Of a DNA stretch of 64,000 bases, positions 1 through 64,000 are shown piece after piece. The notes below the pieces were generated by a model. That model did not search any database. It worked only from the letters and a program-made list of their open reading frames with translations, and had not been told where the DNA came from. The stretch is taken from contig JAUIGV010000004.1 in the NCBI GenBank assembly GCA_030432565.1, positions 62,001-126,000 of the forward strand, given 5' to 3'. This DNA is from Verrucomicrobiia bacterium. GTDB lineage: Bacteria; Verrucomicrobiota; Verrucomicrobiia; Verrucomicrobiales; Akkermansiaceae. Made by a program: the position numbers and the translations under genes. Position 1 is the first letter of the stretch; each line of letters opens with the position of its first letter.

Positions 1-617
1 TTGGCCAATTGGCTTGAAACCACCACGTAGCGGTTCACATAGAGTTCCTCATTATCACCGGGTGGCAAATCGAGGGGTTCACCAGCGCCCTCGGCAGGAC
101 TCGGTGGCAGAGCATCAGGATCGCCACCCGGTGGAGCCGGCGGCGGAGCCAAATCCGGCGCCGCGCCAGCCGACTCACCCTGGGGAGGATTAAAATCGAC
201 CACGCTATCCGGGAAATTTTCCTTATCCAACATCTCTTCTAAAGCCTTGATCTGCCCCTCGTTCTCGGTGTTGAAGGCCCGAAAGTACGAAGGCCGTTGC
301 CACGCGCGCGAATCCAGCAAGACGAATCCTTCCACCAAGGCAAAAGCCGACTCCACCCCATCCTCCCGGGCCAACGAAAGCTCCATTTCTTCCCAGCCTG
401 AAATCGTCCCGTAGCTTGACTGAATCGAAATATGCGGAGAATGCCCCAGCAAGGTGTCTTTCAAATTGCGCTCGAAACCATTGTGCACCGAAAGAACCAC
501 AATCAAAACCATCACCCCGAAGGCTACCCCCAGAAGGGAAATCAGGGTGATAATCGACACGAAAGTGCGCAGAGGATTCAAATACCTCAGCGCCAGGGTC
601 CAACTAAACGATCTCAA
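1..617 (-). CDS. LolC/LolE-family ABC transporter permease, C-terminus cut by window edge
   Basis: About 205 N-terminal residues are visible, and the frame stays open past base 1. It begins LRSFSWTLALRYLNP, then has one strong membrane segment (about residues 22-44) followed by HNGFERNLKDTLLGHSPHI, the usual start of LolC/LolE permeases and their MacB-like periplasmic domain. The family uses ATP hydrolysis by LolD to detach lipoproteins from the inner membrane. A TTG at 617 is the only plausible start, because an in-frame TAG lies a few codons upstream. Residues 143-188 form a proline/glycine/acid-rich stretch that is not typical of the domain. The product is inferred from the N-terminus alone, so LolC and LolE cannot be told apart. 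Confidence 0.8.
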   Translation of the reverse strand, partial: MRSFSWTLALRYLNPLRTFVSIITLISLLGVAFGVMVLIVVLSVHNGFERNLKDTLLGHSPHISIQSSYGTISGWEEMELSLAREDGVESAFALVEGFVLLDSRAWQRPSYFRAFNTENEGQIKALEEMLDKENFPDSVVDFNPPQGESAGAAPDLAPPPAPPGGDPDALPPSPAEGAGEPLDLPPGDNEELYVNRYVVVSSQLA

Positions 618-699
618 GATGGGGGATCTCTAACGCTTCCCCAGCCGTGCCGCAACTCCACACTTCACACACCGCCCACTTCCCGCCAGACTTCGCCCC

Positions 700-1077
700 A
701 TGATTAAGTTTCTCCACACCCGCATTCGCGTCTCCAACCCCGCCGCTTCCATCGAGTTCTACGAGAAAGTCGGCTTTAAACTCGGGCAGCAAAAAAAATC
801 GCCCCAAGGCAACGAACTCGCTTTCATGCACCTTCCCGGCAACGATCACTTCCTCGAGCTCACTTACTCACCCGATTACAAGGTCGCGGTCCCTGAAGAC
901 CTCATGCACACCTGCGTCGGTGTTCTCAACATTATCAAATATTGCGGAGATCTCGAGGAACAGGGCATCGAAATCTGGCCTGACGGATGGCGCGCAAAAT
1001 TTTCCTCCGGCGAGCGCAAAATGGCCTTCATCACTGATCCCGATGGCTACGAGGTCGAAATCCTCGAAATCGACTAG
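700..1077 (+). CDS. Glyoxalase I-like VOC-family protein
   Basis: A 125-residue single-domain vicinal oxygen chelate protein. It has the lactoylglutathione lyase signatures: the opening FLHTRIRVSNPAASIEFYEKVGFKLG, then LELTYS, an internal HTCVGV and a closing DPDGYEVEILE. These place the expected metal ligands (His near residue 6, Glu in LELTY, His in HTCVGV, Glu near the C-terminus) as in bacterial GloA. The likely role is methylglyoxal detoxification, but related VOC enzymes act on other substrates. The start is an ATG. It is followed 68 bases later by coaX on the same strand. Confidence 0.8.
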   Translation: MIKFLHTRIRVSNPAASIEFYEKVGFKLGQQKKSPQGNELAFMHLPGNDHFLELTYSPDYKVAVPEDLMHTCVGVLNIIKYCGDLEEQGIEIWPDGWRAKFSSGERKMAFITDPDGYEVEILEID

Positions 1078-1145
1078 CCAAAGCAACGGCCCGGACCAAT
1101 CCCCCCTCGCTTTCCCATTTCAGCCCTCTCGCCCTTAGCCTAGGA

Positions 1146-1877
1146 GTGCACCTCCTCATTGATAACTCCAACACCCGGACCAAGTTCGCCCTCGACCTCG
1201 ACGGCAAACTCTCCGACTGGCGGGCGATCATTCCAACCTCCGCGCTTTCCGAAACAACCCTCCAAAACGCACTCCAGAGCCATAATTTCAAAAGAATCAC
1301 CCTCTGCTCCGTCGTTCCCGATGCCGCGGCCCTGATGGCCGAATTCTTCGAGCAACCCATTCATCACATCTCGCATCTCTCCCGGATGCCCATCACCATT
1401 GATTATCCCGACCCCTCCAAGATCGGGGCCGATCGCCTCGCCAACGCCTCCGCCGCCGTCCTCGAGCGCCCCGGCCCGGCCATTGTCATCGATTTCGGCA
1501 CTGCCGTCACTTTTGACGTCATTTCCCAAGCCGGATCCTACCTCGGTGGCGTCATCGCCCCCGGAACGGCCTCTCTCCGCGATTATCTCCACCAAAAAAC
1601 CGCCCTTCTGCCCGCCATTCAACTCCAGGAACCTCGCTCCGCCATCGGCCGCAGCACCGAGGAAGCGATGCAAGTCGGTGCCGTTATCGGCTACCGCGGC
1701 CTTATCCGTGAGATCCTTAACGAAGTTTGCGCAGAGCTTGGCGGCGATCCCGCCATCTTGGCCACCGGAGGCGATGCCGAACTCATTGGCAAAGGAATCG
1801 AAGCCATCGACATCATCGACCAAGACTTGACGATGAAAGGAATTCAAGTCATCGGGGCCTCGAACCATCAATTTTAA
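1146..1877 (+). CDS. coaX: Type III pantothenate kinase
   Basis: A 243-residue ASKHA-fold kinase that phosphorylates pantothenate in the first committed step of coenzyme A synthesis. The N-terminal phosphate motif reads LLIDNSNTRTKFAL, with Asp6 in place. GADR (Asp96-Arg97) and DFGTAVTFDV (Asp116) are the pantothenate and catalytic motifs of CoaX. The length is normal for the family. The usual DxGNT is replaced by DNSNT. The start is a GTG with AGGA immediately before it, so the start is likely but the ribosome site is poor. A ROK kinase follows after 51 bases. Confidence 0.92.
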   Translation: MHLLIDNSNTRTKFALDLDGKLSDWRAIIPTSALSETTLQNALQSHNFKRITLCSVVPDAAALMAEFFEQPIHHISHLSRMPITIDYPDPSKIGADRLANASAAVLERPGPAIVIDFGTAVTFDVISQAGSYLGGVIAPGTASLRDYLHQKTALLPAIQLQEPRSAIGRSTEEAMQVGAVIGYRGLIREILNEVCAELGGDPAILATGGDAELIGKGIEAIDIIDQDLTMKGIQVIGASNHQF

Positions 1878-1928
1878 CAAGAAAGAGCGTTCCTTGCTCG
1901 CCCCCTTCTTTTAGACTCCCCCAACCTT

Positions 1929-2882
1929 ATGAGCGACCTTCCTTTGGCCATCGGCATCGACTTCGGCGGAACCTCGGTAAAAACCGGCGTTCTCTACCGT
2001 GGCAATCTCATCGAAGAAGCCCCCCGAATCGACACCCAGGAATTCGAAAGCGCCCGCCCGCTCATCGAGCGCATCCACGAAACAATCAAGGAGCTCCGCG
2101 CCAAGCACCCCCGGGTCGAAGCCATCGGCGTCGGCATGCCCGGATTCGTCGATTTCCCCACTGGAATGGTGCACAACCTCACCAATGTCAAAGGTTGGCA
2201 GAAAATCTACCTCAAGCGCGAACTCAACCAGCTTTCCAACCTTCCTGTCACCGTGGAGAACGACGCCAACTGCATGGCTTACGCCGAGTGGAAGCGTGGC
2301 TCCGGTCGCGGTATGAACCATCTCGTCGCGCTCACTCTTGGCACCGGAGTTGGTGGCGGCATCGTCGTCGACGGCCGTATGGTCCGCGGAGCCGACTTCG
2401 TCGCCGGAGAGCTTGGTCAAACCTCCATCGACTACCAGGGACCCGACGGGGCCTATGGCAACCGTGGATCACTGGAGGATTACGTTGGCAATCAACAAAT
2501 CACCGACCTCGCCCACGCTGCCTACGCCGAAGCAGGAACCCCTCGAGAGAAGTCCGAGTGCGAACCCGCCATTCTTTCCAAACTTGCCGCGAAAGGCGAC
2601 GAAATCGCTCTCGGCATCTGGGACCAGGTCGCCAAAATGCTCTCCACTGCTCTCATGAATTGCTGCTGGCTCCTCAACCCCGAAGCCATCATCATCGGCG
2701 GCGGGGTGGCCAAAGCCGGAAGCCTGCTCTTCGAGCCGCTAGAAAAACACCTGCGCTCCCAACTCAGCCCCGCCTTCAAGGAGAACCTCCGTCTCCTCCC
2801 TGCCCGTTTTGGCAACGAAGCCGGCATGGTTGGCGCCGCCACCCTTGCCCTCGAAGAAGCTGGCTTCAACGTCGACGACTAA
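1929..2882 (+). CDS. ROK-family sugar kinase (glucokinase-like)
   Basis: A 317-residue ROK kinase that probably phosphorylates glucose or a related sugar with ATP. It shows the ATP site IGIDFGGTSVKTG, the sugar-binding VENDANCMAYAEW with its catalytic Asp, and LTLGTGVGGGIV. The zinc-binding part of the ROK signature is lost. Where the family has GE(I/L)GH, this protein has GELGQ with Gln near residue 164. The CxCGxxGCxE motif is reduced to GAYGNRGSLE, with no cysteines. Zinc-free ROK members exist, so loss of activity is not implied. The sugar cannot be named from sequence. It faces a DUF1802 gene tail to tail. Confidence 0.88.
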   Translation: MSDLPLAIGIDFGGTSVKTGVLYRGNLIEEAPRIDTQEFESARPLIERIHETIKELRAKHPRVEAIGVGMPGFVDFPTGMVHNLTNVKGWQKIYLKRELNQLSNLPVTVENDANCMAYAEWKRGSGRGMNHLVALTLGTGVGGGIVVDGRMVRGADFVAGELGQTSIDYQGPDGAYGNRGSLEDYVGNQQITDLAHAAYAEAGTPREKSECEPAILSKLAAKGDEIALGIWDQVAKMLSTALMNCCWLLNPEAIIIGGGVAKAGSLLFEPLEKHLRSQLSPAFKENLRLLPARFGNEAGMVGAATLALEEAGFNVDD

Positions 2883-2900
2883 TGGTAAGCTGGAAGAGCA

Positions 2901-3371
2901 TCATTCCTCGATCTCCACCCAACTCCGGCACCCTCCGTACTTCTTCGCGTAGGAAAGACGAATGGGATCCTCCAGCTTTTCGACCTCGACATAGGCCACA
3001 TGGATACTTCCCGAAGCCATCCCCTTGCCCTCCCAGAAAAAGCGATCACGAATCGTCTCCTCGGTCCAAATATGCTGATCATCAAGCGCCGCCACCTGCT
3101 CCCAATCCGTCAGAGTCAGCGCCTTCGTCACCTTCACTTTTGAAGTGATTACCACTTCCTCTCCAATCTCCCACTCCGGCTTCGTCACCACCCCGGGAAT
3201 CTTCACATAATCGCCCTGCGCATGAAAACGCGTCGGGAATAAGACAAACTCCTCATGCGCGAAGGAAAAACCCTCGCGCCCCTCGTGAATCCCGCCCTTG
3301 CGAAGAATCAGTGACTGACGCCCCTCTTCGAGAGCCTGACAAACAACGTCCCATTCCTTGAAAGCGATCAT
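2901..3371 (-). CDS. DUF1802 family protein
   Basis: A 156-residue protein beginning FKEWDVVCQALEEGRQSLILRKGGI and continuing with a HEEFVLFPTRFHAQGDYV segment, both hallmarks of DUF1802. It has no signal peptide or membrane helix and is probably cytoplasmic. The family function is not established. The ATG at 3371 is the natural start. The gene is divergent from the zinc-ribbon membrane protein gene at 3454, so the 82 bases between them must hold promoters for both, but no clear boxes were seen. Confidence 0.82.
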   Translation of the reverse strand: MIAFKEWDVVCQALEEGRQSLILRKGGIHEGREGFSFAHEEFVLFPTRFHAQGDYVKIPGVVTKPEWEIGEEVVITSKVKVTKALTLTDWEQVAALDDQHIWTEETIRDRFFWEGKGMASGSIHVAYVEVEKLEDPIRLSYAKKYGGCRSWVEIEE

Positions 3372-3453
3372 GCTGCAAGCAACTCGATTTCCGATCGGAT
3401 TGAAACCCTAAAGTCGATTGTCTCTTCCTTCTTTTACCGCTATTAATTCCGCC

Positions 3454-3861
3454 GTGGCGAAAGAAGAACACCCCGGAGAAAATTACGAAGTCTGTCTTCG
3501 CTGTGCCGAACCTAATCCCGAAGGCACCTCGAGATGCGAAAAATGCGGAGCGCCCCTTGACGATTCCGCCAGCACCCATCCCTGGGAGATGAAGACGGCC
3601 AATCATCACGCTTACTCCAAAGCAGCAAGCCCCCGAACCAAGTCCATTATCTTCTGGGGCGTCTGGCTTTACTTCGGGCCTTCCGCCATCGGAGCAATCT
3701 GGCTCGTATGGGATCTCTGGCAGTCCTACCGCGACTACGGGCCGTTCTCCAAATTCACCTTTGAAACCTTTATGGGACTGGCCCTCCCGGTCGCCTACGG
3801 TATTCTTTCGGTTTGGGCTCTTTGGTCCGTCACCAAAGGCTACCTCGGCAAATGCCGCTAA
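3454..3861 (+). CDS. Small zinc-ribbon membrane protein of unknown function
   Basis: About 135 residues from a GTG start (VAKEEHPGENYEV). A TTG 12 codons upstream is possible but adds only a poor extension. The N-terminus holds a zinc ribbon, CLRCAEPNPEGTSRCEKCG, with two CxxC pairs. Two hydrophobic segments follow (around IIFWGVWLYFGPSAIGAIWL and LALPVAYGILSVWALW), so the ribbon is probably cytoplasmic and anchored to the membrane. I do not recognise a named family. metX follows on the same strand after 117 bases. Confidence 0.7.
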   Translation: MAKEEHPGENYEVCLRCAEPNPEGTSRCEKCGAPLDDSASTHPWEMKTANHHAYSKAASPRTKSIIFWGVWLYFGPSAIGAIWLVWDLWQSYRDYGPFSKFTFETFMGLALPVAYGILSVWALWSVTKGYLGKCR

Positions 3862-3978
3862 CGGGTCCAACCTGTCTCCGAAAAATTCCGGCGCACCATC
3901 TCATCAATCGAAACGATCCAGCAGCCCCATTTCATCGTTTAAGGTTTAAAAATCTCTCATTTCAGTCTTTCTTCCCCC

Positions 3979-5115
3979 GTGGCCCATACCAAAAGCTCAC
4001 TCTTCTCTCTCGGAGATCTCACCCTCCGCGACGGCGGACGCATTCCGTCGGCCCAACTTGCCTACGCCACCTGGGGCACTCTCAACGAAGATCGATCCAA
4101 TGCCGTTCTCATCTTCCACGCCCTTTCCGGAACCCACCACGTTAGCGGAAATCACCCTGAACCGCCGGAAGGCTGCACTCTTTGGGCCGAGGAACTTCAC
4201 GACGGCTGGTGGAACGAAATGGTTGGCCCCGGGAAGGCCATCGATACGGACCAATTCTTTGTCATCTGTGCCAACTACCTCGGTGGCTGCTACGGCTCAA
4301 CCGGCCCCTCCAGCATCAATCCCGAAACCGGCAAACCCTTCGGTTCAACTTTCCCGCATCTCAACGTTGCCGATCTGGTCGATGCCCATCTCCCGCTTCT
4401 CGATCATCTCGGAATCACCAAGCTCCACTCCGTCGTGGGACCATCAGTCGGCGGCCTCTGCACCCTGACCTTCGCAACGCGCCACCCCGAGAAAGTCAAC
4501 CGCGTCATCGCCATCGCCAGCGGATTTAAGACCACTGTTCTCAACCGCCTCATTCTCTTCGAGCAAATTCTCGCCATCGAGAACGACAAGCATTTTAACG
4601 GCGGCGACTACTACGACTCGGAATTCCCACGCATCGGCCTCGCGCTTGCCCGCATGATTTCGCACAAGACCTTCGTCCACCTCGATACCTTCGAGCGCCG
4701 TGCCCGGCGCGACCTCGTCCACGAAGAGGAAATGCTCTCCTGGTATCAGGTCCGCGATACCTTCCAGAGCTACATGCTCCACCAAGGGAAAAAATTTACC
4801 GAGCGCTTCGACGCCAACACCTATCTGCGTATCATTGACATGTGGTCACGCTACAACGCCGTCCTTCAAGGCGACGCGGACTCGCCTGAGGATCTCTTTA
4901 CCCGCTGTAATGCCGCCGGTCATAAATTCCTCATCTTCTCCATCGACTCCGACTTCTGCTTCTACCCCGAAGAGCAGGCCGAAGTCGTCCAACATCTGGA
5001 AAAAGCAGACGTGGACACCATCCACATCACCGTCCACTCCGCAAAAGGCCACGACTCTTTTCTGCTGGAGCCAGAGCTCTACACCCCCCACATCCGCGAA
5101 CTGCTCGCCGACTAG
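3979..5115 (+). CDS. metX: Homoserine O-acyltransferase, MetX-type alpha/beta hydrolase
   Basis: A 378-residue alpha/beta-hydrolase matching MetX throughout: LAYATWGTLN, VLIFHALSGTHHV, WWNEMVGPGKAIDTDQFFVICANYLGGCYGSTGPSS, and a nucleophile elbow VGPSVGG with Ser156. The acid is probably the Asp in IDSDFCFYP and the base the His in KGHDSFL. The enzyme acylates homoserine for methionine synthesis. Acetyl versus succinyl specificity cannot be decided by eye. The elbow is GPSVGG where GGSMGG is common, and the GxSxG pattern is kept. The start is a GTG at 3979. Confidence 0.88.
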   Translation: MAHTKSSLFSLGDLTLRDGGRIPSAQLAYATWGTLNEDRSNAVLIFHALSGTHHVSGNHPEPPEGCTLWAEELHDGWWNEMVGPGKAIDTDQFFVICANYLGGCYGSTGPSSINPETGKPFGSTFPHLNVADLVDAHLPLLDHLGITKLHSVVGPSVGGLCTLTFATRHPEKVNRVIAIASGFKTTVLNRLILFEQILAIENDKHFNGGDYYDSEFPRIGLALARMISHKTFVHLDTFERRARRDLVHEEEMLSWYQVRDTFQSYMLHQGKKFTERFDANTYLRIIDMWSRYNAVLQGDADSPEDLFTRCNAAGHKFLIFSIDSDFCFYPEEQAEVVQHLEKADVDTIHITVHSAKGHDSFLLEPELYTPHIRELLAD

Positions 5116-5208
5116 TCCCCGCTCCCTTGTCAAAAGCGTCCGAATTGTGCTTTCCCTCCTGTCTCTGGCAAGCCCATCGCGCGGACGCCACCCCCACAAT
5201 ACCCCACT

Positions 5209-6573
5209 ATGAAGAGCCTCATCATCAGTCTTCTCTTCCTCCCCGTGGCCACCTTCGCCAAGCCTTTCCAAATCCTCGTCATCGACCGTGAAAACGGCTG
5301 GCCCGTTCCCCTTGTCCAACTCACCACCACGCACAACCTTACTTTCGTCACTGACAACGCGGGACTCATCGCCATCGATGCACCGGAGCTCATGAACCGC
5401 GAAACATGGTTCACCCTCACCAGCGATGGCTACCAACTCCCAGCCGATGGCTTCGGCCATCAAGGGTTCCGGGCCACCCCAACTCCTGGCGGGTCTCACC
5501 AAATTAAAGTCGACCGCACGATCATCGCCAAACGCCTCGGTCGCCTCACCGGAGCCGGTCTCTTCGCCGAAAGCCAAAAACTAGGCAAACACCTCGACTG
5601 GCAGGAAAGCGGAATCTTTGGCTGCGACAGCATTCAAACAACCCTCCATCGCGGGAAGAAATTCTGGATCTGGGGCGACTCCAACCTCGCCCACTACCCG
5701 CTCGGGATCTTCGATATGACCAGCGCTACCACCAAGCCCCGGCCGCTCGGATCCTTTGAGCCTCCTCTCAAGCTTCCCCTCGATTATTTCCGCGCCTCCA
5801 ACAAACGCCCCCGACCCGTCGCCAAGCTCCCCGGCGAGGGACCCACCTGGCTCAATGGCTACCTGAGCCTCCCGGATCAACATGGCACCGCTCACCTCGT
5901 GGCAACCTACTCAAAAATCCGCAACTTCCTGGACGTCTATCAACTCGGCCTCTGCCACTGGAACGAAGATACCAAAAATTTCGAGTCCCTCAAAGTGCTC
6001 TGGACCCACCACTCCGATTTCCCAAAACCACCGCCCGCGCCCGAAGGCCACCCCAACATCCATACTGAGCCCGACGGTCAGAAATGGGCCTACTTCGGGG
6101 ACCCCTTTCCCAGTCTTCGCGTCCCGGCCAAATTCGAAGCCTGGCAAGACCCCGCGCAATGGGAGCACCTCACTCCCCAAACCGAAGTCCCAACCGTTGA
6201 GGGCATAAAAATCAAGCCTCACCGGGGCTCGATCTCCTGGAATACCTTCCGCAAAAAGTGGGTCACCGTCTTCACCGAGCTCGACGGAAATCCCTCGCCC
6301 CTCGGCGAACTTTGGTATGCCGAATCCCCAAACCCAAAAGGCCCATGGGGCCCTGCCGTCAAAATCCTAAGTCACAACACTTATACTTTCTACAATCCCC
6401 GCATCCACCCGGACCTCACTCCAGAAGCAAGTCCCATCCTCATCTTCGAAGGCACCTACACCACCTTCTTTTCAAAGTCCCCCACCAAAACCCCACGCTA
6501 CGACTACAACCAAATCCTCTACCGACTGGACCTCAACGACCCCGCTCTCTCACCGGCATTCCTCCCAAAATAA
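5209..6573 (+). CDS. Secreted protein with possible beta-propeller glycosidase-like domain
   Basis: A 454-residue protein with a signal peptide (MKSLIISLLFLPVATFAKP). An early segment resembles a carboxypeptidase-regulatory-like beta-sandwich (residues about 20-85), and a longer C-terminal region is rich in Trp, Asp and Gly. Phrases such as FWIWGDSNLAHYPLGIFDM, GPTWLNGYLSLPD and NPRIHPDLTPEASPILIFEGTY look like DUF4185 or five-bladed GH43-like propellers. I could not identify catalytic residues with confidence, so no enzymatic function is claimed. It is probably periplasmic or outer-surface. Confidence 0.62.
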   Translation: MKSLIISLLFLPVATFAKPFQILVIDRENGWPVPLVQLTTTHNLTFVTDNAGLIAIDAPELMNRETWFTLTSDGYQLPADGFGHQGFRATPTPGGSHQIKVDRTIIAKRLGRLTGAGLFAESQKLGKHLDWQESGIFGCDSIQTTLHRGKKFWIWGDSNLAHYPLGIFDMTSATTKPRPLGSFEPPLKLPLDYFRASNKRPRPVAKLPGEGPTWLNGYLSLPDQHGTAHLVATYSKIRNFLDVYQLGLCHWNEDTKNFESLKVLWTHHSDFPKPPPAPEGHPNIHTEPDGQKWAYFGDPFPSLRVPAKFEAWQDPAQWEHLTPQTEVPTVEGIKIKPHRGSISWNTFRKKWVTVFTELDGNPSPLGELWYAESPNPKGPWGPAVKILSHNTYTFYNPRIHPDLTPEASPILIFEGTYTTFFSKSPTKTPRYDYNQILYRLDLNDPALSPAFLPK

Positions 6574-6645
6574 CCGACGCTCTCTCCCGAAAACACCTCC
6601 GCAAGGCAACTCAGACCCAGCCACCACATTTGAGCAAAACAGCTT

Positions 6646-7539
6646 TCAAAGGGCAAATCTCGCCGCCCCCGCCATCATCACATAAACCTCCCTTCGGCTC
6701 ACCTTCACCCGGGCCTCCCACGCTGCCCAATCCGATTCCTCAAGCCGAACCAAAGTCTCACGCCCAATCATGGCTGGCAGCACCGTCCCAAATCGCATGC
6801 GCTTCCCGTTCAACGCTTCCGCATACCGATCCGCTTGATCCAACCCCGCCCGTGCTTCCTCAATCCACCTCTGCCGCTCCCGCATCAAATCCTCCTGCGT
6901 TCCCGCCCCCGGCAAATAACATCGCCCGTTTTCCCAATCCTCCGGCACATCCCTCAGGATATTAATCAATTGCAAACTTCGCCCATAAGCCCGCCCCCAC
7001 CTCATCATTTCCTCCCGACCTGCCCGCGCAAAATTGCTCTCGGTCCCGAACCCGATCTCCGTCCAAAACTCCCCCACACATCCCGCCACCTGATAAGTAT
7101 AGTTCCGTAATTCCTCATCTGATTTCAATCCCACCACTCCTGTTCCTTCAAACCGATCCAGATCCCACCGCTGCCCTTCCGTAATAATCCCCACCACCTT
7201 ACGCACTGAGACCTGTTGCCACTCCGGCAGTTCCGATAACGCCCCGACACATTCGTCCAGTCTCGACATCAAAACCTGCTCCCCCTCCGGAAGCCCTCCA
7301 ACCTTCGGCATCTCAAAGTCCTTCCCCTCATTTACAAACTCCACAAACTGCCCCAACAACTCCCGGCGTTGCTCCACCTCCAGCTCTCCTGCATCCGCAA
7401 TCGTATCACTGGCCCGTGCCAGCAAATACCCCACGCTCGTTGGCGCCCGAAACCCCTCCGGCAAAAAACGCAGACTTAAATAAAAGGACCGGGAAACGTC
7501 CTTCAGAACCTTCGTCTCCAGTTTTGATCTTATTGCCAC
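6646..7539 (-). CDS. Squalene/phytoene synthase family protein
   Basis: A 297-residue trans-isoprenyl diphosphate head-to-head synthase. The first Asp-rich motif is ARASDTIAD (Asp45 to Asp49) and the second is INILRDVPEDWENGRCYLP. Together they bind Mg-diphosphate of two prenyl diphosphates. VSRSFYLSLRFLP near the start is also typical. The combination resembles bacterial squalene synthase more than CrtB, but product specificity is not certain. It has a GTG start, and the gene is divergent from hemW with about 42 bases between. The dxr gene in this window supplies the upstream isoprenoid pathway. Confidence 0.83.
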   Translation of the reverse strand: MAIRSKLETKVLKDVSRSFYLSLRFLPEGFRAPTSVGYLLARASDTIADAGELEVEQRRELLGQFVEFVNEGKDFEMPKVGGLPEGEQVLMSRLDECVGALSELPEWQQVSVRKVVGIITEGQRWDLDRFEGTGVVGLKSDEELRNYTYQVAGCVGEFWTEIGFGTESNFARAGREEMMRWGRAYGRSLQLINILRDVPEDWENGRCYLPGAGTQEDLMRERQRWIEEARAGLDQADRYAEALNGKRMRFGTVLPAMIGRETLVRLEESDWAAWEARVKVSRREVYVMMAGAARFAL

Positions 7540-7581
7540 GGCCCGACTTCTCCCAGTTCAGCGTTGAGAGTTCAATATTCA

Positions 7582-8682
7582 ATGTTCACTCTTCGGCGAG
7601 TGCACCTCTACCTCCACATCCCCTTCTGCCACCGCATCTGCCCCTACTGCTCCTTCTACAAACACACCCCGGGCAGAACCGATCTCGGTGGCTTTGTTGA
7701 TGCCCTGCTCCAGGAAGCCAGACATCACGCTAAAAAGGCTCTGCCGGAACTGAGAACCATCTACTTTGGCGGTGGCACTCCGTCCATGCTCTCACCGACC
7801 CACCTCACCCGTCTCTTCACCGGTTTAAGAGGGATCTTCGACTTCTCGGCCATTGAAGAAATCACCCTCGAGGCCAACCCCGCCACCTTCACTTCCCGCA
7901 CCGCCCAACTCTATCAAAATCTCGGCGTCACCCGAGTTTCCCTCGGTGTCCAATCATTCCTCGGAAAACACCTCGAAACACTCGGCCGGGAGCACACGCC
8001 CATGCAGGCCATCACCTCCGTCCACCTACTCCGGGAGGCCACCGACCTTGAGGTCAATATCGACCTCATCTTCTCCGTCCCCGGCCAATCCCTCCTCGAC
8101 TGGGAGGACACCCTGACACAGGCTCTCGCCCTCCAACCCGATCACCTCTCTGCCTACAATCTCACTTACGAAGAAGACACCGCCTTCTTCGAAAAGTTCC
8201 AAACCGGCGGCTTCTCGGACGACCCTGATCTCAACGCCGAAATGTTCTCTCTTGGTGAAGAAATTCTCACCTCCGCAGGCTACGAACATTACGAGACGTC
8301 CAACTACGCCCTCCCCGGAAAACGCTCCCGCCACAACGAAGGCTATTGGGTCGGAAACGATTACCTCGGCCTTGGCCCCTCAGCTGTCTCCACCATCAAG
8401 CGCACCCGATCCCAAAACGTCTGCGACACCACCGCCTACCTCAAGCGCATTGCCTCGGTCGGCCACGCCCGGGACGATATTGAGATTCTCGACGACGAAG
8501 CGTGGCGCCTGGAACGCATCGCCCTCCAACTCCGCACCTCCGAGGGCCTTCCCCTTGAATTTCTTGCCCCGAATACAAGCCTCGCCTCCGTTAGCCACCT
8601 CGTCGAAAAGACCGCAACCCATCTTCGCCTCATCGGAGAAGGTCCGCTCCTTGTCGATTCGATCGCGGCCGAGTTGGCGTAA
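7582..8682 (+). CDS. hemW: HemW-like radical SAM protein
   Basis: About 366 residues from the ATG at 7582. A TTG six codons earlier is less likely, and a GTG at 7600 is also possible. The family opening LYLHIPFCHRICPYCSFY carries the CxxxCxxC iron-sulfur motif (Cys16, Cys20, Cys23). It is followed by TIYFGGGTPSML, VNIDLIFSVPGQ and the HemW-type RHNEGYWVGNDYLGLGPSA. HemW proteins bind haem and serve as haem chaperones or act as coproporphyrinogen dehydrogenase-like enzymes. HemN, the oxygen-independent enzyme, has additional motifs that are absent here. Confidence 0.88.
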   Translation: MFTLRRVHLYLHIPFCHRICPYCSFYKHTPGRTDLGGFVDALLQEARHHAKKALPELRTIYFGGGTPSMLSPTHLTRLFTGLRGIFDFSAIEEITLEANPATFTSRTAQLYQNLGVTRVSLGVQSFLGKHLETLGREHTPMQAITSVHLLREATDLEVNIDLIFSVPGQSLLDWEDTLTQALALQPDHLSAYNLTYEEDTAFFEKFQTGGFSDDPDLNAEMFSLGEEILTSAGYEHYETSNYALPGKRSRHNEGYWVGNDYLGLGPSAVSTIKRTRSQNVCDTTAYLKRIASVGHARDDIEILDDEAWRLERIALQLRTSEGLPLEFLAPNTSLASVSHLVEKTATHLRLIGEGPLLVDSIAAELA

Positions 8683-8803
8683 TGAGCTCATTACTCCGGA
8701 CGATTGCTTCGCATTGGACATGGTCACCCCATCATGCGCAACTTCCTCTTCCCAGGTGCGACTCGTATCCCCGACTTTCTCAAGTCCGCACAAATAGAGG
8801 TCA

Positions 8804-11230
8804 ATGTGGCTTCCTGCCCTGAAAGAGACTCCAAACCAAATTGGTATCCTTCCAATCACCACCGCCTCTCTATCCTTTTTGCTCTTCCTGCTCCTCACAA
8901 TCACCCCGGCTTTCGGCGCGATTGACTTCGAGACGCAGGTCAAACCCATACTCGAAAAGCGCTGCTTCAAGTGCCACGGTGACGAGAAGCAAAAGGGCGA
9001 CCTTCGGCTTGATCTCCTCCCCACCAACCTCCTCAAGGACCGCGTGGCAGCCGAAACCTGGCACGATGTCAGGGACGCCCTCAACCTTTCCGAGATGCCC
9101 CCCGGGAAGGAGCCCCCCCTTCCGCCGGCGGAGCTCAACATCCTCACTTCTTGGATCACACAGGAAATCGATGCCGTCATCAAAGCCCGGACGAGCAGCG
9201 ACGGACGGGTCGTCCTGCGACGCCTCAACCGGACCGAGTATCAAAACACGATGCGTGACCTCCTTGGGATCGAGATGGACTACGCCAAAAACCTCCCCCC
9301 CGAAGCACTCTCCGAAGACGGCTTCCGCAACAATGGTGGGACTCTTCAGATGTCCGACCTCCAGCTGGAGTATTATCTCGAGGCCGCCCGCAAAGGACTC
9401 ACCAAGGCAATCGTCACCGGTTCACGGCCCGAAGTCTTCGCAAAAGAGTTCACCAAAACGATCAAGGATAAAAACCGCGGCAGCCACATCCTCGACAAGG
9501 ACCAGCAATTTGTCGTCAAGCTCATGGAATATCCCGAGGAAGGCGAAATTCTCATCCGGGCCAAGGTGAGGGCACAATTCGCGGAAGGTCGTGGCTACCC
9601 GCAACTTCGCGCCGCCATTGGCTATCGTGCCGATGTGCAGGCACCACGCGGATTTTTGCCTCCCGTGGATATCTCCTCCGAGGACTGGCAGATCGTCGAA
9701 TTCCGCGCGCGCATCGAAAACTTCCCCCTGCCCAGCAAAACCCAAAGCAAATTCCCCGGCCTCCTCATCTGGCTCGACAACGCCTACGCCGAAGGCCGGG
9801 AAAAACCGCTCAAAGCACGGGGTAAGGGTAAAAAACAAAAAACCACCGTCGGTCCTCTGAACTACCCTCAAATCGAAGTCGCTTCAATGGAGTTCGCTGG
9901 TCCGATTTTCGACCAATGGCCACCCTCCCATCACCAGGCCATCCTATTTCCCTCCAAACACCGCTCGGACGAGGAGACCTATGCAAAGGCGGTTCTGCGA
10001 AACTTTATGAGCAAAGCCTTTCGTCGCCCAATCGAGGACGCCGAGATCTCGCCCTACTCTCGATTCTTTAGCGCCGCCCGCCCAAAAATGGCTTCGTTTG
10101 AAGAAGCAATCCGCGAGACGCTCACAATGGTCTTGATCTCCCCGGACTTTCTCTACCTCGTCGAACCTTCCGACTCGAAAAAACGTGCCCTCGGCGATTG
10201 GGAGTTGGCTTCCCGCCTTTCCTACTTTCTGTGGAGCAGCATGCCCGACACCCGCCTTTTTAGCCTGGCCAAAGAAGGAACCCTCAGCGACCCCGGGATT
10301 CTTAGGAAAGAAACCTCACGAATGATCTCCGACCAACGCTCGTGGCAATTCGTCGAACAATTCACCGACCAATGGCTCGATGTCGGAGCCCTCCAACGAG
10401 TCGCCATCAATCCAACCTACTATCCAAAATTCGATCCTGCCTTGAAGACCTCAATGCGTGGAGAAACCCTCCACTTCTTCGGCGAGCTCTTTCACAAGAA
10501 TCTCAGCGCCCTTAATATTATCGATTCTGACTTCACCATGTTGGACGAATCACTCGGAAGACACTATGGCCTCACCGGGCCGAAGGGGAGCCGCTTCGAA
10601 CGGGTCTCCTTGAAGGCCGACGACCACCGCGGCGGCATCCTCACCCACGGCAGCGTCCTCCTTGGGAACTCCACCGGCGAGGACTCTCATCCAGTCAAGC
10701 GAGCCGTCTGGATCCGCGAGCGACTCCTTGATGATCCCCCGTCCCCTCCTCCCCCCAATGTTCCCGACCTCGATTCGACCGATCCAAACTTCGCAAACCT
10801 TTCAATCCGGGATCAACTCGCCGAGCACCGCAAACAAATCTCCTGCAACGAGTGTCACCGCGGAATCGACCCGTGGGGTATTCCTCTCGAAAACTTTGGT
10901 GCCGACGGTCTCTGGCGGGACCAGATTCTCCGTAAGAAAAACAACGGCAGGGGCATGACCAGGCTCCCGGTTTCGCCTGTATCGATTCTTCCCGATGGCA
11001 GGGATGTCGAAGGAATTGCCGACCTTAAAAAGTATCTCCTCGAAAACCGCCGCGAACAATTCGCCCGCGCCTTTACGAGCAAACTCCTGACCTATGCCCT
11101 CGGGCGGCGCCTCGAGTTGGTTGATGAGAGTGAAGTTGACGATCTTACCGCAAGATTCATCAAGTCGGACTACCGGATCAAAGACTTGATTCATCTGGTC
11201 GTCGCCAGCAAAACATTCCAAAGTAAGTAA
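8804..11230 (+). CDS. PSCyt1-DUF1592/DUF1588/DUF1585 cytochrome-like protein
   Basis: An 808-residue secreted protein with an N-terminal hydrophobic signal ending near LTITPAFGA. The PSCyt1 haem motif CFKCH is at residues 54-58. The RRLNRTEYQNTMRDLLGIE segment of DUF1587 and long DUF1595/DUF1592 regions (LSYFLWSSMPDTRLF, ILTHGSVLLGNS) follow. A second CxxCH, CNECH at 681-685, starts the DUF1588 part (HRGIDPWGIPLENFG), and a DUF1585 C-terminus ends the protein. Such proteins occur with DUF1552 partners in Planctomycetes and Verrucomicrobia. Their function is unproven and a periplasmic redox role is inference. Three bases separate it from the DUF1552 gene. Confidence 0.88.
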   Translation: MWLPALKETPNQIGILPITTASLSFLLFLLLTITPAFGAIDFETQVKPILEKRCFKCHGDEKQKGDLRLDLLPTNLLKDRVAAETWHDVRDALNLSEMPPGKEPPLPPAELNILTSWITQEIDAVIKARTSSDGRVVLRRLNRTEYQNTMRDLLGIEMDYAKNLPPEALSEDGFRNNGGTLQMSDLQLEYYLEAARKGLTKAIVTGSRPEVFAKEFTKTIKDKNRGSHILDKDQQFVVKLMEYPEEGEILIRAKVRAQFAEGRGYPQLRAAIGYRADVQAPRGFLPPVDISSEDWQIVEFRARIENFPLPSKTQSKFPGLLIWLDNAYAEGREKPLKARGKGKKQKTTVGPLNYPQIEVASMEFAGPIFDQWPPSHHQAILFPSKHRSDEETYAKAVLRNFMSKAFRRPIEDAEISPYSRFFSAARPKMASFEEAIRETLTMVLISPDFLYLVEPSDSKKRALGDWELASRLSYFLWSSMPDTRLFSLAKEGTLSDPGILRKETSRMISDQRSWQFVEQFTDQWLDVGALQRVAINPTYYPKFDPALKTSMRGETLHFFGELFHKNLSALNIIDSDFTMLDESLGRHYGLTGPKGSRFERVSLKADDHRGGILTHGSVLLGNSTGEDSHPVKRAVWIRERLLDDPPSPPPPNVPDLDSTDPNFANLSIRDQLAEHRKQISCNECHRGIDPWGIPLENFGADGLWRDQILRKKNNGRGMTRLPVSPVSILPDGRDVEGIADLKKYLLENRREQFARAFTSKLLTYALGRRLELVDESEVDDLTARFIKSDYRIKDLIHLVVASKTFQSK

Positions 11231-11233
11231 ACC

Positions 11234-12565
11234 ATGAGTCGTAAATCCTGGCACCTCCCCCGGCGCACCTTCCTGCAAGGCGTCGGAGCCTCCCTGTCCC
11301 TGCCCTTCCTCGAATGTATGGGCGCTGATATCCCCAAAGCCCCCCGACCAAAGCGCTTCTGCGCCATCTACTTCCCCTACGGAGTCAGCCTCCCCAAGAA
11401 AAGGAATGACGAGTCCAAGTGGCAATGGTTCCCCGATAAGGAAGGCCGTGATTTCCAGTTCAACGAGAGCCTCAAATGCCTCGAACCACTTCGGGAACAA
11501 GTTTCGATTCTGGGCGGACTTTCCCACCCCAACGGACGCAGAATCGGCGGGCACGACACTGCCGACATCTTCCTGACTGCCGCCGAACTCAAAGGCGGGC
11601 AGCTGAAGAACTCCGTTTCGCTCGACCAACTTCTCGCCGCCAAACTGGGCGACGATACCCGCTTTCGTTCACTCAGTCTCTCGGTCGATGGAGGAGTCGG
11701 CGAAGCCACCCGCTCCAGCACCTTGTCATTCAGCCGCAGCGGCCAGCCGGTGCCTGCCCTTCATCATCCCCGCCTCGTCTACAATCGCCTCTTTGGAAAA
11801 GAGGATAAGAGTATCCTCTCCAGACGGCAGGAGCTGGAAAACTCCGACCACATGCTCGATCTCGTGCTTGAACACTCCAAGTCTGTTCGTCGCAAACTCG
11901 GCAAAGAGGATCAGGACAAGTTTGACGAATATCTCCAATCGGTTCGCCAGATCGAAGAACGGGTGGAGCGTTCCGAAAAATGGCTCGACATTCCAAAACC
12001 CGAAGTGGAGGTGAGAGGCTTGCACCTGGATGCGGATGACAAGACGCCAGGCGAGCTCATCAAGACGATGCTCGACCTGATGTTCCTCGCCATCCAGACC
12101 GACTCGACTCGCTTCCTCACCTACCAGATGGGCAATATGAATGGTGCCACCTCCATCGCCACCAAGTTCCCCTCACTTCTGGGATTCGGAAAAAACCAGC
12201 ACAGTCTTGCCCACGGATGGAACAAGCCCGGAGGAGCCGAGGCTCTTGGAAAATGGGACCGCTTTCGCGCCGAGCAACTCGCCTACTTCCTGCAACGTTT
12301 GCAAGACACCCGCGAAAACGAAGGCACTCTTCTCGACCACACCATGGTGCTCTATGGCAGCAGCAACAGCACCACCCACAACAACACGAACTATCCGCTC
12401 GTCTTAGCCGGTGGTGACAAACTGGGCCTCAAACACGGAGCCTATCATCGCTTCGGCTCCGATATTCCTCTTTCCAACCTCTTCGTCACGATGGCCAACC
12501 GCCTTGGCATGCCCAGCTCCAAATTCGTCGACAGCACCGGCGAGATGACCGAGCTCACGGCCTAA
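11234..12565 (+). CDS. DUF1552 protein with Tat-type signal
   Basis: A 443-residue protein starting with a twin-arginine signal (RRTFLQGVGASLSLPFLE, Arg10-Arg11). RFCAIYFPYGV, ILGGLSHPNGRRIGGHDTAD and a C-terminal MVLYGSSNSTTHNNTNYPLVLAGG are characteristic of DUF1552, a family related to the sulfatase-like DUF1501 group. The start is 3 bases after the DUF1592-type gene, so the two are almost certainly co-transcribed and their products probably act together outside the cytoplasm. A role in polysaccharide or organic-matter use has been suggested for such cassettes but is not shown here. Confidence 0.88.
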   Translation: MSRKSWHLPRRTFLQGVGASLSLPFLECMGADIPKAPRPKRFCAIYFPYGVSLPKKRNDESKWQWFPDKEGRDFQFNESLKCLEPLREQVSILGGLSHPNGRRIGGHDTADIFLTAAELKGGQLKNSVSLDQLLAAKLGDDTRFRSLSLSVDGGVGEATRSSTLSFSRSGQPVPALHHPRLVYNRLFGKEDKSILSRRQELENSDHMLDLVLEHSKSVRRKLGKEDQDKFDEYLQSVRQIEERVERSEKWLDIPKPEVEVRGLHLDADDKTPGELIKTMLDLMFLAIQTDSTRFLTYQMGNMNGATSIATKFPSLLGFGKNQHSLAHGWNKPGGAEALGKWDRFRAEQLAYFLQRLQDTRENEGTLLDHTMVLYGSSNSTTHNNTNYPLVLAGGDKLGLKHGAYHRFGSDIPLSNLFVTMANRLGMPSSKFVDSTGEMTELTA

Positions 12566-12572
12566 CTGACTG

Positions 12573-13484
12573 CTAGCCCCAATCCTTCATATCCGCAGGC
12601 ACGGGATAATCCTCTGTCTCGACCGGATGAATTCCCCAGACCGCAGGGGTCGGAGGCTCCCGGTTTTCGACGATCAATTGAATGATTTCCTCCTTCTTTC
12701 GAACACTTTGGCCGTAATCATCGAGCCACTCCCCGGGCCAGGTTCCTTCCTCCGCTTTTTCCAAAACCAGCTGCATCCATTCCTTGCGTAAATCTGCCCA
12801 ATGCCCGCTCTGCTCACCGCTTTCGCCAATGCCATCAAAAGGTCGTAACTCAACGTAAATTGTACGACGAACTCCCGGCGACCGCTTTGGTTGCGAACCA
12901 TGCAAGATCATCATGTCCTGAATCAAGATGTCTCCCGCCGCAGCCGGAAGCTCGACCACTCCGGGAACTTCCCATCCATGTTCTTTCGATAGTCCCTCGA
13001 TATCGACCAGACTGTGTTGGGTTCCCGGGACATAGCGCAAGCAACCGTCCCCCTTCGGCGCGTCATCCAGATAAATCCCCACATTCAAGTATGGATATCC
13101 TCTCGGATGAGGAGCTCCCTGGTGCCACTTGATCACCGGATGTGGATGTTGTTGCTTGTAAAGAATGTCCATTTGCAAGGGAACAGTCCCGCGACCAGAA
13201 AGATCCTTTGCCACCGCCATCATCGCCGGGCATGCCAGCAGCTCCAGACACGCGTCAGGATCAATCGCGAGAATATCGTCAAAACGCATCACCCGGGGGC
13301 CAACCGGATCTTCAACCACACAGACTCCAGGCAGTTGCCCACCTTTGCCGTGCACCTCGAGCGCTTCACGCTCCAGCCGATCCGCCAAATTCTGCCAGTG
13401 CTTGAGCAATCGGGGCGGAACGGCGTTCTCAATTCGCATATATCCATCTTCAAGAAACGATGCTTTTTGTTTTTCACTAATCAT
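12573..13484 (-). CDS. Phytanoyl-CoA dioxygenase family protein with altered iron site
   Basis: About 303 residues from the ATG at 13484. A GTG seven codons upstream is less likely, since family members begin like MISEKQKASFLEDGY. The double-stranded beta-helix pattern is clear: YLNVGIYLDDAPKGDGCLRYVPGTQHS and a distal ILHGSQPKRSPGVRRTIYVELR. The usual first ligand pair WHQD is WHQG here (His121, Gly123), so the facial-triad carboxylate is missing. The Gly codon is unambiguous. The protein may be inactive, use another ligand, or resemble non-haem iron halogenases that lack this Asp. The substrate is unknown. It is divergent from the ADP-ribosylglycohydrolase-like gene. Confidence 0.82.
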   Translation of the reverse strand: MISEKQKASFLEDGYMRIENAVPPRLLKHWQNLADRLEREALEVHGKGGQLPGVCVVEDPVGPRVMRFDDILAIDPDACLELLACPAMMAVAKDLSGRGTVPLQMDILYKQQHPHPVIKWHQGAPHPRGYPYLNVGIYLDDAPKGDGCLRYVPGTQHSLVDIEGLSKEHGWEVPGVVELPAAAGDILIQDMMILHGSQPKRSPGVRRTIYVELRPFDGIGESGEQSGHWADLRKEWMQLVLEKAEEGTWPGEWLDDYGQSVRKKEEIIQLIVENREPPTPAVWGIHPVETEDYPVPADMKDWG

Positions 13485-13632
13485 GTTCGAGTCCACAGAT
13501 TCCACACCCTGTATGCCATGGGAGACTATTCAACGGGACGCGATCGTGAAGACGATTCTAATTTAATTTCCGCCAAAAATTCAATGGATGGAAAACCAAG
13601 GGACAAATTTCATTCTTCCACGATAATCTCCC

Positions 13633-14586
13633 ATGACGATTCACGAAGCTGCATACCACGGTTCACTTATCGCTGATGCCTTCGCGATGCCAGTGCACTG
13701 GTATTACAATCGGGAAGCGATGGATCGGGATTATCCAAAACTCGATCGTTATCTGCCACCGCTCATGCATCACCCCGACAGCATCCTATGGAGATCGGAA
13801 TACAAGGCTCTGAACGAAAAGGGCGAAATTCTTCACGATCAGGCCCGCTTCTGGGGGCAACGCAACGTGCATTATCACCAAAACCTCCGGGCGGGAGAAA
13901 ACACGGTGAACTTCAAACTGGCCCAAGCCCTTTACGCCCAGGTTTCTCAAGGCAGCAACTACGATCCCTCGGACTGGATCGAGCGTTACATTGAACTCAT
14001 GCTCACCCCTGGTTGGCATCGCGATACCTACCTCGAGGAATACCATCGCGCCTTCTTTACCCGCTACGCCCAAGGCAAAAATGTGCTCAAATGCGGCATA
14101 TCCGACGAACACATCGGGGGCCTCGCAACGGTCCCCGCCCTGCTTGCAGCGCTGCCCGAGGGCGATCATCGCCAGACCGTCAAGACCCACATCACTCTCA
14201 CCCACCGGCACTCCAATGTGCTGCGGGCGGGCGATTGCATGACCCGTCTTCTCCAATTTATCTCTGATGGCACCCCCCTCCGCGAAGCTCTCATGACCCA
14301 GGCCGGCGATTGGTTCTCCACCCGCAAGGCCAACGATTGGTCCCGCCAACCCGACCGGGTCATCATCGGCCAACGGCTTAGCCCCGCCTGCTACATCGAT
14401 CAATCGTTCCCGGCCTCGCTTTACCTCGCCTGGAAATATCACGACGACTTCACCGGAGCAGTGATTGCAAATGCCAAAGTTGGTGGCGACAGCTGTCATC
14501 GCGGCACTGTTGTTGGATCGTTGGTGGCAGCCGAGATCCTCCGCTCTACCGAAAAATTCGATCTCAATCCCTTTCCTGCTGATTAA
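13633..14586 (+). CDS. ADP-ribosylglycohydrolase superfamily protein, J1-crystallin-like
   Basis: A 317-residue all-helical protein. The opening YHGSLIADAFAMPVHWYYN corresponds to the first conserved block of DraG/ARH enzymes. The C-terminal NAKVGGDSCHRGTVVGSLVAA replaces the canonical GGDTDT by GGDSCHRG, the form I associate with J1-crystallin-like members. DraG enzymes remove ADP-ribose from proteins using two metal ions. Several metal-binding Asp/Thr positions are changed here, so that activity is uncertain. The start is an ATG. Its last 23 bases overlap the end of the convergent DUF2805 gene. Confidence 0.75.
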   Translation: MTIHEAAYHGSLIADAFAMPVHWYYNREAMDRDYPKLDRYLPPLMHHPDSILWRSEYKALNEKGEILHDQARFWGQRNVHYHQNLRAGENTVNFKLAQALYAQVSQGSNYDPSDWIERYIELMLTPGWHRDTYLEEYHRAFFTRYAQGKNVLKCGISDEHIGGLATVPALLAALPEGDHRQTVKTHITLTHRHSNVLRAGDCMTRLLQFISDGTPLREALMTQAGDWFSTRKANDWSRQPDRVIIGQRLSPACYIDQSFPASLYLAWKYHDDFTGAVIANAKVGGDSCHRGTVVGSLVAAEILRSTEKFDLNPFPAD

Positions 14587-14827
14587 GAAGTTGCCGGCTT
14601 GTAACTCTTCTCATCTCCCGCCGATTCTCTCGAAACTTGCCGGCATGTTTCGTGATCCGACCACTGACCCGCTTCCGCCACATCCGAAAACTCCTCGCTT
14701 TCAAATTCGCCCTCATCACCTTGATCACCTCCGCCTCGGTCAAGCCGGTTTGCTTCTGAATCTCGTCAAAGGTAGTGCGATCCTCCCACGCCATTCGGAT
14801 CACTCTATTCCTTAATTGTTCATTCAT
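14564..14827 (-). CDS. DUF2805 / TIGR03643 family small protein
   Basis: An 87-residue basic protein with the family signature MNEQLRNRVIRMAWEDRTTF, DEIQKQTGLTEAEVIKVMRANLK, then SFRMWRKRVSGRITKH. The middle looks like a helix-turn-helix, which suggests nucleic acid binding. No function is established. It overlaps the ADP-ribosylglycohydrolase-like gene by 23 bases tail to tail, and lies head to head with the DUF2256/DUF3253 gene about 40 bases away. Confidence 0.87.
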   Translation of the reverse strand: MNEQLRNRVIRMAWEDRTTFDEIQKQTGLTEAEVIKVMRANLKARSFRMWRKRVSGRITKHAGKFRENRREMRRVTSRQLLNQQERD

Positions 14828-14867
14828 CCTTCATTCATCAACCTCAACTCTGAAAACGCAAGTCGTG

Positions 14868-15233
14868 ATGATCCCTGACAAAATGTGCCAGACCTGCGGA
14901 CGAGCCATCGAGTGGCGTAAGAAGTGGGAAACCTGCTGGGATGACATCCACTATTGTTCGACCCGTTGCCGTAAATCCAAGCCTGGCCCGGTCGACCGGA
15001 AGCTCGAAAACGCCATTCTGCAACTTCTTGACGAAAGGGCCAAAAATACCACCATTTGTCCCAGCGAAGCTGCCCGCAGGATCTTCGCAGATGATCAATG
15101 GCGAGGCCATATGGAACAGACCCGGCGGGCTGCCCGGCGCCTCGTGGCCAACGGTCAAATCGAAATCCTCCAAAAAGGAAAAGTCATCGATCCCTCCACC
15201 GCCAAAGGCCCAATTCGCCTTCGTAAAAAATAG
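14868..15233 (+). CDS. DUF2256-DUF3253 fusion protein
   Basis: A 121-residue protein from the ATG at 14868; a GTG one codon earlier is equivalent. Residues about 6-40 form a zinc-ribbon-like DUF2256 (CQTCGRAIEWRKKW, then YCSTRCRKSK) with paired cysteines. The rest is DUF3253 (ENAILQLLDERAKNTTICPSEAARRIF, then RRAARRLVANGQIEILQKGK), which looks like a small winged helix. The two domains are found separately in many bacteria. Function is unknown, and nucleic acid binding is a guess from the folds. Confidence 0.85.
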   Translation: MIPDKMCQTCGRAIEWRKKWETCWDDIHYCSTRCRKSKPGPVDRKLENAILQLLDERAKNTTICPSEAARRIFADDQWRGHMEQTRRAARRLVANGQIEILQKGKVIDPSTAKGPIRLRKK

Positions 15234-15247
15234 CCCACGAGTGAAAC

Positions 15248-16153
15248 TCAGCGCACCTTCCACTCCCCGACCACCATCGCGTGATCGGACAGATCCCTCA
15301 CCAGTACCTCGCTGCTTAGTTCATTCCACCCCCGGGGAACAAAAATCCAGTCAATCCGACCGACCGGTTTCGTGCTGGGAAAGGTTGCACCTGTCGCACT
15401 TGCTTCTTTCCAGCGGCCATCGCCTAAAATCAAATCCACCGCCGTCGCGCCATCGCCGCCACGGACCGAATTAAAATCTCCGGCCAGGATAGAGATTCTT
15501 CCGGCAGATCCAACCAGGGCCTTGATCGAGTTCTTTCTCACTCCTGCATTCCTCGTTTCGGCATGTACGGCAAAAACCTCCACCTCAACTCCGTCCGGCA
15601 ACTCCACCAAAGCCTTCACGCCCCCCTTCTTGCCAGCCGCCAAAGGTTCCCACCATTTCACGGCGGGATAATCCACGCCCTCGGCCTCACGGATCGGAAC
15701 ACGACTCAAAATCGCGTTGCCAATCGCCACTCGAAACATGGGGAATCCCAGATCCAAATTCCGCTGTTCAACAACAAAAGGATACCCGCATTCCTTCGCC
15801 AGAATTTGTGCCTGATTCACCCCATAACTCCAGGTGCAGTCAAAATCCACCTCATTCAAAATCACCAGATCGAGATCCTGCCCTCGAATCAAATCGGCAA
15901 TTTCACCCAACCTTTTCTTCCGTTCGCCCTGGGAGCCCCCCTGCCAGTTCGATCCCCCGGGATCGTCCCCCCGCCCATGGGCAATGTTGTAACACCCAAT
16001 TCGCAAGGTCCCATCCCACTTCCCTGAAAACTGACCTTCTCCCGTAACACGAACTGCTCGATCCCAGCTTGTCGCCCTCACCACCACGAACCAAAGCAAC
16101 AAAAACCCGATCACCAGGCAACCCGCCTGCAAAACCCTTTTCGCCTTCTTCAT
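15248..16153 (-). CDS. Endonuclease/exonuclease/phosphatase family protein, membrane-anchored
   Basis: A 301-residue protein with an N-terminal membrane helix (about residues 10-27, LQAGCLVIGFLLLWFVVV) followed by an EEP domain. Visible EEP motifs are LRIGCYNIAHG (metal-binding Asn), LDLVILNEVD (catalytic Glu), ILAGDFNSV and the closing RIDWIFVPRG...LSDHAMVVGEW. The catalytic domain should be extracytoplasmic. EEP enzymes cleave DNA, RNA or phospholipid phosphodiesters, and the substrate here cannot be assigned. It faces the DUF2256 gene tail to tail with 14 bases between. Confidence 0.85.
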   Translation of the reverse strand: MKKAKRVLQAGCLVIGFLLLWFVVVRATSWDRAVRVTGEGQFSGKWDGTLRIGCYNIAHGRGDDPGGSNWQGGSQGERKKRLGEIADLIRGQDLDLVILNEVDFDCTWSYGVNQAQILAKECGYPFVVEQRNLDLGFPMFRVAIGNAILSRVPIREAEGVDYPAVKWWEPLAAGKKGGVKALVELPDGVEVEVFAVHAETRNAGVRKNSIKALVGSAGRISILAGDFNSVRGGDGATAVDLILGDGRWKEASATGATFPSTKPVGRIDWIFVPRGWNELSSEVLVRDLSDHAMVVGEWKVR

Positions 16154-16241
16154 CCACAGGACACAACGTCACCGCCAAACCCCTCTACTCAAAAAAACCT
16201 CTAAACTTGCCTAATCCCCCCACATTCGGCACACCTCTTCC

Positions 16242-17264
16242 GTGCTCAATTTCCTCTATCCCGCCGCACGTTCCGTCCTCTTTCGCCTCGATGCCGAACG
16301 CGCCCACCACCTCTCGATGGCCGGGCTTCGCGCCACCGAAAAGTTGGGAATTTTAAAAGCCATGACCACCACCCCGGAATCAAATCCGGTTTCTTTTGCG
16401 GGTCTCACCTTCCCGAACCCGGTGGGGCTCGCCGCCGGACTCGATAAGGAGGCAAATACCATCGACGCCCTCGGCCTCCTCGGTTTCGGTCATATTGAAG
16501 TCGGCACCCTCACCCCAAAACCCCAGGACGGAAATGAGGCGCCCCGCCTCTTTCGCCTCCCCCAACACAAGGCCCTCATCAATCGTATGGGCTTCAATAA
16601 CCCGGGCATTGACCAGGGCCTTGCAAACGCCCGTTCCGCAAATTCCTTCAACGGAATTCTTGGAATCAACATCGGGAAAAACAAGGTGACCCCCAACGAA
16701 CAGGCCAACGATGACTACGCCATCGCGTTCGAAAAATCCTATCCATGGGCCGACTACATCACCGCCAATTTTTCCTCGCCCAATACTCCCGGTCTTCGTG
16801 ATCTACAATCCGAAGACGCCGCCGGCCGCCTCCTCGGGACGCTCAAAAAACTCCAGACGAAACTGCATCAGGAAACCGGACGCTACGTCCCCTTTGCTTT
16901 AAAGGTCGCTCCTGATCTCGATGAAAAAGAAATCGCCGGACTCTCCAGGATCTTCCGCGATGGCGGTCTTGATTTCATTATCGCCACAAACACCACTCTC
17001 GAACGTGAAGCGGTCAAGGGCCATCGCAATGCCAACGAAGCCGGCGGCCTTTCCGGAGCCCCTCTGACAAAGCACTCCACCGAAGTCATCGCACAATTCC
17101 ACGCCGGACTTGGGAGGGATGTTCCCATCATCGGAGCGGGCGGAATCTTCTCGGCAGAAGATGCTTTAGCAAAAAAAGCGGCCGGCGCTTCCCTCGTGCA
17201 AATTTACACCGGCTTCGTCTATCGAGGCCCCGCCCTGGTTCACGAGATCATCCGGGCCTGGTAA
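16242..17264 (+). CDS. pyrD: Quinone-dependent dihydroorotate dehydrogenase (class 2)
   Basis: A 340-residue FMN enzyme that oxidises dihydroorotate to orotate in pyrimidine synthesis. The N-terminal helices FLYPAARSVLFRLDAERAHHLSM are the class 2 membrane-associating extension. FPNPVGLAAGLDKEANTIDAL, ANFSSPNTPGLRDLQ (catalytic Ser) and IIGAGGIFSAEDALAKKAAGASLVQIYTGF complete the pattern. The start is a GTG at 16242, which fits the family N-terminus. It is a solitary gene with no other pyr genes nearby. Confidence 0.95.
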   Translation: MLNFLYPAARSVLFRLDAERAHHLSMAGLRATEKLGILKAMTTTPESNPVSFAGLTFPNPVGLAAGLDKEANTIDALGLLGFGHIEVGTLTPKPQDGNEAPRLFRLPQHKALINRMGFNNPGIDQGLANARSANSFNGILGINIGKNKVTPNEQANDDYAIAFEKSYPWADYITANFSSPNTPGLRDLQSEDAAGRLLGTLKKLQTKLHQETGRYVPFALKVAPDLDEKEIAGLSRIFRDGGLDFIIATNTTLEREAVKGHRNANEAGGLSGAPLTKHSTEVIAQFHAGLGRDVPIIGAGGIFSAEDALAKKAAGASLVQIYTGFVYRGPALVHEIIRAW

Positions 17265-17276
17265 TCCCAAACGGAA

Positions 17277-17654
17277 TCAGTTCGGGCAGATCGCACACAC
17301 CTTCAAAAGCTCCTCCGGGATCTGGAAAGTCAGGTCGTGTCGCGGAGAATAGCAAACGAGATAATTGACCTTTGTCGTCATGACAATCCGGGTGGCAGTC
17401 CTTTTTGCTTCGAGAGGAGTCCCGGCGGGAATCGTGGCCAATACCTTTTGCTTCGGGCCAATCGAGACGGCTGGATGCGCAAGCGCCACATTGCCGGCGA
17501 AAGCGTTCACCACATCCAGATCGCTGCTACAGAAGAATGTTTTTCCGTAAAACACCTTCGTCTCCGGGGTTGCCGGAGCAGGCAAGGCAACCCAGCACGA
17601 AGTTGTTGCCTGATAAGCCACCACAAGCAGACAAAAAACAGGAAGGCGCCGCAT
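17277..17654 (-). CDS. Small secreted cysteine-containing protein, unknown
   Basis: A 125-residue protein. The ATG at 17654 gives a signal-like N-terminus, MRRLPVFCLLVVAYQATTSC. Frame openness further upstream is only read-through of dxr. Cysteines occur at several places, including VCAICPN at the end. The mature part looks like beta-strands (KVLATIPAGTPLEAKRTATRIV). The signal could be a lipoprotein signal (TTSC), though the lipobox is poor. The gene begins 7 bases after the dxr stop, so it is likely the last gene of the cdsA-dxr operon. Family not recognised. Confidence 0.68.
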   Translation of the reverse strand: MRRLPVFCLLVVAYQATTSCWVALPAPATPETKVFYGKTFFCSSDLDVVNAFAGNVALAHPAVSIGPKQKVLATIPAGTPLEAKRTATRIVMTTKVNYLVCYSPRHDLTFQIPEELLKVCAICPN

Positions 17655-17661
17655 GGGATTC

Positions 17662-18804
17662 CTATAGAAATTGACGTGCGATTCTCCGCGCTTCTTGGTC
17701 GGCATTGACGACGACGTCCAATTCCTGCGAGTCGATGTGTTCCACCTTGCGCATTGTTTTCTCAACCAATTCCCAAATTCCCGGAAAACTGAGCTCACGC
17801 TTCCGGAAAGCGGCATTGGCAACTTCATTGGCAGCATTCAAAACGGCAGGTAGGGTCCCTCCTTTTTCGCCCGCCTCACGGGCCAGTCCCAAAGCCGGAA
17901 AGTCAGCCTCGCGCGGCGCTTCAAATTCCAACTTTGCCAGGGTGGGGAAATCCAGCGGCTTCAATTCATTTTTCAAACGCTCGGGCCAGACCACGGCATA
18001 CTGGATTGGAAAACACATATCCGTAGTGCTGAGTTGAGCCAACACACTTCCATCGATGAACTCTACCATGGAATGAACGATACTCTGGGGATGAACCACC
18101 ACCTCGACCTTGGCCATCGGAATATCGAAAAGCCAACGGGCCTCGATCATCTCCAGGCCTTTGTTAAAAAGCGTCGCCGAATCGATGGTGATCTTTTGTC
18201 CCATTTCCCAGGTCGGATGCTTCAAGGCATCTTCCAATTTCACGTCGGCGAGCATCTCGACCGGCAAGGTCCGAAACGGTCCGCCGGAAGCTGTCACGAT
18301 CAATCGCCGAACTTCTTCGGAACCGCCGTGGTGCCCTTCAAGACATTGGAAAATGGCATTGTGTTCACTGTCAACAGGAAGAATGTTGACACCCTTTTCA
18401 CGGGCCGCATTCATGACAACCTCTCCGGCCATCACTAAAATCTCCTTACTCGCCACCGCAACATCGCACCCCGACTCGATGGCCTTCAAAGTGGGCCGCA
18501 GCCCTTCGACGCCCACGATGGCAACCAACACAAGGTCCGGCTTCGTTGCTTCGACGATCTCCACCAGGCCCTCAGCCCCGGCATAAATGGAGCGCCCGGA
18601 CTTGTGCAGTTCACGACATCGCGACTCATCGGCCAGACAGAGATGATTGACTCCAAACTCCCGGGCTTGTGTTTCGAGATCCTCGACCCGCGTTCCCGCC
18701 GCGAGCCCGACGATTTCCATTCGATCCGGGATCTGCCTCGCCACAATGAGCGCACTGGTGCCAATCGAGCCGGTGGAGCCTAAAATCAGAACCCGCTTTT
18801 TCAT
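17662..18804 (-). CDS. dxr: 1-deoxy-D-xylulose 5-phosphate reductoisomerase
   Basis: A 380-residue NADPH-dependent enzyme that makes 2-C-methyl-D-erythritol 4-phosphate in the MEP isoprenoid pathway. The NADPH motif ILGSTGSIGTSAL is at the start. VDSEHNAIFQCL and ASGGPFR follow, then HPTWEMGQKITIDSATLFNKGLEMIEA with its metal and substrate residues. The family ANKE appears as ASKE. The start overlaps the cdsA stop by 4 bases (ATGA), so translation is coupled. Confidence 0.96.
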   Translation of the reverse strand: MKKRVLILGSTGSIGTSALIVARQIPDRMEIVGLAAGTRVEDLETQAREFGVNHLCLADESRCRELHKSGRSIYAGAEGLVEIVEATKPDLVLVAIVGVEGLRPTLKAIESGCDVAVASKEILVMAGEVVMNAAREKGVNILPVDSEHNAIFQCLEGHHGGSEEVRRLIVTASGGPFRTLPVEMLADVKLEDALKHPTWEMGQKITIDSATLFNKGLEMIEARWLFDIPMAKVEVVVHPQSIVHSMVEFIDGSVLAQLSTTDMCFPIQYAVVWPERLKNELKPLDFPTLAKLEFEAPREADFPALGLAREAGEKGGTLPAVLNAANEVANAAFRKRELSFPGIWELVEKTMRKVEHIDSQELDVVVNADQEARRIARQFL

Positions 18805-19706
18805 TGGATCAGCCCTGTTCGAAGGAGGTAAAAATAGGTTACCGGGGCCGCGAAACAGAGGCTATCGATGAGATCCAAAATCCCTCCGATCCCCGGCATC
18901 AAATTTCCCGAATCCTTCACATCGAGGCTTCTTTTTAAGATCGACTCGGCGAGGTCACCCGCCACGGCCACCAAGCCGATAAGAAGTGCCAGCACTCCGA
19001 CATGAAGAGGCGGGATCCAGGCCAAAGTATCACCGGACAGGGCCCAAACTCCCCAGGCCGCAAGCTGGGCAAATCCCAGCGCCCCGAAAAAACCTTCCCA
19101 CGTTTTTGCCGGACTGAGATGCGGAGCCATCTTGTTCTTACCAATCAAGGACCCGGTGATGTAGGCCCCCATGTCGGTAAATTTGGCCGCCGCAATCATG
19201 AGCAAAAGCAACCACGCTCCGGGCACCTCACCGCCCCCCCCCCCCTCGGGCAGAAAACTGAGGCGATAAACAAAGCACCCAAAAAGAATGGGCACATAAA
19301 CAAAAGCAAGCAGTCCGTCCCCCACCGCATCGACACTCTGACGTTCCTCGATGCCATACTTAAACCGCACAAAGAAACAGAAGATCGCGACGGTGGTCAG
19401 ACCGGCCAACTCACCAAAGTAGTTATCATGCTCCTGATAGCCCAGAACAAGGAAGGCCCCGGTCGAGAGAGCCACTGCCAAACCGACCAACAAGCCAACG
19501 GTGCGGCAACCATCACCGGGGAACTTGGAGAAAAGGCCCCGGAACTCCAAAGCTCCCGCGACCGTTAAAAAGGAAACGAGCCCAAAAAAGGCCCAGGCAT
19601 TCTGTGAGACAAAGACGCCGGTCACGATGGCCCATAAAATCAGGGTGCTTGTCAGGCGGGCCCGAAAGACCTCGGCTTTGCTTGGTTTTTTCACCTCGTC
19701 CGGCAT
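18801..19706 (-). CDS. cdsA: Phosphatidate cytidylyltransferase
   Basis: About 301 residues from the ATG at 19706. A TTG at 19748 would add 14 proline-rich residues and cannot be excluded. It is a multi-pass membrane protein making CDP-diacylglycerol from phosphatidate and CTP. The CDS signature is near the C-terminus: SPAKTWEGFFGALGF, then GDLAESILKRSLDVKDSGNLMPGIGGILDLIDSL. Between two membrane helices lies a Gly5 stretch encoded by a 12-base G run (coding strand, 19234-19245). cdsA and dxr commonly neighbour each other in bacteria. Confidence 0.93.
   Translation of the reverse strand: MPDEVKKPSKAEVFRARLTSTLILWAIVTGVFVSQNAWAFFGLVSFLTVAGALEFRGLFSKFPGDGCRTVGLLVGLAVALSTGAFLVLGYQEHDNYFGELAGLTTVAIFCFFVRFKYGIEERQSVDAVGDGLLAFVYVPILFGCFVYRLSFLPEGGGGGEVPGAWLLLLMIAAAKFTDMGAYITGSLIGKNKMAPHLSPAKTWEGFFGALGFAQLAAWGVWALSGDTLAWIPPLHVGVLALLIGLVAVAGDLAESILKRSLDVKDSGNLMPGIGGILDLIDSLCFAAPVTYFYLLRTGLIQ
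19234..19245. repeat. 12-base homopolymer tract inside cdsA
   Basis: Twelve consecutive C on the given strand (G on the cdsA coding strand), encoding part of Glu-Gly5-Glu in a loop between membrane segments. It is the longest mononucleotide run I noticed in the window. Such tracts are prone to replication slippage and also to sequencing error. Confidence 0.9.
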
Positions 19707-19842
19707 TCCGGGGATCTTCGGGACAGGCTTCGCAACGGGCAATGACAATTCGCGAAAAAAATTTGCAACTCTTTCCCGGGAGTCCGGTTAGATCGCGTGA
19801 ATCCGGGTAGCCCCCATACTCCCGACAACTCAAAAAAACAAT

Positions 19843-20322
19843 ATGAAGACCAAATTGACATCAGTAATCGTGACCATCGCAACCTGTGCCCTCGCAAGCG
19901 CCCAGGCTCCCAAGGAAGACGGCAAAAAAGGACCACGCGGACCACGCCCCGTTCCCAAGGAAATCCTTGAAAAGTTCGACACGAACAAAAATGGAAAACT
20001 TGACGAAGATGAGCGCAAAGCCGCTATGGAGGCCCGCAAAGCCCAAATGGAAGCCCGTAAGGCTGAAATGATGAAGAAGTATGACAAAGATGGCGACGGC
20101 AAGCTCGGTGAAGACGAGCGCAAAGCCATGATGGAAGACCGCAAGGCCGAGTTCATCAAGAAGCATGACAAGGACGGCGACGGAAAACTCAGTGACGAAG
20201 AAAAAGCCGAGGCTCGCAAAGCCATGGGTGGACGTCGTGGCGGACCTCGTGGAGGCGGTGAAGAAGGCGGCAGAAAAGGCAAGGGTGCCCCCAGAAAGGG
20301 CAAAAAGCCAGCTGGCGAGTAA
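19843..20322 (+). CDS. Secreted EF-hand protein
   Basis: A 159-residue protein with a signal peptide (residues 1-20, cleavage near ALASA-QA). It has three canonical 12-residue EF-hand loops: DTNKNGKLDEDE (46-57), DKDGDGKLGEDE (81-92) and DKDGDGKLSDEE (109-120). The loops are joined by helical, Lys/Glu/Met-rich linkers of unequal length that look internally duplicated (MEARKAQMEARKAEMMKK). The C-terminal 30 residues are Gly/Arg/Lys-rich. Calcium binding outside the cytoplasm is well supported, but its purpose is not known. A strong terminator lies 33 bases after the stop. Confidence 0.87.
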   Translation: MKTKLTSVIVTIATCALASAQAPKEDGKKGPRGPRPVPKEILEKFDTNKNGKLDEDERKAAMEARKAQMEARKAEMMKKYDKDGDGKLGEDERKAMMEDRKAEFIKKHDKDGDGKLSDEEKAEARKAMGGRRGGPRGGGEEGGRKGKGAPRKGKKPAGE

Positions 20323-20355
20323 GTCTTAGCCCCCCCCAAGACCCTTATAAACAAG

Positions 20356-20387
20356 AAGCCCGGTCATTCGTGACCGGGCTTTTTTTT
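20356..20387 (+). terminator. Rho-independent terminator after the EF-hand gene
   Basis: A perfect 11-base-pair stem, AAGCCCGGTCA pairing with TGACCGGGCTT, closes a TTCG loop and is followed by a run of eight T. It sits between the EF-hand gene and convergent mscL. The T-run is on the plus strand only. Confidence 0.95.
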
Positions 20388-20411
20388 AACTGATTTGTTG
20401 GCAGAGTCGAC

Positions 20412-20816
20412 CTACTGCTTTTTGAGAAGATCGCGGATTTCCGCGAGAAGAACTTCCTGCTTTGGTGGCTCTTCAGGGGTCTCCTCCTCTTTTACTTCCT
20501 CCTTGTGCATGGCACCGATGACCTTCTTGATGACAATAAAGACGACAAAAGCCATCAGCATGAAGGAAATCAGGTCGGTAATAAACTGCCCGTAACTAAT
20601 CACGACAGCCTTGGTTCCTGCTTCAGCGTCCGCCTCGACTAGAATCCACGTCAAATTCTTGAAGTCAACCTGCGCCATCAGTGCACCCAGGGGTGGCATG
20701 AAGACATTATCCACCAAAGACTTCACAAGAACCGTGAAAGCTCCCCCGATGATAATTCCCACGGCCATATCGATGAGATTTCCTTTAAAGGCAAATTCTT
20801 TGAATTGTTTTAACAT
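20412..20816 (-). CDS. mscL: Large-conductance mechanosensitive channel
   Basis: A 134-residue channel subunit that releases solutes on hypo-osmotic shock. MLKQFKEFAFKGNLIDMAVGIIIGGAFTVLVKSLV is the highly conserved first amphipathic helix and TM1. The second membrane segment is FITDLISFMLMAFVVFIVIKKV. The C-terminal helix (EVLLAEIRDLLKK) is the cytoplasmic bundle. It has normal length and an ATG start. Confidence 0.96.
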   Translation of the reverse strand: MLKQFKEFAFKGNLIDMAVGIIIGGAFTVLVKSLVDNVFMPPLGALMAQVDFKNLTWILVEADAEAGTKAVVISYGQFITDLISFMLMAFVVFIVIKKVIGAMHKEEVKEEETPEEPPKQEVLLAEIRDLLKKQ

Positions 20817-20923
20817 TTTGATTTTTTCGTTGTTTCAAACAAACGATATTCAAACGACCAGCAATCTGACAAGATCATGTTTCCCTGATTGCAAGCGGGG
20901 AGCCGGTAGGATACCCTCACAAA

Positions 20924-21901
20924 ATGAGATTGTTTCTCGCCACCGCGCTCCTCACCGCTGGTTTTGCTTCCGGGCAGACCGAACACTTTCCGGAAATGAA
21001 GTGGAAAGAGAAGGAACTCGATCATTTTATGATTCGGACGAATGGCACCGGAACGGATCCGGCTAGAAAGTTTGCCGAAAAAACCTATGAGGTGATGCTT
21101 GAGATTCTCCCGGGGCTGGAAGGCGATTTTGAGAAGAACGCATTCCGCACGCCCGGCGGTCAGGAGGCCGGCAAGGAGGACAAATTCCGCTTTACCACCT
21201 ATCTGGTCGGAACCGGTGATGACTTTCATAATTGCGTCATGGTCGATGCCAAACGCCACAACTGGACCGGCGGTAATGTGCAAATCACAAAGCAGGTCGG
21301 AAATTACCTCGATCCCATGAATCGCTATCTCGTGATCTGCAAAAGCAATCCCGGGGAATCCGGCGGCGGACGCGAGCAGGACCGCAAGGAAATCCTGGTT
21401 CACAGCCTCGGGACCGCCCTCATGAAAAGCCGGACCCATCAGGCGGGCCTCCCATTTTGGATGACGGCAGGCATGGGATACTACGCCGAGCACATGATCT
21501 TTGATCGCTGCTCAATCTACTACCTCGATTTCGAAGCTTACTACCGGGACAACCCCGATGCCAAAGTGGATGCCCGCAAGGGCGGATCTCTGGGACCCGA
21601 GGAATCGTGGCCCAAGATTCTACGCAAACTATGCAAGGGCGGGAAAAGAGTCAGCCTTGAAAAAACACTCAACGCCCAAATCATCACCCTTTCTCCCAAC
21701 GAATCCGGCTACATGTTCGCGCTGAATTACTTCATGGTCAGCACCGATGAGCTGAAGACAAAATATCAGGAATTCATCACCTCGATCCGCGACGGCGCGA
21801 AGCCGACGAAGGAGCTGCTTCTCGAGACCTTTGGTTACGGAGATGATGCCGCGTTTGAAAAAGACTGGTATGAGTGGATGATGAGTTCGAAGTTCAAGTA
21901 A
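20924..21901 (+). CDS. Secreted peptidase-like protein lacking HExxH motif
   Basis: A 325-residue protein with a signal peptide (MRLFLATALLTAGFASGQ). The layout resembles peptidase MA-like or DUF1570-like secreted proteins: a domain starting HFMIRTNGTG, then a putative zincin helix followed by a PxWxxxGxxxYxE-like block. The helix reads EILVHSLGTALMK instead of HExxH, and the next block is LPFWMTAGMGYYAEH. It therefore probably lacks zinc peptidase activity. Six bases separate it from the next gene, which also encodes a signal or anchor sequence. Function unknown. Confidence 0.68.
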   Translation: MRLFLATALLTAGFASGQTEHFPEMKWKEKELDHFMIRTNGTGTDPARKFAEKTYEVMLEILPGLEGDFEKNAFRTPGGQEAGKEDKFRFTTYLVGTGDDFHNCVMVDAKRHNWTGGNVQITKQVGNYLDPMNRYLVICKSNPGESGGGREQDRKEILVHSLGTALMKSRTHQAGLPFWMTAGMGYYAEHMIFDRCSIYYLDFEAYYRDNPDAKVDARKGGSLGPEESWPKILRKLCKGGKRVSLEKTLNAQIITLSPNESGYMFALNYFMVSTDELKTKYQEFITSIRDGAKPTKELLLETFGYGDDAAFEKDWYEWMMSSKFK

Positions 21902-21907
21902 GCCAAG

Positions 21908-22585
21908 ATGATCAAATTTCGACTCATTCTTTTTCTTGCGATCCTGGGTGGCTCGGGATTGGTGGCCTACCTTGCGGCCTCCCGTGATACTTCGGATGGA
22001 AATGAGACCGTAATGACGCCGCCTTCCCCTTCAAAGCGCCCCGGGCAACGGCCTTCGAAACGCAGTGAAATCTCGGCACCGCTGCCGCTCGACAAAAGAA
22101 AGATCGAGCAGATGGATCCGACCAACTACGAAGTGACCGTCTCGGACATCGAACTTGAGGAGATTGGTCTGCGGATCGAGCGGGAATCGCGAGAGCGACT
22201 GCGTAGACTCACTGATCGATACCAGCTCACCGCAAATCAACGCCGCGAAGCCTTCCCGCTTTTGGTCAGCTATCATGCCGACTATACCGATGGCTTGATC
22301 GTGAATGGTTTTGAAGCCAGACCACCCCGTGCTGAAAACCTATCATCCGAACTTTACCTGATTCTCGATCTGACCCAGCAGGAAACCTATCAGGAAGACG
22401 TCTTGGCCGATAACGAATGGTGGGGTGAGATCCTCAGCCAACTTCGTTCCGATCTCGATCGCTCACTTTACTCGACCGATCTCGAAAATCCCGCCGGGCG
22501 AGGGGGTTCCAATTCACCGGGCGCAGGTGACGGCACAAGGATCGAGCCAAGAAAGATCGACCTCGATAATCTTTACGGAAAATAA
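21908..22585 (+). CDS. Membrane-anchored or secreted protein, unknown
   Basis: A 225-residue protein with an N-terminal hydrophobic segment (about residues 5-24, RLILFLAILGGSGLVAYLAA). A Pro/Ser/Arg-rich linker follows, then a helical domain (IELEEIGLRIERESRERLRRLTDRYQLTANQRREAFPLLV) and a disordered Gly/Asn-rich tail. The helical part recalls heavy-metal resistor or LTXXQ-like periplasmic proteins, but I cannot assign a family. It is probably in one operon with the preceding gene and faces rnr tail to tail. Confidence 0.65.
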   Translation: MIKFRLILFLAILGGSGLVAYLAASRDTSDGNETVMTPPSPSKRPGQRPSKRSEISAPLPLDKRKIEQMDPTNYEVTVSDIELEEIGLRIERESRERLRRLTDRYQLTANQRREAFPLLVSYHADYTDGLIVNGFEARPPRAENLSSELYLILDLTQQETYQEDVLADNEWWGEILSQLRSDLDRSLYSTDLENPAGRGGSNSPGAGDGTRIEPRKIDLDNLYGK

Positions 22586-22602
22586 ATCCGGGTTTGGATC
22601 TC

Positions 22603-24924
22603 CTACTTCCTCCGTCGCCGGGAGTTTTTTCGGGCCGATTTTCGGGCGGCCTTTTTACGGGGCTGATGGTCACGCTTCCCTTTAGAAGAATCACCTTTCT
22701 TACCACCCGGTTTCCCTTTGGAGGACTTGCGAGCCGCATGCTTTTTGGTCGAACCGCCAATCACCTCAACGATCCGGAAATCTGCCTTCATGCCGATCCG
22801 GTCAACTTCATCCACCACCACCTTCATACGGGTGCCAGCTTGCAGAATCTGTCCGCGGCTATTGGCAAAGCGGTCGGCATTATTCTCAAAAAACCAACGC
22901 CCATCTGGAAAGCCATCCCGCTTTACAAGTCCGCGCTGCAGAATGTCGGTGCATTCCATAAAGAGTCCCATCGCCCGCACCTCGGTGATGATGGCCTCAA
23001 AGACCGGAGGCTTCTCCTCTCTCGATGACAATTCGAGCCACTCCAGCATTTTCATGCGACGACTCTCGGTTTCGGCGTCGGCACTCGTGCGCTCGGTCCC
23101 GGAGATGTGCTCGGCAATCTCAACGCAGCGTTTGGCGTCGGGAGTCCGATCCGTTTCCTTCGGTCTGTTCTTGAGCAAGGGCTGCAAGGCACGGTGCATG
23201 ACCAGATCGGCGTAGCGACGGATTGGGCTGGTGAAGTGACAGTAGTCCGTCTTCGCCAGGCCATAGTGACCATCGGGAGTGGCCATATAACAGGCTCTCT
23301 TGAGACTCTTTAAAAGTCCCACCTTAATCGCGGGCTCCTCCAGCGAACCCCTTGCCGAATCGATCAACTTTTGGATGTGCCGGCGATTGGTCAGGTCACC
23401 TGGTTCATATCCATGGGAACGGGCCAGTTCGGCAAATTCCTGTAATTTGTCCGGATCAGGATCTTCGTGAACCCGGTAAATGGTGGGACGATTCGAATTC
23501 TTCACCTTGCGAGCCACCGCTTCGTTTGCGGCGAGCATGAATTCCTCGATCAACTGGTGACTCTCATTGTATTCCTCACGGTGATATCCGGTTGGTACGC
23601 CTTCGTCGTTCAGGATGATACTGACTTCCGGCATATCCAGATCGAGCCCGCCTTGATCAAAGCGACGCTTGCGAAGGAGCGAGGCCAACTCCCAGGCTTC
23701 ACGGATCTTTCCACCCAATTTCCCGCCTTTACTCGGATTTTTCAATATCTCCTGGGCCTCTTCATAGGCATATTTACGCGGAGTGCAGATCACGGCATCA
23801 CAGAAATAGCTCTTCACCATCCGCCCCTCGGGATCGAAGTCCATGACCGCACACTTCGTTAGCCGATCCTCCTGCGGGACGAGCGAACAGATCCCGTTAC
23901 TCAGCTCCTCCGGCAACATCGGGATGACCCGGTCGACAAGATAGGTCGAATTGCCACGCTCCCGGGCTTCGAGATCCAAAACGCTCTCAGGCTTTACGTA
24001 GTGGGAGACATCGGCGATGTGCACCGCCAGCCGCCACCCCTTCGCGGTCTTTTCGACCATGATGGCATCGTCGAAGTCCTTCGCGGTTTTCGGGTCAATC
24101 GTAATGACGTCGCGCTTCCTCCAATCTTCCCGCCTGGCGATTTCCTCCTTCGGAATTTTCATCGGAATTTTCCTGGCAGCTTCCACGACATTCCGTGGAA
24201 AAGTCGCATTGATCCCGTATTGGTGCACAATCGCCTCTACATCCACGCCGGGATCGCCGGGCCACCCCAGAACCTCGATGAGATGACCTTTTGGAGTATC
24301 TTTAACATGTTCCCACTCGGTGATCTCGGCGACCACCAACTGCCCTGATTTCGCATCGAGGGTATTTCCAATCTGAATCGAAGGGGGCAAACGCTCGTCG
24401 TTGGTCTGCACCGAGGAAAATTTGCCTTTTTTAACAAAGATCCCCGTCACCTTGCTGGACCGCCGTTCGACAATCTCGATGACCCGCGCACGAAGATCAT
24501 TGTGTTCCTTGGATCCGGAATTGTTCTTCACCAACTTTGCCCGCACGATATCACCATCGAGCGCAATGCCCATGGAACGCGGCGAAATATAAAAACGATC
24601 CTGTTCATCGAAATCGATTCCCGTCGCAAGATTCGCCTCATCTGTCTTGTGGGGGAAAAACCACCCGTGCCCTCCCGGGGCTGCTTTGAGCTTACCAACC
24701 AAGCCATCGCGGGTCCGGCCTTCGCCACTCACGGCAAAACGCCCCTTCTTTCCTTGCACAATTTCCCCGCTTTCAACCAATTCCGCAATATTCTCGCGGA
24801 GCTTCTTGCGCATGCTGCCGGGCAATTCCATAGCCCGGGCGATCTCGCTCTTGTTGAGCGGTCGTCCACCCTCCTTACCCAAGAGCGCAATAATGCTCTT
24901 CTTCATCTCCTCTGCTTTCGGCAT
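22603..24924 (-). CDS. rnr: Ribonuclease R
   Basis: About 773 residues from the ATG at 24924 (MPKAEEMKKSIIALLG); the open frame upstream has no family similarity. The N-terminal winged helix (LNKSEIARAMELP) is followed by cold-shock-like OB domains. The RNB catalytic domain shows VITIDPKTAKDFDDAIMV with the Mg-binding aspartates, and later HYGLAKTDYCHFTSPIRRYADLVMHRAL. An S1-like domain and a Lys/Arg-rich tail (last 35 residues) end the protein. RNase R degrades structured RNA 3' to 5' and helps in quality control. Confidence 0.94.
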   Translation of the reverse strand: MPKAEEMKKSIIALLGKEGGRPLNKSEIARAMELPGSMRKKLRENIAELVESGEIVQGKKGRFAVSGEGRTRDGLVGKLKAAPGGHGWFFPHKTDEANLATGIDFDEQDRFYISPRSMGIALDGDIVRAKLVKNNSGSKEHNDLRARVIEIVERRSSKVTGIFVKKGKFSSVQTNDERLPPSIQIGNTLDAKSGQLVVAEITEWEHVKDTPKGHLIEVLGWPGDPGVDVEAIVHQYGINATFPRNVVEAARKIPMKIPKEEIARREDWRKRDVITIDPKTAKDFDDAIMVEKTAKGWRLAVHIADVSHYVKPESVLDLEARERGNSTYLVDRVIPMLPEELSNGICSLVPQEDRLTKCAVMDFDPEGRMVKSYFCDAVICTPRKYAYEEAQEILKNPSKGGKLGGKIREAWELASLLRKRRFDQGGLDLDMPEVSIILNDEGVPTGYHREEYNESHQLIEEFMLAANEAVARKVKNSNRPTIYRVHEDPDPDKLQEFAELARSHGYEPGDLTNRRHIQKLIDSARGSLEEPAIKVGLLKSLKRACYMATPDGHYGLAKTDYCHFTSPIRRYADLVMHRALQPLLKNRPKETDRTPDAKRCVEIAEHISGTERTSADAETESRRMKMLEWLELSSREEKPPVFEAIITEVRAMGLFMECTDILQRGLVKRDGFPDGRWFFENNADRFANSRGQILQAGTRMKVVVDEVDRIGMKADFRIVEVIGGSTKKHAARKSSKGKPGGKKGDSSKGKRDHQPRKKAARKSARKNSRRRRK

Positions 24925-25160
24925 GCCGCTACTTTGGACTACTAAACCGATGTTCACAACCACCGTATCGATACTTCCAAAATGATACCCTTGCCCTCTA
25001 CAATCCCAACTTCCTGACATCACCGTCAAATTTCTTCTAGCCTTGATCCGCCGAGGTGTTATTATGTAATGACAATGTAGGTGCAGAAAGGCTTTCATTG
25101 CCAAGCTTCTAAAAATCACCTAATTGTCACCACCAAGATTCACAACACGAACCAAACACC

Positions 25161-25772
25161 ATGAAACACATCACACCTCCTTCGTCCGGACGGCGCGGAT
25201 TCACCCTCGTTGAGCTGCTCGTCGTTATCGCAATTATCGCCGTTCTCGCATCGCTCGGCTTCTCGATGTATAACAGGGCAATCCAACAGACCAAGAAGAC
25301 GGAAGCGCGCCAGTGTCTCGTCCAACTCGTTCAGGCATGTGATGCCTTCTTCGAAGAATATCAGGCCCTCCCGATGGCCAATACTTCAGCCATCGACGCC
25401 GAGCAAGTCACAGACAACCGACTCATGGCACCACTTCTCGGCCTCAGGGTCGCTCAGGACGAGAACCCCAAGTTCCAGACCTTCTTCGAATGGAAGGTTG
25501 CCAAGGGAACCGGGAATGCCGCAGTCGGAGGCCTTGAGCGCACCGACAACCGGGCCGAACTCCTCGGACCTTGGTTCAACCCCAGCAAGCAGGATCGCTA
25601 CTACCGTCTCATGTTCAACTATGATTATGACAATCAGCTCCGTGAGCCCCAGGCACTTGGAAACGAGATCATTTGGGACCGCCGGGTGATTGGCTACCAC
25701 ATGGGTAAAGATGGCAAAATTGGTGGCAAGCATGACGAGGACAACGTCTACAGCTGGAACAAGAGCCAGTAG
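25161..25772 (+). CDS. GspG-like type II secretion pseudopilin
   Basis: A 203-residue protein with a classic prepilin leader: RRG at residues 11-13, cleavage before Phe14, then FTLVELLVVIAIIAVLASLGF with Glu at mature position 5. The helix is followed by a variable globular domain ending in KIGGKHDEDNVYSWNKS. Verrucomicrobia carry many such solitary prepilin-type proteins, so a role in secretion versus surface structure cannot be fixed. No other secretion genes adjoin it. A terminator follows within 25 bases. Confidence 0.83.
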   Translation: MKHITPPSSGRRGFTLVELLVVIAIIAVLASLGFSMYNRAIQQTKKTEARQCLVQLVQACDAFFEEYQALPMANTSAIDAEQVTDNRLMAPLLGLRVAQDENPKFQTFFEWKVAKGTGNAAVGGLERTDNRAELLGPWFNPSKQDRYYRLMFNYDYDNQLREPQALGNEIIWDRRVIGYHMGKDGKIGGKHDEDNVYSWNKSQ

Positions 25773-25793
25773 CCGTCGCTCCAAATCTTCCCG

Positions 25794-25828
25794 AAATCCG
25801 GACCTCCCGAGGATGTCCGGATTTTTTT
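25794..25828 (+). terminator. Rho-independent terminator after pseudopilin gene
   Basis: The stem AAATCCGGAC pairs with GTCCGGATTT around an 11-base loop and runs into seven T. It lies 22 bases after the pseudopilin stop and before the end of the convergent gene at 25848. Confidence 0.93.
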
Positions 25829-25847
25829 GCCTACATACTACGTACAC

Positions 25848-27113
25848 CTACATGCAAGGCACCAAAACCCCGTCCTTCATTCCGTGGATTTTTTTCTTAT
25901 CCGCCGGAACAATGGTCGCCAGACATCCTCCCAGCGAGGTCTGCCCCTCCCGGTCGACAAAGTAGTAGGGGCACAAACGAGCCCGCCCCACCATGATGCG
26001 ACGCTCGCCCGTTTCGGGATCAAAGTAGGGATGCTCAACAAGTTTTGTTTCTTGAAACTCCTGCATCACCCTGGGCTGCGTGGCAAATTCAGCCTGAGCT
26101 TGGCTAATCGCGGCTTTCCACTCATCGGACGATTCGTCGTGTCCAATTGTGACGCCCCGCGAGCCCCATGCCAGCTCGCTGAACCCACTGACTTTCAGCA
26201 CAAGACGCCGATCCTTTTGGCTGAACTCACCGACCTCGTCCCATGAAATCACTTCAAGCCTTGGAATCGCGGCATGAGGGGGGAGTTCCGCAGGGTCAAC
26301 CGGCCAACCGTATGGAATGAGCTGCCTCAGCATCTGCAAGTGGCTTCCCCGTAGTTGCTTTTCCCAGATCTTGCGAAGCGATGGCATCCAAAAGAGAGCC
26401 AACCAAAGCTTTTCCTCAAAGTGGGGCTTCAAAGGAGGTGTCATTTTCCCACTCTCCGCCACATCCCGAATCGCAGGAATCGATTCCCAATCGAACAACT
26501 CAAAAAATCGATAGGCCTCTCGCGTCCCGGGGCGCCACTTTTCCGCTTCATGAACTGAAAACGTCTCACCCAACTCCCCTGCAAGCCAATTCATTTCCGG
26601 CCGGTAGTCGCCTGATTCCTCGGACACGAGAATGTCCGCGCCATCCTCAAAAAGCGAAGCGAAACCATCCAGCATCCCCCTCGCTCCCCCAAAAATTTCA
26701 AACCCGGCTGCGTCGTAAGTCTGACTCAGCCAAGCCAGAGTCCCGATCCCGCCGGGAACCGCGTCGAGCTCCGATGCCGCAAAACCATCTTCCGTCAGAA
26801 GCAAATCAGGCCGGATCACCCTCGGAGTCACACCTCGCTGCCCGTCGGAACGTTGATGCTTGATCATCCAGTCCGGCTTCCCCGCGTCCAGCAATTTGGC
26901 AATCCACTCCGGACGCCGCCCTTCCGCGCTCAATCGATAAAGCTCATCACTCGCCTGTTGAAATCGATGCAGGGGATGCCCCAGTCGATTGAGCATCTTT
27001 TTTTGGGCCTTACTGAGCTCGAAGGGCTCCGGAGACCAAATCCATTCGCGGTCCGCGAAAAAACCCGCCTTTGGAGCGGCATCCTTCAGGTCAGCAAGAG
27101 TCAAAGCAGGCAT
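25848..27113 (-). CDS. Conserved-looking protein, possibly ATP-grasp-like
   Basis: A 421-residue cytoplasmic protein without a signal sequence. The region RPDLLLTEDGFAASELDAVPGGIGT looks like the substrate-side domain of peptide-ligase-type ATP-grasp proteins. The later RLVLKVSGFSELAWGSRGV and MQEFQETKLVEHPYFD could be the nucleotide Lys and the Gln-Glu pair, followed by GRARLCPYYFV. I cannot trace all catalytic residues, so the family is a suggestion only. It has an ATG start and is divergent from tatC. No functional partner is obvious. Confidence 0.6.
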   Translation of the reverse strand: MPALTLADLKDAAPKAGFFADREWIWSPEPFELSKAQKKMLNRLGHPLHRFQQASDELYRLSAEGRRPEWIAKLLDAGKPDWMIKHQRSDGQRGVTPRVIRPDLLLTEDGFAASELDAVPGGIGTLAWLSQTYDAAGFEIFGGARGMLDGFASLFEDGADILVSEESGDYRPEMNWLAGELGETFSVHEAEKWRPGTREAYRFFELFDWESIPAIRDVAESGKMTPPLKPHFEEKLWLALFWMPSLRKIWEKQLRGSHLQMLRQLIPYGWPVDPAELPPHAAIPRLEVISWDEVGEFSQKDRRLVLKVSGFSELAWGSRGVTIGHDESSDEWKAAISQAQAEFATQPRVMQEFQETKLVEHPYFDPETGERRIMVGRARLCPYYFVDREGQTSLGGCLATIVPADKKKIHGMKDGVLVPCM

Positions 27114-27245
27114 CTGGCGAAAAATCTATCAAGTCATCGCAAGAGGGCAACCCCTTGAAAGTTCCCCCTTTTCCCATCGTAGTTCACCAGCCGGTAAAAT
27201 TTCCATTGTCCTTGGGAAAATCCCGCGTATGCAAAGCCCCGTCGC

Positions 27246-28703
27246 ATGTTCTTTCTCAGCAAAATTTTCAAACTTCGGGACCAGGCGAATCCGGAAGAGG
27301 AAAAGCCCTTTCTCGATCACCTCGAGGATTTGAGGATCATGGTCACGAGAATTGTTCTAACTCTCCTGATCTCCACCTTGGTCTGCTTTGTTTACAAGGA
27401 TGAACTCATGTCGATCATCCGGCGACCGGTCGAGCAAGTCTGGGTGGAACGACACGAAGCCACTTTGCCGGAGGACGAAGAAATCTCGCTTGATGACTGG
27501 GAAAACGCGCTCACCTTTGCGGAGGTCTCCGCGCCCCTTGGCCAATTTGATTCAGAGCTGGCCGACCGTTGGTGGGAAAAAGCAACCGACCAACGAACCC
27601 GCCGACTCACCGAAGCCGCCATCGTTTACCGGGCTTCCCTGAAAATTCCGGAAGATGATCGCGAGGACTTCATCAAATCAATCTCCGACGATCAAAGCGA
27701 AGCTCGGGAACTAGCCCTCAAGCTGCTGGAGACCAAACCCGCCGACAACCTGAATGCCGAGGGCAACCTCCGGCTCATGAGTTCACTCAAGCCTACCGAA
27801 ACCTTCATGCTGACAATGAAGCTGGCGTTTTTTGCCGGAATTGTCATTTCCTTTCCCTTCCTCCTCTACTTCCTCCTTCAATTCGTCGTTCCAGGGCTCA
27901 AGGACGAGGAGCGCAAGGCTCTCTGGCCTGCTCTTTTCATCGGTTTTGGGCTCTTCCTGGGAGGCGTTCTCTTTGCCTATTTCTTCGTTCTGCCAAACGT
28001 TCTCACCTTCTTTTACGAATGGGGTAAGGACATGGGAATCTCCAACGATTGGCGAATCGGATACTACATCTCCTTTGCCACCACTTTCGTTCTCATTTTC
28101 GGCCTCGCCTTTGAACTTCCGGTGGTCGTCATGACCTTGGTCAAGATTGGCTTGCTCAGTCACAGCATGATGCGCGAGACCCGCTCCTACGCAATTCTGG
28201 CTATCTTCGTGATCGCCGCGCTGATTACTCCGACGCCGGATATGATGACCCTGTCGCTCCTGGCAGTCCCAATGGTCATCCTCTACGAAATCTGCATCTG
28301 GCTCTCCTACTTCCACGAAAAAAAGATCAAACGCCTTGAAGAGGAGGAAGAGAAAGAACGCATGGCCCGTTTGCTTTCCTCCCCGGATGGTGGTGCTGAT
28401 AGGGATCCCGATGGCAGCCCCGATCCAGATCCCGAAATCGATTCGGCCCCGGATCACGATCCTTATCATCACGATGAATACCATGATGAGCATGATCCCC
28501 ACTACCACCCGGACCACGAAAATATGGATCTCGCTGAGGAAGGCGAACGTGAAGATGTCAGCGATGACTATATGGACTATCCGGGCGAGCATCATGCTCC
28601 GGAGGAAGATCCGAACCACGATCCTCTCCCCGAAGACGACCCCGACTATGATCCTCTCCTTCCCGACGAGGACCTGCCGGACGAGGAAAAAGACCGTAAG
28701 TGA
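27246..28703 (+). CDS. tatC: Sec-independent translocase TatC with insertion and acidic tail
   Basis: A 485-residue TatC, far above the usual 240-300. The start FLDHLEDLRIMVTRIVLTLLI is the conserved TatC N-terminus that reads twin-arginine signals. TM2 onward (METKLAFF-like MKLAFFAGIVISFPFLLYFLLQFVVPGL) to TM6 is normal, including the RSYAILAIFVIAALITPTPD block. Between TM1 and TM2, residues about 66-180 form an extra, charged, mostly helical periplasmic loop. After TM6 the last 120 or so residues are a coiled Glu-rich stretch followed by a tail very rich in Asp, Glu, His and Pro. TatA/TatB are not encoded here. Confidence 0.92.
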   Translation: MFFLSKIFKLRDQANPEEEKPFLDHLEDLRIMVTRIVLTLLISTLVCFVYKDELMSIIRRPVEQVWVERHEATLPEDEEISLDDWENALTFAEVSAPLGQFDSELADRWWEKATDQRTRRLTEAAIVYRASLKIPEDDREDFIKSISDDQSEARELALKLLETKPADNLNAEGNLRLMSSLKPTETFMLTMKLAFFAGIVISFPFLLYFLLQFVVPGLKDEERKALWPALFIGFGLFLGGVLFAYFFVLPNVLTFFYEWGKDMGISNDWRIGYYISFATTFVLIFGLAFELPVVVMTLVKIGLLSHSMMRETRSYAILAIFVIAALITPTPDMMTLSLLAVPMVILYEICIWLSYFHEKKIKRLEEEEEKERMARLLSSPDGGADRDPDGSPDPDPEIDSAPDHDPYHHDEYHDEHDPHYHPDHENMDLAEEGEREDVSDDYMDYPGEHHAPEEDPNHDPLPEDDPDYDPLLPDEDLPDEEKDRK

Positions 28704-28743
28704 TTTCTGGTAAATCCCTCCCCGACCTCCTACTTCTCGGGGC

Positions 28744-29619
28744 ATGCAATCAATGACCGGATTCGGTCGTGCCGAACACGCGGGTGATGGAATCATCGCC
28801 CGGGTTGAAATCGCGACCGTCAACCGCAAACAAGCTGACATCCACTTCAGCCTTCCCCGTGAACTCACTGGCCTCGAGGCCGATCTTAGAAAATCGGTTC
28901 TCCGCTTCGTTTCCCGCGGCAGGGTCAATGTTTCGATTCACCTCGAGCGTACTTCCGGCACGGACGAATCGCTCAGCGTCGACTCCGGTCGGGCCCAAGC
29001 CCTCGAGGCTGCTTTTGATGAGATTTCGAACCTTTTGGATCGAGCGATCAAACCAGCCGCCGCTGACTTCATGAAAGCACCGGGCGTCCTCACCTTCGAG
29101 CACTCCGGCTGGAATGCTGAAGAGGCCGCAGAAGCCATCCAGCCGGCCCTCGAAAGCGCTCTGGAGAAGCTTGTCGTGATGCGGAAGGCCGAGGGGGCCG
29201 ACCTCAAAGCTGATTTCCTCGAACGCCTCACCACCCTCGAAAATCATGCCGAAGAGATCGGCAGGGCCACCCCCAAAGTGGTGGAACGCCAGCGTGAGCT
29301 TCTTCACACCCGCTTGCGCGAAGCTGAGATCGAAATCGACCTCAATGACGAACGCCTGCTCAGGGAAATTGCCCTCTTCGCCGAGCGGTGTGATATCTCC
29401 GAGGAAACCACAAGGCTGGCCTCGCACATCAATCGTTTTCGCGAATATCTCGATTCCGAAGAACCCATGGGTCGATCTCTCGACTTCCTTTGTCAGGAGA
29501 TCAATCGAGAATTCAATACGATCGGCTCCAAAGCCAACGACGCCGAAATCGGTCAAAACGTCGTGAGCGCGAAAACCGAACTCGAAAAAATACGCGAGCA
29601 GGTCCAGAATATCGAATAA
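28744..29619 (+). CDS. YicC family protein
   Basis: A 291-residue protein with the signature MQSMTGFGRAE at the N-terminus, RGRVNVSIHLERT, and the C-terminal DUF1732 block PMGRSLDFLCQEINREFNTIGSKANDAEI. The family is ancient and has been connected to RNA turnover, with E. coli YicC described as an endoribonuclease. It is full length with an ATG start. Its stop overlaps the start of the amidase gene by one base (TAATG), so the two are translationally linked. Confidence 0.93.
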   Translation: MQSMTGFGRAEHAGDGIIARVEIATVNRKQADIHFSLPRELTGLEADLRKSVLRFVSRGRVNVSIHLERTSGTDESLSVDSGRAQALEAAFDEISNLLDRAIKPAAADFMKAPGVLTFEHSGWNAEEAAEAIQPALESALEKLVVMRKAEGADLKADFLERLTTLENHAEEIGRATPKVVERQRELLHTRLREAEIEIDLNDERLLREIALFAERCDISEETTRLASHINRFREYLDSEEPMGRSLDFLCQEINREFNTIGSKANDAEIGQNVVSAKTELEKIREQVQNIE

Positions 29620-30287
29620 TGAAAATAAAACCGGCTCCGGTCTCCTTGCTGCTCGCCTGTCTGGTCGCAGTAGGGGCTCTTCTTCTTTCCTGCGCAGCAA
29701 CCCCCGAGGCCCCGCCCTCGGCCAAATTTAACCAGAGCTCGATCAAGATCACCAAAGCTCTCATCCCGAATGGCAGGTTTGGCCGTCACAAAACGCGCTT
29801 CATGCGCCCGCGCTACATCACCATTCACTCCACCCAGAACTTTGGTGGTGGTGCCGATGCCAGAACACACGCCCGCCTCCTCCAGCGGGGCGGATTAAAG
29901 TCGGAGCACAATTCCCTCGGGTTTCTCACCTGGCACTTCACTGTGGACGATCATAGCATTTATCAAACACTCCCGACAAACGAGCAAGGGCAGCACGCGG
30001 ATTACGAGGGCACCGGAAACCGAAAATCCATTGGGATTGAAATGTGTGAAAACGCAGGCAACTCCCGTGCCGCCACTTTGGATCGAACCGCGAAACTCGC
30101 TGCCGAGCTCATGCGGCGCTATGACATCCCGCTCAAGAATGTTGTTCCCCACCAACGCTGGGAGCGTATCCGCTTTGACGACGGCCAGAACCTCGGGCGC
30201 AAAAATTGCCCCCACTTCCTGATGACCGACGGAAAACCCGGGCCAAAGTGGAATGCCTTTTTGGCCCAAGTCAAAGGACATCTCTAA
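29619..30287 (+). CDS. N-acetylmuramoyl-L-alanine amidase lipoprotein
   Basis: A 222-residue protein. Its ATG overlaps the yicC stop. The N-terminus is a lipoprotein signal (LLACLVAVGALLLSC, lipid on that Cys). The Amidase_2 domain shows YITIHSTQNFGGGADARTHARLL (first zinc His), LTWHFTVDDHSIYQTLP, GIEMCENAG and VVPHQRW...GRKNCPHFLM with the remaining ligands. It should cleave the amide bond between muramic acid and the stem peptide in peptidoglycan, anchored on the periplasmic side. A divergent rodA-type cell-wall gene lies downstream on the other strand. Confidence 0.9.
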   Translation: MKIKPAPVSLLLACLVAVGALLLSCAATPEAPPSAKFNQSSIKITKALIPNGRFGRHKTRFMRPRYITIHSTQNFGGGADARTHARLLQRGGLKSEHNSLGFLTWHFTVDDHSIYQTLPTNEQGQHADYEGTGNRKSIGIEMCENAGNSRAATLDRTAKLAAELMRRYDIPLKNVVPHQRWERIRFDDGQNLGRKNCPHFLMTDGKPGPKWNAFLAQVKGHL

Positions 30288-30369
30288 GAGGCTGCCTCGG
30301 AAATGCCCAAAGAGTGTTTCAGATCAAGCGACTTTGCTCCTTAGCCACAGGTCCCGGACGGCCCGTTTA

Positions 30370-31548
30370 TCAGGTCTCGACCTCGACGTATTTGTATTTG
30401 CTGCGATGCACCCAGACACTCTGTACCAAACCCAGCAGAAACATACAGATCACCACAAAAGTTCCGGAGTAACTCACCAACGGCAGTGGAATACCTGTAA
30501 TGGGCGTTAGCAGCACACACATTCCAATACTCTCAAACATGTGGGCAAAGAACAGGCCCACGACACCGCCCACGATGATTCTCCCCGCCAAGTCACGGCT
30601 GTAAAAAGCTATGAAGAGGCACTGTATCAAGAGAAGTGCAAACGCCGTGACCAACAACAAGGCACCACGGAACCCTTGCTCTTCGGCAATAACGGCAAAA
30701 ATGAAATCGTTGTGAGCAGTCGTCCAGGGAATCAGCTTCTTGGCATGAAGAGATTGCTGCTCCTCCGTCGCTCCGAACCCCGTTCCCTTCCAGCCGGCCT
30801 TCCCCACCGCAGTTGAAACCCAATAAGCCGCGTAGGTATTCCCTTCGGAACTTTCCACAACTCCGCTCTCAAGCGATTCCAGATAGGTCTCCACTCGCTC
30901 GGTTCCCCGTTCCGAAGCTGTCGGCAAAACCGCATAGTAGGCAATCGGAGCCATTCCAATCGCAACGGCAGCCAGGAAAATCAAGTACCGCCAGGGGATC
31001 CCGCTCACCAGCATCACCACCACCGCAACCGGCACCCAAACCAGAGCCGATCCCATATCACCCAATTTCACCACCAGGAGAAAAGGAATCCCGGTCAGAG
31101 TTCCGATCAACAAAACCCTAAAAAAGGGCTGCCCAAAGAATCGATGGAGTTTGGGCAAATCCTGGGCAAGGGTCGCAATGGCCAGAATTCCAGCCGCGAT
31201 GGCACTCTGGGCAGGCTGAAAGCTAATTGGCCCGATGCTCAAACGGTGGGACACATCATTCACCCCCATCGCTTTTACAGTCAGCGCAAGTCCAACCACA
31301 TACATGGGAACTCCCAGCCAGCGAACCCAGCGGTAGTCCACCAGGGAAGCACCGAAATAGATCAAGGTGCCCAAGCCAATCCAGAGTTTTTGCCGACCTG
31401 CGAAAAACTCACCACCCGACACGCCAACAGGTCCGGGCAAATGACGTGCGGCGCTCTCAATCGCAAAAATCCCAAACACCAGAAGTCCATACATCGTCAG
31501 GACGAGGACCCAGTTCATCCCAAGAATTTTCCGGAAAAGAGGTGTCAT
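30370..31548 (-). CDS. rodA: Rod-shape SEDS protein RodA
   Basis: About 392 residues from the ATG at 31548 (MTPLFRKILGMNWVLVLTMYGLLVFG). It is a multi-pass SEDS glycosyltransferase polymerising peptidoglycan during elongation with a class B PBP. Typical RodA landmarks are GPISFQPAQSAIAAG, KLGDMGSALVWVPVAVVML, a loop reading AAYWVSTAVGKAGWKGTGFG, HNDFIFAVIAEEQGF and the C-terminal GMCVLLTPITGIPLPLVSYSG. No mreBCD or PBP2 gene is next to it in the window. Confidence 0.93.
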   Translation of the reverse strand: MTPLFRKILGMNWVLVLTMYGLLVFGIFAIESAARHLPGPVGVSGGEFFAGRQKLWIGLGTLIYFGASLVDYRWVRWLGVPMYVVGLALTVKAMGVNDVSHRLSIGPISFQPAQSAIAAGILAIATLAQDLPKLHRFFGQPFFRVLLIGTLTGIPFLLVVKLGDMGSALVWVPVAVVVMLVSGIPWRYLIFLAAVAIGMAPIAYYAVLPTASERGTERVETYLESLESGVVESSEGNTYAAYWVSTAVGKAGWKGTGFGATEEQQSLHAKKLIPWTTAHNDFIFAVIAEEQGFRGALLLVTAFALLLIQCLFIAFYSRDLAGRIIVGGVVGLFFAHMFESIGMCVLLTPITGIPLPLVSYSGTFVVICMFLLGLVQSVWVHRSKYKYVEVET

Positions 31549-31639
31549 AGGAGGTTCTTGGCAGACCCTAGTCAACTCCCCGAACCGATGACACTCAAAA
31601 ACGTCAACCTTTGGAGATTATTACAGTGATTTTCTCTCC

Positions 31640-31712
31640 AAAAAAAAAGACCCGGCCAACGCTCGGCAGGAACCCCCGAACCTGCATAGGATGAACGGCC
31701 AGCCGGGCCTTT
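31640..31712 (-). terminator. Branched terminator-like RNA structure after TPM gene
   Basis: On the minus strand, GGCCCGGC pairs with GCCGGGTC (one G-T pair) to close a roughly 70-base element that ends in nine T. Inside is a second hairpin, GCAGG-loop-CCTGC. Just upstream is a small palindrome, GGCCTTAAAGGCC. It lies after the stop at 31785 and before rodA. A terminator is the simplest reading; the inner hairpin makes a small structured RNA possible. Confidence 0.6.
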
Positions 31713-31784
31713 AAGGCCTGAAGATGAATAATGGCCGGGGGAGGCTTCAACAACGATAACAAACTGACAAGCAAAAAGATATCG

Positions 31785-32888
31785 TCACATCTTCTGAAGA
31801 TAGTCGGGCACGTCCCGTTTTTGTTTCGATGGCGGGGCTGTCGCCGAAACAAAAGAAAGAACACCCCCAACTCCTGCGGCATGAGGCGCATCCAGCACCA
31901 GCGATCCTTCCGCAACCGGGAAGACGTAAACTCTCCTTTTGTTCGCAATCCAGCGTCCCATGAAGCCGAGCAAAGCAGCAGGAAGCAATACGGCAAGGCC
32001 AAGCAGGGTATAGAAGAGCCCCTGGTTCAACATAAGCTTTTCCCAAAGGCTCGGCTGATTAAGGAGTGGGTTGATTTCCTCCGGCATCAAAAAGCTTTTC
32101 CCACCATAAAGCGATCCTCCCTCCTTCGTCACAATCTCCTCCAGCCTCGCCAACCCCATCGAGAGTTGCATCGAAAAACTATCAAGTTGGGAGGTTGGAT
32201 CGGACTTCTCGAGAGCGTCTTCAATCGCCAGCCGCAAAACCTTCTCCCGCTCTTCCTCCCGAACCGCTTCAATCACTCTGTTGGAAAATACAAGCTCTGA
32301 GCGCCCCGGATCCCCCATAAAATAAAAAATAACCGCCGAAGACTTGTCCGCATCAAATTGCGTTTTCACCAGCCTCTCGAGCGACTCTCCCTCCGGCAGT
32401 TCCTGCGGCCCGTCAAAAAGATAAAGGTAACAATTAATAACCGTGTCCCTTGCATGGTAGTTGAGGAAAGCCTCCCGATCCCGGAACTCCTGCGTCGCGA
32501 GCAGCTCCTGGGGATCGACCAGATATCCATTCGCAGGCTTGCGGGAATAGGCCGGAAGAAACTCCTCCCCAATCACCTTGGACCATTCCCCGGTCTTTGG
32601 GTCTTCCTCCGGAAGCTCTCGAATTGCCGGATCCAGCTCGATCACCTCCTGCGTTTCAGAATCAAGAACCTCCCGCGCCAGTCTCCCGATCAAACTTGAA
32701 CCGGGAATGTAGGCACCCGATTCCAATGCATTCAACTCCTCCTCATTCCACTCCGGGAGTTCCTCAGACTCGTCTGCCTCTGGCTCTGCCAAAGGAACTT
32801 CTTCAAACGCTTGCGCATCTTCCTCAAACGTTTGCGCGACGAGCAAGGAGATCATCCCCGCGCAAAAGAAGGCGAACCACCTTTTCAT
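31785..32888 (-). CDS. Secreted/membrane TPM-like protein
   Basis: A 367-residue protein with a signal peptide (MKRWFAFFCAGMISLLVAQ) and a long acidic, Glu/Pro-rich region (residues about 20-75). An alpha/beta domain with TPM-like pattern follows (NCYLYLFDGPQELPEGESLERL, SSAVIFYFMGDPGRSELVFSN). A membrane segment near residues 295-315 (GLFYTLLGLAVLLPAALLGFMG) and a short cytoplasmic tail complete it. Assignment to the TPM superfamily is weak. It overlaps the zinc-ribbon TPM gene upstream by 4 bases, so the two are co-translated. Confidence 0.65.
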   Translation of the reverse strand: MKRWFAFFCAGMISLLVAQTFEEDAQAFEEVPLAEPEADESEELPEWNEEELNALESGAYIPGSSLIGRLAREVLDSETQEVIELDPAIRELPEEDPKTGEWSKVIGEEFLPAYSRKPANGYLVDPQELLATQEFRDREAFLNYHARDTVINCYLYLFDGPQELPEGESLERLVKTQFDADKSSAVIFYFMGDPGRSELVFSNRVIEAVREEEREKVLRLAIEDALEKSDPTSQLDSFSMQLSMGLARLEEIVTKEGGSLYGGKSFLMPEEINPLLNQPSLWEKLMLNQGLFYTLLGLAVLLPAALLGFMGRWIANKRRVYVFPVAEGSLVLDAPHAAGVGGVLSFVSATAPPSKQKRDVPDYLQKM

Positions 32889-33538
32889 CCTTCAACCTCC
32901 CCTAACGTTCCGCTTGGCGCCCCGGCAACCCTGATCTCTCCCTGATCCGGGCCAGCGTCCTTAAGTTTCTGACCCCCTGCCGCCAGAACTGTCACAGGAT
33001 CCCTGCTGACTCGTCTCCAGCCTTTGATCAAAAGCGCCTCCAGTTTCTGAATGACTGCTTTGAGCGCCCCGGGATAATCGCCCTGCAAAAACATCGGATG
33101 CCCGGCTGACAGCGCCGCAAAGGTCGAGTTTTCATCAAGGTAGGGCATGAGCGCGTAACCGTAAGTGATAGAAGCACTCTTGGCATTCACATCCACGAGA
33201 ATCAAAATCCCGGTCGCGTTCGGACGTTGGGAGTCCACATCCACATAGTTGGTCCGATTCAACATCCAAAAACCATATTGCCGCAGACTGTTCAAATCCT
33301 CAAAGGCACTCAGATAAATCGAAACAAACAACTGGGGAAACTTCGTTTCAAAATCCTCCAGAACCTTGCGCATCGGCTCACGGTCTTTCATCCGAAAAAC
33401 TCCGGCGACATCAGAAAATTTCTTCAGTTTAATATCCTCGGTTCCGAAAACCTCGTCCGCGTGCTCCATCGCAAACCCACAATGCGGGCACGAAGTTGCT
33501 CCGGGATGAATTTTCTGCACACAGCGGGGACACTTCAT
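32885..33538 (-). CDS. Zinc-ribbon TPM-domain protein
   Basis: A 217-residue protein. It starts with a zinc ribbon, CPRCVQKIHPGATSCPHCG. A TPM-like domain follows (LEDFETKFPQLFVSIYLSAF, GILILVDVNAKSASITYGYALMPYL, a C-terminal FLQGDYPGALKAVIQKLEALL). TPM domains occur in membrane or thylakoid proteins such as TLP18.3, where an acid phosphatase activity has been reported. There is no signal peptide, so it is probably cytoplasmic. It overlaps the following TPM-like gene by ATGA. Confidence 0.75.
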   Translation of the reverse strand: MKCPRCVQKIHPGATSCPHCGFAMEHADEVFGTEDIKLKKFSDVAGVFRMKDREPMRKVLEDFETKFPQLFVSIYLSAFEDLNSLRQYGFWMLNRTNYVDVDSQRPNATGILILVDVNAKSASITYGYALMPYLDENSTFAALSAGHPMFLQGDYPGALKAVIQKLEALLIKGWRRVSRDPVTVLAAGGQKLKDAGPDQGEIRVAGAPSGTLGEVEG

Positions 33539-33680
33539 GAAACTTAACTGAAATTAAGAAAAAGGAAACGAATCACGACACCAAGCATTTTCCGGAGATT
33601 TAGCGACTTTCCCTCCGATTTCAACCATCAGGATTTTCCGGCTTAGAAATTTAGCTCATCCAACGTATACCTTGGTTCGC

Positions 33681-36600
33681 ATGCGCCCCCTCGTCATCCT
33701 CCTCTGCCTCGCTTCCACTGTCTTTGCCGAAGTTGATTTCGCGTCCGAAATCCAACCCATTCTCTCGGACAATTGTTACGTCTGCCATGGCCCGGATGAA
33801 AAGAGCCGAAAGGGCGGACTGAGGCTTGATCAACAAGACCTCGCCCTCAAGGGTGGGGATTCCGGCCCCGCCATCGTGCCCGGCAACCCCAGCAAATCGC
33901 TCATCCTTTCACGCATCAATCTTCCCCATGGCGATGAAGATCACATGCCACCACCCGACAAAAAGGACCCACTGGCACCAAAGCAAAAGGATCTTCTCGA
34001 ACAATGGATCAAGGAAGGAGCGAAATGGGGGAAACACTGGGCTTTTATTCCGCCCGAACGTCCAAAATTACCAAAGATTAAAAACGATGCCTGGCCCAAA
34101 AACGAGATCGACCATTTCATTCTCGCCCGACTCGAGGCCGAAGGCCTTGACCCTTCCAGCCCCACCGTGCCGCGAACCCTTCTGCGCCGACTCCACCTCG
34201 ACCTCATTGGTCTTCCCCCCTCACTGACCGACCTTCGCAGCTTTCAACCTTCAGAGCTTGAATCCCGGATTGCGGGTCTCCTTGCCTCGCCTCATTATGG
34301 CGAAAAATGGGCGCGGGAATGGTTGGACGTCGCACGCTATGCAGACTCCGCAGGCTACGAGAAAGACCTCCCGCGAGAGATGCATTTCTACCGTGACTGG
34401 GTCGTTAAGGCCCTGAACAAGGACATGGGATATGACGACTTTATCATTAAACAAATCGCCGGTGATCTTGTTCCTGACGCAACGCAGGACGATCACATCG
34501 CTACCGGATACCTCCGAAACTCCATGACCAACGAGGAAGGCGGAGCAAAGCCCGAGCAATTCCGAATCGAAGGAATCTTCGATCGCGTGGATGCTGTCGG
34601 CAAAGGCATCCTGGGCATCACGACGCAATGCGCCCGCTGCCACACCCATAAATACGATCCTCTGACCCACGACGAATACTACGGAATGTTCGCCTACCTG
34701 AATTCTATCCGGGAAGCATCCACTCCAGCCTACTCCGTTGGCCAGCACACACAAATCAAGCAAATCAAAAAGCAAATCACCGCGCTTGAAAACCGCCTCA
34801 AGACAGAAAATCCGGACTGGCAGGTGGTCTATCAGGATTGGCAGGACGAACTTTTGAAATCACCCCGTACGACGTGGACCGTACAAAAAATCGCCCAATA
34901 CGGAGATGCCGGCCAAAAATACCAAAGCCTCCCCGATGGATCTCTCATCAACCAGGGTTACGCGGCCACCATGATGTCCGCGCCTTTCCAACATCAATCC
35001 AGTACCGTGGGAACAATTCGCTCCGTCCGCCTCGAACTTCTCAACGATCCCTACCTCCCGCTCAACGGCCCAGGACGATCGATGGCCGGAACCGCCGCCC
35101 TTTCCGAATACCTTCTTCGAGTCGACGGCAAGGATGCCAAATTTAAAATCGCACATGCTTCCGTCAATCCACCGGAAGCCAAAATTGACCCAAAACGATA
35201 TCCCTTGAATGCCGAACGAGGTCCCGATGAACGCATCACCGGAGGTGCTCAATTCGCAATCGACGGAAACCACAAAACGGCCTGGACCACAGATCACGGC
35301 CCCGGCCGCTCCAACGATCCCCAGATCATCGTGATGGAACTGGATGAACCAATCACAAAAGCAGGGACACGCGACCTCAGAACCATTCTTGTGCAACGCC
35401 ATGGCGGCTTCAATTCGGATGACAACCAAACCTTCAACATCGGGCGATTCCGCCTTTCCTTCTCCAGCCAATCTCCCACGCCATTCGACACCCTCCCACC
35501 CCGCATCCGTGAGGCCTTGCTTTCAGACAAACGTAGCCCTCAGCAAGAAGCCCTCGTCTTTAGTCATTGGCGCTCCCACAACCCCGCTTTCGCGGACATA
35601 AACCAGCAAATCGAAAAACTCTGGAAAAAGCACCCGACTCCAGCCGTCGCTCTCGTTGCCAAAGCAGTCGAAAAACCACGCGTCACCAGACTTTTCGAAC
35701 GCGGCGAACAGACCAAGCCTCAGCACGAAGTCAAACCAAACACACCGGCCTTTCTGAACCCTCTCCCAAAAGGGGATCCCGCTTCCCGGCTCACCTTTGC
35801 CAAGTGGCTCGTAGCTCGCGATTCTCCGACCACCGCCCGTACCCTCGTCAATCGCATCTGGCAGTCCTACTTCGGCACGGGCCTTGTAGAATCGCCCGAA
35901 GACCTCGGCCTGCAAAGCCCCCGCCCTTCCCATCCCGAACTCCTCGACTGGCTCGCCGTCGAATTGATGGAAAATGATTGGAGCATGAAACACATTCACC
36001 GTCTCATTGTCTCCAGTGCCACCTACCAGCAAAACTCCGCTCATTCCTCTCTTCTTCGCGAACGAGATCCCAACAACCGCCTTCTCGCACGGGGGCCACG
36101 GACCAGGGTTCCGGCCGAAGTTTTGCGCGACATCCAACTCTCCACCAGCGGTCTCATCAACCTCGAGATCGGTGGTCGCTGCGTCTTCCCTCCAGCTCCG
36201 GAATTCCTCTTCCAAAAACCGGTCTCCTATGGCCCAAAAACCTGGGACGTCGAAACCGATTCCCAACGCTACCGGCGCGCTCTTTACACCTTTCGCTTCC
36301 GCAGCGTTCCTTACCCCATGCTCGCTGTCTTTGATGCCGCCACCGGTGATGCCGCCTGTGTTCGCAGAACCACCTCGACCACTCCGCTGCAAGCTCTGAC
36401 CACCTTGAACGAATCCATGTCGGTCGAAGCTGCGGTCGCTTTGGGCGCCCGCATTCTGCAAACCTCCATCGCCGACGCCTTCGAGCACTGCACTTCCCGG
36501 CCACCCGATGCCGCCGAACTTTCCGTCCTCACACAGCTCTTTGAATCACAAAAGACCGCCTTCACTTCGAAATCAGCGCAAGAGCTGATCGCAACCTACC

Positions 36601-36707
36601 ACCCCCTGACACTTGACCCTAGCTCCCAGGACCCGGTCCAACTCGCAGCCGCGACCTCGGTCGCCCAGGCTCTTCTCAACCTCGACGAGACGATGACCAA
36701 AAACTAA
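33681..36707 (+). CDS. PSCyt1-DUF1549-DUF1553 cytochrome-like protein
   Basis: About 1008 residues from the ATG at 33681; a TTG three codons before is unlikely. A signal peptide (MRPLVILLCLASTVFAE) precedes PSCyt1 with CYVCH at residues 32-36 and HMPPPDKKDPLAPKQ. DUF1549 follows (EIDHFILARLEAEGL, LLRRLHLDLIGLPPS, WLDVARYADSAGYEKD, and CARCH at 317-321). A central insert resembles a carbohydrate-binding or discoidin-like sandwich. DUF1553 ends the protein (FAKWLVARDSPTTARTLVNRIWQSYFGTGLV, RMLSYMAT-like AVFDAATGDAACVRRTTSTTPLQALTTLN). It is the typical partner of DUF1501 proteins. Confidence 0.9.
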   Translation: MRPLVILLCLASTVFAEVDFASEIQPILSDNCYVCHGPDEKSRKGGLRLDQQDLALKGGDSGPAIVPGNPSKSLILSRINLPHGDEDHMPPPDKKDPLAPKQKDLLEQWIKEGAKWGKHWAFIPPERPKLPKIKNDAWPKNEIDHFILARLEAEGLDPSSPTVPRTLLRRLHLDLIGLPPSLTDLRSFQPSELESRIAGLLASPHYGEKWAREWLDVARYADSAGYEKDLPREMHFYRDWVVKALNKDMGYDDFIIKQIAGDLVPDATQDDHIATGYLRNSMTNEEGGAKPEQFRIEGIFDRVDAVGKGILGITTQCARCHTHKYDPLTHDEYYGMFAYLNSIREASTPAYSVGQHTQIKQIKKQITALENRLKTENPDWQVVYQDWQDELLKSPRTTWTVQKIAQYGDAGQKYQSLPDGSLINQGYAATMMSAPFQHQSSTVGTIRSVRLELLNDPYLPLNGPGRSMAGTAALSEYLLRVDGKDAKFKIAHASVNPPEAKIDPKRYPLNAERGPDERITGGAQFAIDGNHKTAWTTDHGPGRSNDPQIIVMELDEPITKAGTRDLRTILVQRHGGFNSDDNQTFNIGRFRLSFSSQSPTPFDTLPPRIREALLSDKRSPQQEALVFSHWRSHNPAFADINQQIEKLWKKHPTPAVALVAKAVEKPRVTRLFERGEQTKPQHEVKPNTPAFLNPLPKGDPASRLTFAKWLVARDSPTTARTLVNRIWQSYFGTGLVESPEDLGLQSPRPSHPELLDWLAVELMENDWSMKHIHRLIVSSATYQQNSAHSSLLRERDPNNRLLARGPRTRVPAEVLRDIQLSTSGLINLEIGGRCVFPPAPEFLFQKPVSYGPKTWDVETDSQRYRRALYTFRFRSVPYPMLAVFDAATGDAACVRRTTSTTPLQALTTLNESMSVEAAVALGARILQTSIADAFEHCTSRPPDAAELSVLTQLFESQKTAFTSKSAQELIATYHPLTLDPSSQDPVQLAAATSVAQALLNLDETMTKN

Positions 36708-36714
36708 CCCTCCC

Positions 36715-38130
36715 ATGAATTTTCTCTCAGACATTCAACGCGCCCATTCCCGTCGCTGGTTTCTCAAAGATTGCGGCCTCGGACTCGGAGCGATCGCCCT
36801 GACCTCCCTCGAAGCCCGCGCAAATGCCAACCCGGGCAATCCGAATCCTCTCGCCCCTAAGCGGTCCCACTTCCCGGCCAAAGCCAAAAACGTCATCTTC
36901 CTTTATATGGGAGGCGCCCCCAGCCACCTCGACCTTTTCGACTACAAACCCGAACTGGCCCGCCTCAACGGAACCAAGCCACCTGCCGAACTGCTCAAAA
37001 ACTATCAATCCGCCTTCATTAATCCCGACAACAACCTCCTCGGACCGAAGTTCAAATTCAAAAAATATGGGAAGGCCGGCACCCAGATGGCCGAAATCCT
37101 TCCCCATCTGGGCTCCGTTGCCGATGACATCGCCGTCATTCGCTCCATGCACACCGAGGCCTTCAATCACGCCCCGGCCCAAATTCTCCTCTCCACCGGC
37201 TCCCAACAATTCGGCCGGCCCAGCCTCGGCTCATGGGTCACTTACGGACTGGGATGCGACACCGACAACCTCCCCGCCTTCGTCGTCATTTCATCAGGCA
37301 GCAAGGGGCCGTCAGGTGGCAACGCCAACTTCAGCTCCGGCTTTCTTCCCTCCGTTTACGATGGTGTCCAATTCCGCTCGGTCGGCGACCCCGTCCTCTA
37401 TCTCTCCAACCCGAAAGGAGTTTCCAAGGGCAACCGCAAGGCCGTCATCGATGCCATCAACGAACTCAACAACCGCCACTTCGAATCCGTTGGCGACCCT
37501 GAGATTCAGACCCGCATCGCTGCTTACGAAATGTCCGCCCGCATGCAGGACGTCGCTCCCGAAGTCACCGACATCTCCCGGGAACCGGACCATATTCAAA
37601 AGCTCTACGGAGCCGAACCAGGCAAACGATCTTTCGCCAACAACGCCTTGCTCGCCCGCCGACTTGTCGAACGGGGTGTCCGTTTCGTTGAACTTTTTCA
37701 CGAATCATGGGACCAACATGGCGGGCTCGTTGGCGGGCTCAAAAAGAACTGCAAGGATGTCGACCAAGCCTGCGCCGCCTTGATCAAAGACCTCAAGCAA
37801 CGCGGCATGCTCGAAGACACCCTCATCGTCTTCGGCGGAGAATTCGGACGCACTCCCATGACCCAAGGCGGAACCGATGGTCGGGACCACCATCCCAATG
37901 CCTTCACCATGTGGCTCGCCGGTGGCGGAATCAAGGGCGGCGTGAACCATGGCAAGACCGATGACCTCGGCTTCAACGCGGTTGAAGACAAAATTCATAT
38001 CCACGATCTAAACGCCACGATCCTTCACCAACTCGGCTTCGATCACGAAAAGCTCACCACTCGATTCCAGGGCCGTGACTTCCGCCTCACCGACGTTCAC
38101 GGTCACGTCATCAAGCCCATCCTAAGCTAG
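36715..38130 (+). CDS. DUF1501 protein with Tat-type signal
   Basis: A 471-residue member of the sulfatase/alkaline phosphatase-like DUF1501 family. The N-terminus SRRWFLKDCGLGLGAIAL is twin-arginine-like. Family blocks are NVIFLYMGGAPSHLDLFDYKPEL, IRSMHTEAFNHAPAQILLSTG, LPAFVVISSG, and GGEFGRTPMTQGGTDGRDHHPNAFTMWLAGGGIKGG. The gene starts 7 bases after the DUF1549/DUF1553 gene and overlaps the convergent PanB-like gene by 4 bases. The product is likely exported folded and works with its neighbour. The enzymatic reaction is unknown. Confidence 0.92.
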   Translation: MNFLSDIQRAHSRRWFLKDCGLGLGAIALTSLEARANANPGNPNPLAPKRSHFPAKAKNVIFLYMGGAPSHLDLFDYKPELARLNGTKPPAELLKNYQSAFINPDNNLLGPKFKFKKYGKAGTQMAEILPHLGSVADDIAVIRSMHTEAFNHAPAQILLSTGSQQFGRPSLGSWVTYGLGCDTDNLPAFVVISSGSKGPSGGNANFSSGFLPSVYDGVQFRSVGDPVLYLSNPKGVSKGNRKAVIDAINELNNRHFESVGDPEIQTRIAAYEMSARMQDVAPEVTDISREPDHIQKLYGAEPGKRSFANNALLARRLVERGVRFVELFHESWDQHGGLVGGLKKNCKDVDQACAALIKDLKQRGMLEDTLIVFGGEFGRTPMTQGGTDGRDHHPNAFTMWLAGGGIKGGVNHGKTDDLGFNAVEDKIHIHDLNATILHQLGFDHEKLTTRFQGRDFRLTDVHGHVIKPILS

Positions 38131-38939
38131 GATTTGCTGATCGCATCCTGCATCGCTTTCAACTCGGCCTCGTCCATCTCGATCAGATTTTCCGACTGCG
38201 GGAACGATCCTCCATTCACATCGGCGATGTATTCCCGAAAGGCTTCCACGCGCTCGTCTTGCAAGCGACGATACTCCGCTGAAAAATCCCGGTAGGCTTT
38301 CGCATGTCTCGGCAGTCGCTCATCATAGTCGCCAAGAATATCGTCCGAAAATAAGAACTGGGTATCACATCCGGACCCTGACCCCAGTGACATGAGCAGC
38401 ATCGAGGTCTCTCTACACAACCAACTCGCCAACTGGTGTGGGACACATTCGATCTCCGCAGCATATGCGCCCGCGTTCTCAAGCTCCTTCATCTTTTCAT
38501 ACAAGCCTCTGGCCTCAACCGCAGTTTTCCCAATCGCCCGATAATTCGTCCAGGTGACATGCCGCGGGATCAGCCCCAAATGCCCCACCACCGGGATCCC
38601 CTCCCGGGCCATCGCCTCGATGATCGAGGGACTTGCCGAACAGTAAACGGAACTCGCGCCCATTTCGAGCGCTCGGAACCCAACGCGAATCGCCTCTTCT
38701 TGTGAAGCCAGACCGTGCGGTGTCGCCCCGGACAGGAAACTATTTGGAGCAGCTTCCACCAATTTCGGCAGCCGCGCCTGGGCCTCCGGCGAGTCGAAAC
38801 TGCAACTCATAAGATCGACTCCGGCCATTTCCGCTGCGGCAGCCTCTTCTGGCGATTTCACATGAATGTGGGTCAGGCAACGCTTCCCCTTTAATTTTCT
38901 CAAATCGTAAATCGTGAACTTTTTCCTTGGTCGAATCAT
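38127..38939 (-). CDS. PanB-like (PEP mutase fold) protein, not canonical PanB
   Basis: A 270-residue TIM-barrel protein. Its middle and C-terminal parts follow ketopantoate hydroxymethyltransferase: GIPVVGHLGLIPRHVTW, AAEIECVPHQLASWL (the catalytic Glu is kept) and SLGSGSGCDTQFLFSDDILG. The metal-binding parts of PanB are altered: the LVGDS block reads LMSCSFDS, the block with the second Asp reads FLSGATPH, and VKIEGG reads VYCSAS. I therefore expect a different reaction or none on ketoisovalerate. The ATG start is clear. It is tail to tail with DUF1501. Confidence 0.75.
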   Translation of the reverse strand: MIRPRKKFTIYDLRKLKGKRCLTHIHVKSPEEAAAAEMAGVDLMSCSFDSPEAQARLPKLVEAAPNSFLSGATPHGLASQEEAIRVGFRALEMGASSVYCSASPSIIEAMAREGIPVVGHLGLIPRHVTWTNYRAIGKTAVEARGLYEKMKELENAGAYAAEIECVPHQLASWLCRETSMLLMSLGSGSGCDTQFLFSDDILGDYDERLPRHAKAYRDFSAEYRRLQDERVEAFREYIADVNGGSFPQSENLIEMDEAELKAMQDAISKS

Positions 38940-39088
38940 CAGACCACAATCGTATCGCTCCCCCGGCTTCTAGAAAATGACATTCCGCCCTCGACGCGCA
39001 TTTTCGCCCGCTAATCTCTCTTTCTAGGCACTCCCCAAAAGGTCCCGCTTGCCCTTTTGAGACAACCTTTCATTGTGTCTTCCGTTTC

Positions 39089-42000
39089 ATGGACCACCTT
39101 CCCATCCTCATAGTTTTTGCACTTGGAATCGCGGCCGCCTTCTGGGTCGGCCGAAACGCATCACCACAAAAGTCCTCTCCGGTTCCACAACCCGCTCCCG
39201 CACCCGGGAACGAAACGGAGGAAGAACAGCCTGCACCCGGACAAAAAGAAAAAAAGCCCAAGGAAAAAAAGCCAAAAGATATTCATGCCTGGGCTCAAAA
39301 ACTGGGCAATGATCTCGGGAAAATCCCGACAACCATCGGGATCATCGAACATCCCAAGTTCCAACGGGCTCTCACCGAACTTGCGGCACGGGAAATTTCG
39401 GCTGAAGACCTCGTTGTTCATCTCAAGAGTGAAAATGACTTTATGGCCATGCTCGCTCTTCATTTGGCAGGTGGCCGGGATGACCTTGATGAAGAAATTC
39501 TCAAGCCCGCTCTCTTTTCCCACATCCGTAACCCTTCCACCCACCGGACCATTACGGCCCTTCGCTGTATTCCGTCAATTTACAAGCAACCGGCGATCGG
39601 GCCTGTTTTCGCTGCCGTCTATAGTCCTTGGGATGATTTTCAAATCGACCGGGCCCTCCGAAAATTCGTCGCCGAACGCCTGGCCTTCGGAGAAGAGCTG
39701 ACCTTTGGCGAACACAATCGCGAGATCGACAGCTGGGACCTTGATGACGTCAAGACCATCGTCCGACGCCTTCCCGACGAACAGGCCAGGGTCTTGCTCG
39801 ATGAACTCGAGGAGAAGGGCATTGGCGAACCCGGGGACCCCAGGGAATTTCTCCGCCAGTTCGCCACGATTCTCGGACCCATTTCCGATCGGCTCGAAGA
39901 CGGCTCTCCTATTCTCGAAACCGCGACGTTGGAAGCACAGAAAAAGTCCATCGTGGAAAGCCTAACCCGCGACGAACAAGCCCGCTCGGTTCTGCTGACA
40001 GGAGCCAGCCGGGTTGGCAAAACCTCGCTCACCCGATTGGTCGCCAGGGATCTTCAGGAGCAAGGATTCATCGTGGTGACCGCAACATCGGCAAATTTGC
40101 AATCCGGCCAAAGCTACATTGGGCAACTTGAACAACGAATGCTCGAGTTCCTCCGTATTCTTCGTCGACGCAAGGTTGTCTGGATCGCTGATTCCTTCCA
40201 CGAACTGGAACTTGCGGGCCGCCATCAGTACAGCCCCACCAGCATCCTCGATATGATCCTGCCGGACCTCTCGGAAGGAAACATTCTCGTCATTGGCGAA
40301 ACGCCTGAAAGTTCACTGAGCAAACTAAAGACTTCATCGCCAAGGATCGACACCGCCGTCGACATTGTGAAAATCGACGAGCCTGGTGAAAAGCAAGCCC
40401 TTGAGATGGCCGGAGATTGGATCAACGAACATCCGGGCCAACTCGGAAAGAAGCCGGGGAGCACCGGCGAGACCTTGGCCGAAGGACTCAAGTTGGCGCG
40501 CCAGTATTCCCTCGACCACGCCATGCCCGGGCTTCTTCTCGACCTTCTCAAGGAGTGCTTCCAACGCGAGTGCGATCAAGCCAAGGGCCCCTCGGTGTCG
40601 ATAGATCGTCCCGCGCTCCTCCGCGCCTTGGCTTCGAGGACCGGCATGCCCATGGAAATCATCGACGATGAACTAATTCTCGACCTGAAGGCCCTCCAGA
40701 AAAAATTCGATCACAGTGTCCTCGGCCAACCCGAAGCCGTCACCGTACTCGTCGAACGAATCGCAATGATTAAGGCCGGCCTCACCGATCCTTCCCGTCC
40801 GCTCGGAGTCTTCCTTTTTGCCGGACCCACGGGAACGGGCAAGACCGAAATTGCCAAGTCCCTCGCCAACTTCCTTTTCGGGTCGGAGCAAAGAATGATC
40901 AGGCTGGACATGTCGGAATTTCAAGATTCCAGCTCCTTGACCCGTTTAATTGGAAGCCCCGATGAAGGGACCTCTCTCGCCTCTCGAATCCGGCAACAAC
41001 CTTTCTCGCTCGTTCTTCTCGACGAATTTGAAAAGGCCAATCGAAACGTTTGGGACCTCTTCCTTCAGGTCTTCGATGACGGGCGCCTCACCGATTCGCG
41101 AGGCAACACCGCCGACCTCCGGAACACCATCATCATTCTGACTTCGAATCTTGGGGCCCGGGATGCCCAGGCGGTCTCGATGGGCTTCAATCAGAGCAAC
41201 CATCCCTCATACCAACCTCGAGAAATTCAAAAAGCGATTGAACAAACCTTCCGAAAGGAATTTGTAAACAGAATCGATCGCATTGTGACCTTCCGCCCTC
41301 TCAGTCGTGATACGATGCGCGAAATCCTTCGCCACCAGCTTTCAAAAACCCTCTCCCGGCGAGGCTTGCGAAATCGCCCGTGGGTGATCGAGTGGGATGA
41401 AACCGCTTCGGAACTCCTTCTTGAGAAAGGCTTCACCCCAACCATGGGCGCACGCCCCCTCATGCGGGCCATGGACCGATATCTTCTGGGCCCACTGGCC
41501 AAAGAAATTGTCAATGGAGTCATCCCTCCCGAAGAACAACTGCTCTTTATCTACGCACGTGACGGCGAACTCCACTGGGACAGTTCACTCGATGAATCGG
41601 CCGATAATCTCGCGGCCGATCCTGAAGAAGAAGTTGCCGAGTTCTCAAACCGGCACCTCATTCTTAATCCGACAGGTTCCGAGGATGAGCTCAGGCACCT
41701 TTGCCAGCGCCATCAGGATCTTGATGAGCTACTCAATCTCGAAGCTTACCTCGAAGCCAAACAAGCCTGCCTCGAAGCCATGCAGAGGGAAGGTTTCTGG
41801 CAGTCCGAAGAACGCTGGCATCATCTCGCACTCGCTGAGTATATTGACCGCGTTGAGTCCGCCCTCAATGCCACCGGCTCTCTTTTGGAAAGACTTGTCA
41901 ACAATCCCGACAGCCGCCCGTCGTCGCCCGAGAAAGTCCGCCTCCTCGTTTCCAAACAAGCCGAACGCCTCTTCCTCCTTGAGCAGTCCTATCCGGAAAT

Positions 42001-42439
42001 CACGGCGGGCGAGGCCAACGACGCCCTCCTCCTCATTGAGGCAAACGCAAACGATATCTCCTTCGCCGAACAACTTCGCTCCATGTATCAATCGTGGGCC
42101 GCCAGCAGAGGTATGAACTTGCAGGAACTTCGGAGCCCGATGTATTGGGCTGCTCGCATGAATGGCTTCGGTGCTTTGACCATTCTGCAAGCCGAGGCCG
42201 GTATCCACCATTGGGCCGAAGGTAAGAAAGGAGATCGCTGGCAATGCAAAGTCCACGTGATCCCGATTGCACCAGGCGAAAAATCAATCCGCTTTGACCA
42301 GCTTCCGAAACTCTCCGGTACCACCCGCAGATATCAGGAGGTTCCCACCCCTCTCGTCATCGATAAGAAGCGTCCCTTCCGGACCGGGCGACTTGATCTC
42401 GTCCTTAAAGGACACTTTGACCTCATCGAGCCTAACTAA
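39089..42439 (+). CDS. Membrane-anchored ClpB-like double AAA+ ATPase with RF2-like C-terminus
   Basis: A 1116-residue protein. Residues 3-21 are a membrane helix, followed by a Pro/Lys/Glu-rich linker (about 28-65) and a helical domain unlike Clp_N. The first AAA+ ring has Walker A GASRVGKT (305-312) and the ClpB-like pore segment SYIGQLEQR. Its Walker B is degenerate (VVWIADSF). The second ring has GPTGTGKT (579-586), VLLDEFEK (642-649) and ClpB D2 small-domain motifs, but the aromatic pore loop is missing (LIGSPDEGTSLASRI). Residues about 884-1065 resemble RF2 domain 1 and PCRF (GFWQSEERW; NDALLLIEANAN; FAEQLRSMYQSWAASRGM; EAGIHHW). No GGQ domain follows. Substrate unknown. Confidence 0.85.
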   Translation: MDHLPILIVFALGIAAAFWVGRNASPQKSSPVPQPAPAPGNETEEEQPAPGQKEKKPKEKKPKDIHAWAQKLGNDLGKIPTTIGIIEHPKFQRALTELAAREISAEDLVVHLKSENDFMAMLALHLAGGRDDLDEEILKPALFSHIRNPSTHRTITALRCIPSIYKQPAIGPVFAAVYSPWDDFQIDRALRKFVAERLAFGEELTFGEHNREIDSWDLDDVKTIVRRLPDEQARVLLDELEEKGIGEPGDPREFLRQFATILGPISDRLEDGSPILETATLEAQKKSIVESLTRDEQARSVLLTGASRVGKTSLTRLVARDLQEQGFIVVTATSANLQSGQSYIGQLEQRMLEFLRILRRRKVVWIADSFHELELAGRHQYSPTSILDMILPDLSEGNILVIGETPESSLSKLKTSSPRIDTAVDIVKIDEPGEKQALEMAGDWINEHPGQLGKKPGSTGETLAEGLKLARQYSLDHAMPGLLLDLLKECFQRECDQAKGPSVSIDRPALLRALASRTGMPMEIIDDELILDLKALQKKFDHSVLGQPEAVTVLVERIAMIKAGLTDPSRPLGVFLFAGPTGTGKTEIAKSLANFLFGSEQRMIRLDMSEFQDSSSLTRLIGSPDEGTSLASRIRQQPFSLVLLDEFEKANRNVWDLFLQVFDDGRLTDSRGNTADLRNTIIILTSNLGARDAQAVSMGFNQSNHPSYQPREIQKAIEQTFRKEFVNRIDRIVTFRPLSRDTMREILRHQLSKTLSRRGLRNRPWVIEWDETASELLLEKGFTPTMGARPLMRAMDRYLLGPLAKEIVNGVIPPEEQLLFIYARDGELHWDSSLDESADNLAADPEEEVAEFSNRHLILNPTGSEDELRHLCQRHQDLDELLNLEAYLEAKQACLEAMQREGFWQSEERWHHLALAEYIDRVESALNATGSLLERLVNNPDSRPSSPEKVRLLVSKQAERLFLLEQSYPEITAGEANDALLLIEANANDISFAEQLRSMYQSWAASRGMNLQELRSPMYWAARMNGFGALTILQAEAGIHHWAEGKKGDRWQCKVHVIPIAPGEKSIRFDQLPKLSGTTRRYQEVPTPLVIDKKRPFRTGRLDLVLKGHFDLIEPN

Positions 42440-44798
42440 GGCCACCGCGGCGGCGGATCACCCATTCCGCTGTTAGTAAAATCGCCAGCAAAAGAAGAAC
42501 CGGCCAAATGTCCCATAGCGAGGTTTCACGAAGTTCTGTTCGAGTCTCATCCCCTTTTAAGAAAAGATCAGCGAGTGCTCCTTCACCTTCGAAGACCCGG
42601 CCACCCGACATTTTTGCGATGGAATCGAGAAGCGGTTGATTGAGCGTGGTCTCTGAAAGCTCGATCGCACTTCGGGCTCCAACCACGCGGAAACTCGTGA
42701 TCACTTCATCACGCACCTTAACCTCATACAGGCCCGGCTCCCGAAACGGCCCCGCCAGACTTTCGTGAATCCCATTGGAATTCTCACGGTATTTTAAAGG
42801 CACCTGCGTCACTTCACCCGATTCGTGCGTCACCTCTGCGATCAGATTTTGATCCACGATGGGATTCAGATCACCGTCCCTGAGCCGGGTCATAATTTGA
42901 ACCCGATCGTCTCCGGTGTAAGTCAGTTGGTCAGTGCCGAGTCTGATTTTTTCATTGCCGGCACGAAGGTTGGGACCAGCTCCCCAACGGACCAACTGCC
43001 CCCAGAAGCGGTGATGATAGATATCACCAACACCTTCGCGCAACCGCCACGTCCGGTCGGCAAGCAACATCGCGACCTTGCCCGCGCCGGTCTGCCGGGT
43101 GACAAGGAGGGCATTCCCGGCCTCACGCTCACGACGGCTTGCCACCTCTGAAAGCGCAGCATCAAGGCTCGCTGCAGAATCAACCTTTCGCTTCTTTACG
43201 TCCGCTTCTTCGGCATGAAGCAGGACCTCCGCACCGGGCTGCAACCCCTCCACCGGATGCCTCCAGCGGATCACCGGAAATTCCTTCCAAAGCCGTTCAT
43301 TGCTCATTTGGCCTTCGACTTGAGCCGTGATGGGGTGATTGCGCCCCGTGTTGGTTAGCGCAAGACGAAACTCTTCGTCACCACCATAAAACGTTCTCCG
43401 GGAAGCTTCGTATTTCACCGGAATGAGTTCCCGGGCCACTTCCGAATCAAAAGAGTGCGGCATGTATTCCGGACCAGCCACCAGGACCAGAAGAGCGGCC
43501 CGTTCACTTACACAGCCCTTCAATATGCTCCACTGCTGGTCGCTCAAAGAATCAGGCCCGATGTCACCAACAATGATGACGTCGAACTTGCGCCACTCCT
43601 CTTCGGTCTCAGGCAAATGCGTTGCATTCGCTTCTCCAAATGGCCGACTCGCCGAAGCGACAACCTTGGGAGGGGTGTGGCCCGAAATGCGATCCGGTTC
43701 AAGCAGGACCGACTGGAGGTGAATCGACTGATCCCGACCGTAAAAAAGGTTTCGCAGATATCGAAACTCCCAGCGCGGATGTCTGTCGATCAAGAGCACG
43801 TTCGTCCGGGCATCACTGACCACAGTTTGAAAACCCCACTCGTTATTATTTTCAAAGGTCTCGTCCTCCAGCCCACTCAGCACAACCCGATATTCTCCAA
43901 CACCCCCTTCTTCCGGCGCATGGCGAAACTTCACCTCTTCACGATAATTATCCTGCGGGATGGAAATTTCCCTGGTCTCAAGCTCCTTGTCCCCTGCGAA
44001 CAACTGCAGCTTGGCTTTCTTACCGCGGTATCCGTCGAACTTCAAAAGGGCACCAACCCGAATCCGGTCGCCGAGATAAACCGAGTCGGGAGAACGCACT
44101 GAAATGATGGCAGCATCCTTCGGGGGAACATCGCTACCCGATGGAATGACGGCGATGGGAGCATCAAGAATTCCGAATCGGCGAGAGACGTCTTCAACAC
44201 TCCCGGGGCGATTATGGCGACCGTCGCTCAGCAAGACCACCCCGGCCAGTTGATCGGGCGGGACCTGATCGAGCACTGCTTCCAGCCCTCCCGCCAAGTC
44301 AGTCGCTTGATCCCAGCCTTCGACCTCAACACTCTCATCAAGAAGAGCGCGTCGGGCCGCCCTTACCTCGCGGATTCCCACTCTCCCATCCAATTCATCA
44401 AGCAATCCGCTCGCATCAAGCTGTTCGCGGGCAAGCTCCAGTCGCGACTTGGTTTGACCGTCATCGACCAAGTCCATGGAGGCTGAATCATCAATCATCA
44501 CGATGACTTCGCGCTCGATCTCCCGCTGCACGAAACGGCTCCAGACCGGTTGAAGTAGAATCCACAAAAGCAAGCCAAGCTCAGCCAAACGAAGGCCCAG
44601 CAAAATCCAACCACGTTGCGGGCTGATCGCGGTCCGCTCATATCGGTAACACCAGAAAACCAATTCAGCTCCGAGGGCTCCAATTAAAGGAATCACCCAG
44701 GCCGGCCAAAATGGGTTCACTTCAAGCCAGCGGGCCAAAAGCAAAACCACTCCCCAAAGAGCAAAGAAAATCGCTACTCCTCTTAATAAAATCTTCAC
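42432..44798 (-). CDS. Membrane protein with VWA domain, last gene of the moxR-type operon
   Basis: A 788-residue protein from a GTG start that overlaps the stop of the gene before by 4 bases. It has three N-terminal membrane helices (to about residue 86), a VWA-like domain with metal-site motif VIVMIDDSASM, then Ig-like beta domains and a glutamine-amidotransferase-like fold (VLLIDRHPRWEFRYLRNLF, IIVGDIGPDSLSDQQW). It ends with a C-terminal membrane helix (WPVLLLLAILLTAEWVI). Similar large proteins close MoxR/DUF58/BatA operons in Planctomycetes and Verrucomicrobia. The last 8 bases overlap the end of the ClpB-like gene on the other strand. Confidence 0.82.
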   Translation of the reverse strand: MKILLRGVAIFFALWGVVLLLARWLEVNPFWPAWVIPLIGALGAELVFWCYRYERTAISPQRGWILLGLRLAELGLLLWILLQPVWSRFVQREIEREVIVMIDDSASMDLVDDGQTKSRLELAREQLDASGLLDELDGRVGIREVRAARRALLDESVEVEGWDQATDLAGGLEAVLDQVPPDQLAGVVLLSDGRHNRPGSVEDVSRRFGILDAPIAVIPSGSDVPPKDAAIISVRSPDSVYLGDRIRVGALLKFDGYRGKKAKLQLFAGDKELETREISIPQDNYREEVKFRHAPEEGGVGEYRVVLSGLEDETFENNNEWGFQTVVSDARTNVLLIDRHPRWEFRYLRNLFYGRDQSIHLQSVLLEPDRISGHTPPKVVASASRPFGEANATHLPETEEEWRKFDVIIVGDIGPDSLSDQQWSILKGCVSERAALLVLVAGPEYMPHSFDSEVARELIPVKYEASRRTFYGGDEEFRLALTNTGRNHPITAQVEGQMSNERLWKEFPVIRWRHPVEGLQPGAEVLLHAEEADVKKRKVDSAASLDAALSEVASRREREAGNALLVTRQTGAGKVAMLLADRTWRLREGVGDIYHHRFWGQLVRWGAGPNLRAGNEKIRLGTDQLTYTGDDRVQIMTRLRDGDLNPIVDQNLIAEVTHESGEVTQVPLKYRENSNGIHESLAGPFREPGLYEVKVRDEVITSFRVVGARSAIELSETTLNQPLLDSIAKMSGGRVFEGEGALADLFLKGDETRTELRETSLWDIWPVLLLLAILLTAEWVIRRRGGLS

Positions 44799-47656
44799 GC
44801 CACGCCTCCTTTCGTCCCCTTGGTTTTCGCTGCCGATCTCAAGAACGAATCCGGAATCTCATCGCGCTTCTCAAAATCCACTTTCACTTCCTCTCCTGCC
44901 TTCCGCGACTTCGAGACCCAGCGGGCCAGAATGCCCTCAAGAAAGAACAAAACGAGCGCCGCAATCGCCAATACCTTCCAGATCTCCTGCCCAAACCCTT
45001 CACCTCGCAAGGCAGCCAAAACATCCTTGATCGATTTCAATTCAATCAGATCAACCTCCCGGCGAATCAAGTTGCGATCATCATCATTCCAGGGCTCGAG
45101 ACGACTTTCTTCGCCCTCTCGCTCCACTACCAAAGGAACTTCTTTTTCACCGGACAGCAGGTCCTGAACCTCATCAGGAATACTCACCAAATACTCACCG
45201 GGAATGGCCGACCCATCAACTTCCAGCAGCTTCCCTCTTCGACCAAGATATGCCGAAACATCGCGATCCCGTCCCAGCGGATCCTTTGCTGATGATTCCC
45301 CCAAAACAACACTCGACTCCTCACGACTGACTGGAATGAACACCGAGGCCGGGATCACTTCCTTCACGCCATCCGGCCTCTGCCACGACAAAGTCACAAA
45401 AGCATCACCCCATTCCTCTTCATAGCTCGCCGAAAAGCTCACCGGCTTTCCGGCCAGAAGCTCAATCTTCTCGCTTCGCCCTTCCATCTCCTTCCCCTCG
45501 TAAACCATCTCACCGTCCAGTTTCAGCTCAAACTTGTCATCAGCGGTGACTTCAAAAACATACTCCCCGGAAGCGGGCGGAATCAGCGCACCGGTCCAGG
45601 TCACTCCGAATTGATCGGCACGCATTCCCTTCTCAGGTGCTCCGGCCTCCCAATTAAAATCAATCGCCGGATCAATCCGGCTCAGGCTTTTGCCGCGACT
45701 CTCCAGCGAACGATACACCGCATTCAAGCCACCACCGCCCGGCAGGGACAGGGTCGGACTCCAACTGGCCCGCACATTTAAATCCACAGTCTGACCTCCG
45801 GCCAACCAGTTGGTCATCTCATGAACGAAAGGAACAAAACTCGGGCGGGCAGGCAGGCTGCCCATCCGGGCATCAAGAGCAGTTGTCGTCACAATGACAC
45901 GACCATTTCCATAATTTCGGGTCGCCAGGAAAATTTCGCCATCACTATAACGGGCCGCGGCCATGGCACCCTCCACCAATCCGGATGAGGTCCGGTATCC
46001 TTCAATGACCGCTTCCCCAAGATCCTGACCCGCTTCATCTTTGAAGAGTCGCAAAACCGGATGATCAAAACTTCCGGGGGCAGCCTGCACTCCTTTTTCG
46101 GGTAGCGCCATTTCACCGAGTCTCAGTGGCATCACCTTGCCGTCACCCCCGCTCCACGAGTCATAGTAAACCGGATCGACCTTGGGCCCTGCGATCACCC
46201 AAAGACCACCACCATTGATGACAAAGTCGGCAATCCTCGTCGCGGCTGACGCCGGAAGACGGGTCACATCCGCCAAAACAATTACGGCATCGTCGTCAAG
46301 TTCCTCGCGGGTTAATGCGGCTGCATCGATAACCCGCGGATCGATGAATGTCTCTTCCTTCCCGGTCACGGGCGCTAGCGCCAGTGCGAGATAACCACCG
46401 GCACGCTGGAAGAAGGAAGCTCCGGCATTCCCCTCTACGATAAGAACGGGCAGAGTCTTCTTAACCCAGACCGCCTTCTCGGCAAGGTCGTCTCCGGAAA
46501 GATCATCATTGCCGTCCAGATCCACCTTGATTACCTGCGGGCCGACTTCGGTAAACTGATAGCGATAGTCGAGGATGGAGCTTTCACCCGGTGCCATCTG
46601 CCCAAGTCCTTTCGGTTCCAATTCCTCCTCACCCACCGTGACTCTCATCAAGCCGGGGGTCACCACCTCGGTTCCGGTGTTCTCAATCGAAACCCGAATC
46701 GCCACCTCGCGATCAGTTCCAACAACTTCGCGGGAAAGTTCGACCCCCGTGACCGATACATTGCGTAACTTCTCAGGCGGAGCAAATGAACGGAGCAAAA
46801 GCCGCGGTTTGGCGCCATCAGGCAACCCTTCCCAGGCATCCCCGAGATTCCCCCACGAGGTGGTACTATCAAACTGCCAACCAATCCTCTGTCGATCGGT
46901 AAACACCACAAGGTCTTTACTGCTGCCCCGGCCCTCGGCCAGCGATAAAGTGGCCATACCAAGGGCGTCATGCGCGCGGAAGGGGCCGCCCACTGGTTCC
47001 AGTTGATCGAGCACTTCCAAAACATCCGCCCGGTGAGTGAGCGGCGTTCCCGTCTTAAGCTCCGGAGCAGGTCCTCCGAGAACAATCGAAAATGCCGTGC
47101 CTTTTGGCGCTTCCTTGACAAAGTTCCGGGCCTCCTCAACGGCACGCTCAAAGGCCGTACGACCATTCTCTCGCAGAAGCATCGACGTCGATCCATCGAT
47201 CACAATCGCCACGTCACGGCGCTCACTGGTCTGAAATCGTTTCAGGTTTAGATTCTTTTCCTGCCAGATCAAAAAACCCGCACCGGCAATCATCAGGATC
47301 GCCAACACCCGCATCACCCATTTCCATTTCCGCGAAGAAAGAACGAACGACCCGCCAAACGCCGCAATTCCCAGCAAACCAAGGGGCAGTACGAAGAGCC
47401 AGGGGATCTCCGAATCAGGCGGCACAAAAGGCCGGGCCACCGCCAAGGCGATCAAGGCAATCAAAAGACAGCGCGTGATCATGAGCAAAAAGTCCTCCCA
47501 CTCCATCCGTCGACGGCGCGCCGCGACAGTGTCGAACAGAAAGCGCATTGCCCCCCAGTCGTAGGGTTTCGCAGCCTGACGACGGATGAGGTGCAGAATC
47601 ACCGGGATTAATACACCCGCCAGTCCTGCCAATAAGAGAGGATTCCTAAAAAGCAT
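44795..47656 (-). CDS. BatA-like VWA and PA14 domain membrane protein
   Basis: About 953 residues from the ATG at 47656, whose MLFRNPLLLAGLAGVLIPVILHLI is the BatA N-terminus; the longer open frame only re-reads the DUF58 gene. Helices at about residues 7-25, 59-80 and two more lead to a VWA domain with metal site VAIVIDGSTSML. A beta/amidotransferase-like part follows (VLIVEGNAGAS, GGGLWVIAGPKVD). A PA14-type domain is visible around WTGALIPPASGEYVFEVTADDKFELKLDGE. A last helix (VLAIAALVLFFLEGILARW) is near the C-terminus. One base separates it from the DUF58 gene. Confidence 0.85.
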   Translation of the reverse strand: MLFRNPLLLAGLAGVLIPVILHLIRRQAAKPYDWGAMRFLFDTVAARRRRMEWEDFLLMITRCLLIALIALAVARPFVPPDSEIPWLFVLPLGLLGIAAFGGSFVLSSRKWKWVMRVLAILMIAGAGFLIWQEKNLNLKRFQTSERRDVAIVIDGSTSMLLRENGRTAFERAVEEARNFVKEAPKGTAFSIVLGGPAPELKTGTPLTHRADVLEVLDQLEPVGGPFRAHDALGMATLSLAEGRGSSKDLVVFTDRQRIGWQFDSTTSWGNLGDAWEGLPDGAKPRLLLRSFAPPEKLRNVSVTGVELSREVVGTDREVAIRVSIENTGTEVVTPGLMRVTVGEEELEPKGLGQMAPGESSILDYRYQFTEVGPQVIKVDLDGNDDLSGDDLAEKAVWVKKTLPVLIVEGNAGASFFQRAGGYLALALAPVTGKEETFIDPRVIDAAALTREELDDDAVIVLADVTRLPASAATRIADFVINGGGLWVIAGPKVDPVYYDSWSGGDGKVMPLRLGEMALPEKGVQAAPGSFDHPVLRLFKDEAGQDLGEAVIEGYRTSSGLVEGAMAAARYSDGEIFLATRNYGNGRVIVTTTALDARMGSLPARPSFVPFVHEMTNWLAGGQTVDLNVRASWSPTLSLPGGGGLNAVYRSLESRGKSLSRIDPAIDFNWEAGAPEKGMRADQFGVTWTGALIPPASGEYVFEVTADDKFELKLDGEMVYEGKEMEGRSEKIELLAGKPVSFSASYEEEWGDAFVTLSWQRPDGVKEVIPASVFIPVSREESSVVLGESSAKDPLGRDRDVSAYLGRRGKLLEVDGSAIPGEYLVSIPDEVQDLLSGEKEVPLVVEREGEESRLEPWNDDDRNLIRREVDLIELKSIKDVLAALRGEGFGQEIWKVLAIAALVLFFLEGILARWVSKSRKAGEEVKVDFEKRDEIPDSFLRSAAKTKGTKGGVA

Positions 47657-47657
47657 C

Positions 47658-48581
47658 TTACCCTTTCCTCCTTCCCAAGTAACGCACCAGAGCATCCGAG
47701 ACCGGAGTCTTGGTGGATACCGGCACATAGTCGGCTTTAAGATTTCCGCACACCGATTCAATCGAAGCGATGAAGTCCTTCAGCTTTTGCAGGTAAGCAG
47801 CCCGCACCGCTTGCGGATCAATTCGCAACATTTCCTCCACACCTTCCAGATCGCGGAAGCGCTGGAAGTTCCGGAAAGGAAAACTCAATTCTTCTTCAGC
47901 CAACACATGAAACACCACCAATTCGTGCTGTCGGTAATCAAAGTGGTGAAGCGCCTCAACAATTTGCTCGGGCTCGTCAAAAAGGTCGCTGATTAAAACC
48001 ACCAGTCCCCGCCTTGGAATTCTCTCCGCGACTTCGTGAAGAACCTTTCCAACGCCGGTCTCCCTGCCGGGCTCGGTTCCATGAAGTTCTTCACAAATCC
48101 TCCGCACCTGGCTCGGCTTGTTCTCGGCCCGCATCGAAGTGCGCAGCGTATCGTCAAAGGTCACCAATCCCGAAGCATCACCTTGTTTGATAAAAAGATA
48201 CGAGAGTGCGGCCGCCAGATACTGGCCGTATTCAAACTTCGAGAGATCTGACTCATCTCCCTTGAAAGTCATCGAGCCGGAAACATCCAGCACCATCGTC
48301 GCCCGCAGGTTGGTTTCTTCAATATACTGCTTGATGACGTTGCGATCGCTCTTGGCCATCACACGCCAATCGAGATTTCGCAAATCATCGCCCAGAGTGT
48401 ATTCCCGGTGTTCGGCAAACTCGACCGAGACCCCTTTGTCGGGACTGGAGTGCCGCCCGGTCAGAGTCCCCTGCTTTCGCAGTCTTGAAAGCCACTCGAG
48501 ACGACGAAGCGAGCCAACCACTTCGGGTGCAAGCAAACGCATGCACTCCGGCATTTTTAAATGATCAGTGGCTTCGGCCAT
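47658..48581 (-). CDS. DUF58 domain protein
   Basis: A 307-residue cytoplasmic protein with the family core GVSVEFAEHREYTLGDDLRNLDWRVMAKSDR and a VWA-type metal site TMVLDVSGSMTF. DUF58 proteins regularly accompany MoxR ATPases and VWA membrane proteins and may act as adaptors. The start (ATG at 48581) is 34 bases after the moxR stop. The VWA/BatA gene starts immediately after its stop. Confidence 0.93.
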   Translation of the reverse strand: MAEATDHLKMPECMRLLAPEVVGSLRRLEWLSRLRKQGTLTGRHSSPDKGVSVEFAEHREYTLGDDLRNLDWRVMAKSDRNVIKQYIEETNLRATMVLDVSGSMTFKGDESDLSKFEYGQYLAAALSYLFIKQGDASGLVTFDDTLRTSMRAENKPSQVRRICEELHGTEPGRETGVGKVLHEVAERIPRRGLVVLISDLFDEPEQIVEALHHFDYRQHELVVFHVLAEEELSFPFRNFQRFRDLEGVEEMLRIDPQAVRAAYLQKLKDFIASIESVCGNLKADYVPVSTKTPVSDALVRYLGRRKG

Positions 48582-48615
48582 TCCGTTTTATTACGTGCGG
48601 TCTCGCAAGCGAAGC

Positions 48616-49623
48616 CTAGATCTTAATATCGGCATCCTTCCCGCCGAGTTCCTCAACGAGACGCTTGATGATGTCGTCGCTCTTCACCCCGGCTGCTTCC
48701 GCATTGAAGGTGGTCAAAACCCGGTGACGAAGCACCGGCAAAGCCACTGAAGCCACATCGCCCGTGGTAGCGTGCACCCGGCCGCGAAGAACCGCGTGGG
48801 CCTTGGCTGCTGAAATCAACGAGATCCCGGCACGAGGACCAGCTCCCCAACCGACCATTTCTTTCACGAACTCAGGGGCTTCGTCGGACGCGGGGCGAGT
48901 CGCCCGGGCCAGCTTGGCCGCGAAGTCAATGACATGATCACCAACCGGAACCCGTTTTACAATATTCTGCAGATGGATAATTTCCGGCCCCGTCATCAGA
49001 GGTGAAATCGTCGCTGAATTCGGGCTCGTCACCCGGCGGATAATCTCACGCTCCTCCTCGGCACTGGGGTAATCAACGACAATATTGAAAAGAAATCGGT
49101 CGAGCTGGGCTTCCGGCAGCGGATAGGTGCCTTCCTGCTCGATCGGGTTTTGGGTTGCCAGCACGAAAAATGGATCCGGTAAATTCAGGGTCCGCTCACC
49201 CACCGTAACATGGCCCTCCTGCATTGCTTCCAGCAAGGCCGCCTGCGTCTTCGGTGGAGTACGGTTGATCTCATCCGCCAAAACCATGCTGGCAAAAAGC
49301 GGTCCGTTGACGAATCGAAAGCCCCGGTGCCCCGTCTCCGGATCCACTTCAAGCACATCAGTGCCGGTAATATCCGCCGGCATCAGGTCGGGAGTGAACT
49401 GGATCCGCTTATACTGTAGGTCCAGAGCCTGGGAAACGGTCGAAACCAAAAGCGTCTTCGCCAAGCCAGGCACACCTACCAAAAGAGCGTGGCCACGACA
49501 GAACATCGCCATCAAAACCTGCTCGACCACCTCATTTTGACCCACAATTACCTGGGCCAGCTCTTCCTTCATCCTCCCATAGCTCGCGTGGAGCTTTTCG
49601 ACGGCAGCTTTGTCCTCACTCAT
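48616..49623 (-). CDS. MoxR-family AAA+ ATPase
   Basis: About 335 residues from the ATG at 49623; a GTG four codons upstream is the alternative. It shows Walker A GVPGLAKT (residues 50-57), Walker B VLADEINRTPPKTQAALLEAMQEG and sensor ATQNPIEQEGTYPLPEAQLDRF. MoxR ATPases are chaperone-like and act with VWA proteins in metal insertion, protein complex assembly or envelope stress. It heads the four-gene minus-strand operon down to 42432. The gene for HemB lies 103 bases upstream on the same strand. Confidence 0.95.
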   Translation of the reverse strand: MSEDKAAVEKLHASYGRMKEELAQVIVGQNEVVEQVLMAMFCRGHALLVGVPGLAKTLLVSTVSQALDLQYKRIQFTPDLMPADITGTDVLEVDPETGHRGFRFVNGPLFASMVLADEINRTPPKTQAALLEAMQEGHVTVGERTLNLPDPFFVLATQNPIEQEGTYPLPEAQLDRFLFNIVVDYPSAEEEREIIRRVTSPNSATISPLMTGPEIIHLQNIVKRVPVGDHVIDFAAKLARATRPASDEAPEFVKEMVGWGAGPRAGISLISAAKAHAVLRGRVHATTGDVASVALPVLRHRVLTTFNAEAAGVKSDDIIKRLVEELGGKDADIKI

Positions 49624-49726
49624 GTTAGGAGTCACCTACGAGGGTGGCGTCCGCTCTCTTGCTCATTTTTGAAAAGAATGTCCTGAAAGTCTCATTTCTT
49701 CAAATCCATCGAAATTACAAGCCGGT

Positions 49727-50701
49727 TCAGGCTCGCAAAAGGCTAGCCGCAGTCTTCGCAAAATACGTTAAAATGATGTCGGCACCCGCCCGCTTAATTG
49801 CAATGAGACTCTCCATCATGACCGCTTCCTCATTTACCCAGCCATCGGCCGAGGCGCTCTTGATCATGAGATATTCCCCGCTCACCTGGTAAGCCGCCAC
49901 CGGCAAGGTGGTGTGCTTCCGCACATCGCTGATGATGTCCAAATACGCTCCGGCTGGCTTCACCATCACCATATCTGCACCCTCTTCCTCATCCAACATG
50001 AGTTCACGAAGCGCCTCGCGACGATTCGCCGGGTCCATTTGGTAGGTTTTTTTATCCCCCGCTTTCGGTGCCGAGCCCAAAGCCCCCCGAAAAGGACCAT
50101 AATAAGCCGAGGCGTATTTTGCGGTGTAGCTGCAAATGGAAACCTTCTCGTATCCCGCTGCGTCAAGCGCTGCCCGCAAGGCAGCCACCCGACCATCCAT
50201 CATATCACTCGGAGCGACAATATCCGCCCCCGCTTCCGCCTGACTCACAGCCTGCTGGCAAAGCACCTCCACCGTTTCGTCATTCAGAATCTCACCATTT
50301 TCCACGATCCCGTCGTGTCCATCGATATTGTAAGGATCTAGCGCCACATCGGTCATCACTACCAAGTCGGGATAAGCAGCTTTCAGGGCCCGAATGGCCC
50401 GCTGCACCAAACCATCCTGATTGAAGGATTCCTCCCCCTTCCTTGTTTTCAATGATACATCAATCGCCGGAAAGAGAACGACCGCCGGAACTCCCACCGC
50501 CAAAGCCTCCCCCGCCTCCCGCACCAAACCTTCCAGAGACCAACGCGTGCAGCCCGGCATCGATTCGATTGCCTCATCAACTTCCACATCATGCAGAAAA
50601 AGCGGCAGGACAAAATCACCCGGGCTCAGCAATGTCTCACGGGTCAGCGCCCTCAATCCCGGGCCTTTTCGGTTACGTCTTGGTCGAATCGGTAAATCCA
50701 C
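49727..50701 (-). CDS. hemB: Delta-aminolevulinic acid dehydratase (porphobilinogen synthase)
   Basis: About 324 residues from the GTG at 50701; a TTG at 50707 gives two more. It condenses two aminolevulinate molecules to porphobilinogen in haem synthesis. The two Schiff-base lysines are in ICSYTAKYASAYYGPFR and MVMVKPAGAYLDII. The metal-site region reads VALDPYNIDGHDGIV, with Asp residues rather than the cysteines of zinc enzymes, so it belongs to the zinc-independent, Mg-type group. It is divergent from a methyltransferase gene with about 56 bases between. hemW is elsewhere in the window. Confidence 0.95.
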   Translation of the reverse strand: MDLPIRPRRNRKGPGLRALTRETLLSPGDFVLPLFLHDVEVDEAIESMPGCTRWSLEGLVREAGEALAVGVPAVVLFPAIDVSLKTRKGEESFNQDGLVQRAIRALKAAYPDLVVMTDVALDPYNIDGHDGIVENGEILNDETVEVLCQQAVSQAEAGADIVAPSDMMDGRVAALRAALDAAGYEKVSICSYTAKYASAYYGPFRGALGSAPKAGDKKTYQMDPANRREALRELMLDEEEGADMVMVKPAGAYLDIISDVRKHTTLPVAAYQVSGEYLMIKSASADGWVNEEAVMMESLIAIKRAGADIILTYFAKTAASLLRA

Positions 50702-50757
50702 GACCAAAGTCTAATTTCGAAATTCCAAAATCCGAATCCTAAATTAACGTTCCTCCC

Positions 50758-51357
50758 GTGGCCCACACTCCATTCACCGAACTCCTTCAGAAGGACCTCA
50801 AAACTCTGGAGACGAATCTCCGTGGCCTTCTGGACCCCCATCTTTCCAAAAAGGAACACCTTTCGCTCCTCAACGTCGCTTGCGGCCGGGGCGACGAGAC
50901 AGGCGTTCTCGCCAAACTTCTTTCGGAGAAGGCAAACTCCGCACATCTGCAAGGACTCGACATCCGGGCCGCCGAGATCGACCAAGCCAACTCCCGCTGG
51001 AAAAAGGAACTGGAATCAAAAGCAAGCGCCGACTTCATCACCCATCGCGGCGACCGTCTCCTCGATCTTGCCGAAATCGGGAATCCCGACATTGCTTTTC
51101 TTCGTCATCAAAACTTCTGGAACGATAAACCGGTGTGGACCAAAATCTTCGACCAAACCCTCGAACGCCTTGATGAAGACGGCCTCCTCGTCATCACCTC
51201 CTATTTTGACAAAGAGCACGAACTCGCCACCGAAGCTCTCGAAAATCTTGGAGCCATCCAGGTCGGCTCCATAATCAATCCCAATTCGAGAGCCCTCTCC
51301 GACGCTCCCGGAAAATCAGTCGACAAACATCTCGCCGTCTTCCGCAAAAAAAACTAA
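50758..51357 (+). CDS. Class I SAM-dependent methyltransferase-like protein
   Basis: A 199-residue protein from a GTG start. The SAM-binding motif I is LLNVACGRGDETG. An acidic loop (LQGLDIRAAEID) and a motif-IV-like NPDIAFLRHQNFWND follow, with LDEDGLLVITSYFDKEH as the motif V-VI region. This is a bare Rossmann methyltransferase fold without a recognisable substrate domain. Substrate unknown. A hypothetical start further upstream would collide with hemB regulatory sequence. Confidence 0.78.
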   Translation: MAHTPFTELLQKDLKTLETNLRGLLDPHLSKKEHLSLLNVACGRGDETGVLAKLLSEKANSAHLQGLDIRAAEIDQANSRWKKELESKASADFITHRGDRLLDLAEIGNPDIAFLRHQNFWNDKPVWTKIFDQTLERLDEDGLLVITSYFDKEHELATEALENLGAIQVGSIINPNSRALSDAPGKSVDKHLAVFRKKN

Positions 51358-51457
51358 CTCACCACCATTCGGCTCCCAACGCCCCTCTGCTGCCCCGCTG
51401 CTCTGCGTGCGAACAGGGTCATCCGCCGGCTTGCGCGTGGTCGGCGTATCCCGCGGT

Positions 51458-52462
51458 TTAAATCTCTCCAATCAACTGCAACCTTTCCCCACTCGGAAAC
51501 AAGTTCGACTCAAAGTGATTCATCACGAAGGCGTAACTCATTCCTGTTTCGGCATTCGCGAAGCCATAGCTCCCCCCGGCTCCCGGATGACCAAAGCAGT
51601 CCTTCTCCGGGCCCAGCCCAAGCATCACGCCAAATCCAAAAGAGTTCTCGATCCGCTGAATCACGTCCAGTCCCTTGATCCGTGGCCTGATCAATTCCTC
51701 TAAAATTTCCTGCCGTAAAACCCAGTCGTAAAACTTCGCCAAACCGAGGGCCGAGCCCACACCTCCCATGGCCGGAAATCCCGCCCGCCAAGCCCGCGGC
51801 TGATTCATCTCACTCACGCCCGCCAAATCGGATGGAGACGAAAAGGCAAGTCTTGTCAGCGAATCTTTCGTCAACAAAGCCTCGTAAAACGGCTTTGGCT
51901 CGCCCGCTTTGGAAACCCGGGCCGGCACCAATTCCGCGACCCGATGATGTTCTTCCTCCGGCAAGCCAATCCAAAAATCAATCCCCTCGGGCTCACCGAT
52001 TTCCTCGCGCCAAAACCTCCCCAAAGAACGTCCATCGACCCTTCGCACAATCTCATCTGCTAAAAAACCAATCGTCCTCGGGTGATACCCGTGCGTCCCT
52101 GTTTCCCAAAGCGGTTCCTGTTTCTCCAGGGATGCGATGACGGCGTCTCGATCCCAAATTGAAACCTTCTCCCGCAATCCGGCATAGCCACCCTGGTGCG
52201 AAAACATTTCTTCAAAGGTCAGATGCCCCGCACCCAACTCCGGCCAAACCCGCCCGACCAGGCTCTCTCCGTCCATCCCCACCCGGTGGAGGGCCATCAA
52301 AACACAAACCGCCATCGGCCCCTTCGTCGCCGACCAAACCGGAGCGATCGTTTCCGGCGTCCACTGCTTCGTCCGATGCCGATCCGCAAATCCCTCATGC
52401 CGCGACACCACTTCCCGGCCATCTTTCATGGCGACAAAAGACCATCCAATTTCATCTTTCAT
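51458..52462 (-). CDS. Beta-lactamase-fold serine hydrolase
   Basis: A 334-residue protein of the class C beta-lactamase/DD-peptidase family. The active-site SxxK is VWSATKGPM (Ser44, Lys47). A Tyr in the GTHGYHPRTIG block could be the YxN position, although the Asn is not obvious. The C-terminal HPGAGGSYGFA corresponds to the KTG/HxG region. There is no signal peptide, so it is cytoplasmic and more like an esterase than a resistance enzyme. Its start overlaps the AddA-like gene by 4 bases. Confidence 0.82.
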   Translation of the reverse strand: MKDEIGWSFVAMKDGREVVSRHEGFADRHRTKQWTPETIAPVWSATKGPMAVCVLMALHRVGMDGESLVGRVWPELGAGHLTFEEMFSHQGGYAGLREKVSIWDRDAVIASLEKQEPLWETGTHGYHPRTIGFLADEIVRRVDGRSLGRFWREEIGEPEGIDFWIGLPEEEHHRVAELVPARVSKAGEPKPFYEALLTKDSLTRLAFSSPSDLAGVSEMNQPRAWRAGFPAMGGVGSALGLAKFYDWVLRQEILEELIRPRIKGLDVIQRIENSFGFGVMLGLGPEKDCFGHPGAGGSYGFANAETGMSYAFVMNHFESNLFPSGERLQLIGEI

Positions 52463-55455
52463 AAATCCAATTCACCCTGTGTGTTCACTTCGTCGACTTC
52501 GACCACTTCGCCTAAATGGGTGGAAAGCAAACGACACTTCACCAAGGAAGGATCCACCCCGAAAACCGCCGCCAAGGCTCCCTGGTAACTCATCATTTGC
52601 GCCGCGTAACGCTCCACCAGCTCCGCGCCCGATTTGACTCCGTCCGTCTTAAAGTCGATGACCTCAAGCTTGGTCGTTTCGTCTCCCTCCCGGTAAACAT
52701 GCAGTCGATCCACCACTCCGCTCATCCACTTCCCCTGATGAATGAGTTCAAATCCCTGCTCGCGGTAAAGCTCCGCTCCACAATCCTCAAAGACCTTGTG
52801 AATCCCCGGCAGCTTCAGTGAGTCTTCCACGATCTTCCCCGCTGCCGAGTAGGGCAACGACGGTATTTCACCCGGCTCCAGCCACTCGATTTTCTCAAAC
52901 AAGGTATGAACCTCGACGCCAATTCGACGTCCGCTCCCTCCGCCTGTCCCAAATTGTTTTTTCCCGGTCGACGGATTGGTTCGAGACCTCTGCGCCTTTC
53001 CCTCCGGGAGTTTGGGCAGAACGGCAGGCTCGGGAACCTCCAGCGATTCGACGCCATCCGTCCACCTGGGATCCGACTCTGGAAAATCAATTCCAGTCGA
53101 CTGACGAACCAAGTTCGCCGGAGTGGCGTGGCTCTCCCCGGCGGGCTTGTCCCTTCGCGCCGCCGGTTCCTCGGGCAGGAAGGCATAAAGCCCGCGTTTG
53201 GCCCGCGTCAGCGCCACGTAGAGCAAGCAAAGCGTTTCGTATTTCTGAGATTCAGACCACCTTTCAAAAGCGGCCTTCGTCTCCGGATGCTCCAGATAAG
53301 CCCACTTCCCGGGCACTTGCAGGAGCCAATCCTTGCCACGCGCCACCTTGAAGTCCTTGGCATTGGGAACCTGGTTTCGGTCCGGCAACTCAGGAAGCAT
53401 TACGACATCAAACCCAAGCCCTTTCGACTTATGAATCGTCATCACCTCGATCGCCGCCACCCCGGGAGACTGATTCACCTGAAGGTCCCGAATCCAAGCC
53501 GCCGCCGCCCTCGGACAAGCTTCTCCCGTTCCGTCAAACTCCGACAATGTCGAAATCATATCCTCCGCTCTCCGCCGACCATACAAGCCAAGCCGCCCCC
53601 ATTCCGGAGCAATGAGAGCACTCACAAAACGCGCATAACCGCTCCGCTGGACCGCCTGCAAAATACGATCCCATCGCGTGCCCCAGTGCTCGCCAAACCT
53701 CTCCAACTCCGCCATCACCGGAGACATCGCGAGCACCTCGCGACTATATGCGTTCGCCGGGTTTGCCAACCATTGAATCAAGTGCTTGATCACCACACCG
53801 ACCGCGTGATCCGAACCCGGATTTCTTTGCCCGGCCTCGATGACGTCGAAACCCTCGGCGCGAAGCAAATCGGCATACTTCTTCACCTGGTCCCCGGTCC
53901 TCACCAACACCCCGCAAGTGAGCTTTTTTTCTCCGATTCCAATTCGTCTTAACTCGTCAACGAGAAGCTCGCCATCCGCATCCCTGGCGACCTCGATCAC
54001 CTTCGCTTCCCCGCTCACTTTAGAATCAGCCGATTCGTGATCCTTCCACTGCCACTGCTCCCGCACCGGTTTTCCAAAAAGATTCTCGATCAAGGGCAGA
54101 TTCCCGCACACCGAATTCACCAAAGCGAGCACCGCTGGGCACGAGCGATAGGAAACATCCATCGGCTCGACCTCCAAACCATTGCCATAGCGCCCGAGCA
54201 CATCGTCAAAAAGACTGACGTCCCCACCACGCCACGCGTAGATTCCCTGCTTGCGGTCTCCCACCACAAAAAAACTCCCCTCCGGATCGGCGACCGCTTC
54301 ATCAATCAAAGGCTCAAGCCCGCGCCATTCCGAGCGACTGGTATCTTGAAATTCGTCCAGCAACCAATGATCATAACGACCATCAAGACGATAATCGATC
54401 AGCTCCCGCCGCAACCTCCCCTCCTCGCTCTGACTCCACTCCCCAAGCAGGATCTTGACATCATCAAAGCTTAAGAGCCCGCGTTTCCGCAGCTGCTCCG
54501 CATGTTCGTGATCGATCTGCTCCATCAACTCACCAACCGCTTGTGTCTTGGCTACCGCACTCGCCAACTCACAGTCGATCGCCAATCGAAAAAGCGTCTG
54601 CCAATTCGCCCAACACTCGGGACTTATCGTCAGCATTTTGCGCCCTTCCTTAACCTCAACCGGTCCGCGTTCGCCCAGCACTTGCATTAGCCTGCTTCCC
54701 AAGGCGTTCAACTTGAGCGACCTCCCCACGACGTGATTGGAGAAATTGTCCAGCATCACGTTCCAGGCCTTCACCTGGTCATCGTCTTTCAAGGCCGCAA
54801 TCAAACCATCCTTTTGCGCCGCCCAATCATCCACCTTCGGCAGACCGGAAAACACCCTTGCATTCCCAAAGGCCTCTTTCCGGCTTCCCGCTTTCCAGAT
54901 CGCGTGCCACGTTCCCACGAATTCCTCGAGCGATCGTTGCACTCCTTGCTGACCTTTCCCCAAAGTCGCCTTGCGGAAGGCATGATAGAATTCCTGCCTG
55001 TCACCAAAGCCATCCCGTAGCACCCCTTGAAGAATCTCAGCCTGAGCCGTCTTCAATCTCTCGCCTTCCAACAAATCAAACGTTCCGCCAGTCAATCCGA
55101 GCTCGTACTGGAAACCCCGTACAATTCGTGAAAAGAATCCGTCCAAGGTGGTGAACTGAAGTTTCGGAAGCGAACGAATTACCTTTTCGAGAACATCCGG
55201 AAAATCAAATTCGGCTTTGATGTCATCACAGATCTCCTTCGCTTTTGCGGAATCCAAACTTCCCTCAGCCAATTTGGTTAGCACCGAGTCTGCAAACTCA
55301 CCCGCCGCCTTCCTTGTGAAAGTAAGCGCCACCATTCGCTCGGGGTCAACATCCTCACGCCCGATCTTTCCAATCACGCGGTTCCCAAGTTGATAGGTCT
55401 TTCCAGAACCGGCCGAGGCCAAAATCAAAAGGTTCTTTGCCAGAATGTCTTTCAT
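52459..55455 (-). CDS. AddA-like UvrD/REP helicase-nuclease
   Basis: A 998-residue protein. Walker A ASAGSGKT is at residues 13-20; helicase motifs include MVALTFTRKAAGEF, LLDEFQDTSRSEW, FFVVGDRKQGIYAWRGG, VMTIHKSKGLGFDVVMLPE and LCLLYVALTRAKRGLY. The C-terminus is a PD-(D/E)XK nuclease, with WMSGVVDRLHVY and KLEVIDFKTDG. With the AddB-like partner this should process double-strand DNA ends for recombination. It overlaps the AddB-like gene by 4 bases, so expression is coupled. Confidence 0.9.
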   Translation of the reverse strand: MKDILAKNLLILASAGSGKTYQLGNRVIGKIGREDVDPERMVALTFTRKAAGEFADSVLTKLAEGSLDSAKAKEICDDIKAEFDFPDVLEKVIRSLPKLQFTTLDGFFSRIVRGFQYELGLTGGTFDLLEGERLKTAQAEILQGVLRDGFGDRQEFYHAFRKATLGKGQQGVQRSLEEFVGTWHAIWKAGSRKEAFGNARVFSGLPKVDDWAAQKDGLIAALKDDDQVKAWNVMLDNFSNHVVGRSLKLNALGSRLMQVLGERGPVEVKEGRKMLTISPECWANWQTLFRLAIDCELASAVAKTQAVGELMEQIDHEHAEQLRKRGLLSFDDVKILLGEWSQSEEGRLRRELIDYRLDGRYDHWLLDEFQDTSRSEWRGLEPLIDEAVADPEGSFFVVGDRKQGIYAWRGGDVSLFDDVLGRYGNGLEVEPMDVSYRSCPAVLALVNSVCGNLPLIENLFGKPVREQWQWKDHESADSKVSGEAKVIEVARDADGELLVDELRRIGIGEKKLTCGVLVRTGDQVKKYADLLRAEGFDVIEAGQRNPGSDHAVGVVIKHLIQWLANPANAYSREVLAMSPVMAELERFGEHWGTRWDRILQAVQRSGYARFVSALIAPEWGRLGLYGRRRAEDMISTLSEFDGTGEACPRAAAAWIRDLQVNQSPGVAAIEVMTIHKSKGLGFDVVMLPELPDRNQVPNAKDFKVARGKDWLLQVPGKWAYLEHPETKAAFERWSESQKYETLCLLYVALTRAKRGLYAFLPEEPAARRDKPAGESHATPANLVRQSTGIDFPESDPRWTDGVESLEVPEPAVLPKLPEGKAQRSRTNPSTGKKQFGTGGGSGRRIGVEVHTLFEKIEWLEPGEIPSLPYSAAGKIVEDSLKLPGIHKVFEDCGAELYREQGFELIHQGKWMSGVVDRLHVYREGDETTKLEVIDFKTDGVKSGAELVERYAAQMMSYQGALAAVFGVDPSLVKCRLLSTHLGEVVEVDEVNTQGELDL

Positions 55456-58151
55456 ACCGCCCCTCCCTTCCAGTCAAAGGCGTCTTTGAGCTGACGTCCA
55501 TAAGTCAGATCCTCAAAGTCCTCGTATTGCACCTTCCCGGCCGGAGGCCAAAAAACCTCGCCTTGCACCTGCGTCACAATCCACTCGGCACACCTTGTTG
55601 CCGAGGCCTTGTCCTCATCGGTAAAATCATGCCACGGTGTAATCTTCACATTGGCCTCGTCGTGGCCGAGCGCGAAATACCCGATCTCATCCACTTCACC
55701 GAGAGCGGCGGCATAAAAAGGAACCTGCAAATTTGTCCAGACCGCTCCACTTGGTGCCATGACTTCCTCAGCCCGCAGATGCTTCGGCGGATCACCCCGA
55801 AATGTCTTTTGGTGCTCCTTGATGACATCTTTCGCCTCCTTGCTCGACTTGTAATCCAGCACCCGCATTCGTCCGTCATCATGTCTCTCGATCCGATCGA
55901 TTTGCCCCGTTACCACCATGCCGGCAATTTCGAGGGTGAAGTCTTGCTCGACCTTCTCGATCCGCCATCCCTCGGCGCGAACCTCAGCCTGTCTTTTGGC
56001 AAACCACCCCAAACGCAACCTCATCGACTCCACTTGCAAAGAGACCGCCAACGGCTGCACTTCACCAAAGTGTTCTTCCACCAAGTCATCGAGGGCTCTG
56101 TGTAGCCACCGCCTGATCTCTTCCGGATCCACGGCATCCCGGGCCACCGTATCACGTCCCCATTGCTCCAGAACATCGTGAAGGACATTTCCAAAGTCGC
56201 GATGATTCCACTCCGCGCGTTCCGGTTCCGGCTCGTTCATTCCCAAAACCCGCTGCAAGTAATAGCGAAATGGACAGGCCAGATACTTCGAGAACGCCGT
56301 CACCGACATTCTCTTCTTTGGCTCCACGATTCGGGGGCTCCACTTCCAATGATCTTCAACCTCCCAAGCCGCTCCCGAATCCGCAGGTTCAACATCCGCA
56401 AAAAGTTCCTTCACTTGCCTCGCCAGCTTCTTGCCCTTCGCCGTCAAAAGCAAACGCGAAGGCATCAAGACATCGCCACCAGCCGAGGACTTCCCCACGA
56501 TCAAATCGACACGCCCGGACTCCCGCCTCATTTCCAAAAGCGAATACAGCAGGTAAGCATCACGCGCCGCCCGACTTGCCTCACAAGGAAGCCCCAGCAC
56601 TTCCCGTGCACTTTCCGGAAGCCACGGATCTGTACTCGGTCGACTCGGCACCCGGCCTTCATTCATCCCGCAAATCACAAGATGCTCCGCCGGGTCGTGA
56701 AGCAGTTCCAACCATCCCTGCACATCCTGCACCCGACCATCGGGAGCCTCTTCCGGCACCGAACCGAGATCGTGCAAAAGCAGTTCAATCCAGAACCCCG
56801 GCGAACGATTCACCTCCTTCGCGGCTTCGCTCGTCTCCTCAAGCCATTCCTCCAAACCCGCTTCCCCCTCGTGATCAATCTTATTCAGCATCGACCGCAT
56901 CCCGGCATGGAATCCCTGCTTCAAAAACCGCTTTCGTAACTGATCAAATCCCGCCATCACCTCCACCGCGACATCCGCGGACTTAAGCTGATACTCCAGT
57001 CGGTTTTGCTCACTCTCACTCGTGGCATTCTCAAACCCTGTCGCAATCAAATGACGGGCCCGACGCACATCTTCCAGATCCCGAACAAGATGTGACTCTA
57101 ACAAACTGGAGAGCGCCTCGACCTGCTGTGAGCGAATCCCCCCCACCAAAAGCCTCCCCTGATCAAAAGCCAGCATATCGATGACTTCCTTGACTCCCGA
57201 ATTTTGCAAATAGCGCCGCCAACAGCTGAGCCAACCACCCAGCGGGGAGGGCAAGAAGGCACCCGGGTCATGAATCACCCAGCCGGCTCTCCCAAACGAT
57301 CTTACCAACTCGACGGCCACCTCCTCATCGGCCGTGCCCAGGCCCACCTCCTCGCTCGCGGAGCCGCCATCAACCACCTTGGCAACGGTCAGGTCCGCCT
57401 GCTGACTCGGATCTCCGGTTAAAGTCACGGAACCATTTGCAGGCCATGGGATTTCCCGATCATTCCAGTCCAAGCCGGGCCGTCCCCATTCATCGACTCT
57501 CGAATCCGGAACCAGAGCCGTGACCGGAATTCCTTCACCCTCCAGAAACTTCGCCACGACCGGAGGAAGATCCATCACGCCCGCAATCACGATCTCCCGG
57601 ACTCCACTTGGCATCTCCAACCCACCCCTGGCGAGCCGGGATGATTTGCTTTCATACCCCCACGCCTTCAAATTGTTCTCCACAACCGTTTCCAGTCTTG
57701 CCAACTGTTCCCACCGTTCGCCTTCAAGAGCCACAATCCGCCTGGCGGCCTCTCCCACCATGAGTCCGTTTTCCTGAAGACTCTTCCGCAATTCCGTGAA
57801 CGCTCTTGCCAGCCCCATGGCCCAACCGGCCCCCTCGCCAGCCGGTGATTCGGGAAAGATGGCGGAGTAACTTTCCCAGTCATCAACTCCCTCGAGCGCT
57901 TCCGCCCAAGCGAGAACCTCAACCGCATCCGACGCGGCATCCCCGATTTGCATCAGAGTTCCGGTAGTCACCACCTTTGGCGCGAGGAGTGCCCCGCGTT
58001 CCGCCAAACCCTGCCTGAAGCGACGTCCGCTCTGAGCCGTCGGAACCAAAACAAGGACTCCGGGCAACTCTCCCTTTTTCCCTAAAAGCCAATCGATAAC
58101 GGCCGCCCCATATGGCTGGGAAGAAGGGAAGGCGATAATCTGAGCAGGCAT
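55452..58151 (-). CDS. AddB-like PD-(D/E)XK nuclease/helicase-like protein
   Basis: An 899-residue partner of the AddA-like protein. The N-terminus lacks a Walker A. It contains helicase-inactive domains (LVICGMNEGRVPSRPSTDPWLP is the degenerate motif IV-V region) and a C-terminal nuclease: SKYLACPFRYYLQRVLGM, then MVVTGQIDRIERHDDG and RMRVLDYKSSKEAKD. The extra C-terminal cysteines that hold the iron-sulfur cluster in Bacillus AddB are not seen. The start at 58151 is an ATG. It is transcribed first in the three-gene operon with the beta-lactamase-fold gene last. Confidence 0.85.
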   Translation of the reverse strand: MPAQIIAFPSSQPYGAAVIDWLLGKKGELPGVLVLVPTAQSGRRFRQGLAERGALLAPKVVTTGTLMQIGDAASDAVEVLAWAEALEGVDDWESYSAIFPESPAGEGAGWAMGLARAFTELRKSLQENGLMVGEAARRIVALEGERWEQLARLETVVENNLKAWGYESKSSRLARGGLEMPSGVREIVIAGVMDLPPVVAKFLEGEGIPVTALVPDSRVDEWGRPGLDWNDREIPWPANGSVTLTGDPSQQADLTVAKVVDGGSASEEVGLGTADEEVAVELVRSFGRAGWVIHDPGAFLPSPLGGWLSCWRRYLQNSGVKEVIDMLAFDQGRLLVGGIRSQQVEALSSLLESHLVRDLEDVRRARHLIATGFENATSESEQNRLEYQLKSADVAVEVMAGFDQLRKRFLKQGFHAGMRSMLNKIDHEGEAGLEEWLEETSEAAKEVNRSPGFWIELLLHDLGSVPEEAPDGRVQDVQGWLELLHDPAEHLVICGMNEGRVPSRPSTDPWLPESAREVLGLPCEASRAARDAYLLYSLLEMRRESGRVDLIVGKSSAGGDVLMPSRLLLTAKGKKLARQVKELFADVEPADSGAAWEVEDHWKWSPRIVEPKKRMSVTAFSKYLACPFRYYLQRVLGMNEPEPERAEWNHRDFGNVLHDVLEQWGRDTVARDAVDPEEIRRWLHRALDDLVEEHFGEVQPLAVSLQVESMRLRLGWFAKRQAEVRAEGWRIEKVEQDFTLEIAGMVVTGQIDRIERHDDGRMRVLDYKSSKEAKDVIKEHQKTFRGDPPKHLRAEEVMAPSGAVWTNLQVPFYAAALGEVDEIGYFALGHDEANVKITPWHDFTDEDKASATRCAEWIVTQVQGEVFWPPAGKVQYEDFEDLTYGRQLKDAFDWKGGAV

Positions 58152-58259
58152 GGCGGGAGCATCCCCAATCGCGTCTCCCGATCCAACCTCAAACCTGCCA
58201 ATTCACCGGAAATCTCCTCGCCTTTCCGGCCACAGTTCTCCAACTTGCGTCCAGAAGTC

Positions 58260-59168
58260 ATGTCAAACGTCCAATGGTTCTATTCCGATGTCCAACAGCA
58301 ACAGCAAGGGCCTCTTACCTTTGATCAAATCCAGCAAATGGCGGCCACCGGCCAAATCCAGCCCAACACCCTGATTTGGAACGAGAACCTGCCCAGTTGG
58401 ACCGCCGCCAGCTCCGTCCCCGGTGTCTTCAACTCCGCCGGCCAAACAGCCCCAAGTCCATACCCGGCGCCCGCAGTCGGTCAGGTTGCTCCCACTGGCG
58501 GCCACTATCCAACTCCCCAGGTTAAGAAAACCTCCTTCGCTCTCTGGATTGGGACTTACCTTGCTTCCTTGATTCTCATCGGCATCGCAATGGCCGCGAT
58601 CATCGCTGCAGCTCCCGCCGCTCCCGACTATTCGGAAGAAAACAGGAAAATGAGCCAAGCCGAAACCGAACAGGAAATTCGCGAGGCCCAGGAAGCCATC
58701 AATCGTAAGACCGAAGAATACACGAAGGAGTTTTCGGGAGAATCTGTCGCGGGTATGGGAGCCGGTGCGCTTGGTCTTTTTCTAGGCTGGGCTCTTTCCG
58801 TTTTTGCAGCCGTCTATGCTTATATCATCCTCTATCGTGCCTGGTTGATCCTACAACCGGGAGGAGCGCGCACCACCCCGGGAAAAGCGGTTGGATTTTG
58901 CTTTATCCCGTTTTTCAACATCTACTGGATTTTTAACGTTTATGTGGGGTGGGCCACCGATTGGACCCGTATCAGAAGTTCCTACTCAAATCTTCAAAAT
59001 GCTCCACAGGCTTCCAGCGGATTGTTCATCGCATCCGTGGTCTGTCTGATCACGGTGATCCTCATGCCGATCGGAATCATCCTCTTTATGATCTGTAAGA
59101 AGCAGATGTGCGATACCATCAACTACTGCTCCGCAAATCCAAACGGAGGAATGACCGGCTCCTTTTAA
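58260..59168 (+). CDS. GYF_2/DUF4339 domain multi-pass membrane protein
   Basis: About 302 residues from the ATG at 58260. The N-terminal GYF_2 domain shows WFYSDVQQQQQGPLTFDQIQQMAATGQIQPNTLIW. A Pro/Gly-rich linker precedes about four membrane helices (ALWIGTYLASLILIGIAMAAI; GAGALGLFLGWALSVFAAVYAYIILY; VGFCFIPFFNIYWIFNVYVGW; GLFIASVVCLITVILMPIGIILFM). GYF_2 proteins are abundant in this phylum, where the domain may bind Pro-rich peptides. No role is known for this one. It is followed by rimO after 27 bases. Confidence 0.83.
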   Translation: MSNVQWFYSDVQQQQQGPLTFDQIQQMAATGQIQPNTLIWNENLPSWTAASSVPGVFNSAGQTAPSPYPAPAVGQVAPTGGHYPTPQVKKTSFALWIGTYLASLILIGIAMAAIIAAAPAAPDYSEENRKMSQAETEQEIREAQEAINRKTEEYTKEFSGESVAGMGAGALGLFLGWALSVFAAVYAYIILYRAWLILQPGGARTTPGKAVGFCFIPFFNIYWIFNVYVGWATDWTRIRSSYSNLQNAPQASSGLFIASVVCLITVILMPIGIILFMICKKQMCDTINYCSANPNGGMTGSF

Positions 59169-59195
59169 TCTCCCAGCATCACACGATCCAAAACC

Positions 59196-60569
59196 ATGCC
59201 TACCCAAATCGGACTCATCTCCCTTGGCTGCGCCAAGAACCTCATCGATTCAGAGATCATGCTCGGTCACCTCCAAGACGAAGGCATGACTCTGGTGCCC
59301 GACCCCGAACTGGCCGATGCCCTGATCATCAACACCTGCTCCTTTATTGATGTCGCGAAAGATGAATCCGTCGGAACAATCATTGAAGCCGTCAATGCAC
59401 GACAGGAGGATCCGGCCCGCGAGAAGCAGAAAATCATCGTCGCAGGCTGCCTTTCCCAACGCTTTCAAAAAGACCTTCCCGGCCTCCTTCCCGAAGTCGA
59501 TGCCTTCATCGGTCTCGACCAAGTCACTGACGTCGCCTCAATCGTTCGCAAAACCCTGCAGCGGGATCTTGGGGAGGATGGCTCCCTCGACACGGTCACC
59601 GCAAAGTCACGCTACATTCCCGACTACACCACGCCACGCTTCAGGCTTACCCCTCAGCACATGGCATACATCAAAATCGCCGAAGGCTGTAACCACACCT
59701 GCGCCTTCTGCATCATTCCGAAAATCCGGGGTCAACATCGTTCACGAACCCAGGAATCCATCGTGCGCGAAGCCAAAGGTCTCATCGCCCAAGGTGTGAA
59801 GGAAATCAATCTGATCTCCCAGGACACCACCTATTTCGGCATGGATAAATGGCAGGGGCTCGGCAATCGCCCCAACCCAACCTCCGGCGTAGATTCAACC
59901 CGGGGAGAGTCCCTCGCATCCCTGCTGCGCGCTCTCAACGACCTCGACGGTGATTTCTGGATCCGCCTTCTCTACACCCACCCCGCCCACTGGTCCGACG
60001 AACTGATTCAGACCATCGCCGAATGCCCCAAGGTCGCTCGATACGTCGATATCCCGTTGCAACACATCTCCGATCACATGCTTGATAAGATGAACCGCAA
60101 GACCGATGGAAAATACATTCGTGACCTCCTGCAGAGGATGCGGGACGGCATTCCCGATCTTTCCATCCGCACCACCTTCATCACCGGGTTTCCTGAAGAA
60201 ACCGAGGAGGACCACAAAGAACTTCTCGAGTTCATCAAAACCTTCAAATTTGAGCGTTGCGGGATTTTCCAATATTCCAAGGAGGAAGGAACCCGTGCTT
60301 ACAAAATGGCAGGCCACGTTCATCACGCGACCAAGAAGAAGCGCCACCGCGAACTCACCTCCGCCATCGACGAGGTGGCACAACAAGTCAACGAGGCCCA
60401 GCTTGGCAAAAAGAAGCGCGTGCTTGTTGAGGAAGAAGGGATCGCCCGCTCAATGTGGGACGCCCCCGACATCGACGGCCGAATCTTCGTCCCCATCGAT
60501 TCCGAAGTCGGAGAATTTCTCGACGTCGAAATCAAAGACCACCGTGGCTACGACCTGGTCGCAAAGTGA
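59196..60569 (+). CDS. rimO: Ribosomal protein S12 methylthiotransferase RimO
   Basis: A 457-residue radical SAM enzyme that thiomethylates an Asp of ribosomal protein S12. The N-terminal UPF0004 domain holds ISLGCAKNLIDSE (Cys12 and later cysteines for the second cluster). The radical SAM motif is EGCNHTCAFCIIP (Cys165, Cys169, Cys172), followed by RDLLQRMRDGIPDLSIRTTFITGFPEET and a C-terminal TRAM domain. SLGCAKN and the IIPKIRG context fit RimO rather than MiaB. A short insertion, GLGNRPNPTSGVDSTRGES, lies inside the radical SAM part. Confidence 0.93.
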   Translation: MPTQIGLISLGCAKNLIDSEIMLGHLQDEGMTLVPDPELADALIINTCSFIDVAKDESVGTIIEAVNARQEDPAREKQKIIVAGCLSQRFQKDLPGLLPEVDAFIGLDQVTDVASIVRKTLQRDLGEDGSLDTVTAKSRYIPDYTTPRFRLTPQHMAYIKIAEGCNHTCAFCIIPKIRGQHRSRTQESIVREAKGLIAQGVKEINLISQDTTYFGMDKWQGLGNRPNPTSGVDSTRGESLASLLRALNDLDGDFWIRLLYTHPAHWSDELIQTIAECPKVARYVDIPLQHISDHMLDKMNRKTDGKYIRDLLQRMRDGIPDLSIRTTFITGFPEETEEDHKELLEFIKTFKFERCGIFQYSKEEGTRAYKMAGHVHHATKKKRHRELTSAIDEVAQQVNEAQLGKKKRVLVEEEGIARSMWDAPDIDGRIFVPIDSEVGEFLDVEIKDHRGYDLVAK

Positions 60570-60633
60570 CCCAAGCGTTCCGCTTTTGAGCGGGGCCCAA
60601 GCCTTGCCAACCAGCCCGTTCGGTCCGGTCTCC

Positions 60634-62229
60634 TTAAGCATCCTTGTAGGATTTCACCACAAGCTCGCTGAGAAATTTATCCGGATCGTTCACCGCCGGC
60701 CCGGTCAGAATAAACTCTGCCTGACCGGTGTTCTTCTGGATAAGCTTCAGACCAAATTGATAATCCTTAAAGTGCTGGCGGGCGACCTGAAAGACACTCC
60801 GCGCCTGCTCGCCAGCCATTTTAACAAGTCTTGCGACCGCATCATCGCTAAGTTTTATGACGACACCATGCTTGTCCTTGAACTCGCGGATGAAGGCTTC
60901 GACCTCCTGTCGTGCCTTTTCCACGACCAGCTCCTGCCCAAGCTCCCGATAACCTTCCAAATGCTTCTCGCGGTTTTCGATCAAGTCATCATCCAGAACC
61001 AACTCTGTCACCGAAGTCCCTGGCAATTCATATTTAAAATCACGAAGAATCTTCTCTCCGACAGTCATCAATCCCCGGGCACCGGTTTTCTCGCCCTCGG
61101 CCATTTCAGCGATCTTCTTGATGCCTGAATCCTTCACTTTGAGATCGATGCCGTAAGCTTCGAACTCCCGTTCATATTGTCGCAATAAACTCCCTTCCGA
61201 GTATTTCAGGATCGCTTCTAAATCGGCAGCCTCAAGATGTTCGCAGACCACCCTCACCGGAATCCGGCCGATGAACTCGGCTTCAAATCCAAAGTCGATG
61301 TAATCCTGGGTCGTGACTTTCTTGAAAAGCTCGCCATCCATTGCCGGCTCGGCCTGCTCGGTTGAAAACCCGATCTGGGAAGCCTGGCTTCGCTTCCGGA
61401 CAATTTTTTCAAGCCCGGAAAAAGCACCACTTACGATGAATAGAATGTGCTTCGTGTTCACCGTATCTTTCCCTTTTTTGCCATTCTGCATGTCCATCAT
61501 TGCCATCATCTGGCCACGCATATCCTGGGGATTTCGCAAAGGCACCTCGGTCTCTTCCATCAGCTTTAACAAGGTCGTCTGAACCCCGCGACCACTGACA
61601 TCACGCCCAATCATCCCGGCACCCCCGCTTGAAGCGAGTTTGTCGATTTCATCGATATAGATGATACCATACTCCGCCAGGGATACGTCGCCGTTTGCCT
61701 TGGACACCAATTCACGAACGAGATCATCAACATCACCTCCAACATAACCGGTCTCGGAAAACTTGGTCGCGTCCGCCTTCACAAAGGGAACACCAATCAA
61801 GTCGGCAATGTGCTTTACGAGGTAGGTCTTACCCACTCCGGTCGGCCCCACCACCATGACATTCTGCTTCTGCAGCTCAATTTTTTCCCCGTCTTCGTCT
61901 TGCGACCTCAGGGTTTTGACGTGGTTGTAGTGATCACAAACCGCAATCGCGAGAGCCTTCTTGGCCTCATCCTGGCGGATCACGAAACGATCAAGGTGCG
62001 CCTTGATGTCGCGCGGAAGAAGATCAAATTTAAAAATCTCGTCGACTTCCGGCTCCACAAAATCTTCCCCGTCATCCTTGGTTTCCTCGGTAAAGGACGG
62101 AGTCTCAGCACCGGGGAAGGTAAACGCACCCTTCCCTAATTTGCCAAACATCCCCTCGAGGGCCTTTTTGATTTCCTCTGGATCGGGATAGTTCGGCCCC
62201 TTGGGCCCACCTTTGTCGTCGTCGCTCAT
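60634..62229 (-). CDS. ClpX-type AAA+ unfoldase without zinc domain, extended C-terminus
   Basis: About 531 residues from the ATG at 62229 (MSDDDKGGPKGPNYPDPEEIKK). The AAA+ core is ClpX: VVGPTGVGKTYLVKHIA, pore loop ETGYVGGDVDDLV, GIIYIDEIDKLAS, an IGF-type ClpP-docking loop (SQIGFSTEQ), and FIGRIPVRV. The Cys4 zinc-binding N-domain is absent; the N-terminus is a Pro/Glu-rich stretch. The C-terminus is about 110 residues longer than ClpX and appears to repeat the small domain (compare GIDLKVKDSGIKKIAEMAEGE with GVVIKLSDDAVARLVKMAGE). It could unfold substrates for ClpP, but specificity should differ. Confidence 0.85.
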   Translation of the reverse strand: MSDDDKGGPKGPNYPDPEEIKKALEGMFGKLGKGAFTFPGAETPSFTEETKDDGEDFVEPEVDEIFKFDLLPRDIKAHLDRFVIRQDEAKKALAIAVCDHYNHVKTLRSQDEDGEKIELQKQNVMVVGPTGVGKTYLVKHIADLIGVPFVKADATKFSETGYVGGDVDDLVRELVSKANGDVSLAEYGIIYIDEIDKLASSGGAGMIGRDVSGRGVQTTLLKLMEETEVPLRNPQDMRGQMMAMMDMQNGKKGKDTVNTKHILFIVSGAFSGLEKIVRKRSQASQIGFSTEQAEPAMDGELFKKVTTQDYIDFGFEAEFIGRIPVRVVCEHLEAADLEAILKYSEGSLLRQYEREFEAYGIDLKVKDSGIKKIAEMAEGEKTGARGLMTVGEKILRDFKYELPGTSVTELVLDDDLIENREKHLEGYRELGQELVVEKARQEVEAFIREFKDKHGVVIKLSDDAVARLVKMAGEQARSVFQVARQHFKDYQFGLKLIQKNTGQAEFILTGPAVNDPDKFLSELVVKSYKDA

Positions 62230-62276
62230 GATGGGCAATATCGGCGGCCCTGCCACCGGAGCAAGAGGGAATTTTC

Positions 62277-64000
62277 CTAACGAAAATCAACCTCGCCGAC
62301 AAAGACAATCTCCTTTTGACCCTTCAGTTGAAGCGTGATTTTCCGGCTCTTCTGATTGGGTCGACCCCAGTTGGTGAAAATCTCCGCTTGCACGGTCGTG
62401 CCGCCTGCAATGATTTGCTGCGAGGTGCCGAAATAATTAACCTCAATTTTATAGGCCCCGTGAAGCGCACGCCTGATGAGAAATTCCTCAGGTCCGTATC
62501 CATTCGTAAAATCCTCAGACATCCGGCCACCGGAACGGGTTCGGTTATGAGCATAGCTGCACCGTTCTCCCAGCACATCGGTCACCCAAAGATCCATATC
62601 GGAATCATTCGAGTCCCACGTCAGAACAATGCGGGCATCGCAATCCAAATTCCCTGCAAATCGTTGATCGAATCCCGATGGCCTGACCCGGTGGCGGGTC
62701 ATAATTGCGTTGAGTTCGACGAGCGAAACAAGGTGCACGCCCTCAAAACGATCATCCACAGGCTTCTTTATCAGCTCCCACAGCAAGGTGACCGCCTCCT
62801 GGTTCCGCCCCAATGATGCGAGGGTCAACGCGAGATCACGTTGGCTTTGAGGCTCTTCCGGCCGAAGCTCGCGAACCTCCTCAAAAATTGCCAGCGCATG
62901 CTTATGTTGACCGAGTTGATTCAAGCGATGGGCCAGAGTTCTCATCAATGGCACGCTCTCAAGATCCAATTCAGCGACATTGGTTAAGACCCGCAGCGCC
63001 AAATCCTTCTCGTCCTGCCCAATGAAAAAACCGCTGACATCGAGGTAGAATGCAGAACTCTTGAGGTTCTTTTTCCTCCACTCGAAGTAGACCTTCTCGC
63101 GCTTGGATTTTGGAGCACTCTTGAGAGCTTTTAAATAAGGCGTCCTGGGATCCCATCCGGCCAGTTTGATCTTTGCTTCGTGGCCTTCGTCATCACTTCC
63201 CCCCATCATTGGCAATACCATGGGAGCTGGCGGCGGAACGGAGTCAGCCACGCGATTGCCTCGACTCAGCAAGGCATCGATCGAATTTCGACTGATCGCC
63301 GACGCCCCGGAGCGAAGCCCCGCCGTGATAATACTGGAAACATCTCCCTTTCCAGCAGGAACCCCCGGAATTCTTATCCTTCCCTGCGTCTCCTGAAAGT
63401 CCCCAACTTTCGATTGATCAAGCTCGCTGATCGCTCTTTCGAATCGTTTTGCATAGCTCAGAATCACTTCGCGTCGCTTACCTTCCTCAACCTGCCCGAG
63501 CTTGGCCAAATCGTCCTGAACTCTCGCCAGCTCTGCATCAAGTTTTCTGAGCTTCTCCTTCTCTCCCTTGGGCTGATTTCGGAAAACCTTCGAGAGACGC
63601 CAGGACAAAAGTTCCTTCAAAGATTTTCGAGTTTCAAAAAGCCGGTGATGGAGAAGAACGTCGATGGGATCAAAATCCTCTGAATGCCACTTTCTCATCT
63701 CCATCCATTGGCTGGCCAGTGTATCGAGATGAGTCCTAGGGTCATCTTGAAAGCGAGCCCTTTCCTCCTCCTCCTTCAACAACTCTTCATACTCCTTACG
63801 GAGCTTTGCGGTCGGTGGGACAATCCGGTGCTCGACGTAATCCCAGACCCGATCCAAGACCAGCAAGGACGTGTAGGGTGTCACCAACCCAAACTCTTTC
63901 CCGAGTGATGTGATCGCTTTCTTATTCTTGTGCCGGTCACCAAGGAGAGATTCCAGACGATGAGCCGCCCACAGTTTCGCAACCATCGAAGACCGGTACT
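62277..64000 (-). CDS. VIT/VWA-type protein, C-terminal part with DUF2135 (5' end outside window)
   Basis: At least 574 residues; the frame is open to the right edge, so the N-terminal domains (VIT and VWA in relatives) are not visible. MVAKLWAAHRLESLL, then EFGLVTPYTSLLVLD, corresponds to the region just after VWA in inter-alpha-trypsin-like bacterial proteins. A helical middle, TPR-like repeats (QHKHALAIFEEVRELRPEEPQSQRDLALTLASLGRNQEAVTLL) and a DUF2135 C-terminus follow (MDLWVTDVLGERCSYAHNRTRSGG; VNYFGTSQQIIAGG). Function unknown, probably envelope-related. The clpX-like gene follows after 47 bases on the same strand. Confidence 0.82.
   Translation of the reverse strand, partial: YRSSMVAKLWAAHRLESLLGDRHKNKKAITSLGKEFGLVTPYTSLLVLDRVWDYVEHRIVPPTAKLRKEYEELLKEEEERARFQDDPRTHLDTLASQWMEMRKWHSEDFDPIDVLLHHRLFETRKSLKELLSWRLSKVFRNQPKGEKEKLRKLDAELARVQDDLAKLGQVEEGKRREVILSYAKRFERAISELDQSKVGDFQETQGRIRIPGVPAGKGDVSSIITAGLRSGASAISRNSIDALLSRGNRVADSVPPPAPMVLPMMGGSDDEGHEAKIKLAGWDPRTPYLKALKSAPKSKREKVYFEWRKKNLKSSAFYLDVSGFFIGQDEKDLALRVLTNVAELDLESVPLMRTLAHRLNQLGQHKHALAIFEEVRELRPEEPQSQRDLALTLASLGRNQEAVTLLWELIKKPVDDRFEGVHLVSLVELNAIMTRHRVRPSGFDQRFAGNLDCDARIVLTWDSNDSDMDLWVTDVLGERCSYAHNRTRSGGRMSEDFTNGYGPEEFLIRRALHGAYKIEVNYFGTSQQIIAGGTTVQAEIFTNWGRPNQKSRKITLQLKGQKEIVFVGEVDFR

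Follow-up and report, generated by a model that had tools for sequence, protein, structure and literature searches.

A predicted membrane-tethered, ClpA-like AAA+ protein whose C-terminal tail derives from release factor RF2 without the GGQ domain

In ClpA, the pore motif of the second AAA+ module (D2) pulls the substrate toward ClpP, and the ClpP-docking consensus is [LIV]-G-[FL]. In release factor RF2, the SPF, GGTE and TSF blocks are those that read the stop codon. PrfH and ArfB/YaeJ are descendants of the release factor family from which parts have been removed; according to the available text of a survey, they have retained the GGQ hydrolase and lost other domains (PMC6514570). The protein described here appears to join an RF2 without its hydrolase to an ATP-driven protein remodeler; the release factor-derived bacterial factors covered in that text keep GGQ (PMC6514570). 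No published description of a Clp ATPase with an RF2 tail was found in a literature search, the scope of which excluded preprints and most subscription journals.

The gene lies in a 64,000-nucleotide stretch of DNA from a Verrucomicrobiia bacterium, the whole of which is referred to as the window. From the N- to the C-terminus, its reading frame encodes a predicted membrane helix, a ClpA-like AAA+ tandem and an RF2-derived tail. The features are as follows:

39089..42439, + strand: whole gene, 1116 amino acids, ATG start, no internal stop
39095..39151, + strand: N-terminal membrane helix, residues 3-21, predicted from hydropathy in 7/7 family members
39278..39943, + strand: N-terminal region, residues 64-285, no Pfam family
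39944..40588, + strand: AAA+ module D1, residues ~286-500, degenerate motifs
40001..40024, + strand: D1 Walker A GASRVGKT, residues 305-312
40112..40138, + strand: D1 pore loop SYIGQLEQR with Tyr343; Tyr in 7/7 members
40181..40198, + strand: WIADSF, residues 365-370, remnant of the D1 Walker B motif without the catalytic Glu
40676..41293, + strand: AAA+ module D2, residues ~530-735, complete active-site motifs
40823..40846, + strand: D2 Walker A GPTGTGKT, residues 579-586
40949..40972, + strand: residues 621-628, position lacking GYVGY, the D2 pore loop found in the ClpB-like and ClpC-like proteins of the same genome
41015..41026, + strand: D2 Walker B LLDE, residues 643-646
41180..41188, + strand: MGF, residues 698-700, resembling the ClpP-docking loop and aligned with LGF of the genome's ClpC-like protein
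41294..41554, + strand: D2 small domain
41681..41998, + strand: helical segment like RF2 domain 1, with GFW, residues ~865-970
42011..42274, + strand: PCRF, RF2 domain 2, residues ~975-1062
42275..42319, + strand: short linker in place of the GGQ domain 3 that is inserted in RF2
42320..42427, + strand: C-terminal block of RF2 domain 4, residues ~1078-1113, including RRYQEVPTPLVIDKKRPFRTGRLDLVLKGHFDLI

The fusion is present in seven separate assemblies of three genera. The window gene matches its homologs at 96% (G003), 75% (G021) and, over the full alignment, 40% (G039), and G609, G632 and G719 carry the fusion as well; with three members from one genus, three from another and one from a third, the seven are not independent witnesses. 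Relatives were searched for in the genomes of one phylum only, and the genomes of named species were scanned with a few short exact peptide patterns, which found three loci, so that distant members may exist in other phyla. Among viral contigs, 26 stretches fit a pattern and none encodes a relative; the window tail has no match at E 0.01 among plasmids. A long frame of 866 residues (L105), considered as a further fusion, proved to encode a normal RF2 whose frame happens to continue upstream by chance. The omega values of the tail (0.13, 0.07 and 0.16 for three pairs, dS being saturated in the second) indicate that it is under purifying selection.

The membrane anchor proposed in an earlier note on this DNA is predicted in every member of the family. 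The top 19-residue hydropathy of the window protein is 2.08, starting at residue 3, and the family values range from 2.0 to 2.7. The start of the protein is acidic or neutral and Arg or Lys residues follow the helix; by the positive-inside rule, this would place the N-terminus outside and the rest of the protein in the cytosol. Between residues 60 and 285 no Pfam family is found up to E 1, and thus no Clp N-domain.

The two ClpA/B-type AAA+ modules of that note are borne out by matches to AAA_2 (residues 570-731, E 1.4e-44) and ClpB_D2-small (738-817, E 3.7e-14). The NCBIfam ClpA model spans both modules (residues 286-811, E 1.3e-86) at 291.5 bits, below its cut-off of 993, and the ClpB equivalog scores 300.6 bits and does not reach its cut-off of 1232. 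A branch supported at 100/100 sets the family apart from ten ClpB/ClpC-like proteins of the order. In D1, Walker A is retained; all seven proteins lack the Arg fingers (RR in ALERRF) and the Glu of Walker B. The Walker B catalytic pair had been described as lost; this holds for the Glu (0/7), but the Asp is still present in four of the seven, among them the window protein with its WIADSF. The remaining motifs named in that note were read correctly: the D1 pore Tyr is kept, D2 retains Walker A and Walker B, and its aromatic pore loop is lost. Across the family the D1 pore Tyr is present in 7/7, D2 has Walker A and Walker B together with sensor 1, the Arg finger and sensor 2 in 7/7, and the GYVG pore motif is lost in 7/7, the loop being shortened in six members and Gly-rich in G039.

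The following observations confirm that the tail derives from RF2 and comprises domain 1, domain 2 and the end of domain 4, without the GGQ domain 3. When a profile of the seven homologous tails was searched against 177,635 distinct PDB sequences (E up to 10), 38 of the 39 hits were RF2 or RF1, the best being RF2 at E 1.8e-11 and the one other hit having E 0.14. The match extends from domain 1 through PCRF (domain 2) to the C-terminal strand of domain 4. The domain-4 block, which is rich in invariant columns, falls in the right order in this search and is weak by itself (2.6 bits). The hhalign comparison with an RF2 profile lacking domain 3 gave a probability of 98% and E 5.8e-14, a score reached by none of 50 column shuffles, and the domain-1 and domain-4 segments alone each exceed all 50. 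With four members, the PCRF segment exceeds all 100 shuffles; the domain-1 segment alone, with four sequences, is equaled by five of 100 and is not significant. The tail is nearer to RF2 (3.9e-11) than to RF1 (7.6e-8). Domain 3 of RF2 is not matched by the tail (E 0.56), and GGQ does not occur in the last 300 residues of any of the seven proteins. The shuffles and the PDB search together rule out a chance similarity.

Single sequences carry less of this signal. The window tail alone matches Pfam PCRF at E 0.0027 and 18 bits, below the cut-off of 24, and the prfB model at E 0.024, and a phmmer search of one tail sequence against the PDB gives no hits; G039 passes the PCRF cut-off with 24.8 bits. 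AlphaFold2, run with three sequences only, returned mean pLDDT values of 37.2 and 39.5 for residues 850-1116 and 970-1116. The fusion of a Clp-type double AAA+ protein to a GGQ-less RF2 segment, as the earlier note proposed it, is supported by the profile, hhalign and shuffle evidence. The order of domain 1 and PCRF and the missing GGQ domain were recognized in that note, which put the tail at about 180 residues instead of about 250 and overlooked the domain-4 C-terminus.

Of the 68 residues invariant in RF2, 16 are retained in all seven tails and 50 positions are lost, so that a release factor-like partner cannot be assumed. SPF, GGTE and TSF occur in none of the tails, the SPF position falling in a gap, and the protein should therefore not read stop codons. 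On the domain-4 strand there is a new, nearly invariant block, RRYQExPTPLV-D-R-GRLDLVL-G-FD.

Most likely the protein is a cytosol-facing, membrane-tethered remodeler powered by D2, for which the de-catalyzed RF2 would be the docking module. The probability of this explanation as a whole, a ClpA-like remodeler docking through a GGQ-less RF2 C-terminus, is put at about one half. The protein would reside at the inner membrane, on its cytosolic side, presumably as a hexamer. D2 would hydrolyze ATP and drive the ring, and the ATPase-dead D1 would supply the pore tyrosines that grip the client. The RF2-derived tails would exit the ring on the D2 side and serve as docking modules, probably no longer able to read stop codons or to cut peptidyl-tRNA. 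As the aromatic D2 pore loop is absent, processive threading is improbable, and the ring is probably a short-range puller or remodeler. As the MGF/LGF tripeptide is retained, a subsequent hand-over to ClpP could still take place. The docked partner would most likely be either the ribosome, at less than even odds, or a protein that has co-opted the surface of RF2.

The most probable of the alternatives, although it falls somewhat short of an even chance, is that the RF2 fold persists only as the framework for a new surface that binds proteins, centered on the domain-4 block, with a client other than the ribosome. That no more than 16 of the 68 invariant residues are retained in all seven tails, while this block has arisen, is in agreement with it. 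A related operon encodes paralogs A, B and C with a similar ATPase pattern, and the A protein has an RF2-like tail; the A and B tails diverge strongly, yet much of the ATPase pattern is unchanged, which also speaks for this explanation. However, the three-part order of RF2 is preserved, including domain 1, for which a pure scaffold would have no need. HicB-like N-domains, suspected by eye in the paralogs, were not supported: the two N-terminal regions scanned have DUF5054 as their sole hit (E 0.039, under its cut-off). None of the 12 A/B/C paralogs examined reaches a hydropathy of 2. In the A/B/C operons the ring would thus have no predicted membrane helix, unlike the ring of the present family with its predicted tether.

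Less probable, though still a serious possibility, is a remodeler directed at the ribosome; the earlier note had called an action on ribosomes or nascent chains conceivable. Without needing a stop codon, the GGQ-less RF2 would dock on ribosomes that are idle, stalled or attached to the membrane, either in the A site or in the region where factors bind, and the AAA+ ring would then exert its pull on the ribosome itself, on a bound factor or on the nascent chain. The tail does descend from a ribosome-binding factor, with domains 1 and 2 and the end of domain 4 in order, and Balon, a homolog of aeRF1, sets a precedent for A-site binding in the described absence of stop-codon and GGQ motifs (PMC10901736). 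The tether might place the protein near translocon-bound ribosomes. Against this stand the three missing blocks and the 50 lost positions, as well as tmRNA, which is found above the cut-off in five of the seven genomes, so that the family is not a plain substitute for the tmRNA rescue path. No ribosome-related gene occurs among the neighbors scanned. A divergent gene like ketopantoate hydroxymethyltransferase lies beside the window gene and again in G003. In G632 the downstream genes include those for a sigma-54 regulator and a PAS/GAF sensor kinase, and a sulfatase gene lies upstream in G609; the neighbors in G021 and G039 are mostly unnamed reading frames, and in G719 the contig is not long enough. 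Among the members with neighbors examined, no common gene points to a pathway. The evolutionary version of this explanation is less probable than not: a Clp-type AAA+ branch within this verrucomicrobial order would have captured RF2, deleted the hydrolase and lost the stop-codon readers, yielding a codon-independent ribosome dock with which an ATP-driven ring remodels ribosomes or extracts nascent chains.

A degradation machine, in which the tail picks the substrates and the ring hands them on to ClpP by way of the MGF/LGF loop, is unlikely. The ClpP-loop position does hold LGF in four members and MGF in three, including the window protein; the genome's ClpC-like protein (L002) has LGF there and its ClpB-like protein (L001) has nothing, and all seven genomes have a ClpP gene. 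However, the D2 pore motif is lost throughout, the window tripeptide starts with Met, outside the docking consensus, and the bulky tail would probably occupy the face where ClpP docks. An assembly chimera, a pseudogene or a chance similarity is refuted for the window gene, despite the fragment G689 (a 584-residue frame without D2, after which the family match ends), because the same architecture recurs in the seven assemblies, the tail is under purifying selection and the significant PDB matches are release factors only.

The membrane-tethered remodeler with an RF2-derived docking module would have different meanings depending on its partner. If ribosomes are its target, bacteria would have an AAA+ machine that carries its own ribosome receptor, similar in principle to the eukaryotic pairing of Cdc48 with the release factor-like Vms1, as the available survey text presents them (PMC6514570), and this would be a type of ribosome quality control machine without a description in the literature searched. 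If they are not, the protein would illustrate plainly how the fold of a translation factor can be put to new use as an adaptor. Either way, the division of motifs between a gripping D1 and a motor D2, as it appears from the sequence, may offer a testable natural experiment on pulling by double-ring AAA+ proteins.

The AAA+ tandem, the complete D2 motifs and the D2 small domain are shared with ClpA, ClpC and ClpB of the Clp/Hsp100 class I. D1 and D2 are not separated by a middle domain, and the GF loop resembles that of the genome's ClpC-like protein. In contrast to these ATPases, the window protein has a membrane helix instead of a Pfam N-domain match, a D1 without the catalytic Glu and the Arg fingers, a D2 without the pore motif, and the RF2-derived tail. 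The D2 module also matches the PADLOC model of DolB (E 4.9e-35), a component of the Dodola anti-phage system, but this match is limited to residues 532-693, as any Clp D2 would give. With RF2 (prfB, a class-I release factor) the tail shares domain 1, PCRF (domain 2) and the C-terminal strand of domain 4, in the same order; unlike RF2, it has no GGQ domain 3, SPF, GGTE or TSF and is not free-standing. It is the reverse of PrfH and ArfB/YaeJ as the survey text describes them, the other domains being retained and the hydrolase lost (PMC6514570). Balon, a hibernation factor of the aeRF1 family, is likewise a release factor relative without these motifs; it belongs to a different release factor family, and the available text on it mentions neither an AAA+ module nor a membrane anchor (PMC10901736).

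The fusion ATPase gene has an ATG start and encodes 1116 residues in an uninterrupted reading frame. The genome around the window comprises 5.93 Mb in 82 contigs (completeness 97%), and among named genomes its close relatives are metagenome assemblies of Verrucomicrobiota. The gene and its surroundings are:

33672-38130, + strand: a large gene, presumably of the planctomycete-type cytochrome/DUF1553 kind, followed by a DUF1501-like gene
38127-38939, - strand: ketopantoate hydroxymethyltransferase-like gene, divergent from the fusion gene
39089-42439, + strand: fusion ATPase gene
42432-49635, - strand: MoxR/BatA-type block, convergent with the fusion gene: MoxR-like ATPase (AAA_3), BatA/VWA protein with a PA14 domain, and a gene of 788 aa that matches no Pfam family
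60634-62256, - strand: 540-aa AAA_2 protein, also matched by an MCM P-loop model
62277-63986, - strand: DUF2135 gene adjoining the 540-aa AAA_2 gene

The divergent arrangement is repeated in G003 (locus L088), a genome carrying a close relative, and the fusion genes of two further genomes, G632 and G609, have other neighbours. At the remaining members the neighbours are visible mostly as ORFs, and no pathway clue emerges from the surroundings of the window, G632 and G609 genes.

Taken alone, the tail of the window protein is only suggestive of a sequence relationship to RF2. It matches the prfB model at E 0.024 (residues 41-186 of the 287-residue tail), and a single-sequence phmmer search of the PDB finds no match. 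The PCRF domain that the earlier note had read in this tail stays under the Pfam cut-off in the window protein (E 0.0027), but the G039 protein clears it by itself (24.8 bits against 24).

A profile of all seven tails was run against 177,635 distinct PDB sequences, with E up to 10. RF2 or RF1 account for 38 of the 39 matches, with RF2 best at 1.8e-11 and the one other protein at 0.14. RF2 residues 7-201 (domains 1 and 2) align to profile positions 36-214, as had been proposed for the C-terminus, and the likeness extends, in order, to a C-terminal domain-4 block, RF2 321-355 on profile 257-291, which is individually weak (2.6 bits). In pairwise profile comparisons, where each E-value refers to one comparison, ten RF2 proteins from within the order match the tail at 3.9e-11, improving to 5.8e-14 when domain 3 is removed, and RF1 matches less well (7.6e-8). 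Domain 3 itself finds nothing in the tail profile (E 0.56), in agreement with the reported absence of the GGQ domain. With four sequences the PCRF segment reaches E 2.1e-13, and none of 100 shuffles scores as high; the C-terminal block likewise exceeds all shuffles (100 with four sequences, 50 with seven). For the domain-1 segment, four sequences do not give significance, 5 of 100 shuffles scoring as high, but seven do (E 2e-4, 0 of 50). AlphaFold2, given three input sequences only, produced no confident fold of the tail. We put the probability that the tail descends from RF2 at about 0.97.

In bacterial release factors the hydrolase domain is an insertion within the stop-codon-recognition domain, as an excerpt of PMC6514570 describes, and the tail thus looks like RF2 from which the insert was excised, with the two parts of the host domain joined again. 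The missing domain 3 would represent a loss rather than an ancestral insert-free state, as is suggested by the narrow spread of the family, by its having domain 1 and by its greater closeness to RF2 than to RF1.

Outside domain 3, the ten RF2 proteins share 68 invariant positions; by a mapping that hangs on a gapped alignment, 16 of these are kept in all seven tails (including F903, W904, E1036, G1038, H1040, R1080, Y1082, P1086, D1092 and G1108), two in four to six tails and 50 in fewer. All seven lack the strings SPF, GGTE and TSF, of which GGTE and SPF contact the stop codon in release factors. A new block, RRYQE-PTPLV-D--R--R-GRLD-V--G-FD, lies on the domain-4 strand and is nearly invariant, with single exceptions. 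The tail is under purifying selection, omega being 0.13 between the window and G003, 0.07 between the window and G021 (with dS saturated) and 0.16 between G632 and G719.

The double Clp-type architecture is borne out by Pfam (AAA_2 at residues 570-731, E 1.4e-44; ClpB D2 small domain at 738-817), and the NCBIfam ClpA model covers residues 286-811 at 291.5 bits, against 993 required. Motifs were compared with those of the ClpB-like and ClpC-like proteins of the window's genome, so called on sequence grounds. In D1, Walker A and, as noticed earlier, the pore tyrosine are present in all seven members, and the RR of the Arg-finger segment is gone throughout. The D1 Walker B catalytic pair had been described as lost; the Glu is indeed gone in every member, but the Asp survives in four. 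D2 retains Walker A, Walker B, sensor 1, Arg finger and sensor 2 in all members, but its GYVGY pore motif is missing from every one: six have a shortened loop, and G039 has a Gly-rich stretch there. The earlier reading of D2 thus holds across the family. No member has a middle domain. The ClpP-loop position reads MGF in three members and LGF in four; the genome's ClpC-like protein has LGF there, whereas its ClpB-like protein has a gap. ClpP is present in all seven member genomes. The N-terminal hydrophobic helix proposed as a membrane anchor recurs in all members and in none of the 12 paralogues examined; it is preceded by acidic or neutral residues and followed by Arg, a charge pattern which suggests that the ATPase part faces the cytosol.

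Among 58 genomes searched, the window's own included, the tail occurs in three others: G003, G021 and G039 (96% and 75% identity to the window protein for the first two, and 47% over residues 297-1114 for G039). At E 1e-8 the tail profile matches 19 of 386 genomes of the order. Seven encode the full protein (G000, which is the window's genome, G003, G021, G039, G609, G632 and G719), which places the architecture in Verrucomicrobiota beyond a single genome; 11 have short frames (333-487 aa) presumed to be release factors (those of G040 and G041 read as RF2). The remaining one, G689 (L041/L139), has a 584-aa frame in which the D1 end joins the RF2 domain-1 segment directly, without D2, and the match then ends; the very low coverage given in the record name points to a deletion or an assembly error. 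As the members fall in three genera, they represent about three to four independent lineages, not seven. Phylum-wide, 209 of 387 sampled genomes match at E 0.001; among the matches listed, the window's gene aside, the frames have 297-467 aa, plus two longer ones, at L105 and in G133 (632 aa). The L105 frame, considered as another fusion, is an ordinary RF2. Searching an open-access library of papers brought up no description of such a Clp-RF2 fusion.

Related ClpA-like tandem ATPases, encoded as A-B and often A-B-C operons, sit in other families of the order (L082, L083, L084, L085, L159-L172). The 12 examined come from four genomes, with A-B-C operons in G042, G050 and G052, and A-B plus a separate C-type gene in G044. 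Much of the motif pattern is common to them: all 12 lack the Walker B Glu and the RR of D1 as well as the GYVGY of D2, and the D2 motifs are complete. They differ in that the D1 aromatic of A proteins lies one column later, and that some of the shortened D2 loops still have an aromatic residue. A 100/100 branch, subject to a long-branch warning, separates paralogues and family from ten ClpB/ClpC-like proteins.

Gene A occurs in 18 of 386 genomes of the order and in two of 337 of the phylum sample (E 1e-6). The 18 A stretches contain B in 16 cases and C in 11; in the two where B is not seen (L165, L167), A is near a contig end. The A-tail profile (17 of 18 sequences, one not being extractable) matches RF2 minus domain 3 at E 5.9e-7 (0 of 50 shuffles); by parts, domain 2 matches (2.8e-4), and domains 1 (0.076) and 4 (0.84) do not. 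The B-tail profile (14 of 16) is weakly linked to the family (E 4.1e-5) and to RF2 (E 0.0065). Four-sequence profiles of either tail found no release factor in the PDB. C proteins are tailless, with 16-28 residues at that end in 11 of 11. The RF2-like A tail and the weakly linked B tail suggest that RF2 capture may predate the family, with loss in C.

The fusion protein is most likely a membrane-held remodeller powered by D2. D1 would serve as its grip, and the tail derived from RF2 would be a docking module able neither to read stop codons nor to cut peptidyl-tRNA. In five of the seven member genomes tmRNA scores above the cut-off. Docking of the tail on the ribosome is possible, at somewhat less than even odds; the majority of RF2-invariant positions are altered. 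A precedent for ribosome docking is nevertheless offered by Balon, a release-factor relative that, in the portion of PMC10901736 consulted, is described as occupying the A site despite having neither the codon-reading nor the GGQ motif.
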